This document shows positions 1 through 64,000 of a DNA stretch of 64,000 bases, in pieces. Each line of letters opens with the position of its first letter. The stretch's first letter is position 1. The stretch comes from Caldicellulosiruptor morganii. GTDB lineage: Bacteria > Bacillota > Thermoanaerobacteria > Caldicellulosiruptorales > Caldicellulosiruptoraceae. The translations under genes were made by a program, and so were the position numbers. The notes under the pieces are model-generated. The model saw only the letters and a program-made list of their open reading frames with translations, had not been told where the DNA came from and made no database searches. Location of the stretch: NCBI RefSeq assembly GCF_026810225.1, contig NZ_CP113865.1:1632001-1696000 (forward strand), in the 5' to 3' direction.

Positions 1-1861
1 TATTTGAAATCAAAGTGATGTTGTTTTCTCTAACCAGGGTATCAAAATAGTAGTTTTTAAACTCAAACTCAACAGGCTTATCTTTTTCTGCTCTGAAGCT
101 GAAGTTATCGTCGTTTTCGCATGACATATAAACCCTGACATATCTTTTTGGTCTTAAAAGCCTGTACAAAATCACACCTGTTACTATCCCCACCACAAGT
201 ATTCCAAAAAATACAAACGGATTAAATCCGAAAAAGTCTTTAATATATAGTTCTTTCAGCCCTCTGCTACTTACCCCGGAAAACCTTGCGAAGGCTGATT
301 TAAAAAATGGAACAACAAATACGTTTGTAAATTGCACCATAAATGCACTCACAATTATTACAAATATCGATATAGCCATCAATGGCAGGTGTCGCAAAGC
401 CTCAAAATATTCAATTCTTTTTGTATCTTTTCCATCAGAGAGAATTTTTCCGATAAACTTTGTCCAGAACACGACAGTAAATGCACTGCCAAATATTATT
501 TCAAGCATGGCAACAATATTCTGGGTTGAAACTTCTATTGCAATCCATTTTGTAATCAAAACACCAAACGGCAAAAGCAGCATAGAGATACTTCCCAAAA
601 GAGTAAGATATGCTGCTAATGGCATTTTGTATTTAATCCCGTCCATATCTTCTATATTTCGTGAACCAATGCCCTGCTCAATTGAACCCACACACAAAAA
701 CAAAAGCGCTTTTGAAACACCGTGTAGAATAATCAAAAGTGCTGCTGCATAAATTGAATACACATTTGCAATAGATGATAGTGCAATTATAAGCCCCAGA
801 TTTGAAATTGTTGAGTATGCCAGAATCCTTTTTGCATTTGTCTGAAATATTGCCAGAAGCGCTGCTGCAACAAATGTAAATGCCCCCAGAACAGCAATTA
901 TATTTGATAACCACGTATCAATATAAACAGGCGATAGCCTCAAAATCAGATAAACCCCTGCCTTTACCATTGTGCTTGAATGCAAAAGCGCTGACACAGG
1001 TGTTGGTGCTACCATTGCACCCAAAAGCCAGCTTTGAAACGGAAACTGTGCTGATTTTGTAAATCCCGCCAGTGCCAAAAAAGCAACTGGTATCATTAAT
1101 ATAGCGCTATCCTGCGACTTTATAATCTCACTCAAAGAAATAGCACCGGATTTATAGTACATAAATATTATACCCAGCACAAAAGAAAGCCCGCCGACAG
1201 AGTTTAGCAAAAGGGCTCTTGTTGCATTTTTAATACTTTCTTCATTCTGGTCATGTGAAATTAACAGGAATGAGCAAAGGGTTGTAATCTCCCAGAAAAA
1301 GTACACCCACAGGATATTGTTTGACAAAACAAGCCCGTTCATAGCACCCAAAAAGAGCATTATTACCCCAAAGAATACATTCTGCCTGCTTTTTTCAAGA
1401 TGCAGGTGTTTTTCATGCTCATCCATATATGAAAGAGCAAAAATACTGATAAGTACCCCTATTACATTTATCAGCATAAGCATTATAAAAGTCAGATGGT
1501 CAACATAAAAGACACTTTCAACTTCCAATTTTCCTGCCCTAAATTCAAACACAAACATAAAAACAAATTGCAAAGCTGCAAGAAGGCTTATGAGGTTATT
1601 TCTGAGTTTTATACCTATCAAGAATATTACAGCGAGCAGGAAATAATCAGCAAATGTTATAAGATACTCAAGAGCAACACTTAAACTGTGAGAAAGCTTT
1701 ACTTCTCTGTCACCCTGCAAAATAGCAAATACCATCAGTACAACCAGCACAGCAGACATCAAAAAAACAATAGCTTTTCTGAACGTGTTATTGTTAAACA
1801 GATAAACAAAAGCTGCAGCTATAATTGGTACAAATATAAGCGCTAAATAGATATACTCCAT
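1..1861 (-). CDS. NuoL/EchA-like proton-translocating membrane subunit (partial, C-terminus outside window)
   Basis: About 620 residues are visible before the left edge and no stop is reached. Nearly all of the protein is hydrophobic, with many predicted membrane helices. It carries the proton-pump signature around HSSTMVKAGVYL, as in complex I NuoL, Mrp antiporter and Ech/Hyf hydrogenase large membrane subunits. The start ATG at 1861 follows a GAAAGGGG ribosome site. The family couples electron transfer to H+ or Na+ movement in the cytoplasmic membrane. Length and the absence of a nuo cluster on this side suggest the first gene of an Ech-type hydrogenase operon (EchA), but the neighbours lie outside the window, so an Mrp or formate-hydrogenlyase subunit remains possible. 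Confidence 0.75.
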   Translation of the reverse strand, partial: MEYIYLALIFVPIIAAAFVYLFNNNTFRKAIVFLMSAVLVVLMVFAILQGDREVKLSHSLSVALEYLITFADYFLLAVIFLIGIKLRNNLISLLAALQFVFMFVFEFRAGKLEVESVFYVDHLTFIMLMLINVIGVLISIFALSYMDEHEKHLHLEKSRQNVFFGVIMLFLGAMNGLVLSNNILWVYFFWEITTLCSFLLISHDQNEESIKNATRALLLNSVGGLSFVLGIIFMYYKSGAISLSEIIKSQDSAILMIPVAFLALAGFTKSAQFPFQSWLLGAMVAPTPVSALLHSSTMVKAGVYLILRLSPVYIDTWLSNIIAVLGAFTFVAAALLAIFQTNAKRILAYSTISNLGLIIALSSIANVYSIYAAALLIILHGVSKALLFLCVGSIEQGIGSRNIEDMDGIKYKMPLAAYLTLLGSISMLLLPFGVLITKWIAIEVSTQNIVAMLEIIFGSAFTVVFWTKFIGKILSDGKDTKRIEYFEALRHLPLMAISIFVIIVSAFMVQFTNVFVVPFFKSAFARFSGVSSRGLKELYIKDFFGFNPFVFFGILVVGIVTGVILYRLLRPKRYVRVYMSCENDDNFSFRAEKDKPVEFEFKNYYFDTLVRENNITLISN

Positions 1862-1912
1862 ATGCCCAATATTGCCCCTTTCTCTTTGTGATGATAAACT
1901 ATTGCTATTAAG

Positions 1913-1969
1913 ATTATAGCATATTCTCGTTGTCTTGTATACAGTATGCAAAAGTTAATTTGTTAACAA
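1913..1969 (-). promoter_or_regulatory. Promoter with Rex-like operator upstream of the NuoL/EchA-like gene
   Basis: On the minus strand an extended -10 (TGCTATAAT, 1913-1921) lies about 50 bases upstream of the ATG. At 1952-1969 the plus strand reads AAGTTAATTTGTTAACAA, which matches the Rex operator TTGTTAA-N4-TTAACAA at 12 of 14 defined positions. Rex is the NADH/NAD+ sensing repressor that often controls hydrogenase and fermentation genes in Firmicutes. The site lies between divergent genes, so it could act on either. This is inference from the motif alone. Confidence 0.4.
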
Positions 1970-2029
1970 AGTCCAAAATATATGAGAACCTTCCTTCTTT
2001 TTTTGTTTAATATTTCTGGTAAGAAGGTG

Positions 2030-2893
2030 ATGAGCTTGATAAAACTTGCTGCAATCGACATAGACGGAACGCTATTGGATGACAGTGGTAACATTCCCGA
2101 AAAGAACCTAAAAGCCTTGCAAAAAGCATCAACAGAATACGGTATAAGTATAGCTCTGTGTACTGGAAGGGGTGCCTCTGCTTTTGAGATTGCTAAAAAG
2201 CTCCAGGTTGCCTGCCATCTAATATTAGCAAATGGAGTTTACATTTTCGATAATATTCTATCCAGGCCCATTGTGAAAAACTATTTAAAAGAGAGTGCAA
2301 AAATAGAGATTTTGAGCTTTTTAGAACAAAGTCATTTTGATGTTGATTACTATATCGTCCTGGGTTTTGAAGAGGATTTCCATATGATATACAAATGGAG
2401 AGATAACCATGATACATACTTTTTGAACTTTGTAAAAGGAAGGCAGCTTCACAAACCAACATATCCTCAAAAAAATCTTCTTGATTTTGCAAAATCTCCA
2501 ATCAGTCATATTGGAATTGTTGGAAGGTATGATAAGTTAAAATATCTGGCAGATATTTTTAAAAACCTAAGCTGCAACATAAACGTTATTTTATATTATG
2601 CATCTGATAACAAAGACTATGGATTTCTGGAAATTCTTGATATTGAGTCTTCTAAAGAAAAAGCTCTTTTAAAACTTTTAAAAATCAAGTCAATAAATCC
2701 AGAAAATGTTCTTGCAATTGGTGATAACTTCAATGACACTGGCATGTTTGAAATTGCAAATGTAAGTGTTGCAGTTGCAAATGCGCCTGATGAAGTAAAA
2801 AGACTTGCAAAGTTTGTAACATGTGCTACAAATAATCAGGGGGCAATTGCAGAAGCTTTCGAAAGATTTGTGTTTTGCAAAAAGCAGATCTGA
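2030..2893 (+). CDS. HAD-superfamily (Cof-type) sugar/nucleotide phosphatase
   Basis: The 287-residue protein has HAD motif I (DIDGTLLDD) near the N-terminus and motif IV (GDNFNDTGMFEIA) near residue 235, with a Cof-like cap domain between them. The nucleophile is the first Asp of motif I. Such enzymes dephosphorylate small sugar phosphates or FMN/PLP-type substrates in the cytoplasm; the substrate cannot be read from the sequence. An ATG at 1982 in the same frame lacks a ribosome site. The ATG at 2030, or TTG at 2036 just after AAGAAGGTGATG, fits better. It stands alone and is transcribed away from the hydrogenase-like gene. Confidence 0.8.
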   Translation: MSLIKLAAIDIDGTLLDDSGNIPEKNLKALQKASTEYGISIALCTGRGASAFEIAKKLQVACHLILANGVYIFDNILSRPIVKNYLKESAKIEILSFLEQSHFDVDYYIVLGFEEDFHMIYKWRDNHDTYFLNFVKGRQLHKPTYPQKNLLDFAKSPISHIGIVGRYDKLKYLADIFKNLSCNINVILYYASDNKDYGFLEILDIESSKEKALLKLLKIKSINPENVLAIGDNFNDTGMFEIANVSVAVANAPDEVKRLAKFVTCATNNQGAIAEAFERFVFCKKQI

Positions 2894-2934
2894 AAAAAAC
2901 AAAAGGGCTGGTCTTTCGAACTACCTGCCAGCCC
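2892..2934 (-). terminator. Rho-independent terminator of the amidase gene
   Basis: GGGCTGG (2905-2911) pairs with CCAGCCC (2928-2934). On the minus strand the hairpin is followed by a T-rich tract, and it sits just after the amidase stop at 2944. It lies tail to tail with the HAD gene and may serve both. Confidence 0.8.
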
Positions 2935-2943
2935 ATACCTTAT

Positions 2944-5079
2944 TTATCTTCGGTAATTTGTCCTTATAAGCTCCACAGCATCGGCAATAGCCTTTGCAAC
3001 TGCGTCTTTGAAAGAATCACTTAAAAGAAGGTTCAAATCATCCTGATTTGTCCCAAATGCAACCTCCACCAAAACAGCCGGCATGTTTGATGTTTTTAAA
3101 ACAACCAGATTGGGTCTTTCAACAATACCTTTGTTTTGCGTACCTACATTTTTAACTATATAGTCCAGTACAACCTGCGCAAATTGCTTATCCGAAATAA
3201 AACCATTTAAATTCTTTTCCTTGTACAAAACCATTGTGCCACGGGTTTGAGGATTGTTTATTGCATTGTTGTGGATAGATATAAACAGGTCAGCATTAAG
3301 GCTATTTGCCATCTTTGTCCTGTCATAAAGGTCAACAAACTTGTCTGTCTCTCTTGACATGTAAACATCATACCCGAGACTTTTGAGCTTGTCTCTGAGC
3401 CTCAATGATATATCAAGGTTAAAATCCTTTTCGTTGTATGTTATTTTTTTGCCATTGACAATCTTTGTATAGATGGCACCGGGGTCAGACCCGCCATGCC
3501 CGGGGTCAATAAAGATTTTAAGCTTTTTCTGTTGTTTTGGCTTTTGTGAAAAACCGATTATGATGTTTTTTTCGCTTTTGTTAATTGAAGCTACATAATC
3601 AGGATTAACCGCAATAGTTACTGTGCAACCATCATCCTGATATACCGAATAAACACTGCTGATAATTGTACCTTTGAGATTGTAGACATCATCTGAGATT
3701 GCAACCGGATTTTTGCTAACTATTCTTATTATGTTGTTTGCAGTATCATATGTGTAGTTAATGTCATATACAAATGGAGAGCTTATAACAAGACCATTTG
3801 TATTATAAAGCTTTATGTTTGCATATTGATTCGCAAACACAACTTCCAACTTGCTATCAAACCTGTTCATCACAAATACATTTGCCTTTGTTGAAAAAAC
3901 AACCTGAGCATTGTTTGAATCAATATTTGAAAGAACATAGTAATCTATTATTCCATCATTCACCTGAAAAAGACTTCCATTGTCAAGGTTAAATTGAGCG
4001 CCTTTTAAATTTAAAACAACAAATGACTCATCTGCCCTGTAAATATCACTTACAACCGTCGGCACAATATCCATCTGTACTACAGAAAAGCTATCTGCGC
4101 TTGTGATGTTAATCTTTTGCACCATGTAGACACTGCTTTTGGCTTCATAATTATTCTGCTGACTTTCCTGATTATTACCAGAAAGATTTATATTGCTGCT
4201 ATCTATATTTGTTTTATTTTCAATAACCTCAGGCAAATCAATTTCAACTTTTATTTGGTTGTCAGCTTTGCTGATTTTATAGTTTTTAACCAAAGTAGCA
4301 TCATAATCAATAACAACTCTTGCAAATGGCTCTCCAGTTGATGTTTTGTTCAAAGCATGTCTTATTCTTAAAATCCCACTTTTGCCAATTTGAATAGTAT
4401 TGTTTTGTAAATTATCAATTGTATTTAAAATATCTACTACTATCCTGTCAGGATTTGATAAGACATAATCTTTGTATGTAGCAGATGCAGAAGTAATTAT
4501 CAGCAAAGTGAATTTGTTATTTTCAATTGAATATTTCAAATCAGAAAGATAAATGCTCTGCGATACTGCTCTTTGTAAATCCCCCCGTGATGTCAAAATT
4601 TTAGAAGATGAATTCTTTTTATTTGAAGAACTTTTCTGACTGGAAGATACTACAGCCTTTTTGGCTGTCAATTTAACTATCTTCCTGGCTCTGTCTTCCT
4701 GATAATAATATCCAAAAATTGATGATATATCCTTTGCCAGTATGTATGATTTCCCGTTTTTGAGCAAGACCTTTCCAGAAAGAGTTTTCCTGGTTTTATT
4801 GTAATAGTAATAGGTCCTCTCAATATAAAATTCATAAGTATCTTTGGATTTTCTTGCCGAAACCTTTTTAGATTTTGAGTCATATGAAACCGCATATCCC
4901 TTATACCTGAAAAAGTCGGAGAGAGCAAAATAAATGCTTTTATTATATTCCAGAATCCTGACCGAATCAACCTGCTTGCTATCTACAAAGAGTTTGTAAG
5001 AGGTGGCCGCAAAAGCTGAGACAAGTAGCAACATGGAGATCAAAAAAACTACAAACGATATTTTTGTCTTTTTCACCAC
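2944..5079 (-). CDS. Secreted N-acetylmuramoyl-L-alanine amidase with copper-amine-oxidase-N-like and AMIN domains
   Basis: The 711-residue protein starts with a hydrophobic signal segment (residues ~8-25). Next come a copper-amine-oxidase-N-like domain (~30-150), a Lys/Ser-rich spacer, an AMIN domain (~180-290), a second beta-rich region, and an Amidase_3 catalytic domain (~520-711). Zinc ligands and catalytic residues are visible as DPGHGG, YNEKDF, ISIHNN and VLVEVAF. The enzyme cleaves the bond between N-acetylmuramic acid and L-Ala in peptidoglycan outside the cell; AMIN domains direct such amidases to the wall. The start is one of two consecutive GTG codons. A shorter CwlD-like relative is encoded at 16143-16715. 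Confidence 0.9.
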   Translation of the reverse strand: MVKKTKISFVVFLISMLLLVSAFAATSYKLFVDSKQVDSVRILEYNKSIYFALSDFFRYKGYAVSYDSKSKKVSARKSKDTYEFYIERTYYYYNKTRKTLSGKVLLKNGKSYILAKDISSIFGYYYQEDRARKIVKLTAKKAVVSSSQKSSSNKKNSSSKILTSRGDLQRAVSQSIYLSDLKYSIENNKFTLLIITSASATYKDYVLSNPDRIVVDILNTIDNLQNNTIQIGKSGILRIRHALNKTSTGEPFARVVIDYDATLVKNYKISKADNQIKVEIDLPEVIENKTNIDSSNINLSGNNQESQQNNYEAKSSVYMVQKINITSADSFSVVQMDIVPTVVSDIYRADESFVVLNLKGAQFNLDNGSLFQVNDGIIDYYVLSNIDSNNAQVVFSTKANVFVMNRFDSKLEVVFANQYANIKLYNTNGLVISSPFVYDINYTYDTANNIIRIVSKNPVAISDDVYNLKGTIISSVYSVYQDDGCTVTIAVNPDYVASINKSEKNIIIGFSQKPKQQKKLKIFIDPGHGGSDPGAIYTKIVNGKKITYNEKDFNLDISLRLRDKLKSLGYDVYMSRETDKFVDLYDRTKMANSLNADLFISIHNNAINNPQTRGTMVLYKEKNLNGFISDKQFAQVVLDYIVKNVGTQNKGIVERPNLVVLKTSNMPAVLVEVAFGTNQDDLNLLLSDSFKDAVAKAIADAVELIRTNYRR

Positions 5080-5113
5080 AACCTACCCCGCAAAAAATGT
5101 CATTTATAGTTAT

Positions 5114-5142
5114 ATAATACCCCACACTGTCGAATAAATCAA
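5114..5142 (-). promoter_or_regulatory. Promoter of the AMIN amidase gene
   Basis: On the minus strand TTGATT (-35, 5137-5142) and TATTAT (-10, 5114-5119) are 17 bases apart, upstream of the GTG start at 5079. Confidence 0.55.
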
Positions 5143-5165
5143 TTTAAATATTTGGCAAAATGCTA

Positions 5166-5206
5166 TTGTATTATTATACACATTGATGTATAATTATTTG
5201 CATAGT
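5166..5206 (+). promoter_or_regulatory. Promoter of argCB with a possible ARG box
   Basis: TTGTAT (5166-5171) and TATAAT (5189-5194) are separated by 17 bases, about 47 bases before the argC start. The imperfect palindrome TGTATAATTATTTGCA overlapping the -10 resembles an ArgR/AhrC operator, consistent with arginine repression. The operator assignment is weak. Confidence 0.5.
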
Positions 5207-5240
5207 AAACAGTCTATGAATTTAAGGAGATGAAAAAGAG

Positions 5241-6272
5241 TTGATTAAAGCATCCATAATCGGTGCATCAGGATACACCGGAATTGAGCTTATAAGGCTT
5301 TTGTTAAAGCATCCTGATGTCGAAATTTCATCAATTATTTCGTCCAGTAACAGGGATATTCCTATAGAAAAAACAAATCCTCAGTTTAAAAAAATTCTAA
5401 ATCTGACTTTTAAAGAATTTGACGCCGATCTGATAAAGGAAGCAGATGTTGTTTTCTGTGCTCTTCCACATGGAGTATCACAGGAATATGTCAAATTAGC
5501 CTATGACCTTGGCAAAGTTGTAATTGACTTAAGTAGCGATTTCAGATACAAAGACCTTGCTAGATATTCAAAAGACTATGGTGAACATAAGTATACAAAT
5601 CTTATAAGTGAAAGCAGCTATGGTCTTTGTGAAATATACAGAGAAGAAATCAAATCTTCAAAGATAATAGGAAATCCCGGCTGTTATCCAACAAGTGCTA
5701 TCCTGGGCTTAGCACCACTTTTGAAGAAAAAGCTTGTACAAAAAGATAGTATCATAATTGACTCAAAATCGGGCGTATCCGGCGCCGGTAAAAAGTCAGA
5801 CTTTGCTTATAGCTTTTGTGAGGTTGATGAAAATTTTAAAGCATATGGAGTTGCAAAACACAGGCATACAAGCGAAATAGAAGAAAAGTGCAGCTTTCTT
5901 TATGGTGAAACCTTGAATATTTCATTCACACCACATCTTCTACCTGTAAAAAGAGGAATTCTGTCAACAATATATGCAACACTTACGAAAAATTTGGATA
6001 AAAATGATCTTATTGAAATTTACAAACAGTTTTACAAAGATGAATTTTTTATAAGAATATATGAAGATGGTTTGCCAGAGTTAAAATATGTTACAGGAAC
6101 AAATTTTGTTGATATAGGGCTTGAAGTTGATAGAAAGACAAACAGAGTAATTGTAATTTCATGTATTGACAACCTAATTAAAGGAGCTGCCGGACAGGCT
6201 ATACAGAATATGAACATTAAGTTCTCTTTGAATGAAAAAACAGGTCTTGTAATGGCCGGAGAGTATTTTTGA
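5241..6272 (+). CDS. argC: N-acetyl-gamma-glutamyl-phosphate reductase
   Basis: The 343-residue protein begins with a TTG codon placed 8 bases after AAGGAG. It has the N-terminal Rossmann motif GASGYTGIELIRLL and the catalytic cysteine in GNPGCYPT (~residue 150), followed by the dimerisation domain. It performs the NADPH-dependent reduction of N-acetylglutamyl phosphate to the semialdehyde, third step of arginine synthesis. It lies 33 bases upstream of argB, without the argJ gene that often separates these two in Firmicutes. Length is normal for the family. Confidence 0.95.
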   Translation: MIKASIIGASGYTGIELIRLLLKHPDVEISSIISSSNRDIPIEKTNPQFKKILNLTFKEFDADLIKEADVVFCALPHGVSQEYVKLAYDLGKVVIDLSSDFRYKDLARYSKDYGEHKYTNLISESSYGLCEIYREEIKSSKIIGNPGCYPTSAILGLAPLLKKKLVQKDSIIIDSKSGVSGAGKKSDFAYSFCEVDENFKAYGVAKHRHTSEIEEKCSFLYGETLNISFTPHLLPVKRGILSTIYATLTKNLDKNDLIEIYKQFYKDEFFIRIYEDGLPELKYVTGTNFVDIGLEVDRKTNRVIVISCIDNLIKGAAGQAIQNMNIKFSLNEKTGLVMAGEYF

Positions 6273-6305
6273 AAAAAGTAAAATTCATGGAGGAATGACA
6301 AAAAA

Positions 6306-7187
6306 ATGTATGAAGAGATGGATAAATTGATTGAAAAGGCAAGTATTTTAATAGAAGCCCTTCCCTACATTCAAAAGCTTTATGGCAAGACAGTTGTAAT
6401 AAAATATGGTGGAAATGCAATGATAAATGACAAACTAAAAAACTGGGTTATGGAAGACATCACACTGTTAAAATACATTGGTGTTAATCCAATTGTTGTA
6501 CACGGTGGGGGACCGGATATCAATTCTGTTTTGAAAAAATTAAAGGTTGAAAGCCAGTTTGTAAACGGTCTTAGAGTGACAGATACTCAAACAATGGAAG
6601 TTGCGCAGATGGTCCTTGTTGGAAAAACAAACAAAGAGCTTGTATCAATGTTAAATCAAAAAGGTGGAAAAGCAATAGGCATATGTGGAATTGATGGAAA
6701 TCTGATTCAGGCAAGAAAACATTATGAAATTGTAAACGGAGAGAAAGTTGACTTAGGTTTTGTGGGTGAGGTTGTGTCAATCAACGCAAAGGTTCTGGAG
6801 ATGCTTGCAAAAGATGAATACATACCGGTTGTTGCTCCAATCGGCGTTGGAGAGGATGGTACAAGCTATAATATCAATGCCGACACTGTTGCTGCTGAGA
6901 TTGCAAAGGCAATAAAAGCTGAAAAGCTCATGTTTATGACAGATGTTGAGGGATTAAAGTTCGACAAAAACAGCCCTGAGATTATATCGGCAATCAGCGC
7001 CGATGAGGTTTTAAAGATGATTGATGAGGGAAAAATTGATGGTGGAATGATTCCAAAGGTTTTGGGCTGTATTGACGCTCTGAAGCATGGAGTTGGTCGT
7101 ACTCATATTCTGGATGGTCGAATTCCGCATTGTATCCTGCTTGAAATATTCACCGACAAAGGAATTGGTACCATGATACATTTATAA
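6306..7187 (+). CDS. argB: Acetylglutamate kinase
   Basis: The 293-residue amino-acid-kinase-fold protein carries KYGGNAM near residue 36 and the glycine-rich substrate/ATP segments VHGGGPDI and GGMIPKV. It phosphorylates N-acetyl-L-glutamate, the committed step of arginine synthesis. The N-terminal ~25-residue helix before the kinase fold is the extension found in hexameric, arginine-inhibited NAGKs, so feedback inhibition is likely (inference). It is second in an argCB operon and is followed by a strong terminator. A ribosome site (GGAGG) lies about 12 bases before the ATG. Confidence 0.95.
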
Positions 7188-7205
7188 CAATAAAAACAAA
7201 ATGTT

Positions 7206-7240
7206 CAGGCTGCTCGTATACATAAAGAGCAGCCTGTTTT
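7206..7240 (+). terminator. Terminator shared by argCB and rlmH
   Basis: A 10-bp stem CAGGCTGCTC (7206-7215) / GAGCAGCCTG (7227-7236) is followed by TTTTATTT. An A-rich run on the other side makes it bidirectional between convergent operons. Confidence 0.85.
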
Positions 7241-7703
7241 ATTTATGATATTTAATCCCTTTAATAATTGTAAATCCCCTGTAAACCTGTTCATAAACAA
7301 GCACTCTAAAAAGCTGATGGGGAAAAGTAAATCTTGAAAATGATATCAGCAAATTTGCTCTTCTTTTTACAGCATCTGATAGTCCATTTGAACCACCTAT
7401 TACAAATACTACATCCTCACTCTTTGAGATTTTTTCATGAAGCAGCTGTGCAAACTGCTCAGAACTCAGCTGAGTCCCTTTTACATCAAAAACTATTACA
7501 TAGTGATTATCTTTTATATGTTTCAAAATCTTTTCAGCCTCTTTTGCCAAAAGCAACTCAATATTTGGATACCTGTTTTCATCCTCTTCTTTTATTTCAA
7601 CTTCCTCAATTTTTATCCACTTAGAAAGTCGTTTTCTATACTCATCTATAGCTTCTTTGAAATATTTTTCTTTTACTGTCCCAACACAAATTACTTTTAT
7701 CAT
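7239..7703 (-). CDS. rlmH: 23S rRNA (pseudouridine1915-N3)-methyltransferase
   Basis: The 154-residue SPOUT-family methyltransferase has the AdoMet-binding knot residues VFVIGGSNGL and the C-terminal signature FPHQLFRVLVYEQVYRG. It methylates pseudouridine 1915 in helix 69 of 23S rRNA on assembled ribosomes. It is last in a three-gene minus-strand operon after tsaC and the phosphatase, and its start overlaps the phosphatase stop by 4 bases, indicating coupled translation. Confidence 0.93.
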   Translation of the reverse strand: MIKVICVGTVKEKYFKEAIDEYRKRLSKWIKIEEVEIKEEDENRYPNIELLLAKEAEKILKHIKDNHYVIVFDVKGTQLSSEQFAQLLHEKISKSEDVVFVIGGSNGLSDAVKRRANLLISFSRFTFPHQLFRVLVYEQVYRGFTIIKGIKYHK

Positions 7704-8170
7704 ATGTCATCCACTTTCGTCAGGAGTCTGTCAATCAGGCTATTTAACTCATCTCTGCACTTTCTGTACTCGTCAATATCACCACCGTATGGGTCAACCA
7801 CATCAAGGTCATCCCTTCTATCTGATACATACTCTTTTAGAGTAAAGACCTTATCCATCGCTCCAGGATACATATTGATTATTGCCTCTTTATGATATTT
7901 TTCCATTGTCAAAATCAAACTGCTCTCCTTTATCATATCTTCACTAATCAACCTTGACACATGAGAAGAAATATCAATTCCGAGCTCGTTCATAACCAAT
8001 ACGGCATTCTTTGAAGCCTTTTGCGGAAAAAAAGCAGACAGACCAGCCGATTCAACCTCAATATTGTCTATATTCATCTTCCTCAGCTTATCCTTTAAAA
8101 GATATTCAGCCATAGGACTTCTGCACGTATTCCCTGTGCACACAAAAAGTATCTTTTTCCTCTTCATCAC
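7700..8170 (-). CDS. Low-molecular-weight protein-tyrosine/arginine phosphatase (YwlE-like)
   Basis: The 156-residue protein begins with the phosphatase P-loop CTGNTCRS, in which Thr follows the nucleophilic Cys as in protein-arginine phosphatases. The general-acid motif DPYGGD is near residue 125. YwlE removes phosphate from arginine residues marked for Clp degradation; classical relatives act on phosphotyrosine. The position directly after the Sua5/TsaC gene is the same as in Bacillus (ywlC-ywlE neighbourhood). The genes overlap by 4 bases on both sides. The arginine-phosphatase call is inference from motif and synteny. Confidence 0.85.
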   Translation of the reverse strand: MMKRKKILFVCTGNTCRSPMAEYLLKDKLRKMNIDNIEVESAGLSAFFPQKASKNAVLVMNELGIDISSHVSRLISEDMIKESSLILTMEKYHKEAIINMYPGAMDKVFTLKEYVSDRRDDLDVVDPYGGDIDEYRKCRDELNSLIDRLLTKVDDI

Positions 8171-9207
8171 AACACCTCAATTACATTGTTCGCTGAGGCT
8201 TTGAAAAGCCTGTTTTCAAGTGCAAGATATTCTATTCCAAACTCTCCCCATTCACAGAGAATATAATCAACACCAAGCTGATTAAACTTTCTCAGGACAG
8301 AAAACAGATTTCTGCTACACTCTTCACAGTCAAACATGCTACCCAGTATCAGTTTATACTGAGATTCAAAATTTAAAGCTGTCTCATAAAAGCAAAGTAT
8401 ACCAACCCTGTATCCTTTCGCCTCCAAATTTTTCTTTATTTCGTTTATCTTATCTATCCTTTTATGAGCTTTACCTTTAACCACTATCAATTTTGCATCC
8501 GGCGCATAGTGCCTGTACTTCATACCCGGTGCTTTTGGTGATGATGAAATATTCCCATTCAAAGCCGAGGGGTCATATTCAATCTCATCTATAATCTCTT
8601 TTAAAACAGAAAAAGGCACTGCACCCGGGCGCAGTATACAGGGCTTTGAGGTGCTCAGGTCAACAACTGTTGATTCAAGCCCAAAAGAGCACCTGCCACC
8701 GTCAATTATCACATCAACTTTGCCAAAAAGGTCATCTATCACATGCTGAGCTTCGGTTGGGCTTGGCCTGCCAGATACATTTGCAGACGGTGCTGCAATG
8801 GGTACACCTGATAGTCTTATTAATTCAAGCGCAATTTTATTATTCGGCATTCTAATGCCAACTGTTGAAAGTCCTGCTGTGACATTATCAGGAATACACT
8901 TTTTCTTAGGCAATACAATTGTAAGAGGTCCTGGCCACAATCTTTTAATGAGGTCATATACTCTTTTGTCGGTAACTTCAGCACACATCTCAAGCATATC
9001 TATTGAAGAAATATGAACAATCAATGGATTGTCCTGAGGTCTTCCTTTTGCCACAAAAATCCTGTCAACCGCCTCTTTCAAAAGTGCATTTGCTCCAAGT
9101 CCATAAACAGTCTCGGTGGGAAATGCAACCAGACCACCTTCTCTTAAAATTTGAGCCGCCTTTGAAAGTTCATCATAATCTATTCTCTCTTTAGCATCAA
9201 TTATCAT
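8167..9207 (-). CDS. tsaC: L-threonylcarbamoyladenylate synthase (Sua5/YwlC type)
   Basis: About 346 residues comprise an N-terminal YrdC domain (~1-200) with the conserved FPTETVYGLG segment, and a C-terminal Sua5 domain (~230-346), so this is the long Sua5 form rather than the short TsaC form. It makes threonylcarbamoyl-AMP for the t6A37 modification of ANN-decoding tRNAs. An in-frame GTG lies at 9225, but the ATG at 9207 sits 8 bases after GGAG and is the better start. It is first in the tsaC-phosphatase-rlmH operon. Confidence 0.92.
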   Translation of the reverse strand: MIIDAKERIDYDELSKAAQILREGGLVAFPTETVYGLGANALLKEAVDRIFVAKGRPQDNPLIVHISSIDMLEMCAEVTDKRVYDLIKRLWPGPLTIVLPKKKCIPDNVTAGLSTVGIRMPNNKIALELIRLSGVPIAAPSANVSGRPSPTEAQHVIDDLFGKVDVIIDGGRCSFGLESTVVDLSTSKPCILRPGAVPFSVLKEIIDEIEYDPSALNGNISSSPKAPGMKYRHYAPDAKLIVVKGKAHKRIDKINEIKKNLEAKGYRVGILCFYETALNFESQYKLILGSMFDCEECSRNLFSVLRKFNQLGVDYILCEWGEFGIEYLALENRLFKASANNVIEVL

Positions 9208-9246
9208 GGTCATAACTCCAACCACTCCAGCAAAAGTAGTGCAAAA

Positions 9247-9275
9247 AATTTATCACAAATCAGAAATTGTCTCAA
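9247..9275 (-). promoter_or_regulatory. Promoter of the tsaC operon
   Basis: On the minus strand TTGAGA (9270-9275) and TAAATT (9247-9252) have a 17-base spacer. The rest of the 9226-9488 intergenic stretch is AT-rich and holds only a short palindrome, GGTTTACATAAACC (9360-9373). Confidence 0.5.
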
Positions 9276-9488
9276 TTGTAAGTAGTCTTTTTGCAATTAT
9301 ATTCCGTAATCATCTTATTCTAAACATCATATCATTACACCAGCATATGCTATAGGACAGGTTTACATAAACCCATAAAAAAACTTAATAAACAAACCAT
9401 TAATTAATCAATATCTACTATAATTGGTATAAAATATTAATAAGCATTGTTGTAAAATACTGAACCTTATAAACAAAAATACAAGCAT

Positions 9489-10262
9489 CTATCTTGCAGG
9501 CTCTGCTTTGCTGTAAACTGTTCTCAAAATCACAATAGTGACTCTTCTGTTAAGAGCTCTCCCTTCAGGTGTTTTGTTTGACGCAATTGGCCTGTATTCG
9601 CCATATCCCACAACAGAAAACCTTTCCGGTCTTACTTTTGAAACTTTTAGAATTTCCTGTAAAACAGTGGTCGCTCTTGCAGTTGAAAGCTCCCAGTTTG
9701 AATAAAAGTACCTGTTATGAATGGGAACATTGTCTGTATGTCCTTCAATTCTGATATTATTGTTCGGAACCTTTTCCAGTATCTTTGCAATCTCATGCAC
9801 AGCCTCTTTTGCCTGGGGCGTTAGCTGTGCAGAGCCACTGTTAAACAGAACATCTTTAAGTAAGATCGACAGCCCTCTTTCTTCCTGTATCACAAGCACT
9901 TTCCCTTCAATACCGTGCTCTTTAATAAGACTCAAAACCTGTTTCTGAACATCATTTATAATCTCCTCTTCAGTCATCTGCTTGTTTTTGGACGTTCCAC
10001 CAACCTCGGTATTGGTCCCTTTTACATTCTTACCCGACAGACCTTCAAGAATCGAAGGACCGGAATTTTCGAATATATAAGCAGTACCTTTTAAAACAGA
10101 TGTCAGTGATTCTGTGAAATTTTTGAATTTGTCAATGTCAAGTCTACTCATTGAATACATGACAATAAAGTAGATAAGCAAAAGTGTTATAAGGTCGGCA
10201 TAAGTAATAAGCCACCTTTCATGGTTTTCCTTTTCGGGTTCTTCAACTCTTTTAACTGCCAT
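9489..10262 (-). CDS. motB: Flagellar motor stator protein MotB
   Basis: The 257-residue protein has one N-terminal membrane helix containing the proton-carrying aspartate in ITYADLITLLL (~residue 22). A plug/linker follows, then a C-terminal OmpA/MotB peptidoglycan-binding domain with IRIEGHTDNVPI. With MotA it forms the H+ or Na+ channel that drives flagellar rotation and is anchored to the wall. It lies 5 bases downstream of motA. No strong hairpin follows the gene. Confidence 0.95.
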   Translation of the reverse strand: MAVKRVEEPEKENHERWLITYADLITLLLIYFIVMYSMSRLDIDKFKNFTESLTSVLKGTAYIFENSGPSILEGLSGKNVKGTNTEVGGTSKNKQMTEEEIINDVQKQVLSLIKEHGIEGKVLVIQEERGLSILLKDVLFNSGSAQLTPQAKEAVHEIAKILEKVPNNNIRIEGHTDNVPIHNRYFYSNWELSTARATTVLQEILKVSKVRPERFSVVGYGEYRPIASNKTPEGRALNRRVTIVILRTVYSKAEPAR

Positions 10263-10267
10263 TTATA

Positions 10268-11065
10268 TCAACCCCCAACAGCTGCGCTCGCAGCTTCTGT
10301 TGCCTGTTTTTCTTTCTGACCACCTTCGTTTAGCATTCCACCTATTTTCTCTCTGAGTATTCTCGGGTTTTCACCGGCTTGAATGGACAAAAGTCCTTCA
10401 ACGATAATTTCGTTGAGCATCCTCTCCTGTTTTGCCTTGGTCTTTATCTTTTTGCCAAAGTTAAGCCAAATAAGGTTTGCCGAAGACACACCATACAAAG
10501 TTGCAACAAACGCAACCGCGATAGCCGGTCCCAACTCATCCGGATTGGTAAGATTACTCAGAACCGAAATCAGTCCCATAACAGTACCAATAATACCCAT
10601 TGTGGGCGCATAACCTCCTGCTGCCTCAAAAACCTCGGCCGCAGCCTTTAGTTCATTTTCTGCAAGATAAACCTCTCTATCCAAGATATCTTTTATGACC
10701 TCACCTTCGATTCCATCAACAACCAATCCCAAGCCTTTTTTTAAAAGCGGGTTTTGGATGTTAGGAAGCTCCTGCTCCAAAGCCAAAAGTCCTTCCTTGC
10801 GTGCCCTGTCAGAAAGCTGAACAAGCTGCTCGACAATCCCCGCAAAGTCAATCTTCTTGTCCATAAAAACCATTTTAAGATGCTTTACTGCAAGCTTTAT
10901 TTCAGACATCGGAAATGAAACCAGAACAGCTGCTATTGTCCCACCGAAAACAATCATTGCAGCGGAAATCTGCAAAAGCTTTGCAGGATTACCTTTTTCA
11001 ATTATAAACGCAGTCAAAAGCGAACCAAATCCTAAAATCAGTCCACCAATTGACAGTATATCCAT
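10268..11065 (-). CDS. motA: Flagellar motor stator protein MotA
   Basis: The 265-residue membrane protein has four predicted helices. The cytoplasmic loop carries the charged residues that contact FliG (segment RARKEGLLALEQE), and the conserved proline is in GGYAPTMGIIGTVMGL. It forms the stator ion channel with MotB. It is the first gene of a two-gene motAB operon and is preceded by a flagellar sigma-factor promoter. No other flagellar gene is in the window. Confidence 0.95.
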   Translation of the reverse strand: MDILSIGGLILGFGSLLTAFIIEKGNPAKLLQISAAMIVFGGTIAAVLVSFPMSEIKLAVKHLKMVFMDKKIDFAGIVEQLVQLSDRARKEGLLALEQELPNIQNPLLKKGLGLVVDGIEGEVIKDILDREVYLAENELKAAAEVFEAAGGYAPTMGIIGTVMGLISVLSNLTNPDELGPAIAVAFVATLYGVSSANLIWLNFGKKIKTKAKQERMLNEIIVEGLLSIQAGENPRILREKIGGMLNEGGQKEKQATEAASAAVGG

Positions 11066-11115
11066 CTTTCTGCATCATCCCTTTTTTTGTAATTTCGCAC
11101 ACTCTGTCAAATCAA

Positions 11116-11143
11116 TTATCGGCAAATCAGCTAACCTCTTTTA
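11116..11143 (-). promoter_or_regulatory. Sigma-D (sigma-28) type flagellar promoter of motAB inside the prfA 3' end
   Basis: The minus strand shows GCCGATAA (11116-11123), an exact match to the sigma-D -10 consensus, with TAAA (11140-11143) 16 bases upstream (15 is usual). The -35 lies inside the last codons of prfA. This would couple motAB to the late flagellar regulon independently of the upstream translation-factor operon. Confidence 0.7.
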
Positions 11144-12194
11144 ATCTTTCTGTTTGAAAGTAAGTAATAAGTGCATCAATTATCTCGTCAAGGTCACCGT
11201 CCAGAATCTGTTCAAGTTTGTAAAGCGTCAAGCCAATTCGATGATCGGTAACTCTTCCCTGTGGGAAGTTGTATGTGCGGATTCTCTCGCTCCTGTCACC
11301 TGTCCCAACTTGACTTCGCCTTTGCGACTCTATCTCTTTCTGTTGCAAAGACTGATAATAATCATATAGTCTTGCTCTGAGTATTTTCATGGCTTTGTCT
11401 CTGTTTGCGTGCTGCGACCTCTCATCCTGGCAGGAGACAACAATCCCTGTAGGTTTATGGATGATTCTCACAGCAGACTCAGTTTTATTTACATGCTGAC
11501 CCCCCGCACCGCTTGCCCTGAATGTATCAATCTCAAGGTCCTCTTCTTTTATCTCAACTTCAACTTCCTCAACTTCGGGAAGTACTGCAACAGTTGCAGT
11601 GGAAGTATGAATTCTACCTCCTGATTCTGTAACAGGAACTCTCTGGACTCTGTGAACACCACTTTCATACTTTAGCCTGCTATAAGCACCTTTACCGCTT
11701 ATCATAAATATGACTTCTTTAAACCCATCAAGGTCACTTTCGCTTGTTGACATTACTTCAACCTTCCAGTTCTTCCTCTCAGCATATCTTGAATACATCC
11801 TGAATAGCTCTGCAGCAAAAAGTGCTGCTTCCTCACCGCCTGCCCCCGCTCTTATTTCCATTATAACATTTTTTTCATCGTTTGGGTCCCTGGGTAAAAG
11901 TAAAATTTTTAGTTCCCTTTCAATAACCTCTTTTTGTTCTTTTGCCTGATTTAGCTCCTCTTTTACAAGCTCTTCGAAATCCTGGTCAATGTTAGAATCC
12001 AGAAGTTCCTCAGCTTCCTCAATTGTTTTTATTATCCTTTTGTATTCTCTAAATTTCTCTACAATCGGTTGTAAACTGCTGTGCTCTTTTAGAAGTCTTT
12101 GCCACTCCTGAGGGTTACTTATTATCTCAGGATCTGCTATTTTCTTTTCAAGTTCCAAATATTTTTCTTCTATAACCTGAAGCTTTTCTATCAT
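11127..12194 (-). CDS. prfA: Peptide chain release factor 1
   Basis: The 355-residue class I release factor has the stop-codon reading PVT motif (in RVPVTES), specific for RF1 (UAA/UAG), and the peptidyl-tRNA hydrolysis motif GGQ in [12 protein letters not shown]. Length and domain order are typical. It follows prmC, the enzyme that methylates the GGQ glutamine, by 4 bases. It ends 61 bases before motA, and its 3' end contains the motAB promoter. Confidence 0.96.
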
Positions 12195-12198
12195 CCAA

Positions 12199-13089
12199 TC
12201 ACCCCTGACTGATGTTGCTTAACTCCCATCTTGCGTACACACATCTTTCTATATTACTGAGGTCATTTTTCGAATCTATATTTTTATAACCCAAACTCTG
12301 CAAAATACTCTTTACACTCTTTGCCTGATTGTACCCAACCTCAAGTATTATATACCCACCATTTTTTAGATACAATCCTGCATTTTTTGCAATTTGCTTA
12401 AAATGCCAGAGTCCATCCTCGCCCGAAAACAAAGCTATTCTGGGCTCTTTTAAAACTCTTCTGTCAAGATCTGATATTTGTTTTTCAGATACATAAGGTG
12501 GATTGCTAATGATTGCATCAAATCTATATGAAGATGGAATGTTTTCAAACAAATCACTTTTTATAAACTCAATTTTGTTTTCCACATTATTCAACTTTGC
12601 GTTTTTTCTGGCAATTTTAATAGCATCTTCTGAGATATCAACTGCCACAACCCTGCAGGGTAAAAACTTGCAAAGTGCAACTGCAATACAGCCACTTCCT
12701 GTGCCCATATCAAGAAAAAGAAGATTTTCCTTACCCTCAAAAATCTCAATTGCAACCTCTATCAAAGTCTCTGTATCAAAACGGGGGATTAAAACATTCT
12801 CATCCACATAAAACTCAAGTCCCATAAAGTAGGCTCTGTTTGTACAGTATTGAAGTGGATAGCCCGCTGCATATTTCAAAGCTGCATAAATTATTCTCTG
12901 ATAGTCTTCTTCTTCAATTGTCAAATCCTTTTCTACCACCACTTTTGTTTTGTCCATCCCCAGCATCTGGGAAACAAGCAAAATAGAAATCTTGCTGCAA
13001 TCTTCACCATCTTCGGTGCATGAAGCTTTCAAAGTCCTCTTTACCTCACCCAAAATATCACCGAGCCTTTTACTTCCACTACCACTCAT
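12199..13089 (-). CDS. prmC: Release factor glutamine-N5 methyltransferase
   Basis: The 296-residue protein has a helical N-terminal substrate domain and a Rossmann methyltransferase domain with motif [14 protein letters not shown] and the catalytic NPPY motif. It methylates the GGQ glutamine of RF1 and RF2. Its start overlaps the preceding DUF1385 gene by 11 bases. It belongs to the conserved rpmE-DUF1385-prmC-prfA block of Firmicutes. Confidence 0.95.
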
Positions 13090-14032
13090 CCAGGCTTTTG
13101 TCCTCCGGAATGACCTCTTTTAACGCCTCAATTGCAACCTCTATCTGTTTTTCATCAGGTTCTCTTGTTGTTATGTTCTGAAACCACAGACCAGGATATG
13201 ATACTATCCTGGCAAAAAGACTTTCACTTCTGCCCGCCCATCTTATTATCTCATATGAAACACCAACAATTACAGGCAAAAGCAAAAGTCTTATAATCAT
13301 CCTCAACCAAACAGACTGCCAGCCTGAAAATGTAAATACAATGATACTGACTATTATTACAATAAATAAAAAACTGGTGCCACATCGTGGATGGTGGGTA
13401 GAAAACTTTTTAACATTCTCAACCTTCAGCTCACAGCCATGTTCATATGCAAATATTGTTTTGTGCTCAGCACCATGATACTCAAATACCCTCTTTATCT
13501 CCTTCATCTGAGATGCAAGCATGAGATATAAAATAAAAATTATTACTCTGACAATTCCTTCAATCATGTTTTTCCCAAAATTGCTCATTTCAATTTTTCT
13601 AAATATCTCAACAGACCACGTTGGAATATAAAAGAACAAAAGCACACCAAGCACCATCGACAGAATAACAGAAAAGTATATTGCAATATCAGTTATTCCT
13701 ATTTTTTCAAAGAATTTCTTTTCAAAAAGTTTGTCAAAAAAGTCTTTTTGCTTCTCTTTTTCTTCCTGTGGCAAATCTTCCATAGCGATGTCTGCTGATT
13801 TCATCAGAGCTTTTGTACCCAGAACCATCTGTTCAAACAAAATGAAAATTCCCCTTATAAAAGGAATTCTCTTGAATGTGCTTGTATCATCTATTGTCAA
13901 ATCTTTAACCTCTTTATAAAGCTCACCATTTGGTTTTCTTACAACAACCGAAATCTTTTTTGGTCCTTTCATCATAATACCCTCAATCAGTGCCATTCCA
14001 CCAATCGTAGTTTTCTTCATCTTCATCTTCAT
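13079..14032 (-). CDS. DUF1385 (YqhQ-like) integral membrane protein
   Basis: The 317-residue protein has a basic N-terminus, a conserved GGMALIEGIMMKGP segment near the start, at least four membrane helices (~105-290), and the central motif YHGAEHKTIFAYEHG typical of DUF1385. The biochemical function of the family is not established. It is consistently linked to rpmE, prmC and prfA in Firmicutes, as here. The start (MKMKMKK) has several adjacent alternatives. Confidence 0.88.
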   Translation of the reverse strand: MKMKMKKTTIGGMALIEGIMMKGPKKISVVVRKPNGELYKEVKDLTIDDTSTFKRIPFIRGIFILFEQMVLGTKALMKSADIAMEDLPQEEKEKQKDFFDKLFEKKFFEKIGITDIAIYFSVILSMVLGVLLFFYIPTWSVEIFRKIEMSNFGKNMIEGIVRVIIFILYLMLASQMKEIKRVFEYHGAEHKTIFAYEHGCELKVENVKKFSTHHPRCGTSFLFIVIIVSIIVFTFSGWQSVWLRMIIRLLLLPVIVGVSYEIIRWAGRSESLFARIVSYPGLWFQNITTREPDEKQIEVAIEALKEVIPEDKSLDEW

Positions 14033-14060
14033 CTTCCCATCTTTATAAAAATTGTAAAAT

Positions 14061-14090
14061 AAAAAGGATTAGCACAGGCTAATCCCCTTT
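14061..14090 (-). terminator. Terminator after rpmE
   Basis: GGATTAGC (14066-14073) / GCTAATCC (14078-14085), with a 4-base loop, is followed by a T-rich tract on the minus strand. It lies between rpmE and DUF1385, so part of the transcription probably ends here. Confidence 0.75.
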
Positions 14091-14108
14091 TTGTGCGCAC
14101 CTGATGTT

Positions 14109-14318
14109 TTATTTTTGATCAAGACCATACTTTTTCATAAATCTTTCAACTCTTCCTGTTGTGTCAACAAACTTCTGCTTACCTGTAAAGAATGGGTGAC
14201 ACTTTGAACAAATTTCTACATGGATTTCTTTCTTTGTTGAACCGGTCACAAATGTCTCACCACATGCGCATCTGACAACTGCATCATGATAGTATGCTGG
14301 ATGGATTCCCTCTTTCAT
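14109..14318 (-). CDS. rpmE: 50S ribosomal protein L31 (zinc-binding form)
   Basis: The protein has 69 residues when started at the ATG 14318, which lies 8 bases after GGAGG; an upstream in-frame GTG (14327) overlaps that ribosome site and is not used. Four cysteines (C17, C19, C37, C40) mark the zinc-containing RpmE type rather than the zinc-free YtiA type. It binds the large subunit at the intersubunit bridge. Its place beside DUF1385/prmC/prfA and near rho is classical. Confidence 0.95.
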
Positions 14319-14458
14319 TCTTCTCACCTCCTGCCAAAATTTATGTTAAATTGTGTTATTCCTCATTCTAATAGTTTTCTTTTTTATACCCATAAAGGCG
14401 CAAGATTATTTTACAACAGTTATGTATATTTTACAAGTGCTTTTTAGAAAGAGTGAAA

Positions 14459-15172
14459 TTAAAAATACAGCCTTGAAATCTCCTGACTTCTTTTTATCAA
14501 TCTTAAACAGTAGGTAAAAAGCAAAAGCTCATATACCCCAACAATTAAAAGAGCACCATAGATATTTAGCATCAGCACAAAATCGTAAAACCCGTGCAAA
14601 ATCATTGGTAGGATCAATGCCACTTTGAAGTACCAGTAGCTTTTATCAGGCGGTGCAAACTTTGCAAAACCCAAATAGTATCCCATCACCACTCCAAACA
14701 TTGCATGAGCCGGAACTGCCATAATACCTCTCAGTACTATCACATAAATTGTATCCTGGGGTGATGCCTGAAAGGTTTGAAGAACATATCCTACATTTTC
14801 AATTGCTGCAAACCCGACAGCTGAAAAAACACAGTAAACTATCCCATCAAAAGGCTGATTAAAATATGGTGTATCATAAGCAACTCTCAAAACAACAAAC
14901 CTTTTAAAATATTCCTCTGTAAGACCTGCTACAACAAACGCTTCAAACACAATAAAAGAAATCCTGCTTGAAGCAGAAATTCTGCCATATGCCATTAAAA
15001 AATATTCAACCGGTACAACTACAGCGCTTATAAGCACTCCCCATAAAAAGGTCTTTAAAAGAAGATGCAGTGGCTCTTTTTCAAACCTGTCTCTCACATA
15101 TATATAAAGTGCAATAAACAGAGAAGGTGCTACACTGAGGATTATCAGCTTATAAGGAATCATGGTGTGCAT
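14459..15172 (-). CDS. PrsW-family intramembrane metalloprotease
   Basis: The 237-residue, seven- or eight-helix membrane protein has the conserved glutamates in GLTEEYFKR, then AAIENVGYVL, the histidine in VPAHAMFG, and ILHGFYDF. These match the putative metal ligands of the PrsW/CPBP-like group. In Bacillus, PrsW performs site-1 cleavage of anti-sigma factor RsiW; no anti-sigma gene is next to this copy, so the substrate is unknown. It lies between ogg and rpmE. Confidence 0.85.
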   Translation of the reverse strand: MHTMIPYKLIILSVAPSLFIALYIYVRDRFEKEPLHLLLKTFLWGVLISAVVVPVEYFLMAYGRISASSRISFIVFEAFVVAGLTEEYFKRFVVLRVAYDTPYFNQPFDGIVYCVFSAVGFAAIENVGYVLQTFQASPQDTIYVIVLRGIMAVPAHAMFGVVMGYYLGFAKFAPPDKSYWYFKVALILPMILHGFYDFVLMLNIYGALLIVGVYELLLFTYCLRLIKRSQEISRLYF

Positions 15173-15191
15173 CCTCCATAATCTCGTGTTT

Positions 15192-16058
15192 TCAATTTTT
15201 GTAGTTATTCCTTATATAGTGAAACAGAAAAAGCTGGGCATAACCTGCTAAATCTCCAAATGATTCTATAAAGTTTTTTATTTGTTCTTTTGTTTCAAGT
15301 CGGTAAAACTCCTTTAGTACCCGCCTCACCCACCTGTCTATCGGGAATATATTGTATTTTTGCAGTGAATATAATAAAATACAATCTGCAACTTTATCTC
15401 CAATCCCTTTTATACTCTTCAAAACTTGCCTTGCCTCCTGGACATCCAGATCAACCAACTCATTTAAATTGACAGTCCCGTTTTTTATTTTTTCAACAGC
15501 ATCTTTTATATACTCTGCTCTATAGCCCAGTCCAAGCTGTTTAAAGTCATCAATTGATGCATTAAAAAGACTATCTTCTGCTGGAAATGACCAGGCAACA
15601 TACCCTTTGTAGGTTATCTTTTTACCAAAAGTCTGGCAAAGTCTCTCTATTAGAAGCTGAATTCTTTTTATGTTGTTATTCTGAGAAATAATAAAGGAAA
15701 TCATACATTCAAATGGCTCCTGGTTTAAAAGCCTCATACCTCTGTACTTTTCAACTGCTTCTCTTAAAATGATGTCGTGTTTGGACAGCCTATCTAAAAT
15801 CTGGTCATAGTCCTTGTCTAAATCAAAATACCAGTAAAGAGATTTTTTAAATTCATCAGGTGAACAATTGTAAATATCAAATGTATACTCATCCTGTGGC
15901 TTTATAAATATAATCTTTTCATCCACAATTCCTATGTAAAAATCATCCATTTTTCTCCACCTAAAACACTGACCACTGAAAAAGGTGGCGTCAAAATCAA
16001 TTTGAGCTCCGCTTATTCGAATAAAATCTGTATATTCTTTTATATTCAACAAATTCAT
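15192..16058 (-). CDS. ogg: 8-oxoguanine DNA glycosylase/AP lyase (OGG1 family)
   Basis: The 288-residue protein has the OGG N-terminal domain (GQCFRWRK near residue 30) followed by a helix-hairpin-helix GPD domain. The catalytic lysine is in GIGDKVADCILL and the activating aspartate in FPIDRWVRR. It removes 8-oxo-guanine opposite C and nicks the abasic site. It is 20 bases upstream of prsW. A related DNA-3-methyladenine specificity cannot be excluded, but the N-terminal domain supports OGG. Confidence 0.88.
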   Translation of the reverse strand: MNLLNIKEYTDFIRISGAQIDFDATFFSGQCFRWRKMDDFYIGIVDEKIIFIKPQDEYTFDIYNCSPDEFKKSLYWYFDLDKDYDQILDRLSKHDIILREAVEKYRGMRLLNQEPFECMISFIISQNNNIKRIQLLIERLCQTFGKKITYKGYVAWSFPAEDSLFNASIDDFKQLGLGYRAEYIKDAVEKIKNGTVNLNELVDLDVQEARQVLKSIKGIGDKVADCILLYSLQKYNIFPIDRWVRRVLKEFYRLETKEQIKNFIESFGDLAGYAQLFLFHYIRNNYKN

Positions 16059-16085
16059 TCCTTTCAGTATTAAAATTTCAAAAAC

Positions 16086-16111
16086 AAAAAAAGCCAGGTA
16101 TATTTCTGGCT
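16086..16111 (-). terminator. Terminator after cwlD
   Basis: AGCCAG (16092-16097) / CTGGCT (16106-16111) is followed on the minus strand by a run of seven T. It separates cwlD from ogg. Confidence 0.7.
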
Positions 16112-16142
16112 CTATTTTTTAATTATTAGAATACAGCATTTT

Positions 16143-16715
16143 TTATGCTTTATCAATATTTTTTTGATAGTTTGCTACTCCGTTTGCAATTGCCATAGCA
16201 AGCTGGGTCTGGAAAGTATCGCTTTTGAGCATTGCCTCTTCTTCCGGGTTACTTATAAACCCGCATTCAATTAAAATTGCAGGCATCTTGGTCCACTTTA
16301 AAACATAAAAGTTAGCAAATTTTACCCCTCGATTTAAAAGCTCTGTATTTTTAACAATACTTTTTTGAACCTCCACAGCCAATAAAAATCCTTTTTTGCT
16401 ATCTTTGTAATAATATGTCTCAACACCTCCTGCAGTATCTCTCTGGCTGCTGTTACAGTGAATACTGATAAAAATGTCTGCACCGCTGCTATTGGCAATA
16501 TTACACCTTGCTTTGAGGTCTTCCTGAATGTTTCTCTGCTCCCATGAAGGTTTATCAGACTCTCTTGTAAGCACAGTTTCAATTTTGAGTCCATCCTCCA
16601 GAATGTATTTCAGTTTTAGAGAAATTGCAAGAGTTATGTCCTTTTCTTTTGTTCCATTTTTTCCTATTGCACCGGGGTCTTTCCCACCATGGCCAGGGTC
16701 AATACACACCTTCAC
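16143..16715 (-). CDS. cwlD: N-acetylmuramoyl-L-alanine amidase (CwlD-like)
   Basis: About 190 residues form a bare Amidase_3 domain with zinc and catalytic positions DPGHGG, KEKDIT, ISIHCN and ILIECGF. The GTG at 16715 is 8 bases after GGAGG and starts directly at MKVCIDPGHGG, so there is no signal peptide in this reading; the in-frame GTG at 16724 overlaps the ribosome site. CwlD family enzymes trim muramic acid side chains for cortex muramic-lactam formation. Without export evidence or sporulation genes nearby, the specific role is uncertain. Confidence 0.82.
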   Translation of the reverse strand: MKVCIDPGHGGKDPGAIGKNGTKEKDITLAISLKLKYILEDGLKIETVLTRESDKPSWEQRNIQEDLKARCNIANSSGADIFISIHCNSSQRDTAGGVETYYYKDSKKGFLLAVEVQKSIVKNTELLNRGVKFANFYVLKWTKMPAILIECGFISNPEEEAMLKSDTFQTQLAMAIANGVANYQKNIDKA

Positions 16716-16784
16716 TTTTATCACCTCCCAAAAATCAGTTTATTCCAAAAAAGCAGCAGATGTTAAATTCAAAAAAACTTTTAG

Positions 16785-16829
16785 AATAAAAAAAGTAGCT
16801 GCTTTTTGTATATAAAAAGCAGCTACTTT
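16785..16829 (-). terminator. Strong terminator after rho
   Basis: A perfect 16-bp stem (16792-16807 with 16814-16829, core GTAGCTGC/GCAGCTAC) has a 6-base loop and flanking A/T tracts. On the minus strand it lies 47 bases after the rho stop. Confidence 0.9.
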
Positions 16830-16876
16830 GCTCTAAATCTCACTCCGATTGTTACAAATCTCAAAAAAATTTAAAT

Positions 16877-18532
16877 TTATAACAGGTTCTTCAATATTGT
16901 CTTTACAAATTCTTCATTTGACTTTGTCTTTGCTAAGCTATTGATAATTCTCTCTGTTGTCTCAGCAGTCCCAAGATTAGACAAAGCCCTCCTGATAGCA
17001 TCAACTGCAGCTTTTTCCTCTTCAGAAAGCAAAAGCTCTTCTCTTCGTGTTCCGGACTTGTTGATATCAATCGCCGGGAATATCCTCTTTTCAGAAAGTT
17101 TTCTGTCAAGGTGAAGTTCCATGTTGCCTGTACCTTTGAACTCTTCGTATATAACATCGTCCATCCTTGAGCCTGTCTCAATAAGAGCTGTTGCAAGAAT
17201 GGTCAAACTTCCACCTTCTTTCAGGTTTCGTGCCGCACCAAAGAACTTCTTGGGCTTGTGAAGAGCATTGGGGTCAAGACCACCGGAAAGTGTTCTCCCA
17301 GATGGTGGTTCCACCAGATTATAAGCCCGGGCAAGCCTGGTAAGACTATCTAAAAGTATAACCACATCCTTTTTGCACTCAACAAGTCGCATAGCTCTTT
17401 CCAGCACCATCTCAGCAACCTTGATATGGTGTTCTGGCGTTTCATCAAATGTAGAATAATGAATCTCTGCTTTTATGGAATCTTGCATGTCTGTGACCTC
17501 TTCAGGTCTTTCGTCAATCAAAAGGACAATCAAATGTAAATCATTGTAGTTTGTCAGAATACTGTTGGCTATTTTCTTTAAAAGAGTAGTCTTACCAGCT
17601 TTTGGTGGAGCGACAATAAGACCTCTCTGCCCCCGTCCAATTGGAGCTATCAGATCAATCAGTCTCACTGCTAAATCATTGGGCTCTTTTTTGTTTTCCA
17701 GTATAATTCTTTTATTTGGAAAAATGGGAGTTAAATCTTCAAATGGTATACGTTTTGCAACCTCTTCAGGTTTCATATCATTGACACTCTGGACATACAA
17801 AAGCCCTGCAAATTTTTCATTTTCCTTGGGTAATCTAATCGGACCTCTTATCTTGTCACCGGTTTTGAGATTGAACTTTCTGATTTGAGATGGTGAGACA
17901 TAGATATCATTTGGTCCAGGCATGAAAGAGTCGTCTCTTAAAAAACCATAACCACCGCCACCGCCAGGTTCATATATAATCTCTAAAACTCCCTCTCCTA
18001 TGCCTCCTATCTCAACCTTACCCTCCAGCTCTTTTAACTCCGGCGGAATCTCAAAAAGCATTTTTTCATCCTTTTTCTCTTTTAATTCCACAATCTTCTT
18101 TTCCTCTTCCTTTTTATCTTCCGGTTCCACTTTTTCTTGAAGCTTTTGATTCTCCTTTTTGTCGATCTCTTCTACTGCTTTTTCATCAATACGGGATGTT
18201 TCAAACTCCTGTTCTACAGCAGTTTCGTTTATGTCAAATTTTTCTTTATTTTCTATTTCTTTGGTTTCCCCGGCTTGAACTTCAATGGCTGCGGCTGCTT
18301 GTTCCTGAATTAGCTCGCTTTTTTTCTTTCTCCCTCTTTTTTTCTTCTCTTTTTTCTCCATACCCTCAATTATTTGTGTGTTCTGCTTATCTGCACCAAT
18401 AAAATCTTTAATTGCTTCAATCAGCTGATTCTTTTTGAGCAAAGAATATTTTTGAATACCAAGACTTTTGGCAATTTCTCTAAGTTCAATTATCGACTTC
18501 CCACTTAAAAATTCTTCTACAGACCCAGGCAC
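16877..18532 (-). CDS. rho: Transcription termination factor Rho with long charged insertion
   Basis: The 551-residue protein begins with a Rho_N (SAP-like) domain (~10-45). A strongly charged Lys/Glu-rich insertion (~55-170) follows, then the cold-shock RNA-binding domain (~170-245) and the ATPase core with Walker [14 protein letters not shown]. The hexameric helicase terminates untranslated transcripts. The insertion between Rho_N and the RNA-binding fold makes it over 100 residues longer than E. coli Rho; such insertions are known in other Firmicutes and Actinobacteria and can add RNA contacts. It has its own promoter and terminator. Confidence 0.95.
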
Positions 18533-18629
18533 TCTTTTCCCTCCTCCTGTTCTAAAAATCTTTTATACTCTATTAACTTCTGTGCGGGGAAGTTAATTGC
18601 AAGAGATGAAGACCAATCTGACATAATTT

Positions 18630-18658
18630 ATTTTAAGAGTAGAAAATTATATTGTCAA
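18630..18658 (-). promoter_or_regulatory. Near-consensus sigma-A promoter of rho
   Basis: On the minus strand TTGACA (18653-18658), a 17-base spacer and TAAAAT (18630-18635) stand about 100 bases upstream of the rho start, leaving a ~90-base leader that could allow autoregulation. Confidence 0.75.
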
Positions 18659-18699
18659 TAGCACAATTTTAAAATCTGAATCAAAATTTGTACAAAAAA

Positions 18700-18732
18700 T
18701 AAAAACCCGAATGTGTCTACACAGCATTCGGG
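18700..18732 (-). terminator. Terminator after galE
   Basis: CCCGAATG (18706-18713) / CATTCGGG (18725-18732) is followed by TTTTTATTTTTT on the minus strand, just after the galE stop. Confidence 0.88.
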
Positions 18733-18747
18733 CACACAGAAAAATTT

Positions 18748-19740
18748 TTAATCCTGCTTTCCACTGTAACCTTCCGGATGTAAAGAATGCCAGCGCCATG
18801 CAGTAGAAATTATAACATCCAGACTATTATACTGCTGCTGCCAGCCAAGCACTTTCTGCGCTTTTTTTGATGATGCAACCAGCACCGAAGGGTCACCTGC
18901 CCGTCTTGGTCCAATTTCATACGGGATTTTTTTACCCACAATTTCACTTGCTTTTTCAATTACTTCCATAACAGAAAAACCCATTCCATTTCCAAGGTTA
19001 AATATGTCACTCACATTATATTTTTCTAAATACTCAAGCGCTTTTAGATGAGCATCGCATAGGTCAAGAACATGAATATAATCCCTTATGCATGTACCAT
19101 CCTTTGTGCTGTAGTCATTACCATACACAATGACCTTATCCCGTATACCAAGCGCTGCCTGAAGAACAATGGGAATCAGGTGTGTCTCGGGGTTGTGGTC
19201 CTCTCCGATAATTCCATCCGGATGAGCACCTGCCACGTTGAAATATCTGAGTGAAACAAATTTTAAGCCATACGCATTGTCCATCCATTTCAGCATCTTC
19301 TCAATTGCAAGCTTTGTTTCACCATATGGATTTGTGGGCTGAGTTTTATCTGTTTCAAGAATAGGAATATTTTCTGGTTCGCCATACACTGCAGCTGTGG
19401 ACGAAAATACAATTTTTTTAACATTGTGCTTTATCATTGCATCTACAAGATTAAGTGTACCATAGACATTGTTGTAATAATATTTTAAAGGATTTTGCAC
19501 ACTTTCACCAACCAGAGAAGATGCTGCAAAATGAATTACTGCAGAAATTTCATTCTCGGAGAAAACCCTGTCTAAAAACTCTCTGTCTTTCAAATCTCCA
19601 TTGTAAAACTTTCCGCCGAGTACCGCTTTTTTATGACCTTTTTCAAGGTTGTCAATTACAACAACTTCATACCCTTTTTCAAGCAAAAGCCAGACCATAT
19701 GACTTCCTATATATCCCGCTCCACCAGTTACAAGTATCAT
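18748..19740 (-). CDS. galE: UDP-glucose 4-epimerase
   Basis: The 330-residue extended SDR protein has NAD-binding motif VTGGAGYIGSH at the N-terminus, the catalytic serine region FSSTAAVYG and the YxxxK motif in NPYGETKL. It interconverts UDP-galactose and UDP-glucose. The ATG at 19740 is preceded by AAGGGA at good spacing; an earlier in-frame TTG at 19749 is less likely. It is third in the galT-galK-galE operon, completing the Leloir pathway. Confidence 0.95.
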   Translation of the reverse strand: MILVTGGAGYIGSHMVWLLLEKGYEVVVIDNLEKGHKKAVLGGKFYNGDLKDREFLDRVFSENEISAVIHFAASSLVGESVQNPLKYYYNNVYGTLNLVDAMIKHNVKKIVFSSTAAVYGEPENIPILETDKTQPTNPYGETKLAIEKMLKWMDNAYGLKFVSLRYFNVAGAHPDGIIGEDHNPETHLIPIVLQAALGIRDKVIVYGNDYSTKDGTCIRDYIHVLDLCDAHLKALEYLEKYNVSDIFNLGNGMGFSVMEVIEKASEIVGKKIPYEIGPRRAGDPSVLVASSKKAQKVLGWQQQYNSLDVIISTAWRWHSLHPEGYSGKQD

Positions 19741-19764
19741 TACTACCAATCCCTTCTATAATTT

Positions 19765-20934
19765 TTAAATTTTGATTTCTCTTGTACCATCGTCAATGTC
19801 AAATACATAAAATTCAGGTTTCAAAGAGGTTTTTTTATGATAATTTTCACCAACCATTTTTGTAAACTCATCAATGGCATCTTTGTGAACAATTGATACT
19901 GTGCAGCCACCAAAGCCAGCACCCGTCATACGGCTACCAATAACCCCATCAATTTTCAAAGCCTCTTCAAAAAGTGTATCAAGCTCAAACCCCGTTACTT
20001 CATAGTCGTCACGCAAAGATATATGTGATTCTATCATAAGCTTTCCAAAGCTTGCAAGATCGCCTTTTTCCAAAACTTCTATCGACTTTAATACTCTGTC
20101 ATCTTCATAAACAACATGTCTTACTCTTTTTAATACAGTCTCATCCTCAATCAAATACTTATACTTTTCAAACTCTTCCCTGCTCAGCTCGCCAAGGCAG
20201 GATATGCTTAGCTTCTCTTGCAATATCTTTAGCCCTTTTTCGCACTCTGCTCTTCTTTCATTGTACTTGGAGTCTGCCAGGCTTCTTTTTTTATTTGTAT
20301 TGCTTACCACAATCTTATAATCGCCCAGCTTCAATGGTACATACTTATACTCCATAGTCCTTGTGTTCAAAAAGATTGCATGGTCTTTTTTGCCAAGGCT
20401 TGATGCAAACTGGTCCATAATTCCGCAATTCACACCAACAAATCTATTTTCAGCTCTCTGACAGATAAGGCTCAGCTCTACCCTGTCAATCGGTTTTTCA
20501 TTAAAAATTGAATACACTGCAATGCAGGTTGCGCATTCAATTGCAGCAGAAGAAGAAAGTCCTGCACCGTGAGGAACTGTGTCATAAAAGAGCATGTCAG
20601 CACCGCCAACATTGTATCCTGCCTGCAATAGTTCTTTTATAACACCAAGCTGATAATTTCCCCATCTGATTTGCCTGTATTTATCTATATTTTCAATATC
20701 AGCCTCAACAAGTTCTTTTAAATCTGTTGCATAAAGTCTTATTGTGCGGTTCTTTCTTTTTCTAATCAAAACGGTTGTGCCAACATTGACTGCAGCAGGA
20801 AAGACATACCCTCCATTGTAGTCTGTATGCTCGCCAATCAAGTTTACTCTTCCGCTTGAATAAAAACATCTTACTTCTTCATCTGCCCTACCATATATAT
20901 CTTCAAACAGTCTCAAAAGATCTCTTATTTCCAT
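19765..20934 (-). CDS. galK: Galactokinase
   Basis: The 389-residue GHMP kinase begins at ATG 20934; a longer open frame reaching into galT is an overlap artefact. The galactokinase signature GRVNLIGEHTDYNGG lies near residue 30, the GHMP ATP motif PHGAGLSSSAA follows, and the C-terminal SRMTGAGFGG closes the fold. It phosphorylates galactose to galactose-1-phosphate. It follows galT by 4 bases. Confidence 0.95.
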   Translation of the reverse strand: MEIRDLLRLFEDIYGRADEEVRCFYSSGRVNLIGEHTDYNGGYVFPAAVNVGTTVLIRKRKNRTIRLYATDLKELVEADIENIDKYRQIRWGNYQLGVIKELLQAGYNVGGADMLFYDTVPHGAGLSSSAAIECATCIAVYSIFNEKPIDRVELSLICQRAENRFVGVNCGIMDQFASSLGKKDHAIFLNTRTMEYKYVPLKLGDYKIVVSNTNKKRSLADSKYNERRAECEKGLKILQEKLSISCLGELSREEFEKYKYLIEDETVLKRVRHVVYEDDRVLKSIEVLEKGDLASFGKLMIESHISLRDDYEVTGFELDTLFEEALKIDGVIGSRMTGAGFGGCTVSIVHKDAIDEFTKMVGENYHKKTSLKPEFYVFDIDDGTREIKI

Positions 20935-20938
20935 TTCT

Positions 20939-21925
20939 TTATTTACCCCCTTGCATTTTTTCCAGAAACCTCTTGTACGCCTGCCTGAGCTCTTCTGCCT
21001 TCTCTTCGGGTGAGGTGGTATTGCACAGTGCCCATGCACCTGTCTCACTTGATGCATTGAATTTTTGCTTGTCTTTTGAGCGCATTGGAGGGTAAAATTC
21101 AACATGAAAATGATAGAATTTTGAATAGTCCCTGTCGACATTTACAGGCAGCTGATGAAAACACATCATGTAGGGAAATTTATAGTTAAACAAACTGTCA
21201 AGCATGCCTGTTGTTTCCTTTAAAATCATGGCAAAACTATTTTTCTCTTCATCTGTCAGATCTGATATTGTTCCAACATGTCGTTTTGGTGAGATAAATA
21301 CACCATATGGATACTCGGTAAAGAAAGGAAGGTATGTCACAAAGTGCTCATTTTCAATTATTACCCTATTTTTAAACTCCATCTCTTCTCTGTCAATCCT
21401 GCAAATTAAACACTCACCGTAAGAATTGTAGTGCAACTCAGCACTTTCAAGTTCGCGTAAAATCTTTAGCGGAATCCACGAATACCCATAAATCTGACCG
21501 TGTGGATGTGGCATTGTAACACCCACAACCTCACCCCTGTTTTCAAAGATGAAGACAAACTTTATATTCGGGTCTTTTCTCAGCGTCTCAAACCTTTCCA
21601 CCCATAAATCAACAAGCTTTCGAATATGCTGGACGCTAAGCTCGGGAAGTGTTACAGTATGATTTGGTGAATATAAAATAACCTCGCATTTGCCGTAAGC
21701 AGGCGCAACTCTGTAAAAACTTGTTGCAACATCGTCGGGCTGTGGTGGATTTTGCATAAGTGCCGGAAAGTCATTGTCATATTCCAAAACCTCATAATCA
21801 TCTGGCACCCTGCCAGAGCCGGGGCAAAATGGACACCAGTCTTTTGGCATCTGAGGTCTTTCCTGCCTGTGCGATGCAATCATAACCCAGTCACGCAGCA
21901 GTGGATTCCATCTGAGCTCTGCCAT
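20939..21925 (-). CDS. galT: Galactose-1-phosphate uridylyltransferase
   Basis: The 328-residue HIT-superfamily protein has zinc-ligand cysteines in WCPFCPGSG, the catalytic histidines in MPHPHGQIYGY, and the second conserved segment FHVEFYPP. It transfers UMP from UDP-glucose to galactose-1-phosphate. It is the first gene of the galTKE operon. The ATG is preceded by GAGGGG. A regulatory gene of AraC type lies directly upstream, separated by a terminator. Confidence 0.94.
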   Translation of the reverse strand: MAELRWNPLLRDWVMIASHRQERPQMPKDWCPFCPGSGRVPDDYEVLEYDNDFPALMQNPPQPDDVATSFYRVAPAYGKCEVILYSPNHTVTLPELSVQHIRKLVDLWVERFETLRKDPNIKFVFIFENRGEVVGVTMPHPHGQIYGYSWIPLKILRELESAELHYNSYGECLICRIDREEMEFKNRVIIENEHFVTYLPFFTEYPYGVFISPKRHVGTISDLTDEEKNSFAMILKETTGMLDSLFNYKFPYMMCFHQLPVNVDRDYSKFYHFHVEFYPPMRSKDKQKFNASSETGAWALCNTTSPEEKAEELRQAYKRFLEKMQGGK

Positions 21926-21987
21926 CTTTCTATCCCCTCACATCTGTATAATTGTTTTTTATTGGGTTTGTTTTTCCTAATTTCATT

Positions 21988-22023
21988 CTAAAAAAAAAGA
22001 AGTGCAATTTGAATGCACTTCTT
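21988..22023 (-). terminator. Terminator after the AraC/PocR regulator
   Basis: AAGAAGTGCA (21997-22006) / TGCACTTCTT (22014-22023), with A and T tracts on the two sides, begins just after the regulator stop and insulates galT. Confidence 0.8.
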
Positions 22024-22025
22024 TT

Positions 22026-22901
22026 TTATGTATTAGCACTTTTTTTAGATATATCGTAAATATATTTATCCTTTTTGTAATTCAAAGGTGAAACTCCAAA
22101 CTTTCTTTTAAAAAGTCTGCTAAAATAATTCTGGTCTTCTATACCAACCATCTTTGATATCTCTCCAATTGATAGGTCTGTGGTCTCAATGAGCTCTTTT
22201 GATTTTTTCAGTCTTATGTTAATAAGATATTCTTTAAATGTTATTCCAAGCTGTTTTTTGAAAAGATAGCTCAAATACGTTGGTGACAGGTACACCATCT
22301 TTGCAAGATCTTCCAGGGTTATATCTTCCATATAGTGGTTCTTGATGTATTCTATTATCTTTTCAATGGATGAAAGAGAAGATATCCTTATCATCTCTGA
22401 GTCTATGATGTACTTTGCAACAATGTGCATCATGTCAAGCACACTCTTGAGTTTTTCCTGGTCAATATACGTAAGGTTAAAAAAGCTCTTTTTAACCTTT
22501 TGCTGGTCAAGTGGCTGGTCTTTAATCTTTTCCAGAACCTGCTGCCACATCTGTTCAGAAGGAGGCTCAAGCAAAATCTGACCTATAAAGAGTGCACCTA
22601 TGTAGCTATTGTTGAAAAAAAGAGGTATCACAGCTTCAATAAGTCCCATATGACACCTGTAAACATGAATACCCTTTTTCTTCTGGGCTGTTTGTGCACC
22701 GTTTAAATCTGAATTTTTGCATGCTTCTCCATTTTTATAGTATTGTTTCATCAACATGCAAAATTCACATGTACCTTTTTTCTTATTCTCAACCCATTGA
22801 TTGTCAGCTGTTAAGAAATTTGCTGAGATTCCTGTAATGTAGGAGAAATTGTCCAGAACCGAAATCAAATCATCGTATTTAATAATTTCTTTAAAATCCA
22901 T
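22026..22901 (-). CDS. AraC-family regulator with PocR sensory domain
   Basis: The 291-residue protein has an N-terminal PocR domain (~5-160) with a cysteine-rich segment (TCEFCMLMK, C-x-H) characteristic of this ligand/metal-sensing module, and a C-terminal AraC double helix-turn-helix (~190-285, with DLAKMVYLSPTYLSYLFKKQ). PocR domains bind small hydrocarbons or diols in some systems. The location immediately upstream of galTKE suggests control of galactose use, but no operator was recognised, so the target is inference. Confidence 0.85.
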   Translation of the reverse strand: MDFKEIIKYDDLISVLDNFSYITGISANFLTADNQWVENKKKGTCEFCMLMKQYYKNGEACKNSDLNGAQTAQKKKGIHVYRCHMGLIEAVIPLFFNNSYIGALFIGQILLEPPSEQMWQQVLEKIKDQPLDQQKVKKSFFNLTYIDQEKLKSVLDMMHIVAKYIIDSEMIRISSLSSIEKIIEYIKNHYMEDITLEDLAKMVYLSPTYLSYLFKKQLGITFKEYLINIRLKKSKELIETTDLSIGEISKMVGIEDQNYFSRLFKRKFGVSPLNYKKDKYIYDISKKSANT

Positions 22902-22926
22902 GTCAGTTTAACACCCTTTTTAATTT

Positions 22927-23343
22927 TTAATCAATACAGACAACCCTGATGCCGTTTTCAAGCAGCATCTTTGCAGTAACCCCTGCACCGTCCACAAGAG
23001 TATTTGAAAAACTTCCATCATAGATTTTACCAAAACCACAGGAAGGACTTCTGGATTTAAAAAATGCAATCTCAGCCCCAAAGAATCTTGCCAGTTTCAA
23101 TGTCTCAAAAGCTCCTTTATAAAAATTATCGGTAAAATCTCTACCTTCTATATCAACCACTTTGCCATCTTTAATCTCACAGGGACTTCTGGGTGTTGCA
23201 AGCCCACCAAGCTGCTCCGGACAAACTGGAATTAAAATATATTCTTTTTTGAGTCTTTCCACCACTTCACTTCTCAAATTGTTTGTCCCATCATACTTTG
23301 TATCAAGTCCTATAAGGCAGCTACTTATAAGCGCAAACTTCAT
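22927..23343 (-). CDS. DUF523 protein (TudS-like putative desulfurase)
   Basis: The 138-residue protein has conserved cysteines in SSCLIG (C9), IPVCPEQLGG and SPSCGFGKIYDG, the residues that bind an Fe-S cluster in the DUF523 thiouracil desulfurase TudS. The predicted role is removal of sulfur from thiolated bases. It overlaps ysxC by 4 bases, so it is probably co-transcribed with lon and ysxC. Function in this organism is untested and taken from the family. Confidence 0.75.
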   Translation of the reverse strand: MKFALISSCLIGLDTKYDGTNNLRSEVVERLKKEYILIPVCPEQLGGLATPRSPCEIKDGKVVDIEGRDFTDNFYKGAFETLKLARFFGAEIAFFKSRSPSCGFGKIYDGSFSNTLVDGAGVTAKMLLENGIRVVCID

Positions 23344-23954
23344 CCTTTCCCCTTCTCCTTTAAAATTGCCTCTTCCATAAATTTTACAATACTGTACTGA
23401 ATCTGTTTGGCACCCATTCCTGTTTTAGCAGAGAACTGGTAGAAAAGTTCCTTATCAATTCCAAGCTCTTTTGAAATAAGATTGGTGTTCTTTGTAAGCT
23501 CGTTATTGGAAAGCTTGTCGCACTTTGTCAGAACAATCATTATTGGAATCTCTTTTCTATCAAAAAAACCAAGCATTATCTTATCATCTTCTGTTGGAAG
23601 ATGCCTTGAGTCAAGAAGCAAAACCGCAAGTTTTAGCTCTTCTCTTTCCAAAAGGTACTCTTCTATCATATTCTTCCATCTTTTCTTTTCCTCTTTTGAA
23701 ACCTCCGCATAACCATAACCGGGCAGGTCAACCACTCTGAATTTGTTATCAATGTTGAAAAAGTTAATTGTTCGTGTCTTGCCAGGTGTTGATCCAACTT
23801 TTGCTAATTTATCCTTAAAAATTGTATTTATAAAAGAAGACTTTCCAACATTTGACCTGCCACATATACACATTTCAGGCATCTTTATGGGTGGATAGTC
23901 ATCCTTTTTGACAGCAATCTTTTCAAGTTTCGCATTCGAAAGGTCTATCTTCAA
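23340..23954 (-). CDS. ysxC: Ribosome-biogenesis GTPase YsxC/EngB
   Basis: The 204-residue TRAFAC GTPase has G1 GRSNVGKSSFI, G3 DLPGYG and G4 TKCD in order. It takes part in late 50S subunit assembly. It is 18 bases downstream of lon, the same lon-ysxC order seen in many Firmicutes. Its translation is coupled to the DUF523 gene by a 4-base overlap. Confidence 0.95.
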   Translation of the reverse strand: MKIDLSNAKLEKIAVKKDDYPPIKMPEMCICGRSNVGKSSFINTIFKDKLAKVGSTPGKTRTINFFNIDNKFRVVDLPGYGYAEVSKEEKKRWKNMIEEYLLEREELKLAVLLLDSRHLPTEDDKIMLGFFDRKEIPIMIVLTKCDKLSNNELTKNTNLISKELGIDKELFYQFSAKTGMGAKQIQYSIVKFMEEAILKEKGKG

Positions 23955-23972
23955 ACTCTCTTTTGACCCCCT

Positions 23973-24638
23973 TTACCCCTTTATTGCAATTTTAAATACC
24001 TCATCAATTGTTCTGACAAAAATAAAATTCATATCTTTCTTTACATAGTCATCCAGTTCATCTACATCTTTCTTGTTTTCAAATGGCAGAATTACATTCC
24101 TGATTCCAACCCTTTTCGCAGCCAAAATTTTCTCCTTCACACCGCCGATTGGCAAAACTCTTCCACTCAGGGTAATCTCGCCTGTCATTGCAATGTCATG
24201 CCTGACAGGCTTTTTGGAAAGAGCTGATACCATAGCGGTTGCCATAGTAATTCCGGCAGACGGTCCATCTTTGGGTATAGCACCCTCGGGTACATGAATA
24301 TGAATATCATATTCTTTGTAGAAATTCTCATCTATTCCAAGATCTTTTGCGCGTGCACGTATGATGCTAACCGCTGCTTTTGCTGACTCTTTCATAACAT
24401 CACCAAGCTGGCCGGTGAGTTCAAGCCTGCCGCTTCCTGGCATGACAAGCGCTTCAACAGAGAGTGTTTCACCGCCAAAGGGCGTCCACGCAAGACCTGT
24501 TACAATCCCTATCCTGTCTTCTTCAATCAGCTCATCTCTTCTATATTTTCTTACACCCAGATACTTCTCCAGATTCTTTGTTGTAATTCTCACCGTTTTT
24601 TGTTTTCTTCCAGAATTTCTTTTGCAACACGTCTGCAA
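23973..24638 (-). CDS. lon: Lon protease, C-terminal proteolytic part (frameshifted gene)
   Basis: This frame encodes the end of the AAA lid and the complete S16 protease domain, including the catalytic serine in KDGPSAGIT and lysine in [11 protein letters not shown]. Meaningful coding begins at about 24604 ([15 protein letters not shown]); the residues upstream in this frame are not Lon-like. Joined to the upstream fragment by a -1 shift in the A6 run near 24596-24601 it gives a normal ~774-residue Lon. Either the gene is broken, a base is missing from the sequence, or the ribosome slips. Confidence 0.85.
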
Positions 24639-26293
24639 AGTCTTGCTATTTCTCTTTCTAAGTTTCTAACCCCCGATTCTCTTGTGTAAAAAGCAATTAT
24701 ATCACGTATTGTGGCATCATCATATCTGATCTGGGATTTCTTGAGCCCATTTTGCGCTATTTGTTTAGGAAACAGATACTTTTTTGCAATTTCTATCTTC
24801 TCTTCTTCAGTATACCCTGTAATTTCAATAACTTCAAGTCTATCAAGAAGAGGTCTTGGTATTGTTTCAAGTGTATTTGCTGTTGCAATGAACATCACTT
24901 CGGACAGATCAAAAGGAATTTCAATATAATGATCACGGAATGCATAGTTTTGCTCACTGTCAAGCACTTCCAAAAGTGCCGACGCAGGGTCACCCCTGAA
25001 ATCATGTGACATCTTGTCAATCTCATCTAAAAGTATCAGCGGATTTTTTGTCTTTGCCTGACGAAGAGCGTAAATAATTCTTCCAGGCATAGCACCAACA
25101 TATGTTTTTCTGTGTCCACGAATCTCTGCCTCATCCCTGAGCCCACCAAGTGAAATTCTCACATAGTTTCTATTCAAAGCCCTTGCTATGGACTTTGCAA
25201 TGGATGTTTTACCCACACCGGGCGGTCCAACCAGACACAAAATAGGACCTTTTAGATCATTCTTTAATTTCCTAACTGCGATATATTCAAGAATTCTCTC
25301 TTTCACTTTTGTAAGACCATAATGATCCTCATCCAGAATCTTCCTGACAAGGTTTATATCAATCTTTTCTTCACTTTTTACATTCCACGGAAGTTCAACA
25401 ATCCATTCCAAATATGTTCGAATAACTCCAACCTCAGGTGAGTTTGGAGGAAGTTTTTCAAGCCTGTCTATTTCCTTTAAAACTTTTTGCAAGCTATCAT
25501 TAGCAAGTCCCAGCTTTTTTACCTGTTCTCTGTATTCCTGTGCCTCTGAAAAAAGGCTGTCTTTTTCGCCAAGCTCGCTCTGTATTGCTTTTAGCTGCTC
25601 TCTCAGGTAATACTCCTTCTGCATCCTGTCAATCTGTTTTTTTACCTTCAGAGTAATCTTTCTTTCTATTTCGATTATCTCTTTTTCCCTGAGGATTAGC
25701 TCATAAAGCTTTGTAAGTCTTTGCTTCAAGTCTGCTTGCTCCAAAAGTAGCTGCTTGTCCTCAAGCTTGACAATTACATTTGCTGCAATGACATCAGCAA
25801 GCTGACCCGGATTTTGAATTGTTGTAACAGACAGAATAGCATCAGGCGGTATTCTGTTTGTCAGCTTTGCAAACTCTTCAAACGCAGAGATTACGTTTCT
25901 TATAATCGCTTCCAATTCCGGGTCATCCAGATTACTGCTTTCTTCTCTGTATTCCTCAATTTCCACCAAAAAGTATGGTGAAGTCTGAAGATACTCTGTG
26001 ACCTTTGCTCTGTGAAGACCTTCTACCAAAATTCTTGACGCTTCATTTGGAAGCCTCAGCATCTGTTTGATTTTTGCAACCGTTCCAAACTGATATAAAT
26101 CCTCGGGTCCTGGCTCTTCCTGTTTCGGGTCTTTCTGGGCCAAAAGTAAAACTTGCTGGTCACTGTTCATAGCTTCTTCCAATGCTTTTAATGAAATCTG
26201 TCTGCCAACATCAAAATGAAGCATCATATATGGGAATACCACAAGTCCACGCAATGGTATAACCGGTAAAGTTTTTTTATTTGCTGTTTCCAT
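24590..26293 (-). CDS. lon: Lon protease, N-terminal and AAA+ part (frameshifted gene)
   Basis: The 567 residues contain the Lon substrate-binding N-domain (~8-200), a coiled-coil stretch, and the AAA+ module with Walker [14 protein letters not shown] and Walker [10 protein letters not shown]. The frame ends at TGA 24590 right after LEENKKR, before the protease domain. The ATG at 26293 is preceded by a TTG codon and has no good ribosome site, and the TnpB element stops only 128 bases upstream, so the native promoter/leader may have been displaced. Lon degrades misfolded and regulatory proteins in the cytoplasm. Confidence 0.88.
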
Positions 26294-26309
26294 CAAACTC
26301 TATCTGCCT

Positions 26310-26560
26310 GGTCATCTAAACTGTGCAAAACTGCACAAGCTTAGACGGCTGGGGTATTTGTAGTCCGCCATTTCAAGACTTTCCCTGCCCCAGCAGGCGG
26401 TTTTTGGGAAAGCCATAGCCCCTACCCCAAGAAGTAGGAACTTGCGCCGATTTTCGGTCTCCCCACTTGCCCTGAAACCAATATCCATTTCAGGACAGAC
26501 ATGTCACGCAATACCCTGTCAGGGGAGAGTGGCGTCACCACCGCTACCCTGAGAACTCGC
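26310..26560 (-). ncRNA. Candidate omegaRNA (TnpB guide RNA) overlapping the tnpB 3' end
   Basis: The last ~140 bases of tnpB and the following ~110 bases are unusually GC-rich for this genome and full of short inverted repeats. The encoded C-terminal ~45 residues look like translated structural RNA rather than a protein domain. TnpB guide RNAs come from exactly this position, with the guide running into flanking DNA, here the lon 5' region. This is inference from position and composition; limits are approximate. Confidence 0.45.
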
Positions 26561-27900
26561 CAGAGATTGTAGCCTGCACTACAGCTAATCGCACTTGTTC
26601 CATCCAGAGGTGCAAATAGCCTCCCAGGCTCACTCCCAGAGCTTTGTATCTTACGCATTACATATTCAATCTCTTTTATCTGTTTCCTTCTCAAGTGTAT
26701 ATTCTTCACTGCTTTGCTTACATACTCTTTTAGCTCTTCTAAACTGCTGGCATCAAGACTATTTAAAAGCTTCATGTAGTTTGCAGGTATCCTCTCTTTT
26801 TTCCCAAGTCCTCTTCTTGCTATAACATATGCGCTTGCAATGTCTTTGCTTATCATAAACTGCGGTGCGAACTTGAGCATCCCTATCACCGATGTGTATG
26901 CAGGATTTGCTTCTATAACCTCTATCCCTTCTCGTTTTGCTAAAATCCTGATTTTGTCAAGAAGCGACCTGTAACTGAAAAAGTGTCTTATCCGTCTTGA
27001 TTTTCTGCCCGAAAAGTCACCTCTTGTTCCTTTGTCTTTTATATTCAGCCTCTCTATCACAATAGCCTTTCTTTTCTCTCTTGCTATCTTTACAATCTCA
27101 TGTGCATACTGCCATCTGTAATACTCTCTTTTGTCATGATTTCCACTTTCAAGCTCCGGCATTGGAATCTTGCCATAGCTTATAAACTGTCCGCTCCTGT
27201 CCACCTCTACCCATGCCATGTGATTGGGATATGCATTTGTATCTATACCTATAGCACCATTTTCTCTGGTGATTTCTGTCGCCGGAAAGAGTTCTTCTGC
27301 TGAAAAGTAAGCATACACATTCCCATTTTTAAGTTTTAGCTCTACAGAATAAGGCACTCCAAGGGCAGCAATCTCCTGTAAAATTTGTCTTCTGTCTTTG
27401 TCTTTCTTATAACCGGCTGATAATCTAGCAAATACATATTTTCTATCTCCTATATTTATCCTCAAAAATGTGCCTCTTTCATTTACCCCAATCCTTGTGT
27501 TCAAGTTCCCTTTTTTACTCCTGTCTCCTCTTGAATATAAATTCCCTTTCCTTTTTTCCTGCCACTCAATTTCGAGTTTTTTGTAGGGCTTGCCGTTTAT
27601 ATGTCGTTTTTTGAGCTTTTCAAAAAGCTGCCTGCCGCCAAAGATAGCTTTCCTCGGGTCTTCTCCTCTTTGCTTGCAGGACTCTAAAACAGCTTTTGCT
27701 TTCATTATTGCATCATCTACATACCTTGAGTTCAAATCAAAAATCCCCTGCAAATCCTTTTTTAGGCTATTTCTATCAAAGCCTTCTAAAAGTCTTTTGT
27801 ATGCAAATCTCATACAGGAAGACCATCTTCTCATAAGCTCCAGAACTTTTTGCTTGTCTTCATAACTTTCAAAAATGAGTTTAGCCTGAACTGTTATCAC
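26422..27900 (-). CDS. tnpB: TnpB-like RNA-guided nuclease of IS605/IS1341 family, zinc finger missing
   Basis: About 492 residues run from GTG 27900 (9 bases after AGAGGTG; an upstream in-frame GTG at 27912 overlaps that site). RuvC motif I is in AIGIDTNAYP, motif II in IVIERLNIKD, and a candidate motif III aspartate in ISKDIASAYVIARRG. The CxxC...CxxC zinc ribbon that normally sits between RuvC II and III is absent. After about residue 440 the sequence loses family character. TnpB proteins are omegaRNA-guided DNA nucleases that help their transposon persist. Ancestral relatives of Cas12. Confidence 0.8.
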   Translation of the reverse strand: MITVQAKLIFESYEDKQKVLELMRRWSSCMRFAYKRLLEGFDRNSLKKDLQGIFDLNSRYVDDAIMKAKAVLESCKQRGEDPRKAIFGGRQLFEKLKKRHINGKPYKKLEIEWQEKRKGNLYSRGDRSKKGNLNTRIGVNERGTFLRINIGDRKYVFARLSAGYKKDKDRRQILQEIAALGVPYSVELKLKNGNVYAYFSAEELFPATEITRENGAIGIDTNAYPNHMAWVEVDRSGQFISYGKIPMPELESGNHDKREYYRWQYAHEIVKIAREKRKAIVIERLNIKDKGTRGDFSGRKSRRIRHFFSYRSLLDKIRILAKREGIEVIEANPAYTSVIGMLKFAPQFMISKDIASAYVIARRGLGKKERIPANYMKLLNSLDASSLEELKEYVSKAVKNIHLRRKQIKEIEYVMRKIQSSGSEPGRLFAPLDGTSAISCSAGYNLWRVLRVAVVTPLSPDRVLRDMSVLKWILVSGQVGRPKIGASSYFLG

Positions 27901-28102
27901 ATCTTTTTGCACCTCTTATTAAGGTTCTTTTGCTTATATCATAATCTTACCAACCTTTTGCACACAAAGTAACTTTTAATGCTATCCAGTCAAAATTATA
28001 CCTTTTTGCATCGTAATTCTCAACTGTTGCACACCTCCGTTTTTAAATTTTTGACCACAGGTGTATAATTATATTAAACATCCAAAAAGGAGCCAAGCTG
28101 CA

Positions 28103-28273
28103 ATGAAAAATCTATTAGATGAACTTATTCAAAATCCTATTATACCAGCTGTAAGAGATAAAGCAATACTTGAATGTGCTTTAAATTCCGACTGTAGAAT
28201 TATTTTTCTTCTTCACTCTACTATTTTAACCATAAGGGACGAAATTAATATAATAAAGCGAAAAAATAAAATT
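28103..28273 (+). pseudogene. glpP: glpP (glycerol-3-phosphate responsive antiterminator), 5' fragment interrupted by IS
   Basis: The frame from ATG 28103 (after AAGGAG) encodes the GlpP N-terminus, with NPIIPAVRDK and a following segment matching the family. It is cut after ...RKNKI by the IS at 28274. The reading frame resumes without loss after the second target copy at 30215. GlpP binds glycerol-3-phosphate and leader RNA to antiterminate glp transcription. An open frame starting earlier, at 28061, has no ribosome site. Confidence 0.75.
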
Positions 28274-28417
28274 GATTCTGGTGTAAAAAGCCTTTTTTCT
28301 TTATGAAGAAGTATAAATATAAAATTAGAATTGAATAAATAAACATAAAAATATATGTAGTACAAATTTTTATAGAATTATGTTAGAATCAAAGGAGCAA
28401 AAATTACGACAAATGGG

Positions 28418-29047
28418 GTGTTGTACTTGTTTAGAGAAAATAACAACCATCTCCAACAATCATTATTTGAAAGTGTTAACTTCATGGATTCAAGGATAAA
28501 GGCTAAACTTGAAAAATCATGGGCTCCCATATTTTATAAATACGTGTTCTGCAACATCGATGAAAAACCCTTTTCAGTTTTATACAGTGATACAGGAAGG
28601 GCTAACTTCCCGGTTAACATACTTCTTTCTTTGGAATACATAAAACACCTTAAAAACTACTCTGATGATGAACTTATCGAAAATTTCAACTTCAATTACC
28701 TGATAAATTATGCTGTAGGAATAAGAACATTAGGAGGTATGAACCTTTCAGAGAAAACCTTGTATGACTTTAGAACAAGGATATACAAATACCTCATAAA
28801 ACATCCTGAACAAGAGGACTTAATATTCGGGCAGTTTTTAAATCTTACCATGATTTTTGCCAAAGAAGCAGGTATATGCATGAAAGAACAGCGGATAGAC
28901 TCCACCATGTTCATGTCAAACATCAAAAAAGCAGGAAGAGTTGCCCTTGCCTTTGATGTACTTTACAGGGCAGTAAAATCCATTCCTGAAGACAGACTTT
29001 CAGAGAACCTAAAAAAGTTCTCAACCCTGAATTTAGGACAGAAGTGA
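28418..29047 (+). CDS. IS transposase, N-terminal part (frameshifted)
   Basis: 209 residues begin at GTG 28418 (TTG 28427 is an alternative). The sequence carries the DUF772-type N-terminal region (e.g. RANFPVNILLSLEYIK) and part of the DDE fold (EQRIDSTMF). The frame leaves the protein at a run of six A (29011-29016). The last ~11 residues are out-of-frame coding. The following frame continues the same protein, so this is one transposase in two pieces. Confidence 0.8.
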   Translation: MLYLFRENNNHLQQSLFESVNFMDSRIKAKLEKSWAPIFYKYVFCNIDEKPFSVLYSDTGRANFPVNILLSLEYIKHLKNYSDDELIENFNFNYLINYAVGIRTLGGMNLSEKTLYDFRTRIYKYLIKHPEQEDLIFGQFLNLTMIFAKEAGICMKEQRIDSTMFMSNIKKAGRVALAFDVLYRAVKSIPEDRLSENLKKFSTLNLGQK

Positions 29048-30051
29048 TACACAAAACCAAGCCTTCAGAAGGCGAAAGCAGGCTGGAAATGCTCTTGAAT
29101 CTTTGCCAAGAAACAAAAGAAACAATTGAAAACATTTCTGAACTAAAAAACTCCGATGCGTATAGGATCCTTGAAAGATTTTTGTCGGAACAGGCGTACT
29201 ACGACGAACAAACCAAGAAGCTCAAGGCCAAAGATAGCAAAAGTATACCCAGCGATTCTCTTCAGTCAGCATATGATGAGGATGCTACTTATCGCAAGAA
29301 GGGGAACAAAGCTGAAAGCGGATATGTTTTAAACCTTAGCGAAACCTGTGCAAAAGAAAATTCTTTTCAGCTCATAACAGACTATACGGTAGAAAAGAAT
29401 ATAAAGAGTGATGTAGAGCTTTTAAAAGAGAGACTACCTATTATAAAACAGAATACAAAATGTCAAGAAGTCTATGTAGACGGTGGTTATTACTCCAAAG
29501 AAGTAGTACAAATTGCAAAAGAGAACTGTGTAGAAGTTCATTTTACTGATTTAAACGGTAGGAAGCCTGTTAGGATGTCAGTGAGCGAATATGAAATAGA
29601 TGAAGAGACGAAAGTGATAAAAAAATGCCCAAGGGGAATAATACCCATTCATGCAAGTGTTAAGAAAGGGCAGACGGTAGCCCATTTTCCAAAAGAAGCC
29701 TGTGCAAAGTGTGAATTAAAAAATCAATGTTATTGCAAAGAGCAAAAAAAAGATTATGTGGTGAGGGTAAATCTAAAATCGATAGAAGCAGCCAAACAAC
29801 GGGAAAAGATAGAATGCAGGTGTGAGGGAAACAAGAGCAAAAGAGCAGCAATAGAAGGTACTAATTCAGCCTTGAAGAGGGGTCATGGTCTTTCGAAACT
29901 TCGAGTAAGGGGACTTGTAAAATGTAGAGTAAACGTAGGTTTAAAGGTATTGGCCCAGAATTTTAAGCGTTTTGCAAGATACATGTTGGAACGAGCTAAA
30001 AAAGCTATTGGAGAGAGGCAGGGGGGAAGTGCGCCCGTATTGGTGCAATAA
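29044..30051 (+). CDS. IS transposase, C-terminal DDE part (frameshifted)
   Basis: 335 residues continue the transposase, with the second catalytic aspartate region (EVYVDGGYYSKE), a cysteine cluster (CAKCELKNQCYCK) and the C-terminal glutamate region (RAAIEGTNSALKRGHG). Its homologous reading begins upstream of 29044, at the A_AAA_AAG site (29011-29017). A -1 shift there gives an uninterrupted ~545-residue protein. Independent initiation at 29044 is unlikely because no ribosome site precedes it. Confidence 0.8.
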   Translation: MIHKTKPSEGESRLEMLLNLCQETKETIENISELKNSDAYRILERFLSEQAYYDEQTKKLKAKDSKSIPSDSLQSAYDEDATYRKKGNKAESGYVLNLSETCAKENSFQLITDYTVEKNIKSDVELLKERLPIIKQNTKCQEVYVDGGYYSKEVVQIAKENCVEVHFTDLNGRKPVRMSVSEYEIDEETKVIKKCPRGIIPIHASVKKGQTVAHFPKEACAKCELKNQCYCKEQKKDYVVRVNLKSIEAAKQREKIECRCEGNKSKRAAIEGTNSALKRGHGLSKLRVRGLVKCRVNVGLKVLAQNFKRFARYMLERAKKAIGERQGGSAPVLVQ

Positions 30052-30208
30052 ATGGTAATAACGTATTATAAAGGTAATACATAAGTTTTTCTCGGCAGAT
30101 TTTAGACTGGATTTTTGTTATCACAGGCATAAATTACCACAATTTACCTGAATAAATTTTCAAAGTACAGAAAGGCAGATTCTAAAATTGAGTTTTTACA
30201 CTAGAATC

Positions 30209-30355
30209 AAAATTGTATTTGTTCATATTGACCTTATAGAAGGAGTGGGAAAAGACGAAAAAGGAATAGAATTTCTCAAAAACGTTGGTGCTGATGGTAT
30301 TATATCAATATATTCCGGTCTTAAAATGGTGGACAATCCCGGAGCTTGCTTTTGA
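30209..30355 (+). pseudogene. glpP: glpP 3' fragment, itself truncated
   Basis: From GTA 30215 the frame reads VFVHIDLIEGVGKDEKG...GADGIIS, the central GlpP motif, then departs from the family and stops at 30355. The complete gene would be about 185 residues, and even with the IS removed only ~103 would remain. A deletion or rearrangement therefore removed the 3' third of glpP as well. Confidence 0.7.
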
Positions 30356-30414
30356 TGCGCCCTCCGCCACATCTTCCATTGCCTCAACTTCTTTAATCTT
30401 CAAATAATTAGCTT
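30312..30414 (-). pseudogene. Possible remnant of an FAD-dependent glycerol-3-phosphate dehydrogenase gene
   Basis: On the minus strand a short frame reads EDVAEGASKASSGIVHHF, resembling the conserved N-terminal GxSKxNSxIVHxG segment of GlpA/GlpO-type dehydrogenases. It overlaps the broken end of glpP. Only ~30 residues remain, so the match is suggestive only. It fits decay of a glp cluster. Confidence 0.35.
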
Positions 30415-30442
30415 TTTTATACATCTCTACTTTTCATTATGT

Positions 30443-30450
30443 GCTATAAT
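30443..30450 (+). promoter_or_regulatory. Extended -10 promoter of the Fe-alcohol dehydrogenase gene
   Basis: TGCTATAAT upstream of the AGGAGGGGG ribosome site fits an extended -10 promoter; no clear -35 is present. Confidence 0.4.
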
Positions 30451-30495
30451 TTATGTGAAAAATGAGCTTCTCAAAAGGAGGGGGCAAAAACTAAG

Positions 30496-31593
30496 ATGAG
30501 CAAATTTTTCATGCCAACAAAAGTAATATTTGAAAAGGATGGTGTTTTGAAAAATAAAGAATTATTAATACTTGGTAAAAGAGCATTTATTGTTACATCT
30601 CCATCTTCTTTGAAAAACGGAGCTGTAGATGATGTTATCAAAGTTTTAAATGAACTTTCAATTGAATATTCCATGTATGATAGAATTGCCCAAAATCCAA
30701 GCGTTGAGCAGATAGATGAGGTGAGCAAAATTGCAAGAGATTTTGAGCCTGATTTTATAATTGGGATTGGTGGCGGCTCGCCTCTTGACTCATCAAAGGC
30801 AGTGGCAGTGCTCTGCGCAGAAAAAAACCTGAGTGCCACAGACCTTTTTGACAGCAGCTTTTCGAAAGCTTTGCCTGTGGTTGCAATTCCTACAACCTGC
30901 GGTACAGGAAGCGAGGTCACTCCATATTCAATCCTGACACTCAAAAGCATTGAAAACAAGAAAAGCTTTGCATCAGAGCTTATTTTCCCAAAAGTTGTGA
31001 TTGTAGATTATAAATACCTTTTTACTCTTCCATGGGAGGTTGTGGTAAACACATCATTTGATGCGTTGTCCCATGTGATAGAAGGATACCTTTCAAACAG
31101 GACTGACATGATAGTTGAAACCTTTGCTCAAAAAGCCCTAAGGCTATACTCTGTGGTTAAAAACGCCCTGAAAGAAAATAAATTATCCGAAAAAGACTTT
31201 GAGAGTTTAGCCTGGATATCTTTGATTGGTGGGATAATAATTGCCCAGACAGGAACACTCATAGTTCATCCCTTGGGTTATAACTTTACCTACTATCATG
31301 ACATTCCGCACGGAAGAGCAAATGCAATTTTGCTATCAGCATTTTTGAAACTTGAAAGTAAATACCTGAAAGATGATGTAGACTTTGTTATCAAAAACAT
31401 GGGATTTTCCACAATAGACGAATTTGATGAGTTTGTAAGGTTTTTTGTCAAATCCTCTATACCTGCTCTAAATGATGAACAAATTGAATACTATGCAAAA
31501 AGAGCAATAGAATCTAAAAATGTAAACTATTTGAGGCACAGTATATCACTTGATGAAATGAAAGAGATATTGAAAAGATCTTCTGAAAAGTAA
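30496..31593 (+). CDS. Iron-containing (group III) alcohol dehydrogenase
   Basis: The 365-residue protein has the nucleotide-binding motif GIGGGSPLDSSKA near residue 93, PTTCGTGSEVT near 130, and metal-ligand histidines in FDALSHVIEGYLS and YHDIPHGRANA. It reduces or oxidises alcohols, aldehydes or polyols with NAD(P); the substrate is not clear. It is monocistronic, follows the broken glpP, and could be glycerol- or butanol-dehydrogenase-like. Length is slightly below the usual ~385 residues. Confidence 0.88.
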   Translation: MSKFFMPTKVIFEKDGVLKNKELLILGKRAFIVTSPSSLKNGAVDDVIKVLNELSIEYSMYDRIAQNPSVEQIDEVSKIARDFEPDFIIGIGGGSPLDSSKAVAVLCAEKNLSATDLFDSSFSKALPVVAIPTTCGTGSEVTPYSILTLKSIENKKSFASELIFPKVVIVDYKYLFTLPWEVVVNTSFDALSHVIEGYLSNRTDMIVETFAQKALRLYSVVKNALKENKLSEKDFESLAWISLIGGIIIAQTGTLIVHPLGYNFTYYHDIPHGRANAILLSAFLKLESKYLKDDVDFVIKNMGFSTIDEFDEFVRFFVKSSIPALNDEQIEYYAKRAIESKNVNYLRHSISLDEMKEILKRSSEK

Positions 31594-31675
31594 AAAAACA
31601 ATTCTTCACTCACAGATTTGAGTAAAAAAAGGCTGAAAAGATAAAAAAGGTTTTGAACAGTATTTCATACTTCAA

Positions 31676-31722
31676 TAAAAACAGGGGGCTGTTAGCAACA
31701 AAGAATATTATAGCAGCCCCTG
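31676..31722 (-). terminator. Terminator after the beta-propeller gene pair
   Basis: CAGGGGGCTG (31682-31691) pairs with CAGCCCCTG (31714-31722) around a ~22-base loop, followed by TTTTTATT on the minus strand. It faces the convergent alcohol dehydrogenase gene. Confidence 0.6.
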
Positions 31723-31790
31723 AACTTTATTTTCCACCTTCATTATAAACGGTTGTTTGAAAGTGGAATAAATTAGGTTACTACAAATCT

Positions 31791-32990
31791 TCACTTCGAA
31801 ATTACATCATAACTTACAATACCGCCCTCTACATTAAATAGTAATTCCAGCTTTTTGTTTTTCAGACTGTAAATGCTAGTATTAAAAATCCTGTTCGGAA
31901 CAGAAGAATAACAATCTCTGTCTATAAAATAAATTGTTTTACTACTACTGCAAATTGGCCAATAAATATTTATATTTTTTGGTATACCATTTACAATCTC
32001 CAGTTTTCCTGTATTAAGGTCAACAACTACTGGTTTGGATCTAAATGGTTCTATAATTTTTGAATAATCGCCAAACCCTTTATATTCCGGTTCACCCTGT
32101 GTAAACATATATTTATCACTTGAAACAAAGCATCCCGGAGAGTTGCAAAGCCCTGTATTTTCCCAGAATTCTTTTACCAATCCGCTTTTTAAGTTTACAG
32201 CAGCCAGATACCTGTAAGGTGGAGTTGCTGATGAAGAAGTGCTAATTACAACCCACTTATTATCGTTGCTTATTGCAGTATAATATATTTCTCTATAATC
32301 CTCTGTCAAAGGTAAATTACCAATTTTCTCAGAAATAAGCTTTTTCTTGGTATTATTCAACAAATCAAACACAACAAGCGATGTAGCCAGAACATTACTA
32401 CTTTCTATTTCGCCACACACTATATACCTTGAATCTCTTGAAATTGCGGGAAACCAAAATTTACCTTCCGCTACACGTTCCAATATGAACGGGGACTTTT
32501 TATCAGTTTCTTGTTTCTTCTGATATTTCAGTATATACAGTGCTTTTTCAGTGGCTATTACAAATTCTTCTTTAGTCTTGTTTGCATTGATAAACTCAAC
32601 TCTCTCGTTCAGTCTTTGTCTATACACTTCTTTCCCGGTTTTATAATCAACAAGAATTACTTCTTCAAGATTCTGCGTACAAGCAATATAATCTTTCCCC
32701 CACGAAAAAAATCTGCGCGGGAAAAAGGTTAATTCCTGGTCAATCTCTGTACTGGATGTCTTAAATTTAAACAATAATTTATCATTCCCTTTGCTGTCAG
32801 CAATTCTTCCCTCAAAGGTGGTTCCGTATAACATATTTCGATTTTTGTTATTCAATACTTTTACATATCCTATTTTTTCAATACCTAATTGAAGAAAATA
32901 TGCATACAAAAATCCTGTCAATATTATCACAAATACTGTAATTCCAGCAAAAAGAAATTTTTTTATCGCAAACTTATTGGTTGATTTCAT
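31791..32990 (-). CDS. Membrane-anchored beta-propeller-like protein of unknown function
   Basis: The 399-residue protein has one N-terminal membrane helix (~12-32) and an extracytoplasmic body of repeated beta blades with patterns such as AISRDSRYIVCGE, AISNDNKWVVIS and VVVDLNTGKLE, like TolB/YVTN propellers. No catalytic motif was recognised. It lies 66 bases after another secreted propeller gene, so the two are probably one operon. It could be a binding or folding partner of an exported product of the nearby ABC system; that is a guess from proximity. Confidence 0.6.
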   Translation of the reverse strand: MKSTNKFAIKKFLFAGITVFVIILTGFLYAYFLQLGIEKIGYVKVLNNKNRNMLYGTTFEGRIADSKGNDKLLFKFKTSSTEIDQELTFFPRRFFSWGKDYIACTQNLEEVILVDYKTGKEVYRQRLNERVEFINANKTKEEFVIATEKALYILKYQKKQETDKKSPFILERVAEGKFWFPAISRDSRYIVCGEIESSNVLATSLVVFDLLNNTKKKLISEKIGNLPLTEDYREIYYTAISNDNKWVVISTSSSATPPYRYLAAVNLKSGLVKEFWENTGLCNSPGCFVSSDKYMFTQGEPEYKGFGDYSKIIEPFRSKPVVVDLNTGKLEIVNGIPKNINIYWPICSSSKTIYFIDRDCYSSVPNRIFNTSIYSLKNKKLELLFNVEGGIVSYDVISK

Positions 32991-33056
32991 TTATCCACAT
33001 CCTTTTTTTATTATTACTGCTCTGAGTTTTCTTAACAAGCTGTATAACAATTTTTG

Positions 33057-34058
33057 TTAATTATTTTTACTATCTTCCATTCTCTCTGATTGTATATATT
33101 TTGCATACTGCTCACCTGTTATCCATGAATCGACTTTTAATACGTATACATCCTTTTCACATGGTAGCAATACAAAAACATCGTTTCCTTCAAGTATAAC
33201 ATCACGCACCGGAAAAGAATATTTACAATCCGGAATCTTAACAAGCCCTTCAATATTTCTTGTTTTTGAATTTAATTTAACTATCCACTCACCATAGTCG
33301 TTAGTTATCTTCCAGAATTGAATAAAGCCCCTCTTACCAATATAATCATACGCACTGTATTTATCCACAAACCATCCCGGAAATTCAAAAGTTTCACTTC
33401 CACCAACACTCGCTTTACAAGCAGAAGCCTTTACTTCACTTACACTTCCATCAGCAGAAAATACTCCATCTCTTTTTTCTACAACAAACAACTTATTTGT
33501 ATTTGCATTCTTTGCCAAAAAACATGTGGTCATTTTTTCTTCTCCAGACAGCACAACAAATGGACCTTTATCATTCAAATCGAACTTGTAAAATGGTTCT
33601 AATCTCAGTTCTTGATTTTTCGCTATGTCAACCACTCTATTATTTATTGTAATCAAAGTATTTGTACCAGCATTGTATAAATATATTTTTCCATTTTTAT
33701 CAACTGCCATACCATGAATCCATTGCTCCTCCGGTATGCTAATCTTTTCAATCAAATTACCTTTGATCTTAGTGTATACAAGTACTCTATGATGAACATT
33801 ATCAAGAATATAAATTTTATCTCCTTTTACATCAAAAGCATTTGGTCCCTCGTGAGAACCATAACCTACCATTCCTGTATATTCAATACCTTCTTCAGAT
33901 ACAGGAATCTTCAATACAGTCTTAAAATTTGGAAAGTCACTGCTTTTGCTGTCCGAAATGATGGAAGCTGTGGTTTTTTGAGACAAAACAGAAAAGGCAC
34001 TCACAACCACTAAAATAAATATCATTAAAAGTGCTAAAGTCCTTTTGATGTTTTTCAT
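33057..34058 (-). CDS. Secreted NHL-like beta-propeller protein of unknown function
   Basis: The 333-residue protein begins with a signal peptide (hydrophobic ~8-25). NHL-like blades follow (e.g. IYILDNVHHRVLVYTK, GMAVDKNGKIYLYNAG), and there are four scattered cysteines (TTCFLA, SACKAS, PDCKYS, LPCEKD) that could form disulfides outside the cell. It has its own promoter and an AGGGGG ribosome site. No enzyme motif was found. It pairs with the downstream membrane-anchored propeller. Confidence 0.6.
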   Translation of the reverse strand: MKNIKRTLALLMIFILVVVSAFSVLSQKTTASIISDSKSSDFPNFKTVLKIPVSEEGIEYTGMVGYGSHEGPNAFDVKGDKIYILDNVHHRVLVYTKIKGNLIEKISIPEEQWIHGMAVDKNGKIYLYNAGTNTLITINNRVVDIAKNQELRLEPFYKFDLNDKGPFVVLSGEEKMTTCFLAKNANTNKLFVVEKRDGVFSADGSVSEVKASACKASVGGSETFEFPGWFVDKYSAYDYIGKRGFIQFWKITNDYGEWIVKLNSKTRNIEGLVKIPDCKYSFPVRDVILEGNDVFVLLPCEKDVYVLKVDSWITGEQYAKYIQSERMEDSKNN

Positions 34059-34072
34059 ACTCTATTCCCCCT

Positions 34073-34101
34073 TGTATAATTATTTTCGTAAGACACATCA
34101 A
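34073..34101 (-). promoter_or_regulatory. Promoter of the beta-propeller operon
   Basis: On the minus strand TTGATG (34096-34101), 17 bases, TATACA (34073-34078). It lies just outside the IS110 element, so it is probably native. Confidence 0.55.
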
Positions 34102-34149
34102 AAAAATTCTAATAAAATAACAACCAAAGTTTCGGTTAACATAAGATTT

Positions 34150-34530
34150 TGAGTCTCATCCTTAAAATAACATCTCAAATACTACCTCTTTGAGAGGAAA
34201 GCAGCGCAAAGTCTCTTCCTGCTGCTTGTGGCTTCTAATCTTTAGCCACTTTAACGCTGGCCTCTTGCCAGCCATTCTAACTTTGATATAATTCTTTCTA
34301 TCTGGGCATGGAATTTACCTGTACGCGCCCCCTGGGAACGGAACTTCTTTCCGTATACCCGTGAAAAAGATTATTATTCCATTCCAGGTAAGTCTAAACT
34401 ATTTGGCTGGTTGAGGCCAGCTTAGATCCTAATCAAAGCTGGTTCCTCGCATCACGTGCAAGGTTGTATACTTACCTTTGCTCGGAATGGAAAACTCATG
34501 CCCTAATTCAATTTCAAAATCACTTGCAGG
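34150..34530 (+). ncRNA. Candidate bridge RNA of the IS110 element
   Basis: The leader between the left end and the transposase ATG holds many stable hairpins: GCAGC 34201 / GCTGC 34221, GTGGCT 34228 / AGCCAC 34244, GCTGGC 34256 / GCCAGC 34267, a CGGAA/TTCCG hairpin near 34337-34351, and long-range TTACCTG 34315 / CAGGTAA 34384. IS110 recombinases use a structured non-coding RNA from this position to recognise target and donor DNA. The call is by analogy; no sequence family match was possible. Confidence 0.5.
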
Positions 34531-34544
34531 GAGGTTTAATTGCT

Positions 34545-35837
34545 ATGAATCTAAAACCTATTGCCGGGATTGATGTAGCCAAGTATTTCAGCGAAATGGT
34601 GATTATATCTCCTACAAATGAAATAATTGCCCGCTTGACTATCCGTCACAATAATCCCTCTGATTTTGATAGGGCTATTGAAATCCTTAAAAAAGTTGAA
34701 GAGGATTTCGCAGCACGCCCTATCATCGTCATGGAAGCCACAGGGCATTACCACAAAATCCTCTCCCGCTTCTTTACTTCTAATGGCTGGGATGTTTCAA
34801 TTATCAATCCCATCCAATCTAATTCTATCAAAAATGCGGGAGTTAGAAAAGTAAAAAATGATAAAACCGATGCCCTGTGGATTGCATTAACTTTTAGACT
34901 TACTGACTCTACTGTAGTACAACCTTCATCTGAAATCCTCGACTGCTTGAAAAACCTATGCCGCCAGTATTACAACCTCAGTGATGAACTAACCTCTTAC
35001 AAATACAGACTTACTTCTGTCGTCGATCAAATTATGCTCAATTTCAAAGAGGTCTTCCCTGACATTTGTTCTAAAACATCCTTGGCTATACTTGAAAACT
35101 ACCCAACTCCAACCGATATCTTAGGCGCTGACAGCGAAAAACTTATTTCCATCATTCAGCTAACCTCTAAAAAAAGCTATCAATGGGCCAAAGAAAAATA
35201 TGAATTACTTGTCGCAAAAGCTAAACAGTTTCAACCTTTTTCTATATCAGACTTAGCAACTGTTACTATGCTTAAAGTCTATATTAACATGGTCCTGAAT
35301 TTACAGCAGAATATCGACAAAATTTTTGAAGCCATAAATCAACTTGTTCAGCAATCTTCGCAATCTCAGCCTTCACTCATGGAAAATATTAACCTCCTTC
35401 AATCTATCCCCGGCATAGGTTTTCTATCCGCTGCAACTATCCTTGCTGAAATAGGTGATTTCGAAAAATTTTCAAAACCCAACAAGCTTGTTGCTTTCTT
35501 TGGTGTAGATCCTTCCGTAAATCAATCGGGGCAATTTGTTGGCACAAAAAATAAAATGTCTAAACGTGGTTCTAAAATCTTGCGAAGAATCTTATTTACA
35601 ATTGCTCTTGCCAATATCAGAACAAAAAGAAATTCTAAACCTTGTAATCCTGTATTATTCGAATACTATCAGAAAAAGTGCCAACAAAAGCCCAAAAAAG
35701 TTGCATTAGGTGCTGTTATGAGAAAAATTATTTGTATTATCTTTGCTGTTATGCGCGATAAAAAACCTTTTGAACTTAGAACTCCAGAAGAACATATTCA
35801 AAAATACTTTAATAAAACTGCAGTTTGTAGTGCATAA
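34545..35837 (+). CDS. IS110-family transposase (DEDD recombinase)
   Basis: 430 residues from ATG 34545, after GGGAGG; an upstream in-frame start has no ribosome site. The N-terminal RuvC-like DEDD domain shows GIDVAKYFSEMVI, VMEATGHYH and NDKTDALWIA. The C-terminal Transposase_20 domain has IPGIGFLSAATILAEIGD and the catalytic serine region VNQSGQFVGTK. The protein appears intact, so the element may be active. It is inserted opposite to the flanking minus-strand genes. Confidence 0.9.
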   Translation: MNLKPIAGIDVAKYFSEMVIISPTNEIIARLTIRHNNPSDFDRAIEILKKVEEDFAARPIIVMEATGHYHKILSRFFTSNGWDVSIINPIQSNSIKNAGVRKVKNDKTDALWIALTFRLTDSTVVQPSSEILDCLKNLCRQYYNLSDELTSYKYRLTSVVDQIMLNFKEVFPDICSKTSLAILENYPTPTDILGADSEKLISIIQLTSKKSYQWAKEKYELLVAKAKQFQPFSISDLATVTMLKVYINMVLNLQQNIDKIFEAINQLVQQSSQSQPSLMENINLLQSIPGIGFLSAATILAEIGDFEKFSKPNKLVAFFGVDPSVNQSGQFVGTKNKMSKRGSKILRRILFTIALANIRTKRNSKPCNPVLFEYYQKKCQQKPKKVALGAVMRKIICIIFAVMRDKKPFELRTPEEHIQKYFNKTAVCSA

Positions 35838-35940
35838 ACAATTGTTCTGTTTACGAAACATTAGTTAACAATAACACTACTCAGCCTCCATATGTTATGT
35901 CAACTTCTAATGGATGGCTTACCTTTTTGCGCCCTCTTTA

Positions 35941-36199
35941 AAGAATCTTATACCATAAAATGGTGTCAAAATTTTTTAAAAAAACTCTTGACTTTAATTA
36001 GCTGGTCTTAATTTTGTTTTATATCTTTTCATGGGCGCCCATAAAAGGTTAATGCCAACCCATGTTAAAATTTTTTGAAATTAAATTAAATATTTTCTTT
36101 TTTATATTCTCAGGTATATTACCCTATTTACAAGCAATCTATCTTATTTGAGAAGGGTAACAAGAAAGCTTATATATTTACTAATATTCTCCTTGTAAT
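35941..36199. other. Non-coding stretch between IS110 and the duplicated segment
   Basis: No gene is seen. The stretch is very AT-rich except for a perfect 12-bp palindrome ATGGGCGCCCAT (36031-36042), preceded by TTGACT at ~35992. Confidence 0.5.
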
Positions 36200-36479
36200 T
36201 TCTACCTCAATTCTACTTTATTAACTTTTACTTTGTCAAACCCGTTTTTTTAACTTAATTTTTTGCAATTTTTAGCCATTGGCTCTTTCTTACTTTAAAT
36301 ATCTCTAAATTTCTTAAATTTTCTTATATTTCTACAAACAAAAAGCTGCCCCCCATTTTCCTAGGGCAGCTATCTAAACTGCTTTTTAAAATGATTTTTA
36401 TACTATATCCCTTTTTATCCTCATCAAACTATTGAACAAAAGTGGCAGCAAGAAAAATGCGAGCAAAACAATACCTAAT
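36200..36479. repeat. Direct repeat copy A flanking the ABC cluster
   Basis: This ~280-bp segment is clearly homologous to 39672-39955 in the same orientation. Shared landmarks in order are a T-rich run, TTAAATATCTCTAAATTTCT, a hairpin with GGCAGCT, and the MMPL tail coding LLAFFLLPLLFNSLMRIKRD. The copies differ at scattered positions and in T-run length. Confidence 0.85.
36336..36371 (-). terminator. Terminator of the ABC transporter cluster
   Basis: AGCTGCCC (36344-36351) / GGGCAGCT (36364-36371) is followed by TTTTTGTTTG on the minus strand. A related hairpin is present in repeat copy B (near 39828-39854), where it follows the MMPL remnant. Confidence 0.8.
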
Positions 36480-36517
36480 CGGAAATTAATTTTAAAAATA
36501 CTTATTATTTTCTTCAT
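36398..36517 (-). CDS. 39-residue hydrophobic ORF coupled to the ABC permease; carries an MMPL C-terminal tail
   Basis: The ATG overlaps the permease stop (AAATGA), so translation could be coupled. The product starts MKKIISIFKINFR and continues with LGIVLLAFFLLPLLFNSLM..., homologous to the C-terminus of the MMPL remnant at 39881-40050. One membrane helix is predicted. It may be only debris of the duplicated segment that happens to be open, or a small membrane protein born from it. Confidence 0.4.
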   Translation of the reverse strand: MKKIISIFKINFRLGIVLLAFFLLPLLFNSLMRIKRDIV

Positions 36518-37302
36518 TTAGATGTAAATTTTTCACTTTTGATAAATGCAAATTGAACACAAAACATAAAAATTAAATAACCCAAAAGTATAAAGAAAGA
36601 TACTAATAACGAATTATACGCTCTGTTTTCAGGAATTATTATTATGCTCCCATATTTTAAATTGCTAAAGAAATTATTTAAAAAACTATATGTATTAAAC
36701 ACTATTAAAGTTTTTATTAAAAAAATTCCACTCGAAAATCTATGAATTGCTGGTTCAAAAAATATTAAAAATATGGGAATGCTCAATGAATAAACAAAGT
36801 TCCGTGTTAGCAGATGTAGTGTAAATGATAAATTTCCCACTAAAAATAAACAAAAGACAATACTGATTAATTGCACAATTAGCTTGTACCATGGTAAAGC
36901 ATTAGCATTTATAATCGCGTCAAAAATCACTCCTAACAGCAGAGATGTTAAACCTAAAAGCAATGAAAAACAAAATATTGTTAATTGTTTAAATAGAAGA
37001 AAGTAGTCTCTTTTCAGATTCGTGGAATAAATAAAGAGTAAATTTGCCTGATACTCTTTGTTGCAAATAACAGCAGAGAAAACTGCTATCGCTATACTAC
37101 CCAGTAAATTGCAATACAACAATAAACCTGAAGCATAAGGTGAAAAAACTGTACCTAAATTACCATTTTTGCTCGTGTTCCTGTATATTAAAATCATTAG
37201 TATTACATAAAAAAAATATGTTGCAAGTATTAAATTAGATTTAAGCACTTTCTTTATTTCAGGTTCTGTTGTTTTTAAACTAATCACTATATCACCTGCC
37301 AC
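36514..37302 (-). CDS. ABC-2 type permease subunit (second)
   Basis: The 262-residue protein has six predicted membrane helices and a cytoplasmic N-terminus (KKVLKSN) similar in plan to the permease at 37775. The start is GTG 37302, or GTG 37287 after AGGTGATATA. It is the last large gene of a four-gene cluster: ATPase, permease, small anchored protein, permease. Such two-permease ABC-2 systems often export or give immunity to peptides. The substrate is unknown. Confidence 0.72.
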   Translation of the reverse strand: MAGDIVISLKTTEPEIKKVLKSNLILATYFFYVILMILIYRNTSKNGNLGTVFSPYASGLLLYCNLLGSIAIAVFSAVICNKEYQANLLFIYSTNLKRDYFLLFKQLTIFCFSLLLGLTSLLLGVIFDAIINANALPWYKLIVQLISIVFCLFLVGNLSFTLHLLTRNFVYSLSIPIFLIFFEPAIHRFSSGIFLIKTLIVFNTYSFLNNFFSNLKYGSIIIIPENRAYNSLLVSFFILLGYLIFMFCVQFAFIKSEKFTSK

Positions 37303-37318
37303 TCAGCAAAGGATTAAT

Positions 37319-37765
37319 TTATTCTATCTTTATATAACCTTCTCCTACACCTTTTTTGAAAAAAAGAATTAGCTTATATTCACCATTTTTCAAATTACCT
37401 ACTTCCAATTTTTCATCTCCTTTCTCTCCAATATCTTTTTCGTAAATTATCCTATCTCTCTTATCTTTTATTTTAATTGTAATCTTGTTAGTGCACTTCA
37501 TATGCTGACAATTAAGAATCAATGAATCTTTGTCTACATAAATTACAAAAGTTTCTTCCTTCCCATATTCAACAACATAGTTAAATTTTATATTTGTGAC
37601 GTATTCTTTTGTACCAATTCTTTTAATAGAAGTATTATAGCTTACCTTATCACTCTTGAACTGATTAAAATTCCCTGAATTGATAATTAACAAAATACCA
37701 AAAAATAAAAAACAAATTAAAACAACCTTCAATAAAAATTTTATCTTCACTTGATTTAACACCAC
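37319..37765 (-). CDS. Small membrane-anchored extracytoplasmic protein of the ABC cluster
   Basis: The 148-residue protein has one N-terminal membrane helix (~10-28) and a beta-rich outer domain. Two cysteines are close together (LNCQHMKC), and the C-terminal part (GNLKNGEYKLILFF) looks like an Ig/FnIII-type beta domain. It was not recognised as a known family. It lies between two permease genes with short gaps, so it is probably an accessory subunit. Confidence 0.6.
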   Translation of the reverse strand: MVLNQVKIKFLLKVVLICFLFFGILLIINSGNFNQFKSDKVSYNTSIKRIGTKEYVTNIKFNYVVEYGKEETFVIYVDKDSLILNCQHMKCTNKITIKIKDKRDRIIYEKDIGEKGDEKLEVGNLKNGEYKLILFFKKGVGEGYIKIE

Positions 37766-37774
37766 CCGTTATAT

Positions 37775-38578
37775 TCAATTTTCTGATACAAAAGAACCTA
37801 TCCATAATATAATTATCAAAAATATCACAAGGTAACTTGTGGAAATTAATAATGATACATTAAAATCAGCCAGATTGCTTATGTTGGCAGTTTTTATTGT
37901 TACATAACCCTCCGAAGAAGCCAAATCGGAGAAAACTTTAATTATCAATGTAGAATTAATTGTATTAAACCAATATTTGCCTAAATCTTGAAATATCTGG
38001 GATACACTACATACAATATTTATTAAATATGGAAGAAATATTGCAAGAGAAATTGCAACATACATTCTCTTTATAACAATCGCCAATATGTATGAAAAAA
38101 GACTCAATTCAATTGAAATCAATAGAGTAACCAAAAACTGTCTGATAATTCTTTTAAAACTCAAGCTAAATTCAATATCAGAAATTCGGAACAAACAAAA
38201 TATATATGTAATTGTAAATGTAATTAACAAAATTCCTATTAACAAAATAAATAATGTAAATATTTTTAAAATGTGCTGTCTTATTCTACCTTGAAATATA
38301 TGTGAAAAACTAAAAGTGTTATTATGAAATTCATATCCTCCCTCGATACCTCCAAGCACAGCACCCAAATACAGAGTATTCATAATATAAAAGTAAAACA
38401 ATGAAAGGGAAATTAACTTTTCCAATTCAATATTGTACAAATAAACCCCTGAATTTTTATTAAAAAACCTGCTAATTAAAGCTACCACAAAAATAAAGAC
38501 GTAAACAAGCATTGAAATTAAAAATAATTTGGATTTTAAAACTTTCTTCAATTCGCCTGCAAAAACATTAAGAATCAT
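37775..38578 (-). CDS. ABC-2 type permease subunit (first)
   Basis: The 267-residue protein has a short cytoplasmic N-terminus (FAGELKKVLKSKLF), typical of ABC-2 permeases, and six predicted membrane helices. It starts 9 bases after the ATPase gene and pairs with it. With the second permease at 36514 it probably forms a heterodimeric channel. Confidence 0.75.
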   Translation of the reverse strand: MILNVFAGELKKVLKSKLFLISMLVYVFIFVVALISRFFNKNSGVYLYNIELEKLISLSLFYFYIMNTLYLGAVLGGIEGGYEFHNNTFSFSHIFQGRIRQHILKIFTLFILLIGILLITFTITYIFCLFRISDIEFSLSFKRIIRQFLVTLLISIELSLFSYILAIVIKRMYVAISLAIFLPYLINIVCSVSQIFQDLGKYWFNTINSTLIIKVFSDLASSEGYVTIKTANISNLADFNVSLLISTSYLVIFLIIILWIGSFVSEN

Positions 38579-38587
38579 TTCTCACAT

Positions 38588-39478
38588 CTACTCCTTTGTC
38601 ATTACCTCAAATACACTTTTTATTGTCTGTCTGTATGTCTCAAATTTCTGTAATTCTATGTCGTTTTTTATTATTTGTTCAAGAAAGTTTATCTCTTCAT
38701 TTTCCTCAACTATAAATTCAACATCAGAAAGTCCGGTATAATTTAACTTTAATAAATTTGCTAATCTAACAAATTTTTCAGCATCTTCTTTTTTAATTTT
38801 TACAAACTTTTTGTTCCTTACTTCCAAATCACTAATATTGCTTTTTACCTTTATTTCTCCTTTGTGAATTATTATAAACTCATCTATTATACTTTCAAGT
38901 TCCTCAAAAGCATGTGTTGAAATGATTATAGTTTTATCTTTTTGCCCTTTCATTTCTTTAATCCTCTCTTTGAGCCAAAATACACCCTCAATATCAAGTC
39001 CATTAGTTGGTTCGTCTAAAATTAACAACTTTTTATCACCTATGCAAATTGCAAAAGCAAGTTGAAGTCTCCTCTTCATACCAAGCGAAAAATCTTTTAC
39101 TTTTTTCGATGCCACTTCTTTTAAGTTAACAGCCTCAAGAATCTCAAAAATTTCTTCCCTTCGCAACTCAATCCCCTGCATTCTGGCTATTATGTCAATA
39201 TTATCATATGCGCTCAGCTCAAAATATCCTGCCAAATTTTCAGGAAGATAACCAACCTCCTTTAACCCACCATTCCGTGGATTTTTACCAAAAACAGAAA
39301 CACTCCCCTTCGTAGGAAATAGAAGCCTCAATATAATTTTTAGCAATGTAGTCTTTCCTGCTCCATTTTTCCCAAACAAACCATAAACTTTGTTTTCTTC
39401 AAAAACAAGATTTATCCCTTTTAAGACTTCTTTTTTACCAAAACTCTTAAAAAGATTGTCAACAGATACCATCGTCAA
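38588..39478 (-). CDS. ABC transporter ATP-binding protein
   Basis: The 296-residue protein has Walker [13 protein letters not shown], the signature DFSLGMKRRLQLA, Walker B LLILDEPTNGLD and the H-loop STHAFEELE, plus a C-terminal extension of ~80 residues common in BcrA-type exporters. The start is probably TTG 39478 (10 bases after AGGAG); ATG 39472 is farther away. It energises the ABC-2 permeases encoded downstream. Confidence 0.9.
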   Translation of the reverse strand: MTMVSVDNLFKSFGKKEVLKGINLVFEENKVYGLFGKNGAGKTTLLKIILRLLFPTKGSVSVFGKNPRNGGLKEVGYLPENLAGYFELSAYDNIDIIARMQGIELRREEIFEILEAVNLKEVASKKVKDFSLGMKRRLQLAFAICIGDKKLLILDEPTNGLDIEGVFWLKERIKEMKGQKDKTIIISTHAFEELESIIDEFIIIHKGEIKVKSNISDLEVRNKKFVKIKKEDAEKFVRLANLLKLNYTGLSDVEFIVEENEEINFLEQIIKNDIELQKFETYRQTIKSVFEVMTKE

Positions 39479-39671
39479 TTTAATTGCACTCCTTTAAATA
39501 TCCTGTTTTCATAAACTTCAACAACCGGGGCAACTTCTCAGCAAAATTGCCCCGGCTGCTTTGAACCCCTTAAGGCAATGCTGTAGCCTGAACAAATAAA
39601 TATTTTGTATTCAATCTTATTTACAAAAGAAAATATTCAAATTGCTATATTTATTAAAATTTTACCTGACA
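39479..39671. other. Leader of the ABC cluster with a GC-rich hairpin
   Basis: No gene is seen. A perfect 9-bp stem CCGGGGCAA (39525-39533) / TTGCCCCGG (39547-39555) stands out in AT-rich DNA about 50 bases upstream of the ATPase start. It could be an attenuator or the terminator of a lost gene. Confidence 0.45.
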
Positions 39672-39955
39672 TTATTACCTTAATTTTACTTTGTTAATTT
39701 TTATCCTGTCAAGCTTTTTTTTTTTTTTTTTTTTAGTTAATTTTATGCAATTTTTAGCTATCAGCTTTCTCTTTCTTTAAATATCTCTAAATTTCTTAAA
39801 TTTTCTTATGTTTTTCTTCAAACAAAAAGCTGCCCCCTTTTCTTGGAGGCAGCTATCTAAATTGCTTTTTAAGAGCATTTTTATATTATATCCCTTTTTA
39901 TTCTCATCAAACTATTGAACAAAAGTGGCAGCAGGAAAAATGCAAGCAAAACAAG
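39672..39955. repeat. Direct repeat copy B flanking the ABC cluster, with a T20 tract
   Basis: Homologous to 36200-36479. It contains a run of 20 T (39715-39734) where copy A has 7, and a terminator-like hairpin after the MMPL stop. Here the MMPL tail is continuous with ~30 more upstream codons than in copy A, so copy B looks like the original locus. Confidence 0.85.
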
Positions 39956-40050
39956 TCCTATCACAACACACACTGAAACCTGCATGAGCGTTAAAATCCC
40001 GGATGGCAGCATTGCCGCAAACGTGCCTGCCAAAATTATTACAGCCAATG
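39881..40050 (-). pseudogene. C-terminal remnant of an MMPL/RND-family exporter
   Basis: The minus strand reads LAGTFAAMLPSGILTLMQ followed by two hydrophobic helices and the stop at 39881. This is typical of the last membrane helices of MMPL lipid/peptide exporters. It is out of frame with, and separated by a deletion from, the MMPL periplasmic-domain remnant just upstream. Confidence 0.6.
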
Positions 40051-40719
40051 TATCATTATGAGTCTCAAAGTCCTGAAATCTTTAAAATAGATGCTTCTCA
40101 AATCGTGATTGCTTGACGATATTCCGCCAACACCAAATTCAGTGAATTTTGCATCAACAAACTTCAAAGAGTTTTTCAATACCTTTTCAACACTGTCAAC
40201 AATATCTATTGCTTTGTTTGTATAAGGATTGGTGTCAAGGATAAGGATAATCTTTGTTATTTTTCTGCTCTTATCCATGTATGAATCCAGTGCTTTTTCA
40301 AAATTACTGCTTTTAAGAGCCCCGGGGGGCACATAGAATATATTTGTGTTTTTGTATCCTTCAAAATAATCTTTGAACTTTTGCATGGAATCTGTCATTT
40401 TTTCAAGTGCATCAGAAATTTGCAAAAGCATTGCCTTAAAACTATTCTGCCCATATTGCTTCAGAAAAAACTCATCTACAGTTTGACCTGGATTTACTTT
40501 ATCAAACAATCTCATAACTGCTACAGCTGAAACATTTGTGTGTTTTGCTATCTCTTTCATACTTGTTAAACTTCCAAGTTGACTTATAATATATGCTGCA
40601 AGTCTATTTGTCATCCTTTGAGATTTGCCTATAAAAGTTATGTGTTCAAAAAACTTCTTCCCACATGCTTTGCAGACATATCTTCTCTTTCTTATAATCA
40701 AATATATTTTCTTGCCCAT
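40039..40719 (-). pseudogene. Chimeric ORF: ISL3 transposase N-terminus fused to an MMPL exporter fragment
   Basis: The 226-residue frame has two unrelated halves. Residues 1 to ~93 are an ISL3 transposase N-terminus: zinc-ribbon RYVCKACGKKF, then a helix-turn-helix region SMKEIAKHTNVSAVAVMRLF. From ~94 it reads as an MMPL/RND extracytoplasmic domain (NIFYVPPGALKSSNFEKALD, GVGGISSSNHDL). The joint has no linker. It is most simply explained by IS insertion followed by deletion. Expression as a functional protein is unlikely. Confidence 0.7.
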
Positions 40720-40915
40720 TATAGGTATGTCTTTTACCTTCTGTGTGTGATAATCATGTACCTTACTTGTAACTTATGTGAAATTCTATTTCACTTTCAT
40801 TCTCATCCATTTTAAGAAGAATGATATCTTTCGATTTTAAAAGTCCAGTGATATAATTAGATTTAATTTTTCCCTTTCTCCCCACAATAATATTTATTGT
40901 AGAGCCACTTTTTTA
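40430..40915 (-). mobile_element. ISL3-family element remnant (5' end only)
   Basis: Upstream of the chimeric ORF the minus strand continues as ISL3 coding, broken by a stop: SNYITGLLKSKDII..., then HDYHTQKVKDIPIMGKK. A possible terminal repeat GGCTCTACAATAAAT lies near 40893-40907. The catalytic half of the transposase is missing. A second decayed copy is at 63.5-64.0 kb. Confidence 0.65.
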
Positions 40916-40954
40916 AAAAGATAGAGGCTACCAAATCAACTTTGAGTAGCCTCC
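40915..40954 (-). terminator. Terminator of the glucanase gene and pilus unit
   Basis: GAGGCTAC (40924-40931) / GTAGCCTC (40946-40953) is followed by TATCTTTTT on the minus strand, 34 bases after the glucanase stop. Confidence 0.85.
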
Positions 40955-40987
40955 ATCACATTTGCAAAAGAAGTGTTCATCCATTTA

Positions 40988-43900
40988 TTAATTCTTTGGA
41001 ACAGGCGGTTTTTCTCCGTTCTGGTAATAAATGGTTATATTTATATTCTTCCCATTTGTACCCAGTGGTCTCTTGTGATCAAGCCCAACAAATCTTCCTT
41101 TACTATCCTGCCATAAAGCTGGTTTTAAGAAATTATACTTCTGTTCATCCCATGTCGTAAAATCATATCCCACCAATCCTCCAGTATCACCAGAATTTGC
41201 ATTGTAACACCAGAATGTATGATGAATATGGTTTTCTATAATATAATCTCTCAAATAAGTCATCCACTTTTCATTATCGCCACCATCTAAGTAACCACCC
41301 CATTCACCAATGAGCAACGGAGCTATCCCATTATCCATAATATAAGCCCAATTATCCCTCCAGCAATCATTGTAAAGCGTTTCTTTGGTAAATCCAGGAT
41401 AAAACCAGGGTTGCTGGTAAACCAATGGTCCATAATCATGTGGTGAATAAACCACTTTGTTCTGATACTGTCCAAGGTTTATTGGATACTTTTTAACACC
41501 CCGTAAGTTTCCTCCCCACCAGGTAGAATAATAGTCACTTGATGATTTTGAAGTCCACGTAACATCATCTTTTGGATAAGCTTCTATTCCTTCAATTACT
41601 ATTAACATGTTTGGATTTTTTGCAAGTATTCTCTTCGCACAGGTCTCAGCTGCATATTTCCAGTTGTTAATATCTGTTGAATTGTCCCATTTTGCAAAAA
41701 CACTATCTTGCCATGGTTTACCATGTGGCTCATTCTTCAAATCAAATGCTACAATTGTATCATCATTTTTATATCTCTCTGTGATCCATTCACATGCTTT
41801 ATAATAATCTTCTGGCGTTATAGTATCTGTATACCATACCGGATATATATGCCCCATCGCATCAGTTTTTGCACTATGAATATCCAACATAATTTTCAGT
41901 CCAACTTCTTTGCATGTTTTTACTACAAAATCAAATACCTCTAAACTTGTCAATCCTTCTAACTCTGGGTTAACATAGTAATTTATATTTGGTTTCGGAT
42001 AAATTCCTTTCGACCAATTCAAAATCAGCTCTGCTGAAATCGGTACTCTTAGCAAATTAAATCCTCTGTTTGCAATCTCAGCTAATGCATTTTTAAGATT
42101 ACAACTCCATACACCATCAAACACATTTGTTCCCGTATTAAATCCAAACCAATTAACCCCTGTTAACCATACAGGTTTGCCATCCTTGTCGACTATTTTG
42201 TTACCCTGCGCAAATAACCAATCATCATTTGTATCATCTGTGACAGAAGGAGTCGGAGTGGGTGTTGCAGTTGGCGCTGGTGTTATCGTGATAGAAGGTG
42301 TAGGTGTTGGCGTTGCTGTTGGTGTAGGAGTGGATGATGAAACCGGTGTGGGAGTAGAAGTTGGTGTCACCGTCACAGTAGGTGTTGGTGTGGGCGTAGG
42401 TGTGGTTGTCGGAGTCGGGGTCGGAGTTGCCGTCGGCGTCGGTGCCGGTGTCGGTGTCACTCCACCCGCCGGCTTTGTACCCCTGCTCGGCTCTTTGCCC
42501 CTTACTATCGCATCATCTATATACCCTGTTACCTTCTCGTTCTCTATATAGCTCGTCACACTTCTTACCGAATAGTCATTCGACTGATTGTAGCTGCCGC
42601 TGCTCTTCTGTATGCTTAGCCTTATCTCCTTCGTGCTCTGACCCGCTGCCAAAACACCTGCTCCACTCTTAAAACCTACCTCTACATAATAGTCCGCTCC
42701 GCCGGCATTTGCCCCAAGCTTCACAAACTTCACATCTATATACGCAGGATTTATGCTGCTTGCTACACTTACACTCTGTGTCGCCTCTCCATCTATCGTG
42801 TACCAGTATCTTACCTTAACCCTGCTAAGATCTACCGCCGTCGTCCCTACATTCTCTATCTTTATCTTCGGATTCAATACATTCGTCGTGCTGCTCAAAT
42901 TACCATTCGCATACCATACCTTGATCTGGGCGTTCCTGCTCGGCTCTTTGCCCCATACAAGTACATCATCTATATACCCTGTTACCTTCTCGTTCTCTAT
43001 ATAGCTCGTCACACTTCTTACCGAATAGTCATTCGACTGATTGTAGCTGCCGCTGCTCTTCTGTATGCTTAGCCTTATCTCCTTCGTGCTCTGACCCGCT
43101 GCCAAAACACCTGCTCCACTCTTAAAACCTACCTCTACATAATAGTCCGCTCCGCCTGCATTCGCCCTAAGCTTCACAAACTTCACATCTATATACGCAG
43201 GATTTATGCTGCTTGCTACACTTACACTCTGTGTCGCCTCTCCATCTATCGTGTACCAGTATCTTACCTTAACCCTGCTAAGATCTACCGCCGTCGTCCC
43301 TACATTCTCTATCTTTATCTTCGGATTCAATACATTCGTCGTGCTGCTCAAATTACCATTCGCATACCATACCTTCAGCGCACCGTAACTTTCACTCGGT
43401 GTCCAGTAACTCCCACCTGCCGGTGATGCCGTCGGTGCCGGTGTTGGCATTACACTCACTGTCGGTGTCGGGGTCGCTGTCGGTGTAGGTGTAGGTGTTG
43501 GGGTTGGTGTTGATGTTACTGTCGGCGTTGGCGTTGGTGTTGCTGTGCTTGTCGGTGCAGGTGTCGCTCCTCCCGGCTCCTGCCCCCATACCAGAACTCC
43601 ATCTACATACAGCGTTACCTTCGTATTTTCTCCATAATTCGTCATGCTCTGCATCCATGACCAGTCGTCTGCCTGGTTGTAATTGCTCCAGTCATTCTTG
43701 TTAAACCTTACCTGTATATCCCCTGTGTCCTTCCCAGGCTGCAGCTGCCCAGCTCCACTGCTAAACCCTACCTCCAAGTAATAATCCGCTCCACTCACAG
43801 CGCTGCTCAGCTTCACAAAGTTGAATGTCACATTGCTTGCTCCTATCTGTGCCCAGTCACATACCGCACTCTGCGGCTTGTCACCATCCACCGTGTACCA

Positions 43901-46192
43901 GTATCTTATCTTAACCCTGCTAAGATCAACACTGCTGCTGCCTCCATTCACTATCTTAAACCATGGCCTTATTGATGCCGCACTCGCACTCGTCTCATTG
44001 TTCTTGTACAGTACCTTAAATCCACTTCCCGTACCAGGTGCACCCGTCGGTGTCGGGGTTGGCGTTGGAGTTACACTTACTGTTGGTGTCGGGGTCGCGG
44101 TTGGCGTTGGTGTGGATGTTGGTGTAGGTACTTGAATAGCTGGCGGCGCTGGCAATGTTGAGTTGACCGGCACCACAGTTGGCTCAATCAGGCTCCAAAA
44201 GGCATATTTTGATTTATAGTTTTCATCAAATAACAACGGGTAATCACTTTTTCCAAAGTTTTGACTCAGCCATGAGTAATCATCCTTTAGTCCCCAGAAT
44301 GTTACATTAGTTATTACATTGTACTTTTTAAATAAATCGAATAACTCCTTATATCTCATTGCCTGTTTTATCAGGAGATCTCTTGGTGGCGTTGAATAAC
44401 TGGTACTCGAACCCCACTGATAAAAACTCATATCAAGCTCTGTAATGTGTATCTCCAATCCAGGTATAGAGCTGAACAATTTTATGGTGTTCTCTATCTC
44501 GCTAATCGAGGGCCAATCAAGATTTATATGACACTGCAATCCTATTCCATGAATTGGAACACCTTTTTCCTTGAGACTCTTAATCATGTTGTAAATAAAC
44601 TGTCTCTTCTGACTGTTTTCTGTGTTGTAATCGTTGTAAAACAATTTTGCGTCTGGATCGGCTTCATGTGCCCATATAAAAGCCTTTTCAATATATTCGG
44701 GACCACAAATGTTGTACCAGTTAGATCTCCTGAATCCATTACCTTGACTTTCATCTATTGCTTCATTTACCACATCCCATGCATAAACCTTCCCTTTATA
44801 TCTTCCCACTACCGTATAAATATACTGCTTTAATCTGCTTAGCAATGCATCCTTGCTCAAGGTATTTCCATTTGCATCCTTGAAAAACCAGTCGGGTGTT
44901 TGCTCATGCCAAACCAGTGTATGACCTCTGATGGCAATGTTGTTACTTGTTGCAAAATTTACAAATTCATCTGCTTTACTAAAGTTATAATTATTTTCAC
45001 TGATAAGTAACTCTGATGGTTTCATTTCATTCCCTGCAGTAATACTATTGAAATGCTTCAAAACCATCTTCTTCTCTGTATCAGAAGCAATGCTTTTGTA
45101 AGATAAAGCTACCCCTACTTTGAAATAATCTTTATACTTTTCTATCAAAGATGGTATCTCCCATTCAGGTTCAGCCAGCTTGGATAAATCATAAATCTTT
45201 AAATCATCAACCCAGAAAGCCAAATTTGCATTTTGTGCCTCAACATAAAGTAATAACTCGCTAACTGTAACACCAGCAGGAATTGAGTAGCTTCCACTCA
45301 GCTCAACCCACGTATTACTCGGTACATCCCTGTTATATATCAGATTTTCATAGCTTGTTGAAGGATCTGTAGCAAATCTCCTTTGCATAGTTAATGACAT
45401 TTTTTGAGTTGAACCACTGTTCTGATAAACCCAAACACTTATTTTATATACTTTACCCTGTTCCAAAATTGTATCCACCGGAATCTGTGCACCATGCCAA
45501 TTTGACGTTCTCCCACTGACGTACAAACTATACTTGCCATTATATGCCACAACGCTATCTGGTTTTACTGTAACACCGCTTCCCCTTGCCTGCCATCCTT
45601 CGGTGGTACCACTTTCAAATCCACTTGAAAATGTCACCGCATTTGATAGGTAACTATTATCATCCATTATTTGGATATAGTCAACATTATAATCTACTCC
45701 ACTTTCTACAATTGTGTGTACTACAATTAACAAATTCCTGACATTGCTAATATTTGGAGTCCATTTACCAACAATTTTCTTCCAATAATTTGGAATAGCC
45801 ACAACCTCACCTATAAGAGTACTCTTAACCCCACTTCCATCGTCATAAACCGCTGAGATACCAAATGCAACCGGCTTCTGGTAGCTATGTTTTACATACG
45901 CTGAAACTACCCATGTGGTTCCATTGTTCATAATGTTTTTAACATCAACTGCAACTCCATCCCATATTGAACTTCTATTTGACACCCTGATACTGCTTTT
46001 ACCATTATATGCATTGCTCATGTCAACTGCAATGTTTGATTTTCCATATGCAAAGAAAGATAGAGTATCAGTGCCTTCAAAATCCACAGTATATGCTGCT
46101 GCTTTTGCTTCTTGATGAAATATCAAAGTACCTACAAGCGTGTTTATTAAGAAAAACAATAAAGAAAGAATTGAAATTACCCTCTTCTTCAT
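40988..46192 (-). CDS. Multi-modular secreted xylanase/glucanase: CBM22-CBM22-GH10-CBM3-CBM3-CBM3-GH5
   Basis: About 1,734 residues. Signal peptide (1-32); two CBM22 (~33-335); GH10 (~340-676) with acid/base Glu in WDVVNEAID and nucleophile in HITELDMS; Pro/Thr linker; CBM3 (~724-873); linker; two nearly identical CBM3 (~934-1237); linker; GH5 (~1320-1734) with DLKNEPHG and LIGEWGGY. It degrades xylan/beta-glucan (GH10) and cellulose or mannan (GH5) while bound to crystalline cellulose by CBM3. ATG 46192 is 8 bases after GGGGAG; an in-frame GTG at 46201 overlaps less well. It starts 45 bases after the pilus gene with no terminator between. Resembles Caldicellulosiruptor CelB/XynC-type enzymes. 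Confidence 0.93.
42486..43390 (-). repeat. Tandem near-identical CBM3 modules (453-bp unit)
   Basis: The segment beginning CTCGGCTCTTTGCCCC recurs at 42486 and 42939, a 453-bp period (151 codons). The two units are almost identical in DNA, differing at a few positions (e.g. GANAGG against RANAGG), while the first CBM3 of the protein is clearly divergent. This points to a recent duplication. Confidence 0.85.
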
Positions 46193-46237
46193 CTTACTCA
46201 CTCCCCTTTTTGACTACTATTTCTAAATATTAACCTT

Positions 46238-48367
46238 TTACTCTATACTCATTCTTCGATTTATTATTTGGAAATTATTTGTGGTACCCGTGGTTATATT
46301 TGCTGTGGGCACAGGAGTTGGTGTTGGAACAATGGGCAAATTCAAATCATTGGTAATTTCATTTATGGTTTGCTCGCTCGGTCTGTCCCATATGATTTTT
46401 AGATTACCAGTGCTATTGACATTGAATCCTGTATCTTCAGCAAGTGAAATAAAAACACCATTTCTAATTATATTTCCAGAAGGACTCATATCAATACCCT
46501 GTGTTGTCATAAGTACGAGACTGTCACCACTTTGCAACGGAGGTATGCGACTTGAGTCGTAAAAATCGTTGTCATTGATTTGAGCAGTTGCATACCACTT
46601 GTATTCAGCAGGTGGCCCAGCAACAACCTGCTCTGCATGAAATTTACTCCAATCTCCACCAACTATGTTTCTAATCTCATCTTTTTTGCTTAATATCGAA
46701 TCCTGCCAGAATGTAAGTATTGAGCGAACATCATCAACAATTGCCGGAGCCGATAGAGATGTGTATGAGTAAGACAAACCCGAATCATTCTGAAATTTGC
46801 TGCGAATGGAAGATGGAAAACTGCTCAGAGCTGGTAAAATACTTCTGTATTTGATTCTATCACTGGTGGGCACATCAAGTGTGTTCAGTAAACCGCTGTT
46901 AAAATTCATTGACAAAGATTGGCCGGTAAATACTCCCAGTGTTACATAATTGTTACCTGTCATGTTAAGGTTTTCAGAATAAAACTCACCACTTGCCACT
47001 GTGGTATTTCCACTTCTATAGCCTCCGAAGAAAGATCTATTCGCAGCACTGCTACCACTGCCACCCCAGGTTATATTTTTAGCATACAGCTTTGCGCCAT
47101 TTTCTATATACAGATTTACATTCTGATTTTGCGCCGTTAGATTCTGGCAATATAGCTCTGCTCCAGGGCCCAAAATTACAGTCGCACCGTCTGAAATTGT
47201 CAGGTTATCAATACACCCTTTAGAATCAATTCTGATTTGAGTACCAGCTCCACTTACCTGAACTTTTTTGGCATATATCTCCTTTACAGTCATTTTTGAA
47301 CCAGCATCCCATATAATGCCTTCGTTTTGGTCATCAACAGCAAGAATATTGGCATCAAGTGTTATGCCACCGCTGTTTGCTCTAAAGTTACCTTTGGTAT
47401 AAAATATACCCGAAGCTTTGACGGTGGATGGCGATGACTGGTTTGTATTGAAAATAGTGTTGCCAAGCACAATTATGTTTGTTACATCAAGATAACAGGC
47501 TTCTCCAACAGTCAAGTCCTTTGCCGTGCCAATATTGCCACCCACAACAGTTAAATGTTTGTTCGCATTTATATTCCCATAGGAGAACATTGCATAGTCA
47601 AAAATATCAAATGGATTTGGAGTGGATACCGGAGTTGTTGTATTGACTGTTGCAAGATTTACAAAGTTGGTTGGATCTATTTCGGGAATTTTGAATTCTA
47701 CTCTTTCCACTCTTTTTGTATTTTTGCCTTTTTCCCTTGCTATTGTGCGTAAAATAAACATGTTACTGGATGAATCATAGTCTATTTTTATGTCTTCAAG
47801 TGAAAAATCTGATAAACGACTCTCAAAATCCGCTTTGAGGTAATCTTTGAGCTGAGAAAAGCTGCTTACAATGATTCCGCTGTTATCAACATTAAAACTG
47901 ACACCCGTCCCATTTGAAAATCCAAGAAATTCTAACAACTTCTTTGTCACATACTTTGTCATACCCTGCTTTATTCTTTCCTTTGCCTGATCATATGTGA
48001 TGGAAGGCGGCGAACCATACAAAGCAGTTCTGATTGTCTTTGGTTCATACATTACATCGGATGGTGATAGCTCGCCAATATTAGCTGAAATTACCATATT
48101 ATCATCGAAATAGTACTTTAAAACCGATCTTTTAATCTCTTCCAGCAATTGATTTAGATAAAACAATGTCTTTTCGGTTCCACTTTGAGAGGCATAAGCA
48201 GTTGTTGTTTTTTGAAATATCGAAACACTTCTGTTAAGCGAAGCCACAACTGCTGACATGCTTCCCAGCACCATGACAAACAAAATGCTTATAAGAATTA
48301 TTACTATAATAAGAGCTGAACCTCGATTAACAAAAAGCTTATTATTTCTTCTTTTCATTTTGTTCAC
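46238..48367 (-). CDS. PilX-like N-terminus with large beta-helix-like body (possible pilus-associated adhesin, tapirin-like)
   Basis: The 709-residue protein has an N-terminal PilX-type membrane segment (RGSALIIVIILISILFVMVLG). After an alpha/beta stretch (~50-230) comes a long run (~250-520) of short beta strands with polar turns, patterned like a right-handed beta-helix (e.g. GGITLDANILAVDD, DSKGCIDNLTISDGATVILG). It ends in a Pro/Thr-rich tail. The 4-base overlap with the pilV-like gene places it in the pilus operon. In Caldicellulosiruptor, tapirins with beta-helix cores that bind cellulose are encoded next to the pilus locus. Whether this is a tapirin relative is inference. Confidence 0.6.
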   Translation of the reverse strand: MNKMKRRNNKLFVNRGSALIIVIILISILFVMVLGSMSAVVASLNRSVSIFQKTTTAYASQSGTEKTLFYLNQLLEEIKRSVLKYYFDDNMVISANIGELSPSDVMYEPKTIRTALYGSPPSITYDQAKERIKQGMTKYVTKKLLEFLGFSNGTGVSFNVDNSGIIVSSFSQLKDYLKADFESRLSDFSLEDIKIDYDSSSNMFILRTIAREKGKNTKRVERVEFKIPEIDPTNFVNLATVNTTTPVSTPNPFDIFDYAMFSYGNINANKHLTVVGGNIGTAKDLTVGEACYLDVTNIIVLGNTIFNTNQSSPSTVKASGIFYTKGNFRANSGGITLDANILAVDDQNEGIIWDAGSKMTVKEIYAKKVQVSGAGTQIRIDSKGCIDNLTISDGATVILGPGAELYCQNLTAQNQNVNLYIENGAKLYAKNITWGGSGSSAANRSFFGGYRSGNTTVASGEFYSENLNMTGNNYVTLGVFTGQSLSMNFNSGLLNTLDVPTSDRIKYRSILPALSSFPSSIRSKFQNDSGLSYSYTSLSAPAIVDDVRSILTFWQDSILSKKDEIRNIVGGDWSKFHAEQVVAGPPAEYKWYATAQINDNDFYDSSRIPPLQSGDSLVLMTTQGIDMSPSGNIIRNGVFISLAEDTGFNVNSTGNLKIIWDRPSEQTINEITNDLNLPIVPTPTPVPTANITTGTTNNFQIINRRMSIE

Positions 48368-49137
48368 CTCCTCACCATAAATTTATACCTCTTCAAAACA
48401 ACACCTCTCTTTGAGTCTTTAATCTCCAGTGACACCTCTACAAGCTGATTGAAATAGGATGATGTGCTTGTGTCGAAAAACTCCACCCTGTCACTAATTG
48501 TAACAGGTTTTAAATAATGAAAATTATTGAACTCCCCCCAGTTTATTAATAATAGAGGATATCGACTTGTGCTGTTTTGTCTAAAAATACCATCCACGTT
48601 AACATCGAAACTGTTTGCAAGTTTGTTTTCAAGCCACAGGATATTAAAGCTCGGAAAATCAATTGAGCAAACCTGAAAGACACCCGCAAAGCTAAACTTA
48701 TATTCAGCTCTGTTTGAACCTTCATCGTAGTACACATCTAAATTTACAGGAGATGATACCACTGTTATGCCTGCGGGCTGATAAACAATATTTCCACCGC
48801 TGTACACCTTTTTGTATACAGTAAGTGAGTTCTGACTGTCACCTTCAACAATAATGTCATAATTCGATTTTGTTATATTGCATGAATAATTAACCTCATA
48901 TACATTGTTATCAAAATCATAGCCAATTGAGCCATTTGATGGATAAGCACTGGTTCTTACCTGTTCGTAAATTTTCTCCACCGCATCATTCAAAATTTGA
49001 TTTACATCCATTTCAACTTTTGCCTTTGATGTAACTTTTACAGACTGATTGATAGAAAATCCGATTGGAATAATAAACAGGGCAAACAAAGCAACAGCAA
49101 CAATTATCTCAACCAGAGAAAAACCTTTGAGTCTCAT
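48364..49137 (-). CDS. PilV-like pseudopilin
   Basis: About 257 residues begin MRLKG-FSLVE, a short prepilin leader with the class III cleavage site G|FSLVE followed by a 20-residue hydrophobic helix. The rest is a beta-rich minor-pilin domain. ATG 49137 is ~9 bases after AAGGTG; GTG 49149 is an in-frame alternative. It is processed by PilD and would sit at the pilus tip or prime assembly. It overlaps the PilX-like gene by 4 bases. Confidence 0.75.
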   Translation of the reverse strand: MRLKGFSLVEIIVAVALFALFIIPIGFSINQSVKVTSKAKVEMDVNQILNDAVEKIYEQVRTSAYPSNGSIGYDFDNNVYEVNYSCNITKSNYDIIVEGDSQNSLTVYKKVYSGGNIVYQPAGITVVSSPVNLDVYYDEGSNRAEYKFSFAGVFQVCSIDFPSFNILWLENKLANSFDVNVDGIFRQNSTSRYPLLLINWGEFNNFHYLKPVTISDRVEFFDTSTSSYFNQLVEVSLEIKDSKRGVVLKRYKFMVRR

Positions 49138-49194
49138 CACATCTATCACCTTACAATCTTATCTCTTTTTCAAACCCCAAAGACACTGATAAGC

Positions 49195-49836
49195 CTAATT
49201 AAACAAATTGCTTTTGCCGCTTTTAATCCCTTTGCTAAACGGAAACCAGCTTCGTGGCAAACTCTGAGGGTCGGTAAAACCATAGAATTTTATGCGGACA
49301 TTGGCTGTAAGTTTACCTGAAGTCTTGTTAATAGAAAATGCCTCCACTGTAAACAAAGGTTTGAACTTCTGCTGTTCATCCAAAAGCTGTTTTATCTTAT
49401 CATATGTTACCTCTTCCCAGGTCTGCCTTGTTAGATAAAAATATGGATAATATTCTTCACCCAGCTCTTCTTTTTTTGCACTCTCCAAATCGATTTTCTG
49501 TCTTGGATCAAAGATATATGACTTTGTGTCTACTTTTATCCTTTGAAGAAGGTACTGAAGATCCATCACACAAAATTTCTCATCCTGGTTGGGTGGTATG
49601 ACATCCTTCAACTTGTTATACTCAACCCTGGCTTTTTCAATCTCCTTCTTTTTTGAATTGTACTGTGCTATTACCATATTCAAACGATCCAATTCATTGC
49701 TGAGTAGTTCATATTCCTGTTTTTTTGCAGCAATTTTCTCTGAAAAGTTTGTATAAATAAAATAGTAAAATACAAACCCCAGTAGAAGAACTGCCAGAAG
49801 GGATAGCAACCATTTCTCTCTATTTGAAAGTCTCAT
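49195..49836 (-). CDS. pilO: Type IV pilus alignment-complex protein PilO-like
   Basis: About 213 residues have one membrane helix (~10-30), a coiled-coil segment (KQEYELLSNELDRLNMVIAQ), and a ferredoxin-like C-terminal domain. ATG 49836 follows AAGGTGG; an in-frame ATG at 49857 is less likely. Sequence similarity within this family is low, so the call rests on architecture and on following pilM and pilN. Confidence 0.72.
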   Translation of the reverse strand: MRLSNREKWLLSLLAVLLLGFVFYYFIYTNFSEKIAAKKQEYELLSNELDRLNMVIAQYNSKKKEIEKARVEYNKLKDVIPPNQDEKFCVMDLQYLLQRIKVDTKSYIFDPRQKIDLESAKKEELGEEYYPYFYLTRQTWEEVTYDKIKQLLDEQQKFKPLFTVEAFSINKTSGKLTANVRIKFYGFTDPQSLPRSWFPFSKGIKSGKSNLFN

Positions 49837-49888
49837 AATACACCACCTTTTCCTCATTTATTATTGCTGATAATCCATTCACTTGATT

Positions 49889-50422
49889 TTATTTTGCAAT
49901 TTCAGCCATTACGACAGCATTCAAAGTCCCTTCATTTTCGCTTGCACCGTTAAATGTTATATTCGTAAAGTGTGAATCATTTTGAACATTGTAAACAAAC
50001 TGAACAACACTTTCCAACTTTTTGGCTGCAAGATTGCATGTCATTTTTCCATCCTCAATCTGCAGAGATTCCATGGAAACATCCACAGGCAGAAGTTTTT
50101 CAACAGTCAACAAGACATCTTTTAGCTTCCTGTTTTCTGCAAATTTTTCGTCTATAAATGCCTTTTTAATCTCAAAAAGTTTTACAATAAACATCTCCCT
50201 TTTGATTTTATCAACTGTGATTCTTTTGGTTTGAACTTCGGTTTTGAGTGTATCCACTTTTATGCTATACGTAATTGACTGTGTGATCAGTATCGCACTG
50301 AAAATCAAAAAAAACGCAAAAGCACCAATTAGAAATAATAAATGCCCTATTCCTCCGCTGTCATCTTTCTGAAATTGTTTGTAATATGCTTCCAGTAAAT
50401 TTATATCCTTTACCGGTGGCAT
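49889..50422 (-). CDS. pilN: Type IV pilus assembly protein PilN-like
   Basis: About 177 residues have the conserved cytoplasmic N-terminal motif DINLLEAYYKQF, which in PilN binds PilM, one membrane helix (~30-52), a coiled coil and a small alpha/beta domain. The ATG 50422 lies after AGGAGGTG. It joins the PilMNO inner-membrane platform. Confidence 0.78.
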   Translation of the reverse strand: MPPVKDINLLEAYYKQFQKDDSGGIGHLLFLIGAFAFFLIFSAILITQSITYSIKVDTLKTEVQTKRITVDKIKREMFIVKLFEIKKAFIDEKFAENRKLKDVLLTVEKLLPVDVSMESLQIEDGKMTCNLAAKKLESVVQFVYNVQNDSHFTNITFNGASENEGTLNAVVMAEIAK

Positions 50423-50457
50423 TGCATCATTCACCTCCTCTTTCACTCACAAAATTA

Positions 50458-51411
50458 TTACACAATTCCACTGATCCCGGCAATATATGTAAGTATTTCT
50501 CCACGCTGAATTTTAGAGGATTTTACACATTTTAGCTCTCCCAGCAATTCCACCTCAATGTTCAGCCTTTTTTGGATAATATAACTTACATCTATGTGCT
50601 GACAAACTTCACCCGTCAGGTATAACTTGTTTACCTCTCTAATAGACTCCTCGCGTGTTCGCAGAAAGTCATAGAATTTCAATATACTTTCAGCAATCGT
50701 ATCTTCTATTACACTGAACTCATACTCATTTCCTTCCTTTTCTGAAAACATTTCTTCAAGCTGAATTATGGGGAACAGCTTTGTTATCAAAAGCTTCCCT
50801 TCTGATGCAACAGATATACTAACCCCATTTCTGCTTATATTTGCCACCAGAAACGGCGCTGTTTGATCATCACCGCGAATATTTTTCTCCAGTTTCAAGA
50901 GATTAACAACCGAGTTTGGCTCAATATCTATTTTGCCAATTTTAATTCCAGCATTTCTGAAAGCATTTATCAACCCCTCAATAATCTGTCGCTGAACGCC
51001 CACCATGAGAACTTTTTGTTTTTTTGTATTCCCTTCAGATACAACTTTAAGCTGTTTATAGTCCAAAACATAGTTATTTAAATTTATTGGGAAGTATTGC
51101 TTTGCCTCGTTTCTGATAAGGCTGTACATTTGGTTTTCCTTTACAATTGGAACTTCTATTTCTCGAATTAAAATATTGGAAATACCACATAGCACAACTC
51201 TGACATTGTTTTTTGGAAATTCTTTACCCTTGAAAATTTCTCTCAGCTGGATTTGCAAGAAAACATCGTCAACTTTTGTGTCTTCTTTTATAACAGGGTC
51301 ATTAAAATTTTTTTCATGCCACTTAACTGGATAAATGTAATCTCCCTTTATACTCCCAACAACCACTCTCACGTAGTTTTTTCCAACTTCAACAACAACT
51401 TTATCGCTCAT
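50458..51411 (-). CDS. pilM: Type IV pilus assembly protein PilM
   Basis: About 317 residues with an actin-like/FtsA fold: N-terminal phosphate-binding strand VVVEVGKNYVRVVVGS, then LIRNEAKQYFPINL and LYLTGEVCQHIDV. It is the cytoplasmic partner of PilN. ATG 51411 follows GAGGTG by 7 bases, making it preferable to the in-frame start at 51432. It is 11 bases upstream of pilN and 22 bases after the pseudopilin gene. Confidence 0.82.
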   Translation of the reverse strand: MSDKVVVEVGKNYVRVVVGSIKGDYIYPVKWHEKNFNDPVIKEDTKVDDVFLQIQLREIFKGKEFPKNNVRVVLCGISNILIREIEVPIVKENQMYSLIRNEAKQYFPINLNNYVLDYKQLKVVSEGNTKKQKVLMVGVQRQIIEGLINAFRNAGIKIGKIDIEPNSVVNLLKLEKNIRGDDQTAPFLVANISRNGVSISVASEGKLLITKLFPIIQLEEMFSEKEGNEYEFSVIEDTIAESILKFYDFLRTREESIREVNKLYLTGEVCQHIDVSYIIQKRLNIEVELLGELKCVKSSKIQRGEILTYIAGISGIV

Positions 51412-51453
51412 TTCATTCACCTCAATAAACAAACTTTGAAAATAAAAGCTGTT

Positions 51454-51987
51454 TTATTCAGTTCTTAAAACATGCGATACTTTATATTTGCGCTTAATAT
51501 CCATCGAAGCACGTCTTGTTACAAAAACTTCATATTCTACTTCAACCTTTTTTATAGTTCCAAAAGCAATCATTCTACTATCAAAAAACGTAACCCTGCC
51601 GGTTAAAATCTGGTAGGGGCTGCTACCGGTTTTTTCTATTACGACTGACTTGCTTGCACTTACCCATGTAACTTTTACATGATACGTTCCAGCAACAGCT
51701 CCGGATGCAGCAGGTTGAGCTTCATATACATCCATTTCAACAATTTTATCCCCTGCTGATGAAACAGAAACATTTATACTTCTTTGATCTGCCATCTCAA
51801 ACCATTGCCTCAGAGAGTCGCTGAGTCGCTTTGCCTCACCTTCAATCCTGGCTGTGTTGTAGGTTTCAACTGAGATTTTATAGTTCTGGATAAAAAAAGA
51901 ATACAGAGCAGCTAAAATTATACCCAGTATTGCAACACCTATTATCATTTCAACCAGAGTAAGACCTCTTAATCTTGCTTTTATCAT
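51454..51987 (-). CDS. PilW/GspJ-like pseudopilin
   Basis: The 177-residue protein has prepilin motif RLRG|LTLVEMIIG, a hydrophobic N-terminal helix and a beta-rich body. Leu at +1 replaces the usual Phe, seen in some minor pilins. It overlaps the preceding pseudopilin gene by 4 bases. Confidence 0.78.
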   Translation of the reverse strand: MIKARLRGLTLVEMIIGVAILGIILAALYSFFIQNYKISVETYNTARIEGEAKRLSDSLRQWFEMADQRSINVSVSSAGDKIVEMDVYEAQPAASGAVAGTYHVKVTWVSASKSVVIEKTGSSPYQILTGRVTFFDSRMIAFGTIKKVEVEYEVFVTRRASMDIKRKYKVSHVLRTE

Positions 51988-52535
51988 TTAACTTCTACGC
52001 TCCCCGGTGGTGAGGTCTTTATTAAAACCGTCTTTCTATACCGCCCACCACCAAAATTTTTTATATTAACCACCAGTTCCTTTGCAGATGTAAAGTACAC
52101 ACTCTGCCCGGCAGGTGAACCAGTAAATCTCCACAAATTGCCATCATTGCCATAGCATATATATGTCCAAACAGGACCTGAACCGGTGACAATCAGATCA
52201 TTTGGTGTAACAATCTCCACTCTGCTGCTTTTTAGTTCGTCCAAAACTACTTCTGAACCGCCCTGCCGTTTTACAAGCTGAATCTGAAAATAATAATTTC
52301 CACTTGAATCAGGAACAATATAGTTGTTAATCTTTATGTAGTAGGTTGTATAGTTCATCTCTTTGTCTTCTAAATCATACAACTTCTGAAACATATCGGC
52401 AATTTGATTTGCCGCACTCTGCACCTCAGCCCTGTTTTTCCCGGATAAATAATTCGGTATTGCAATGCTCAGAATTATTGCCAGAATAGCAAGAACAATT
52501 ACCATCTCAACAAGGGAAAAACCCTTCCTTTTCAT
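51984..52535 (-). CDS. GspH/FimT-like pseudopilin
   Basis: About 183 residues start MKRKG|FSLVEMVIVLAILA, a classical class III prepilin leader. The C-terminal part is a beta-rich GspH-like domain ending FGGGRYRKTVLIK. ATG 52535 is preferred because it gives a short leader; ATG 52559 is in frame and overlaps comFB by 4 bases. Confidence 0.82.
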   Translation of the reverse strand: MKRKGFSLVEMVIVLAILAIILSIAIPNYLSGKNRAEVQSAANQIADMFQKLYDLEDKEMNYTTYYIKINNYIVPDSSGNYYFQIQLVKRQGGSEVVLDELKSSRVEIVTPNDLIVTGSGPVWTYICYGNDGNLWRFTGSPAGQSVYFTSAKELVVNIKNFGGGRYRKTVLIKTSPPGSVEVK

Positions 52536-52555
52536 GTTATACATACCCTCTTTAA

Positions 52556-52852
52556 TCATTTATCTCTGAACTCTTTATCATGCTTCTGATTGTTCTTTAC
52601 TATAAACATAGCAGCCGCCAAAGCTGCTATAACGTCAACTCTAAACTGAGATTCCATACTCTTTAACATTGAGTAAATCTTACCTTCCTCTGTAACATAA
52701 TACCTTGGGGGAAGCCTGTTGAGTGCCAGTGCTATTACATCGGCTCTGCACTTTTCACATGTACAAACCGCATCTTTAAAGTCCTCAATAACAACATCAT
52801 AGTACTTTTCAACTATTTCCTCCATTGCATTCTTAACCTTATACTTCATCAT
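52556..52852 (-). CDS. comFB: ComFB-family protein (late competence protein/cyclic-dinucleotide receptor family)
   Basis: The 98-residue protein has a helical N-terminus (KNAMEEIVEKYYD) and the family core CTCEKCRADVIALALN followed by LPPRYYVTEEG, so a zinc-type cysteine cluster and the ComFB fold are visible. Cyanobacterial ComFB proteins were reported as cyclic-dinucleotide receptors linked to type IV pili and natural competence; that role here is inference. It lies between pilD and pseudopilin genes and overlaps its neighbour by 4 bases. Confidence 0.85.
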   Translation of the reverse strand: MMKYKVKNAMEEIVEKYYDVVIEDFKDAVCTCEKCRADVIALALNRLPPRYYVTEEGKIYSMLKSMESQFRVDVIAALAAAMFIVKNNQKHDKEFRDK

Positions 52853-52859
52853 GTATTAC

Positions 52860-53660
52860 CTACCCTATCATGTATGTTTTATATAGCTCTAAAATCCTTT
52901 CACCAAAAACCATGGTTAAATAAATTCCAAGTGAAATGAAAGGTCCAAAGGGAATTGCTTTTTTTACCGAATCCTTACCTTCCAATTTGTGAGTCGCCGC
53001 TATATAAATTATCCCGTATATCGCAGCGCTTATAAAAGACAGCATATTGCATAAAATTGCTTTGCCAAAACTAAAACCAAAACCGCCTGCCAGCAGCAGT
53101 AGCACATCACCCAGCCCCATTGCTCTTTCACGTGTTATAAAATATATCATAAAAACAAGCAACGCAGAATAAACCGAGCCCATAAATAAACCCATTATCT
53201 GCAATGCACCGGGCTGTTTGAGCCTCAATACTTCAAACACAGCTTTCAAAACAAGAAGAAAAATTATGCTCAATGTGGATATTTCAAAGGTATTAAAATC
53301 AACAGCACCGATGTATATCAAAAGGCAACCTATGATAAAAAACAAAACAGCAAGCAATATGCTTTGAAAAAAATAAAAGTTAAACGCCATAATAGCATTT
53401 AAGCCTGTCAAAAGTTCCACCAGAGGATACTGTATACTGATTTTCTCCCTGCAGCCACGACATCTGCCTTTTTGGATCAAATAGCTCAAAACAGGAATAA
53501 GCTCAAACCAACCCAGTCTTTTTCCGCACCTCGGACATCTGCTTCCTGGTGCTATTATGGATTCCCCTCTGGGAAGTCTGTAAATACAAACATTCAAAAA
53601 ACTGCCAATCACAAGCCCCATGACAAATGCAAAAATCCCAAACATTCCAAAACCTCTCAA
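52860..53660 (-). CDS. pilD: Prepilin peptidase/N-methyltransferase PilD
   Basis: The 266-residue membrane protein begins with the methyltransferase region GSFLNVCIYRLPRG and two CxxC pairs (RCPRCGKR, RCRGCREK). The peptidase aspartates are in GAVDFNTFEI and the GxGD motif GLGDVLLLLAGG. It removes prepilin leaders after glycine and methylates the new N-terminus. All pilins and pseudopilins in this locus are expected substrates. Confidence 0.93.
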   Translation of the reverse strand: MRGFGMFGIFAFVMGLVIGSFLNVCIYRLPRGESIIAPGSRCPRCGKRLGWFELIPVLSYLIQKGRCRGCREKISIQYPLVELLTGLNAIMAFNFYFFQSILLAVLFFIIGCLLIYIGAVDFNTFEISTLSIIFLLVLKAVFEVLRLKQPGALQIMGLFMGSVYSALLVFMIYFITRERAMGLGDVLLLLAGGFGFSFGKAILCNMLSFISAAIYGIIYIAATHKLEGKDSVKKAIPFGPFISLGIYLTMVFGERILELYKTYMIG

Positions 53661-53783
53661 AATCCATTTCCCCTGACTTTTTCTTTTTTCAAAATATTTT
53701 TATAAAATCAAGGGGCACCTTTTACACCAACCCTCATCACGCAATCATTTCATAAAAACCTCACCATGCTACCCACTGTTGCA

Positions 53784-54242
53784 TTATTTGTATCTAGCAT
53801 AATCCGGTGTTGGATAGAGCATAACTTCTGTGTTTCCATCACTGGTCTTTGTATAAATCTCTATCTTCTCATCAGAAGGGGTAAATTTCAAATAATAATC
53901 TTGGTTGGAAAGTCTTGTTTTGAAAGAGAAATTATCACCAAGATATTTTTTTACAACATCTTGGGCACTCTCAGCACTACCACCACCTGGTGGTGTAAGG
54001 TTCACACTTGCCAAAGCAGTTGCATTGGAAGTTGACGGAATAACATAGCCATCGGCTATTGCCTGCAACAGAGCAGTTGCAATCTGCTTTGCACTTGATG
54101 CATCTGATGTTGCTCTTGCCCTGTTAATCTGCTTCATGACCTGCGGAACAATTATTGCAATCAATATTGCAATAATAGCCATAACAATAACCATTTCAAT
54201 CAATGTAAAACCTCTGTTTTTTCCTGTTAATCTGCTTAACAA
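53784..54242 (-). CDS. pilA: Type IV pilin (second)
   Basis: The 152-residue protein has an 11-residue leader ending NRG|FTLIE, the conserved Glu5, and a long hydrophobic helix ending in IIVPQVMKQINRAR. The soluble domain is small and has a Gly/Pro stretch (TPPGGGSAES). It may be the major pilin because of its compact size and gap from downstream genes. About 120 bases without a clear terminator follow. Confidence 0.85.
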   Translation of the reverse strand: MLSRLTGKNRGFTLIEMVIVMAIIAILIAIIVPQVMKQINRARATSDASSAKQIATALLQAIADGYVIPSTSNATALASVNLTPPGGGSAESAQDVVKKYLGDNFSFKTRLSNQDYYLKFTPSDEKIEIYTKTSDGNTEVMLYPTPDYARYK

Positions 54243-54272
54243 GATAAGCCATCATATTAAATCACCCTCCCT

Positions 54273-54695
54273 TTATTTATAGCTTTTATCAAAGTTGGGA
54301 TAAAGCTCCCAAAAGTTTGTGCCATCTCCGGCATAAACCTTTAAAACACTGTCAAACCGGTAATAAAAACTGTAATTCCTGTTTAGGGTTGGCTTTGGGG
54401 TACCCCCTGAAATATAGTCACTCAGTTTTATAAAGTGATTTGCATCCAGATTTATCACATCCCCAGTTATTTCATGAAAATTGTTATCTAAAATTATATC
54501 TGAAAGCAAAGTGTTTTGTTCAATCTCCCACAGATAGAACGACTGTGCTATTTCTTTTGCCGCCTTGACATCTGCCACAACCTTAGCCCGGTTTAAACTT
54601 TTCATAACCTGCGGAAACACAATTGCTCCAAGCACAGCCACAATAACCATAACAACCACAAGCTCAATAAGCGTAAAACCTTTTTCAGGCTTCAT
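54273..54695 (-). CDS. Type IV pilin (first)
   Basis: The 140-residue protein has a 6-residue leader MKPEKG|FTLIELVVVM and the same helix plan as the next gene (FPQVMKSLNRAK), but a different soluble domain. Two adjacent pilins derive from gene duplication and may be major and minor subunits. It lies between pilC and the second pilin. Confidence 0.85.
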   Translation of the reverse strand: MKPEKGFTLIELVVVMVIVAVLGAIVFPQVMKSLNRAKVVADVKAAKEIAQSFYLWEIEQNTLLSDIILDNNFHEITGDVINLDANHFIKLSDYISGGTPKPTLNRNYSFYYRFDSVLKVYAGDGTNFWELYPNFDKSYK

Positions 54696-54748
54696 AATAC
54701 TCTTTGCTCACTTCCTTGAATCCAAAATTTTCCTGCACTTTATCCCCA

Positions 54749-55963
54749 TTACTGCACACCTATGCTTCCGTACATCTTGAACATCGGCAGGTAAATTGAT
54801 ACCATCAAGAATCCTATCATTACAGCTAACAGTACAATCATCAATGGCTCAAAAATTGTGGTAAGCCTTGTTACCTGATTCTCCACCTCATTTTCAAAGT
54901 AATCAGCAGCTTTTGTTAGCATTAGCTCAACATTGCCACTTTCCTCACCTGTTCTTATCATAATCTCAAGCAGTCGGGGAAATACAGGAACCTGACTGAT
55001 GGGGTCACTCAGCCCCTGCCCGCTTTCTACCATTTCAATTATCTTCTCAAATTCCTTTTCAATGTATTTATTCGTCAAAACATTCCTTGTAGTCTCCAGA
55101 GCTATTACAAGGCTCACACCGGCAGAAAGCATGGTCCCCAGAGTTCTTGCAAATCTGACAACTATCTGCCCCAGAATCACATTCCCTACCAGTGGAATTT
55201 TTAATTTGAACCTGTCAATATAATATCCTCCCTTTTCGCTGGCTTTTGCAAAATAGTAGGCAAAAATCAGAGCTAAAACTACCAGAACTATTATTATCAA
55301 GTTTGAAGTTAAAAATTCACTGACTCCTATCAACAGTCTGGTTGGTGCTGGAAGGTCAACATTCAGCTCCTTAAATATCTTAACAAATGTAGGTATAACA
55401 ATCAGCAACATCAAAACTGCAACCGCTAAACCTATCAATATGACAAGCACGGGGTAAATCAATGCATTGACTATTTTCTGCCTGAGCTTCATTTCCTTTT
55501 CAAAGTGGGTTGCCATTCTGTCAAACGCTTCATCAAGAGAACCCGACATCTCACCGGCTGCAATGGTGTTAATAAGAATTGCCGGAAATCTTCCTTTTTT
55601 TTCTTCCAGTGCTGCCGATAAAACAGTCCCACCTTTAACCTTCTGACTTATATCTTCGATATCTTTCCCGAGATTTTTTCCTTTGAATTGCTCGGCAACA
55701 ACCTCCAGAGCTGTCACAAGCGGAATACCCGACATCAGCATTGTGGCCATTTGTCTGCAAAAAATGGATAAATCTTTTAAAGCTATCTTTTTTCTAAATG
55801 ATGGTGCTATTTCCTTTTGCAAAACTCCTTTTTCTCTTAAATCAACTACATAAAGATTTCTCCTTTTCAGACTTTCAGAAGCGCTTTCAGGAGTATCAGC
55901 AATCAATGACCCTTTTATCTCTTTACCCGTCTCATCAAGAGCAGTAAATATGTATTCGGGCAT
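54749..55963 (-). CDS. pilC: Type IV pilus inner-membrane platform protein PilC
   Basis: The 404-residue protein has two GspF domains (~70-190 and ~270-395) each followed by membrane helices, with typical motifs FCRQMATMLMSGIPLV and FARTLGTMLSAGVSLV. It links the ATPases PilB and PilT to the growing pilus. Length is normal. Confidence 0.94.
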   Translation of the reverse strand: MPEYIFTALDETGKEIKGSLIADTPESASESLKRRNLYVVDLREKGVLQKEIAPSFRKKIALKDLSIFCRQMATMLMSGIPLVTALEVVAEQFKGKNLGKDIEDISQKVKGGTVLSAALEEKKGRFPAILINTIAAGEMSGSLDEAFDRMATHFEKEMKLRQKIVNALIYPVLVILIGLAVAVLMLLIVIPTFVKIFKELNVDLPAPTRLLIGVSEFLTSNLIIIVLVVLALIFAYYFAKASEKGGYYIDRFKLKIPLVGNVILGQIVVRFARTLGTMLSAGVSLVIALETTRNVLTNKYIEKEFEKIIEMVESGQGLSDPISQVPVFPRLLEIMIRTGEESGNVELMLTKAADYFENEVENQVTRLTTIFEPLMIVLLAVMIGFLMVSIYLPMFKMYGSIGVQ

Positions 55964-56012
55964 CTTAAACCTTCTCCCCTTTTAAATTTTACTTTGAATG
56001 TTTAATCTTACC

Positions 56013-57071
56013 TCAAGCAGACAATAACTTTTCCATATAGTCGAAATCAGTTGCATGAGCATATGCATCATCTCTTGTAATAAGCCCTCGTTTGTAAAGT
56101 TCTATCAAAGACTGTTCCATAGTTATCATACCAACCCGCTGATGTGTTTGAATTATGGACGGTATTTGATAAGTCTTGTTCTCTCTAATAAGATTTCTTA
56201 TAGCAGGATTACAAATCATTACCTCTGTTGCAACAACTCGACCTTTTCCATCGCGTCTTGTCAAAAGTTGCTGTGAAACAACACCCTGAAGAACAGTAGA
56301 TAGCTGAACTCTAATCTGCTGCTGTTGATGTGGAGGAAACACGTCAATTATACGATCTATGGTCTTTGCAGCACCAACCGTATGCAGAGTTGAAAACACA
56401 ACGTGACCGGTCTCAGCAGCTGTTAGCGCAATAGAGATGGTTTCCAGATCTCTCATCTCACCAACCAGGATAACATCTGGATCTTCACGCAGTGCTGCTC
56501 TCAGAGCATTAGCAAAGCTTTTTGTATCATTTCCTATTTCCCTCTGATTGATTATACTTTTTTTATGTTTATGCAAATACTCAATAGGATCTTCCAGTGT
56601 TATAATATGTAAATCTCTTTCACTATTCATTATATCAATTAACGAAGCCAGAGTTGTTGATTTACCCGAGCCCGTGGGACCTGTTACCAGTACAAGCCCT
56701 TTATTTAATTTTGTAAATTCTTTTAAAACAGCAGGAAGACCCAGACTTTCAAAAGCTGGTATATTGGCGGTAATCACTCTGAAAGCTATTGAATATGAAC
56801 CACGTTGCTTGTAAGCATTTACTCTGAATCTGCTTACCCCTCTTATACTGTAAGAAAAGTCCAGCTCACCCACCTCTTCAAGTTTGCTGAATTGCTCGGG
56901 AGTCAGAATCTGTCGCACATATTCCTCAACCATCTCGGCGGTGAGATTATCTTCGTCTTCCATTTTCACAAGTTTGCCGTGTATTCGAAAAACAGGTGGC
57001 ACCCCCGGTGTAATATGAATGTCAGACGCGTTTTTTAGAAATGCTTCTGTCAGAATCTCATTTATATGCAT
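56013..57071 (-). CDS. pilT: Pilus retraction ATPase PilT
   Basis: The 352-residue hexameric ATPase has Walker A GPTGSGKSTTLA, Asp box DPIEYLH, Walker B DVILVGEMRD, and the PilT hallmark AIRNLIRENK near residue 290. It depolymerises pili, providing twitching or tension. Its presence argues that these pili are dynamic rather than static secretion pseudopili. Confidence 0.95.
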   Translation of the reverse strand: MHINEILTEAFLKNASDIHITPGVPPVFRIHGKLVKMEDEDNLTAEMVEEYVRQILTPEQFSKLEEVGELDFSYSIRGVSRFRVNAYKQRGSYSIAFRVITANIPAFESLGLPAVLKEFTKLNKGLVLVTGPTGSGKSTTLASLIDIMNSERDLHIITLEDPIEYLHKHKKSIINQREIGNDTKSFANALRAALREDPDVILVGEMRDLETISIALTAAETGHVVFSTLHTVGAAKTIDRIIDVFPPHQQQQIRVQLSTVLQGVVSQQLLTRRDGKGRVVATEVMICNPAIRNLIRENKTYQIPSIIQTHQRVGMITMEQSLIELYKRGLITRDDAYAHATDFDYMEKLLSA

Positions 57072-57107
57072 AACTTGTATAACCTCCTTTTACCTCATAA
57101 CTCCCTC

Positions 57108-58826
57108 TTATGATTCTATCGCATAGGTAACTTTTAAAAACTCCTCCACTGAAGTAATCCCCGATAAAACCCTTTCTCTACATGCTTCTTTCAGTGTCTT
57201 CATCCCTTCTTTTATGGCCAATTCTTTTATTTCTTCACTGCTCACGTCCTTTTTGTTTATCAGCTTTCTCAATTCCCTCGTTACCAACAATATCTCATAT
57301 ATACCTGTTCGTCCAAAATAACCTTTACCCTCACAAATATGACAGCCATCCTTCTTATATAATTTTACCACATTTTCAGATTCAATATCAAGAAGCATTT
57401 TTTCTTCCTCATTTGCTTCATATTCTACCTTGCAGTACGGGCAAAGTTTTCGAACAAGACGCTGAGAAATTACCCCGACCAGTGAAGAGCTGATGAGAAA
57501 GTTATCAATCCCCATATCAACCAGGCGTGTAACAGCACTTGCTGCATCATTTGTATGAATGGTGGATAGCACCAAATGCCCTGTAATAGCAGCTCTTATT
57601 GCCATATCAGCCGTCTCTTTATCTCGAATCTCACCGATCATAATTATATCCGGGTCCTGCCTCAAAATTGAACGAAGAGCGGCTGCAAACGTAAGACCTG
57701 CCTTTACGTTCACTTCAACCTGATTGATGCCTTCAATTGTACTCTCAACAGGGTCCTCAACAGTTATAATGTTTCTTAATCCTGTATTAAGTTCATTCAA
57801 AATGGTGTACAAAGTTGTTGACTTACCACTTCCAGTAGGTCCACATACAAGTATAATTCCATGCGGTGCTGCTATTAATTTTTCATACTTTTCCAAATCA
57901 TCCTTTGTCAAACCCAGTTCAGTTTTGGATTTCACAAAAGCACTTTTATCTATAACTCTCACAACTATCTTTTCCCCAAAAACTGTTGGCAACGAAGAAA
58001 TTCTCATATCATAAATCCTGTCATAAAGGATATAGGTGGTTCTTCCATCCTGAGGTACCCTTTTCTCAGCAATATCCATGTTTCCAACAACTTTTATTCT
58101 CGCAGTTAAAGAAGGTAAAATTGAAATGTCAAGCTTTAAAACATCATATAAAACTCCATCAATTCTATAGCGAACTTTCACATGGTTTTCAAAAGGCTCA
58201 ATATGAATATCACTTGCTCTTGAAGTTATTGCCTGCTCAAAAATGGAATTTACAAGCCGCACAACAGGCCCCTCTGTGCCGTCCTCTAACCCAAGCTGAA
58301 ACCTGGGAGTAATTTGAACTCTCCGTCCAGCCGTCTCTCTCTCAGAAGTTTCTTTCTGCAGTTCTTCCACCGCTTTCAATGTTTCCTGCTTTCCATAGTA
58401 TCTTTCAATAGCTCTTATTATATCCGATGCTCTTGCAATTCTTGGCACTACCCTTCTCCCTGAATAAATTTCAACATCTTCAATAGCGAAAATATTCAAA
58501 GGATCTGCCATAGCTACAATTAAATTGTCCTCTTCGTCAAAACCCACCGGAATAAGTGTATGTCTTCTGGCTAACTGCTCTGACACAAAATCTATTGCTT
58601 TGGGATCTATTGGATAAATATCCAATTTAATGTGAGGTATCCCCAGTTGAAATTCAAGCAGTTCTACCAGTTCGTCTTCACTTATTATTCCTTTTTCAAC
58701 CAGAATCTCACCAAGCTTCTTATTGGTCTCTTTTTGCAACTGTAATATTTCTTCCAACTGCTGAGGAGTTATTATTTTTGATTCAACCAGAATATCTCCA
58801 ATACGTTTTCTTTCCCGTGGCATCAA
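57108..58826 (-). CDS. pilB: Pilus extension ATPase PilB
   Basis: The 572-residue protein has an N-terminal MshEN/GspE-N domain (~5-150), of the type that can bind cyclic-di-GMP in some PilB/MshE proteins, then the ATPase core with GPTGSGKSTTLYTI, Walker B DIIMIGEIRD, and the C-terminal zinc site with CPYC and CHIC pairs. It powers pilus assembly. Its ATG overlaps the stop of the upstream REC-fusion gene by 4 bases, suggesting coupled expression. Confidence 0.95.
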   Translation of the reverse strand: MMPRERKRIGDILVESKIITPQQLEEILQLQKETNKKLGEILVEKGIISEDELVELLEFQLGIPHIKLDIYPIDPKAIDFVSEQLARRHTLIPVGFDEEDNLIVAMADPLNIFAIEDVEIYSGRRVVPRIARASDIIRAIERYYGKQETLKAVEELQKETSERETAGRRVQITPRFQLGLEDGTEGPVVRLVNSIFEQAITSRASDIHIEPFENHVKVRYRIDGVLYDVLKLDISILPSLTARIKVVGNMDIAEKRVPQDGRTTYILYDRIYDMRISSLPTVFGEKIVVRVIDKSAFVKSKTELGLTKDDLEKYEKLIAAPHGIILVCGPTGSGKSTTLYTILNELNTGLRNIITVEDPVESTIEGINQVEVNVKAGLTFAAALRSILRQDPDIIMIGEIRDKETADMAIRAAITGHLVLSTIHTNDAASAVTRLVDMGIDNFLISSSLVGVISQRLVRKLCPYCKVEYEANEEEKMLLDIESENVVKLYKKDGCHICEGKGYFGRTGIYEILLVTRELRKLINKKDVSSEEIKELAIKEGMKTLKEACRERVLSGITSVEEFLKVTYAIES

Positions 58827-61800
58827 ATACTCTCTCCTTTAACGAAAATATAAATCTCATCTTTTTCTTTCAGTATATCATTTAAGGAAATACCTCTTTT
58901 CAAAGCCAAATATAGTTTCCATACTTCTCCAGACAAGTCATTGTCCAGGGCAAAATAATTCAAAATATTGCCATTCAACACAATGGAATCACTTGTTATC
59001 ATAGCTTCTGTTTTGGGAATATAGAATATTATCAGATTATTCTCTGCAATAATATTTTCCTCTACCTTTTCTACATTCAAATTCCTTAAAACAATTTCCT
59101 CTTCATTTATTATAATCTCACATTTTTCAACATCAAATCTAACAATCAGATTGCTTCCTTCCTGAATGATATTTATCTTCGAATACACTTTCTCAATCTC
59201 CAAAACAACATCTTCACCAATCATTTCAATTTCTATCTTCCTGACAATGCCTCTTTCAAAGTTATCAGGTAATTTTACTCCATCCCCCAAAACAACTTCA
59301 CCCAAGTTCAAAACCAAATGACTATCTTTTGTAAAACTTTCCTTCAAGCCAACATTATTAACATTAAAGTTCAAAATTAACTCAAACCTCAATGCTCCCT
59401 GGAAAATTTTTATTTCCTGAAGCACAGGACACTTCTCGATGGTAAATTCAACAGAAGAACTGTCTTTTCTGTTCAGGCGAACAATCGTGTTGGCTGTAAA
59501 TGCAACTCTGTATCCATCTTCTTTAATAATTTGATATTTTCTAATGACATAATTTTTCTCTAAATATGTTATACCCGGTCTTAAATATATGTCTTTCCTT
59601 TTTATTTGTAAGTTAACAGTTTGTTCCTCAATGTCATTATTAAGTTCAACTTCCTGCCACTTTAAAGCAGGAACTTTAACACTGACTTTATCTTCATCCT
59701 CCTCAATCACTATTTCAACCGGCAACAATCTGAATTCAATTTCAAGACCAGCATCTATCCTTTCAATTTCAAAATCTTCAACTGACGTCTTAACTTTAAC
59801 ATAAGCATTATAATTATCTTCATCAAACAGAATCCATTCGATACAATGATCTGTAAAATCTATGTGTCTACTTTCAATTTTACCCAAAGAAGCTTCTTTA
59901 AAAGTTATATTTAATATGCTTTCACTTTTTTCATAATTCCACTCAAAATTTAACTCTCCTTCTCCTTTGATCTTTAAATATGCCTTACCCTCTTTTTCTT
60001 CATACTCAAATGAATTAACCTTATTGAGTTTCCTTACAGGAACTATATAAATGTCTGTAGAAGTTTTATCCCTGGATAATTCAACTCTGTATTTACACTT
60101 TCCTTTTAAACCAATCTTGCCTTCATAACCTTCTGATATTTTGTTCACTTCTATGTAACTAACTGTTTCACCTTCGATGGTATCTATCATTGGATCTTTT
60201 ATTAAATTTACAAACCTATTTTTTACTTTAAAATATAACTCGTTTGTTTCTGCTAAAAATTCAACCATCAGCTCATCGGGTTTAATATTTTGAAAAACAA
60301 CACTTTCCTGGAATATATTAAACAAAATAAACGCTCTGTTTGGTTTCAAGGAAATTAGATTCTTGCCCTTCTGTTTGATAAAGTTAACTTTTTTAATAGG
60401 AGTGTAAATAATAATACATGCCTGATTTTTTTCACTATCATAAACAACTTTCAAACTTTCGATTGGTTCTTCATTAAATGTAAATTCTTTGCTCAACAAT
60501 TCCTCTGAAACCATAAAACCATTCAGAAACACATAAACAATATTTTTGTCCTGTTCCTGTTCAATATCTGCCGAAACATTGGAGGAGTTAGTAATTAATT
60601 CAAGCAACGTTTCTTCAGGCGTGTAAAATACATCAATGTCTTTTAGAATTTTAATTTCATTAAATCTTATACCCAGCGAAGTTCTGCCTTCAATTAGCTC
60701 ATAACTTGCTTCGGTTTTGAGTAAAATATTAACTATGTAGTCATTACCTTTTCTGGAGACTACATACCTGTCTATAATGGGATCTTCTACAATCTCCTCA
60801 CCTTCCTGAAAGGTTGCTCCACTTGATACTATTTCAACAACATAATTTTTTTCATTAATCTTATTGATTTTTACACTATTGGGCGATACATTGTCAATCA
60901 TAAGGAATCTCTGAGTCTTGTTGTAGACAACAAGACCCTTGCTTTTTCTGAATATGATAATAAGTCCATCATCCAACTCACGAATGTCAAATTTTCTAAC
61001 ATTAGTCTCTATTGAAATGTATAAATTGCCTTCAACTTCATTTATTTTTACTCTCTCAATGACTCCACTGTTTAATTCATATGTTTCTCTAATTGAAGCC
61101 ATCTTGTGACAATCTTCTATGGTAACCATAATGCCGTTTCTAATCTTCATTCTTCCTATACTATAATTAACCTCTTTTTTGTTAAAATACAGGTTAACTC
61201 TCTCTTCATCATTTATCTGTTCAAACTTAATATCGGTCAAAATGCTGTATTTTGGCGAAGATTCAATCTCAACAGGTGATGTTGAAACATCTTTGTGTTC
61301 CGTCTCTTCTATCTCTTCATGTTTTATTTCTTCTTGCGTACCAAATACATCTCTTGGAATATTTAGAATAACACTGCTGCTTTCTTGTTCATTTACCGGT
61401 ACTGTTTCAATCTTCTGTTCAAGCCCAAAACCATCAAATTGTTGAGAAAGCTGTTGTTGTAAATCTACTTCTTCTTTTTCCTCCGGTATTGTCCCTTTCT
61501 TTTTTCTTTCCAAACTTTTCAGCACTTCCTCCACTTTTTCGCGTGAAAATGGCTTAGTAATATAGCCAGCTGCTCCTTCTCTCAACGCCTCCTTAACAAT
61601 GTCGTGAGTGTTTATAGCTGATATCATAATAACATCTGCAGAAGGATTGATACTCTTGATTTTCCTCAATAATTCAATACCACTCATATCCGGTAGCGTA
61701 ATGTCCAATGTCACAACGTCCGGTGAAAACTCTTTAAGAATCTTTAATGCTTCACTCCCATTTGATGCTTCCCTAACAAGTTCAATACCCAACTCCTGCA

Positions 61801-61858
61801 ATATTCCCTTCAGCACTTTTCTTATAAACACAGCATCGTCCACCATTAAAATTTTCAT
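58823..61858 (-). CDS. Response-regulator receiver domain fused to ~850 residues of repeated beta domains; function unknown
   Basis: Residues 1 to ~118 form a CheY-like receiver: acidic pair in MVDDAVFIRK, phospho-acceptor Asp in TLDITLPDMSG, and conserved Lys in TKPFSREK. An acidic linker (~120-200) follows, then ~800 residues of beta-strand-rich repeats ~85-90 residues long with lines such as IRELDDGLIIIFRK and IERIDAGLEIEFRLL, resembling AMIN-type domains. No signal peptide or membrane helix is seen, so it should be cytoplasmic, unlike ordinary AMIN proteins. No DNA-binding or enzymatic output domain was found. It sits directly before pilB. Confidence 0.75.
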   Translation of the reverse strand: MKILMVDDAVFIRKVLKGILQELGIELVREASNGSEALKILKEFSPDVVTLDITLPDMSGIELLRKIKSINPSADVIMISAINTHDIVKEALREGAAGYITKPFSREKVEEVLKSLERKKKGTIPEEKEEVDLQQQLSQQFDGFGLEQKIETVPVNEQESSSVILNIPRDVFGTQEEIKHEEIEETEHKDVSTSPVEIESSPKYSILTDIKFEQINDEERVNLYFNKKEVNYSIGRMKIRNGIMVTIEDCHKMASIRETYELNSGVIERVKINEVEGNLYISIETNVRKFDIRELDDGLIIIFRKSKGLVVYNKTQRFLMIDNVSPNSVKINKINEKNYVVEIVSSGATFQEGEEIVEDPIIDRYVVSRKGNDYIVNILLKTEASYELIEGRTSLGIRFNEIKILKDIDVFYTPEETLLELITNSSNVSADIEQEQDKNIVYVFLNGFMVSEELLSKEFTFNEEPIESLKVVYDSEKNQACIIIYTPIKKVNFIKQKGKNLISLKPNRAFILFNIFQESVVFQNIKPDELMVEFLAETNELYFKVKNRFVNLIKDPMIDTIEGETVSYIEVNKISEGYEGKIGLKGKCKYRVELSRDKTSTDIYIVPVRKLNKVNSFEYEEKEGKAYLKIKGEGELNFEWNYEKSESILNITFKEASLGKIESRHIDFTDHCIEWILFDEDNYNAYVKVKTSVEDFEIERIDAGLEIEFRLLPVEIVIEEDEDKVSVKVPALKWQEVELNNDIEEQTVNLQIKRKDIYLRPGITYLEKNYVIRKYQIIKEDGYRVAFTANTIVRLNRKDSSSVEFTIEKCPVLQEIKIFQGALRFELILNFNVNNVGLKESFTKDSHLVLNLGEVVLGDGVKLPDNFERGIVRKIEIEMIGEDVVLEIEKVYSKINIIQEGSNLIVRFDVEKCEIIINEEEIVLRNLNVEKVEENIIAENNLIIFYIPKTEAMITSDSIVLNGNILNYFALDNDLSGEVWKLYLALKRGISLNDILKEKDEIYIFVKGESI

Positions 61859-61878
61859 AACATTGCCACCCCTCTACC

Positions 61879-62901
61879 CTATAATTCACTAACTTTTTCT
61901 TTAAATACTTTAATTTTAGATGATTCTTTCAAATTTTTTAAAAATAAGTTAAATACTTCATTTTTCTTGTTTTTCAATACAATTGACCTTATTTCATCCT
62001 TAACTTCTTCCAGGGGAATTGTCTTAACATCAATTACCTTGACAATATGATATCCCAAATTGGTCTTTATAATGTTGCTAAGCTCACCTTTTGAAAGTTT
62101 AAAAACTTCCTCCTCAAAAACACTGCCATAACTCTGCTCCTTCTCACCTCTTCTAAAGTAATCTATTATACCTCCATTTTTCTTTGTGATGGCATCATCA
62201 GAATACTTTTTCGCAAGCTCAGAAATATCCGCACCATTTTTAATCTCTTTTATAAGTTTTTCAGCCAGTTTTCTCTTCTCAGCTTCTTCGGACCCGTTTT
62301 TTACTTCCAAAAAGATATCATAAATTTTTACTTTTTTGTATGCATTGATATTCTTCATATAATAATCTTTAATCTCACTATCACCTACAGTAACTTTTTG
62401 AGTAACAGCACTATAAAGCTTATTAATCAATCTGGTCTTTTCTAAATCTTTTCGAAAACGATTTTCATCTGATCCTATCTTCTTTAAATATTCATTAAAA
62501 TACTTCAACATCTCAGAATTTGACTTAATATCTGATATGTATTTATCTACTTCTTTCTTTTCCTCACTGCTCAAAGTAATATTTCGTCTCTTTATTTCCT
62601 GCAAACATAATGTTTCTTCAATCAAAACATCAAACAATTCATCCTTCAACAGGTCACGATATTTTTTGCCGTTAATAACCTGATCAAGTATATCCTGCCG
62701 AGAAGAGAATTGTATCGCATTTTCCTTCAAAGTATTGTATCTTATTTTATACTCATTTTTTCTAATTTGAGTATCATTCACCACCAAAACCACTCTATTA
62801 TTGTCAATAAAATTCTTAATGTTCTCTCTGAACAAAACCAAAAGTCCACAAATCAAAATCAGAGCCAAAAATACAAATTTAAATATTCTCCCTTTTCTCA
62901 C
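61879..62901 (-). CDS. Membrane-anchored parvulin-type peptidyl-prolyl isomerase (PrsA/SurA-like)
   Basis: About 340 residues from GTG 62901, 8 bases after AGGAG; a longer in-frame start at 62943 lacks a ribosome site. An N-terminal membrane anchor is followed by a SurA-like chaperone region (VVNDTQIRKNEYKI) and a parvulin domain with KKYSDDAITKKNGG and LGYHIVKVID. It helps fold exported proteins outside the membrane, perhaps the pilins or the large glucanase encoded downstream. Confidence 0.88.
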   Translation of the reverse strand: MRKGRIFKFVFLALILICGLLVLFRENIKNFIDNNRVVLVVNDTQIRKNEYKIRYNTLKENAIQFSSRQDILDQVINGKKYRDLLKDELFDVLIEETLCLQEIKRRNITLSSEEKKEVDKYISDIKSNSEMLKYFNEYLKKIGSDENRFRKDLEKTRLINKLYSAVTQKVTVGDSEIKDYYMKNINAYKKVKIYDIFLEVKNGSEEAEKRKLAEKLIKEIKNGADISELAKKYSDDAITKKNGGIIDYFRRGEKEQSYGSVFEEEVFKLSKGELSNIIKTNLGYHIVKVIDVKTIPLEEVKDEIRSIVLKNKKNEVFNLFLKNLKESSKIKVFKEKVSEL

Positions 62902-62962
62902 AATCTTCTCTCCTTTACATTTTTTAGTTATAAAACAAAACACCTTCTCACCATATTATATC

Positions 62963-63157
62963 TTACTTAAAAAAATCTTTAAACTTTTCAGCTTTGATAT
63001 ACTTTTTGCCCAAAAAAACACCCACTCCAACCGCCAGCAACAAAATTACAGTTTTAAGAATTCCTATTTCAAAAATCAAAAGAACTATAATCAGCGCTAT
63101 AACTCCACCAATAATTTTGCCAAAATTTGAATAAAGAAAATCATCAAATTTGTTCAT
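62963..63157 (-). CDS. DUF2273-like small membrane protein
   Basis: The 64-residue protein has two hydrophobic helices (~12-30 and ~34-50) and the pattern GKIIGGVIALIIVLL...KTVILLLAVGVGVFLGKKY, like the DUF2273 proteins usually found beside Asp23. No Asp23 gene is present in the window. It is preceded by GGGGGAG and a promoter, and is the first gene of the long minus-strand pilus unit. Confidence 0.65.
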   Translation of the reverse strand: MNKFDDFLYSNFGKIIGGVIALIIVLLIFEIGILKTVILLLAVGVGVFLGKKYIKAEKFKDFFK

Positions 63158-63256
63158 TATTTTACTCCCCCTTCTTGCTCTTGAACAATTGCTACATTAA
63201 TTCTTCTTGTTTTCATTTTTAACTTTTTACATTATGACCAAGTGCGATTATATTAA

Positions 63257-63285
63257 ATTATAGTGCAATAATATAAAAATTTCAA
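63257..63285 (-). promoter_or_regulatory. Promoter likely driving the pilus-glucanase unit
   Basis: On the minus strand TTGAAA (63280-63285), a 17-base spacer and TATAAT (63257-63262) stand ~100 bases upstream of the DUF2273-like gene. No internal terminator was seen down to 40.95 kb, though internal promoters are likely over 22 kb. Confidence 0.6.
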
Positions 63286-63409
63286 CATTAAATATTAGAT
63301 CTGCCTCTCTCAATATATCTTGTTTGTTGTAAAATTAAATGCAACAGGGGTCATAAATTATCATTTCTTAAATTAATTCAGCTCAAAATCGAAAAAATTT
63401 TTCATATGA

Positions 63410-63596
63410 TAACATTGAAGAATATTTGCAAAGAAGAAAAGATTACAATTTTCCTGACCCACCAGACAGATGTTCTTATCCTGACTGCAGGGGCAGAGTA
63501 AAACTAAAAAAGCACGATTTTTACTATCTCACTGAACTTTTAAAATCTAAAGATATCATTCTTCATCAAATGAATGAGAAGAAAGTGAAATAGAAC
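63410..63596 (+). pseudogene. Degenerate insertion-sequence fragment with cysteine motif joined to ISL3 5' end
   Basis: An open stretch without a start reads FPDPPDRCSYPDCRGRVKL, a zinc-binding-like motif of an unidentified family, and runs into LTELLKSKDIIL, the ISL3 5' coding seen at 40.8 kb. A stop interrupts it at ~63592. It looks like nested IS debris. Confidence 0.4.
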
Positions 63597-63597
63597 T

Positions 63598-63885
63598 TTG
63601 CATAAGTCAGGGACAAAATCCCATAAATGTAATAAATATAGTAATATTACAACTAAGCTACATGATTATCACAAACAGAAGGTAAAAGACATACCTATAA
63701 TGGGCAAGAAAACATATTTGATTATAAGAAAGAGAATATATGTCTGCTATGTTTACTGGACTTTAGAAAATTTGAGAAAAATAGTACAAAAGGAATTAGG
63801 AAGTAATTTGAGAAAGTATTTTAAGAGGAGCAGGAAATTATTATTGAAGAGTTATGAAGAACTTGAACCTGAGCAAAGAGAATAA
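63598..63885 (+). pseudogene. ISL3 transposase remnant with internal deletion
   Basis: The frame joins an ISL3 N-terminal piece (HDYHKQKVKDIPIMGKK, RIYVC) directly to a C-terminal piece (WTLENLRKIVQKELG, LLLKSYEELEPEQRE). The catalytic centre is missing, and the N-terminal CxxC pair has become KCNKYSN. Further C-terminal sequence with stops continues to the window edge. Homologous to the fragment at 40430-40915. Confidence 0.65.
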
Positions 63886-64000
63886 TTAGAAGTAATGTTT
63901 TTCTGCAACCAAGATTTGAAAAAAAGCCCATCAGCTCAAAGAAGAATTTAAGAGAGTGTTAAAGAGCAGTAATTCTGAAGAAGCAAGACTCATATTAAAA

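Follow-up and report, generated by a model that had tools for sequence, protein, structure and literature searches.

A strongly diverged tapirin homologue closes the pilus operon of Caldicellulosiruptor morganii and is probably a K-type minor pilin

The window analyzed here, the whole stretch of 64,000 nucleotides of Caldicellulosiruptor morganii DNA (GC content 36.2%), contains a complete type IV pilus operon that runs from pilB through pilT, pilC, two pilin genes, the prepilin peptidase gene, a ComFB-family gene, two minor pilin genes, pilM, pilN, pilO and a third minor pilin gene to the gene of a tapirin homologue, which is the last of the operon (Table 1). The reading frame of the homologue overlaps that of the preceding I-like minor pilin by 4 bp; the latter matched the ComGE model with an E-value of 7.8e-6, under that model's cut-off. 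A ComFB-family gene is found within the pilus operon of C. morganii and of most of its relatives. Just upstream of pilB (window 58823-61858) lies the gene for a protein of 1011 aa, in which an N-terminal response regulator domain is all that was recognised. On the other side, a 1737-aa enzyme with a GH10-CBM3-GH5 architecture is encoded on the same strand, 36 bp downstream of the tapirin homologue gene. The promoter/terminator scan listed no terminator-like site in this 36-bp gap, and this absence is the only use we make of a scan whose output was near that of its shuffles. A foreign origin of the tapirin homologue gene was considered on the basis of base composition and rejected, as its GC content (37.9%) gives no such sign beside that of the remaining operon (37.7%).

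Table 1. Genes of the pilus operon and its downstream neighbour, and segments of the tapirin homologue, in window coordinates
Feature	Coordinates	Strand	Basis
Secreted GH10-CBM3x3-GH5 enzyme with two CBM_4_9 modules	40988-46201	-	Pfam
Tapirin homologue, probable K-type minor pilin, 709 aa	46238-48367	-	NF051896, PDB matches, fold
C-terminal part, residues 521-709, tapirin-like	46241-46807	-	Alignment; modelled without confidence
Extra stretch, residues 433-520	46808-47071	-	Alignment; low model confidence
Predicted parallel beta-helix core, residues 246-440	47048-47632	-	AlphaFold2 single-sequence, structural Z-scores
N-terminal ectodomain (residues 81-245), also conserved in classical tapirins	47633-48127	-	Alignment A1, 6n2b match
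Mature hydrophobic alpha1 stalk, residues 17-80, PilX/K-like	48128-48319	-	Tapirin N-terminal profile, invariant columns
Basic leader up to G16; cleavage by prepilin peptidase predicted between G16 and S17	48320-48367	-	Motif scan
I-like minor pilin (ComGE/PilV-like), Glu5 present	48364-49149	-	N_methyl; ComGE model
pilO	49195-49857	-	T2SSM just under cut-off
pilN	49889-50446	-	Pfam PilN
pilM	50458-51432	-	Pfam PilM_2
J-like minor pilin, Glu5 present, letter tentative	51454-51987	-	
H-like minor pilin, Glu5 present, letter tentative	51984-52559	-	
ComFB-family protein	52556-52852	-	Pfam ComFB
Prepilin peptidase pilD	52860-53660	-	Pfam A24_N_bact, Peptidase_A24
Two pilins	53784-54242, 54273-54695	-	
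pilC	54749-55963	-	
pilT	56013-57071	-	
pilB	57108-58826	-	

The limits of the tapirin homologue gene agree exactly with those in the preliminary description of this DNA, and its listed start codon is GTG. Translation probably begins at the ATG at 48358, three codons inside, because the Shine-Dalgarno-like AGGAGGTG stands before that ATG. The minor-pilin-like N-terminus that had been described was found as such: the basic leader ends in VNR-G16, an uncharged stretch beginning with S17-A-L-I-I-V comes next, and the motif scan showed that Glu is absent at mature position 5. The hydrophobic alpha1 stalk contains many invariant columns in the two alignments made here (A1 and A2), and the match to the solved tapirin 6n2b begins at residue 53.

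The NCBIfam tapirin model NF051896 matched the homologue over residues 4-707 with 262-263 bits (E 4.5e-78), which misses the model's naming cut-off of 600 bits. As a yardstick, the same model gave 779 bits for the C. hydrothermalis sequence (near-identical to 6n2c), 977 for that of C. kronotskyensis (near-identical to 4wa0) and 56-58 for two atypical forms of about 900 aa. A sequence search of the PDB up to an E-value of 10 returned only 6n2b (2.7e-26) and 4wa0 (1.5e-18), both of which are tapirins, and the 95.7 bits of the match to 6n2b may be set against the 37.7 bits with which 6n2c, an accepted tapirin, matches the same chain. The homologue is about 28-31% identical to 11 classical tapirins, 24% identical to the C. 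hydrothermalis form and 19-21% identical to the atypical forms of about 900 aa. The product of the gene is a strongly diverged tapirin homologue to which the automatic naming of NCBI does not extend, and the suspicion of a divergent tapirin in the preliminary description was thus borne out by the full-length profile match, the two PDB matches and the fold comparison below. Tapirins as such, with a beta-helix and a gene position upstream of the cellulase locus, were already known, and atypical forms had been reported (PMC7142884); the C. morganii protein is a new and strongly diverged member of this known kind. A single-sequence scan of genome contigs found no relatives, an alignment-based contig scan found only a PilX-like gene of Clostridium ragsdalei (161 aa) that lies in a pilus operon, and searches of viral contigs and of PHROGs found none.

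Two structure predictions were made without an alignment, one of the full-length homologue and one, using AlphaFold2, of its body (residues 250-709). The body model contained a parallel beta-helix, with a pLDDT of 69-94 in 10-residue blocks over residues 270-430; beyond about residue 470 the pLDDT fell below 50, and the assignment of the C-terminal third comes from the sequence alignment only. When the body model was aligned using VIA-align, the solved tapirins were well ahead of unrelated beta-helices, with Z-scores, covering residues of about 255-510, of 21.7 (6n2c), 21.3 (6n2b) and 20.6 (4wa0) and a best unrelated score of 14.9. In Foldseek, the score of which is partly sequence, tapirin chains accounted for all matches with an E-value up to 0.001 (5/5 for the body model and 3/3 for the full-length model). 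Since the body model is disordered in its C-terminal half, its global TM-scores were low, at 0.26-0.35 relative to query length. As modelled, the body of the homologue is therefore a tapirin-type parallel beta-helix, in agreement with the beta-helix-like body that had been described from the repeats. Enzymes of the PL6, GH28 and GH110 families also appeared among the structural neighbours, with Z-scores of about 12-14, which raised the possibility of a pilin that carries, in its beta-helix, an enzyme for polysaccharide cleavage (a lyase or hydrolase). However, the tapirins were ahead of these by about 7 Z units, Foldseek gave the best enzyme an E-value of 0.18 when the body model was used and of 0.011 when the poorer full-length model was, and Pfam gave nothing real on the whole homologue and no enzyme family at E-values up to 1. 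We regard an enzyme as highly improbable, and the PL6, GH28 and GH110 identities were rejected, their structural matches being far weaker than those of the tapirins. Neither of the outcomes named in the preliminary description as refuting it, a predicted fold lacking a beta-helix or a clear place in an unrelated enzyme family, was thus obtained.

Two segments set the homologue apart from the classical tapirins. At 709 aa it is longer than these (638-660 aa), with about 80 extra residues near positions 433-520, where only 13-16 of the 88 positions align to classical tapirins. Trp, Tyr and Phe together make up 11 of these 88 residues, compared with 66 of the 709 in the whole protein; the stretch is at most a candidate aromatic platform for cellulose, as the model is unreliable there. 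The Pro/Thr tail of the preliminary description also exists, though it is short (around residues 679-690, IVPTPTPVPTAN); in most of the aligned classical tapirins, the corresponding tail is not rich in Pro and Thr.

We investigated the pilin-like half of the protein across 13 genomes of the family, namely C. morganii, 11 others of the genus and one other of the family. Glu5 was present in all 63 other pilins of these operons and in none of the 18 tapirins, a count that omits one pilin from outside the family (L052) and the broken second tapirin of genome G011. When 24 genomes of the class outside the family were searched using a profile of all 18 tapirins, 15 of them gave a match, and each of these gave exactly one; the fifteenth match (G035) lies near a contig end and was left out of the comparison of operons. 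In the surroundings of the other 14, the match was the K gene every time, the fourth of four consecutive minor pilin genes, within the gene order pilB-T-C-A-D-H-I-J-K-M-N-O (14/14). When the N-terminal profile of the tapirins was used, the 14 K proteins all came top among 440 ORFs, with 28.0-35.4 bits, and the best non-K ORF, a pilin, scored 22.4 bits, although this link resides in a hydrophobic segment of about 65 residues that is similar in all pilins. The reverse search with a K profile placed the tapirin homologue first among the 163 ORFs of the window, weakly (E 0.0012). The two related K proteins that were scanned are both PilX_N proteins, so the PilX-like anchor proposed in the preliminary description holds by way of the N-terminal profile, but not by way of Pfam PilX_N (PF14341) itself, which had no match in the homologue or in the C. 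morganii genome at E-values up to 1; among the 18 tapirin homologues it matched five at this threshold, the best at 1.5e-7. The whole C. morganii genome contains five N_methyl pilins, every one of them in the pilus operon, so that without the tapirin the system would have no recognised K subunit.

In type IV pili, the minor pilins form a tip complex that is capped by the subunit without Glu5, and adhesive domains are often grafted onto pilins (review PMC10191384). Because of the missing Glu5, the operon slot and the K-like N-terminus, tapirins are most likely the K subunits of their pili, which would cap the pilus tip and carry a grafted cellulose-binding beta-helix. The preliminary description had offered a divergent tapirin and an adhesin at the pilus tip as alternatives; we infer that they are one and the same, the protein being a tapirin that would sit at the tip and bind cellulose. 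This has to be weighed against another reading, in which the pilin-like N-terminus is a mere membrane anchor and the tapirin either remains in the cell envelope or is shed, with no involvement of the pilus. Athe_1870 and Athe_1871 are the tapirins of C. bescii. Both proteins occur in an extracellular proteome study (PMC5865380), and the part of PMC7142884 available to us presents tapirins as adhesins for cellulose and gives them no role as pilins. Nonetheless, the prepilin-like G/S motif with its uncharged stretch and the PilD of the same operon, the fixed slot of the tapirin, which closes the pilus operon in all 13 family genomes, and an N-terminus that most resembles the K pilins in related operons all argue against a mere anchor, which we therefore consider unlikely.

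The copy number of the tapirins bears on a different possibility. C. morganii has a single copy, and two tapirins in tandem, present or former, are found in six of the 13 family genomes, all relatives of C. morganii, one of them having its second copy broken; a single tip cap fits these less simply. Such pairs would be consistent with a non-core minor pilin placed along the shaft, as PilX and PilV of Neisseria are reported to be, so that the pili would bind cellulose lengthwise, and non-core minor pilins along filaments have indeed been described (PMC10191384). The same review, however, gives the lack of Glu5 as the mark of the capping subunit, the C. morganii genome has no other K candidate, and a bulky body of about 600 residues would presumably crowd the shaft. 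We think a position along the shaft improbable and favour the K-type tip cap. In the tandem pairs of L042, L043, L046 and L047, the two tapirins of a genome are nearly identical over the N-terminal 200 or so residues and differ in the body, which looks like the product of repeated gene conversion in the anchor half. In G011 (L050:9700-14301), a transposase-like ORF (10542-11384) separates the pieces into which the second tapirin is broken.

Matches along the length of the body were found in all 13 family genomes, while those outside the family were N-terminal only, bar one weak body match in a member of the phylum; as far as sampled, the beta-helix graft appears to belong to this family. Pilus operons of other members of the phylum encode PilX-like proteins of 657-710 aa (L070:9148-11280 and L071:7561-9534), the long bodies of which gained no Pfam name over the cut-off. 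In the profile search the long-bodied PilX proteins of L029, L031, L032 and L070 had only the N-terminus in common with tapirins, and Pfam likewise gave their bodies no name above a cut-off. Large grafted K-type pilins may thus be common. Within the family, pairwise RpoB identities were determined for nine of the 13 genomes. G005 and G008 are 98.8% identical in RpoB and their K proteins, the tapirins, only 21% identical; G008 and G003 are 92.8% identical in RpoB and their K proteins 94-98%. The partner minor pilins and PilM, PilN and PilO show the same split as the tapirins, as does PilT with far less variation, which suggests that the minor pilins and the tapirin move as one block.

The slot between pilus genes and a cellulase, to which the preliminary description had drawn attention, proved to be retained on the pilus side; downstream there is the one GH10-CBM3-GH5 gene, and the GH48 genes of the classical locus are elsewhere. 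C. morganii has three of them, the nearest of which starts 519 kb from the tapirin homologue gene, compared with a GH48 gene at most 9 kb from the tapirin in all seven other Caldicellulosiruptor genomes that have GH48. C. morganii thus keeps just half of the classical slot, which adjoins the pilus operon on one side and the cellulase locus on the other. A fragment of an ISL3-family transposase lies just downstream of the GH10-GH5 gene (window 40039-40719) and may be what is left of the rearrangement by which the GH48 cluster was parted from the pilus operon. At 2.19-2.225 Mb, the C. morganii genome has a separate cluster of giant enzymes (1620-1931 aa), three of them with GH48, in which segments are 81-99% identical to the GH10-GH5 protein of the window.

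The distance to the GH48 genes could also be a sign that the body of this K pilin binds a target other than cellulose, for instance DNA, xylan or another surface. The ComFB-family gene in the operon, the identity of only about 30% to classical tapirins and the extra stretch of about 80 residues would be consistent with this, as would the greater abundance of Athe_1870 on C5 substrates in C. bescii (PMC5865380). On the other hand, the fold is shared with tapirins of both strong and weak cellulose degraders for which cellulose binding is reported, and the adjoining downstream gene encodes three CBM3 modules. There remains, in our estimate, a minor but real chance of a target other than cellulose.

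We consider it likely that the diverged tapirin of C. morganii is a tip pilin of the K type that is cut by PilD, faces outward with a beta-helix that grips cellulose or a related polysaccharide, and is pulled by PilT. The protein would be made as a type IV prepilin and cut after G16 by the prepilin peptidase of the operon, and its hydrophobic alpha1 helix would set it at the pilus tip as the K (PilX/GspK/ComGG-type) minor pilin. The grafted body, facing outward, would then grip cellulose or a related plant polysaccharide, and pilus extension followed by PilT-driven retraction would pull the cell onto the fibre, beside the secreted GH10-CBM3-GH5 enzyme encoded directly downstream. We also lean towards the broader proposal that all tapirins are tip-capping K pilins in which a beta-helix that binds cellulose has taken the place of the small head. 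The pilus tip of these thermophiles would then be a dedicated grapple for cellulose, and the tip adhesin would be exchanged between species as a cassette that includes its partner minor pilins. Tapirins were discovered as adhesins of extremely thermophilic cellulose degraders, to whose cellulose substrate they bind, and the mode of their attachment to the cell is absent from the accounts available here; in the open-licence literature searched, no text mentions both tapirins and type IV pili. If tapirins are K-type pilus caps, attachment to the fibre and pilus retraction become one machine.

The tapirins of C. kronotskyensis (4wa0), C. kristjanssonii (6n2b) and C. hydrothermalis (6n2c) were the structures compared here, and the C. 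morganii homologue has in common with the classical tapirins an anchor, an N-terminal domain, a beta-helix, a C-terminal part and the slot that ends the pilus operon. It differs from them, besides its length, in its one copy, in its score below the NF051896 cut-off and in a GH48 cluster that is not adjacent. This divergent copy widens the range of sequences from which cellulose-binding residues can be deduced. The atypical tapirins of C. owensensis, C. acetigenus and C. changbaiensis resemble the homologue in their operon slot, in a PilX-like N-terminus without Glu5 and in matching the tapirin model only weakly, whereas they differ from it in their length (897-900 aa) and are as distant in identity as given above. 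About 100 bp beyond the atypical tapirins, a secreted protein of about 655 aa with a VWA domain was seen in both of the two loci scanned out of four (L041:12716-14719 and L049:12155-14119); a possible role for it is that of a PilC/PilY1-like tip partner. Classical genomes showed no such protein in this place.

The K pilins (PilX/GspK/PilK/ComGG) of related genomes of the class share with the tapirins the hydrophobic G/S-A-L start without Glu5 and, like them, adjoin other minor pilins in the pilus operon, but at 177-219 aa they have no room for a beta-helix body of the tapirin kind. A further parallel is found in the modular tip pilins PilB and PilC of Streptococcus sanguinis, the grafted domains of which presumably differ from the tapirin body. 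In both of these proteins an adhesive domain is grafted onto a minor pilin (PMC10191384), which is the arrangement proposed here for tapirins.

Follow-up and report, generated by a model that had tools for sequence, protein, structure and literature searches.

A candidate receiver-AMIN regulator encoded beside pilB and inherited with the pilus genes of Caldicellulosiruptor

The fusion gene and the pilus locus

The window analysed here is a stretch of 64,000 nucleotides of the Caldicellulosiruptor morganii genome. On its minus strand, at 58823-61858, it carries a single intact open reading frame of 1011 amino acids, which joins an N-terminal CheY-type receiver to a long tail of AMIN-type domains and which we call here the fusion gene. 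Directly downstream and on the same strand lies a type IV pilus locus: first pilB (57108..58823), coding for the assembly ATPase, in which both the MshEN domain and its c-di-GMP motif score above the curated cut-offs, in agreement with an earlier note on this DNA which had described a PilB of the MshEN type; then pilT (56013..57071) and pilC (54749..55963), both assigned from sequence; and finally the remaining pilus genes, pilin-like genes included (46238..54695), among which are those of the prepilin peptidase PilD (52860-53660), of PilM (50458-51432), of PilN (49889-50446) and of a PilO/T2SM-like protein (49195-49857). A ComFB-like gene of 98 amino acids (52556-52852, minus strand), whose homologue in genome G001 matches PF10719 (E 1.1e-23), shares this locus with the MshEN-type PilB and may provide a second c-di-GMP-related input to the pilus machine. 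The gene of a GH10-CBM3-GH5 multidomain glycosidase adjoins the pilus locus, and transposase-like remnants at 40039-40719 (minus strand) and 63598-63885 (plus strand) flank the cellulase and pilus region, which is in keeping with mobility of this stretch. Past the right end of the window (L069:14637-17555) lie three tandem, closely similar genes, coding for secreted-looking proteins of 252 amino acids and of unknown function. PADLOC matched nothing.

The pilB start which agrees with the pilB genes of other genomes is an ATG overlapping the stop codon of the fusion gene by 1 base (TGATG, in the context TTTGATG); the 4-base overlap reported earlier is obtained only with a TTG start. The ribosome-binding sequence of pilB, AAAGGAGAG, falls within the last codons of the fusion gene. 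In the other genomes the two genes are 20-50 bp apart, so that the overlap is peculiar to the genome of the window. This means that translational coupling, which had been proposed from the overlap, is plausible in this genome but is not a conserved trait of the gene pair.

The receiver occupies residues 1-118 (61505..61858, minus strand). It matches PF00072 over residues 3-113 (E 9.9e-29), CheY proteins come nearest to it among solved structures (E 1e-28 to 1e-26), and the acidic pair D7/D8, D52, S80 and K102 are all present. The phospho-acceptor Asp52, in TLDITLPDMSG (codon at 61703..61705, minus strand), is invariant in the 12 homologues of the fusion, and all 12 of them retain the phosphorylation site, where position 80 is Ser or Thr, at receiver identities as low as 50%. 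The CheY-like domain is hence intact, as the earlier note had read it. Some single receivers serve as docking modules, and one can imagine that the fusion supports the pilus base as a structural scaffold, with a receiver that only docks and stays unphosphorylated in vivo. This would fit with the fact that no kinase gene is linked to the fusion at its loci, but it leaves the conservation of the phosphorylation residues over such a range of divergence unexplained, and we consider it very unlikely. Two Hpt/CheA genes are found in the genome, and the stand-alone CheY genes adjoining both of them are among the closest paralogues that the receiver has in this genome. The second of these CheA-linked CheY genes was recovered in ten genomes; it is not among the matches listed for G001 and G008, which both have the fusion, and it is present in G006, which does not have it. 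We infer that the receiver is probably phosphorylated by a CheA-type kinase.

An acidic linker (residues 119-205; 61244..61504, minus strand) separates the receiver from the tail. It evolves fast, with 10-25% identity between the cassette types described below, and it is nearly missing from the homologue of the sister genus (genome G012). The reading frame is intact in 12 of 12 homologues, with lengths of 1011-1143 amino acids, and dN/dS amounts to 0.01-0.15 in the receiver, 0.14-0.29 in the tail and, for most pairs, 0.4-0.7 in the linker, compared to 0.02-0.05 in PilB. The 12 intact frames and the low dN/dS of receiver and tail show that the frame is not due to chance. The fusion protein is under purifying selection, and the dN/dS of its tail is several-fold above that of PilB.

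The highest Kyte-Doolittle mean over 19 residues is 1.09 for the whole fusion protein, which thus has no signal peptide and no membrane helix, compared to 2.64 at the N-terminus of the genome's own secreted AMIN amidase (2944..5079, minus strand; signal peptide, Cu-amine-oxidase-N-like region, AMIN and Amidase_3). With a receiver at its N-terminus and with neither export signal nor membrane segment, the protein is predicted to be cytoplasmic. The claim that the tail has no export signal therefore stands, and the membrane or secreted topology which had been named beforehand as contrary to a cytoplasmic role is absent. All described AMIN proteins known to us are extracytoplasmic (PMC10653833, PMC12403147), which could suggest that the fusion leaves the cell by a route that needs no signal peptide and works on the wall as they do. 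The N-terminal receiver, its conserved phosphorylation residues and its low dN/dS speak against such an export, as does the lack of any hydrophobic segment in the fusion when its true secreted paralogue has a clear one; we find this explanation hardly credible.

Anatomy and origin of the AMIN tail

When a profile of ten homologous tails is aligned with itself, offsets of about 198, 407 and 606 columns appear (E 1.5e-27 over 586 columns). By this self-alignment the tail, a beta region of roughly 800 residues, is made of four units in tandem, each about 200 residues long and all on the minus strand: unit 1, residues 206-403 (60650..61243); unit 2, residues 404-611 (60026..60649); unit 3, residues 612-811 (59426..60025); and unit 4, residues 812-1006 (58841..59425). 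A division into ten repeats of about 85 amino acids was rejected, as the period is about 200.

We modelled unit 1 with AlphaFold2 from an alignment restricted to the four units of the window protein itself, and obtained a mean pLDDT of 74 and a pTM of 0.57. In its first half (1-100) the model resembles the E. coli AmiC AMIN domain (4bin; rmsd 2.2 over 98 residues, Z 11.9) as well as that of PilQ (4av2; Z 11.6), and in its second half (100-198) it resembles the B2/AMIN domain of PilQ (4aqz; Z 11.1, rmsd 2.4 over 97 residues), while the next structural matches, to small heat-shock and other proteins, have a Z of 7.3 or lower. The top Foldseek match is PilQ within the pilus machine model 3jc8 (E 1.3e-4). 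Structure prediction and Foldseek, the check suggested in the earlier note, thus both return AMIN folds for unit 1, at Z 11-12 for the AmiC and PilQ comparisons. In unit 4 (pLDDT 68), the first half (1-100) matches AmiC 4bin even better (Z 13.5, rmsd 2.0 over 99 residues); the second half is poorly modelled, with low confidence. Altogether the matches of these three half-units to AmiC and PilQ span Z 10-13.5.

Units 2 and 3 are taken as AMIN pairs through their profile homology, for unit 2 with unit 1. In the G012 homologue, Pfam AMIN is found above the cut-off (23.3 bits for a gathering score of 20.5) at the place matching unit 2; in several members of the genus it stays below the threshold. 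The region of unit 3 aligns with an AMIN profile (E 3.9e-5, probability 70%, which is the best value for the whole tail) and, in a profile alignment of one tail unit, with the beta region of the secreted AMIN-amidase (E 4.4e-4). Single half-units aligned by hhalign with our home-made AMIN profile gave weak scores, which were left out of the domain count. The window protein itself, searched with Pfam by HMMER up to E 10, matches the receiver only, with no secretin, PATAN, Amidase_3 or AMIN match; the AMIN assignment hence rests on profiles, homologues and fold. Searched over the 398 genomes of our phylum sample, the tail profile matched only two places outside the genus (E 3.7e-7 and 6.1e-7), both of them single AMIN domains in secreted AMIN-amidases.

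Our best count is eight AMIN-type domains in four pairs, each unit apparently consisting of two AMIN folds; three of the domains are shown by fold (both halves of unit 1 and the first half of unit 4) and the remainder by the profile homology of the units. The earlier description of about ten tandem AMIN-like repeats was therefore right as to the type of domain, but not as to number and period. The known single-domain family which might have explained the tail away was not seen: the protein is a receiver followed by a multi-domain AMIN tail.

The secreted AMIN amidase of the window is likely a relative of this tail, as judged from their alignment. The homologue in G012 consists of receiver, AMIN repeats and an Amidase_3 domain (E 2.9e-35), and this last part aligns with the secreted AMIN-amidase of the family at E 4.3e-21 (profile alignment). 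It keeps two His and the first Glu, which we take to be the zinc ligands of Amidase_3, and it has a Gln (LLLQIGHGTN) in place of the last Glu of the secreted enzyme (LVEVAFGTN), presumably the catalytic one. This replacement means that the amidase domain of G012 is probably inactive. The existence of an amidase-bearing homologue suggests that a secreted AMIN amidase was brought into the cytoplasm as the partner of a receiver, and the AMIN array probably descends from such an enzyme that lost its export signal. In the scenario we favour, whose order is deduced from one outgroup genome, a secreted AMIN-amidase would have gained a receiver and lost its signal peptide, then lost catalysis, and finally lost Amidase_3 and been relocated beside pilB. 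The G012 form, with its altered amidase, would be an apparent intermediate and renders this origin testable. The fusion thus shares with AMIN-Amidase_3 amidases of the AmiC type the AMIN fold (Z 11.9-13.5 to 4bin) and, in G012, the Amidase_3 domain, but differs from them by its missing signal peptide, its N-terminal receiver, its eight AMIN domains and an Amidase_3 which looks inactive in G012 and is lost in the genus of the window.

Another reading is that of a cytoplasmic cell-wall sensor, in which the AMIN array would bind precursors of peptidoglycan or muropeptides from recycling, with the receiver adding a two-component signal, in order to tune wall processes or the passage of the pilus through the wall, the pilus locus being only the present location of the gene. 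Both AmiC and PilQ do bind peptidoglycan through their AMIN domains (PMC10653833, PMC12403147), the amidase fold of G012, which keeps the zinc-ligand positions with the catalytic Glu replaced, looks like a binding-only domain, and the G012 homologue is two genes from another Amidase_3 gene. The window copy is however devoid of any Pfam AMIN match, and within the genus the gene is strictly co-inherited with the pilus genes (see below), so that we regard the sensor as distinctly unlikely.

Distribution and inheritance with the pilus cassette

The fusion gene is present in 11 of the 12 Caldicellulosiruptor genomes, being missing only from G006, and in G012, the sole other genus sampled from the family. 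It is absent from all 24 other genomes of the class, and no receiver-AMIN fusion was found in the phylum sample beyond the genus and G012; among the 30 best-scoring AMIN genes of the phylum, none has a receiver. A scan of named genomes with the full protein returned only the receivers of unrelated proteins, as the receiver outweighed the rest of this query, so that the scan tells nothing about how widely the tail occurs, and in a plasmid collection the best matches fell in the amidase part. Judging by titles, by the opening of abstracts and by term counts, none of the papers searched describes a protein that unites AMIN domains with a response regulator.

In the genus, the fusion immediately precedes pilB in all 11 copies, in the same orientation and at -4 to 50 bp, while the gene upstream of the fusion varies between genomes (aroE, IS elements, glycosyltransferase genes or a PPIase gene). 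The neighbourhood with pilB, which the earlier note had wished to see searched for in other genomes, and whose complete absence would have refuted its reading, is hence the rule in the genus, the sister genus being different. In G006, aroE and pilB adjoin with nothing between them and the pilus locus is full, which shows that the fusion is accessory and that the pilus does not need it. The order aroE-pilB is found in G012 too, where the fusion homologue sits between galE and rho, on the same contig as pilB and about 500 kb from it; the galE-rho interval of the window (18533..18747) contains no insert, the two genes being direct neighbours. A short Amidase_3 protein with no evident signal peptide is encoded after rho in both genera (L066:14218-14778; 16143-16724 in the window, minus strand), and its gene belongs to the neighbourhood that harbours the fusion in G012.

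The pairwise identities of receiver and tail follow those of PilB, PilT and PilC (r 0.94-0.98), but not those of Rho (r 0.03 and 0.09) nor of the secreted amidase (0.04 and 0.13), G012 being left out. The trees of the fusion and of PilB have in common the groups formed by G001, G003, G004, G007, G008 and G011, by G002, G005, G009 and G010, and by G000 on its own, whereas in the Rho tree G005, G008 and G011 join G000, separate from the remaining eight. In AU tests the cassette groups are rejected on Rho (p 5e-69 and 1e-47), and the Rho-type group of G000, G005, G008 and G011 is rejected by the fusion (p 2e-39) and by PilB (p 2e-5); these are quick trees under a simple model and the groups had been seen before they were tested, the likelihood gaps being large (300-550 units). 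We concluded from this co-divergence and from the clade conflict with Rho that the fusion belongs to a pilus cassette exchanged within the genus. Since linked genes co-diverge whatever their function, this establishes membership of the cassette and not contact between the products. The PilB proteins of G006 and G012, which have no fusion beside them, form a group of their own (100 SH-aLRT), hence the adjacency of fusion and pilB may have arisen once. The full pilus locus of G006 (L068) is of a divergent type, as if the whole pilus cassette had been replaced.

The same data can be read as hitch-hiking: the fusion would regulate another process, for instance a general chemosensory output, and would merely travel in the pilus cassette. 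Genes exchanged as a block co-diverge in any case, the neighbours in G012 are different, and G006 has an intact pilus locus without the gene. Yet adjacency to pilB, on the same strand and at close spacing, is kept by all 11 genus copies over three divergent cassette types, despite the insertions and rearrangements which changed the upstream neighbour; we therefore think hitch-hiking rather unlikely. That the gene has, within the genus, some role related to the pilus is in our view quite probable.

A possible role at the base of the pilus

AMIN is known as an extracytoplasmic module for localisation and peptidoglycan binding, which serves outside the membrane to position pilus and division machines (PMC10653833, PMC12403147). 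Eight AMIN domains that follow an intact receiver and carry no export signal imply a cytoplasmic setting and another ligand, most simply a protein. Our main reading is that the fusion is a phosphorylation-controlled, cytoplasmic and accessory scaffold or response regulator of the type IV pilus, to which we give about an even chance (0.5). In this mechanism the eight AMIN domains would form a rod or platform, tethered to the receiver through the flexible acidic linker, and phosphorylation would alter the way in which this platform is offered to the pilus machine at its cytoplasmic base. The likeliest target would be the assembly motor PilB, encoded by the next gene, and pilus extension would be favoured or blocked, or the motor placed. 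The steps of phosphorylation, kinase identity, direction of the effect and contact with PilB are all conjectural; that PilB itself is the partner is a tentative proposal, somewhat less probable than the scaffold role. Of the phospho-gated pilus scaffold imagined in the earlier note, two elements are supported: the cytoplasmic receiver-AMIN fusion, and its inheritance with the pilus gene set, which speaks against a mere chance neighbourhood. Against a role at the pilus motor stand the G012 homologue, far from pilB, and the pilus locus of G006 without the gene; the fast divergence of the tail (28-37% identity between types, compared to 74-84% for PilB), which is unlike what a tightly constrained PilB-binding surface would be expected to show, also counts against it.

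To our knowledge no AMIN domain binds a pilus ATPase. Receivers acting on the pilus machine are known: the single-domain CheY proteins of the PilG/PilH type do so and have no output domain, so that they have the receiver in common with the fusion but not the output domain. The cyanobacterial PATAN-CheY regulators (PixE, PixG, LsiR) come closer, as they combine a CheY-type receiver with a domain which does not bind DNA and act on type IV pili; PixE was reported to bind PilB1 (PMC7690835), which provides a precedent for a receiver protein that controls a pilus motor directly. The fusion differs from them by its output, made of AMIN repeats with no PATAN, by its phylum, and by a PilB contact which is here only supposed. 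With the PilQ secretins it shares the AMIN fold (4aqz, 4av2, 3jc8), and PilQ works itself in type IV pilus machines; but PilQ is an outer-membrane secretin with periplasmic AMIN domains, whereas the fusion has neither secretin domain nor export signal and is predicted to be cytoplasmic.

If the reading is true, a part of a cell-wall enzyme has been reused for signalling. In its widest form, it would state that an AMIN-repeat amidase became an intracellular, phosphorylation-controlled scaffold of the pilus motor, in which cytoplasmic AMIN domains bind protein, and thus founded a new class of regulator swapped together with its cognate motor; we put this forward as possible, though on balance doubtful. 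The thermophiles concerned depend on surface attachment to plant fibre, and the exchange of the gene with the pilus cassette, together with its absence from one species, offers natural variants for a clean genetic test. One pair of loci (L071 and L073, G001 versus G004) shows a synonymous divergence of 0.68 in the tail for only 0.29 in the receiver and 0.21 in PilB, which suggests that the tail was swapped by recombination within otherwise similar cassettes.
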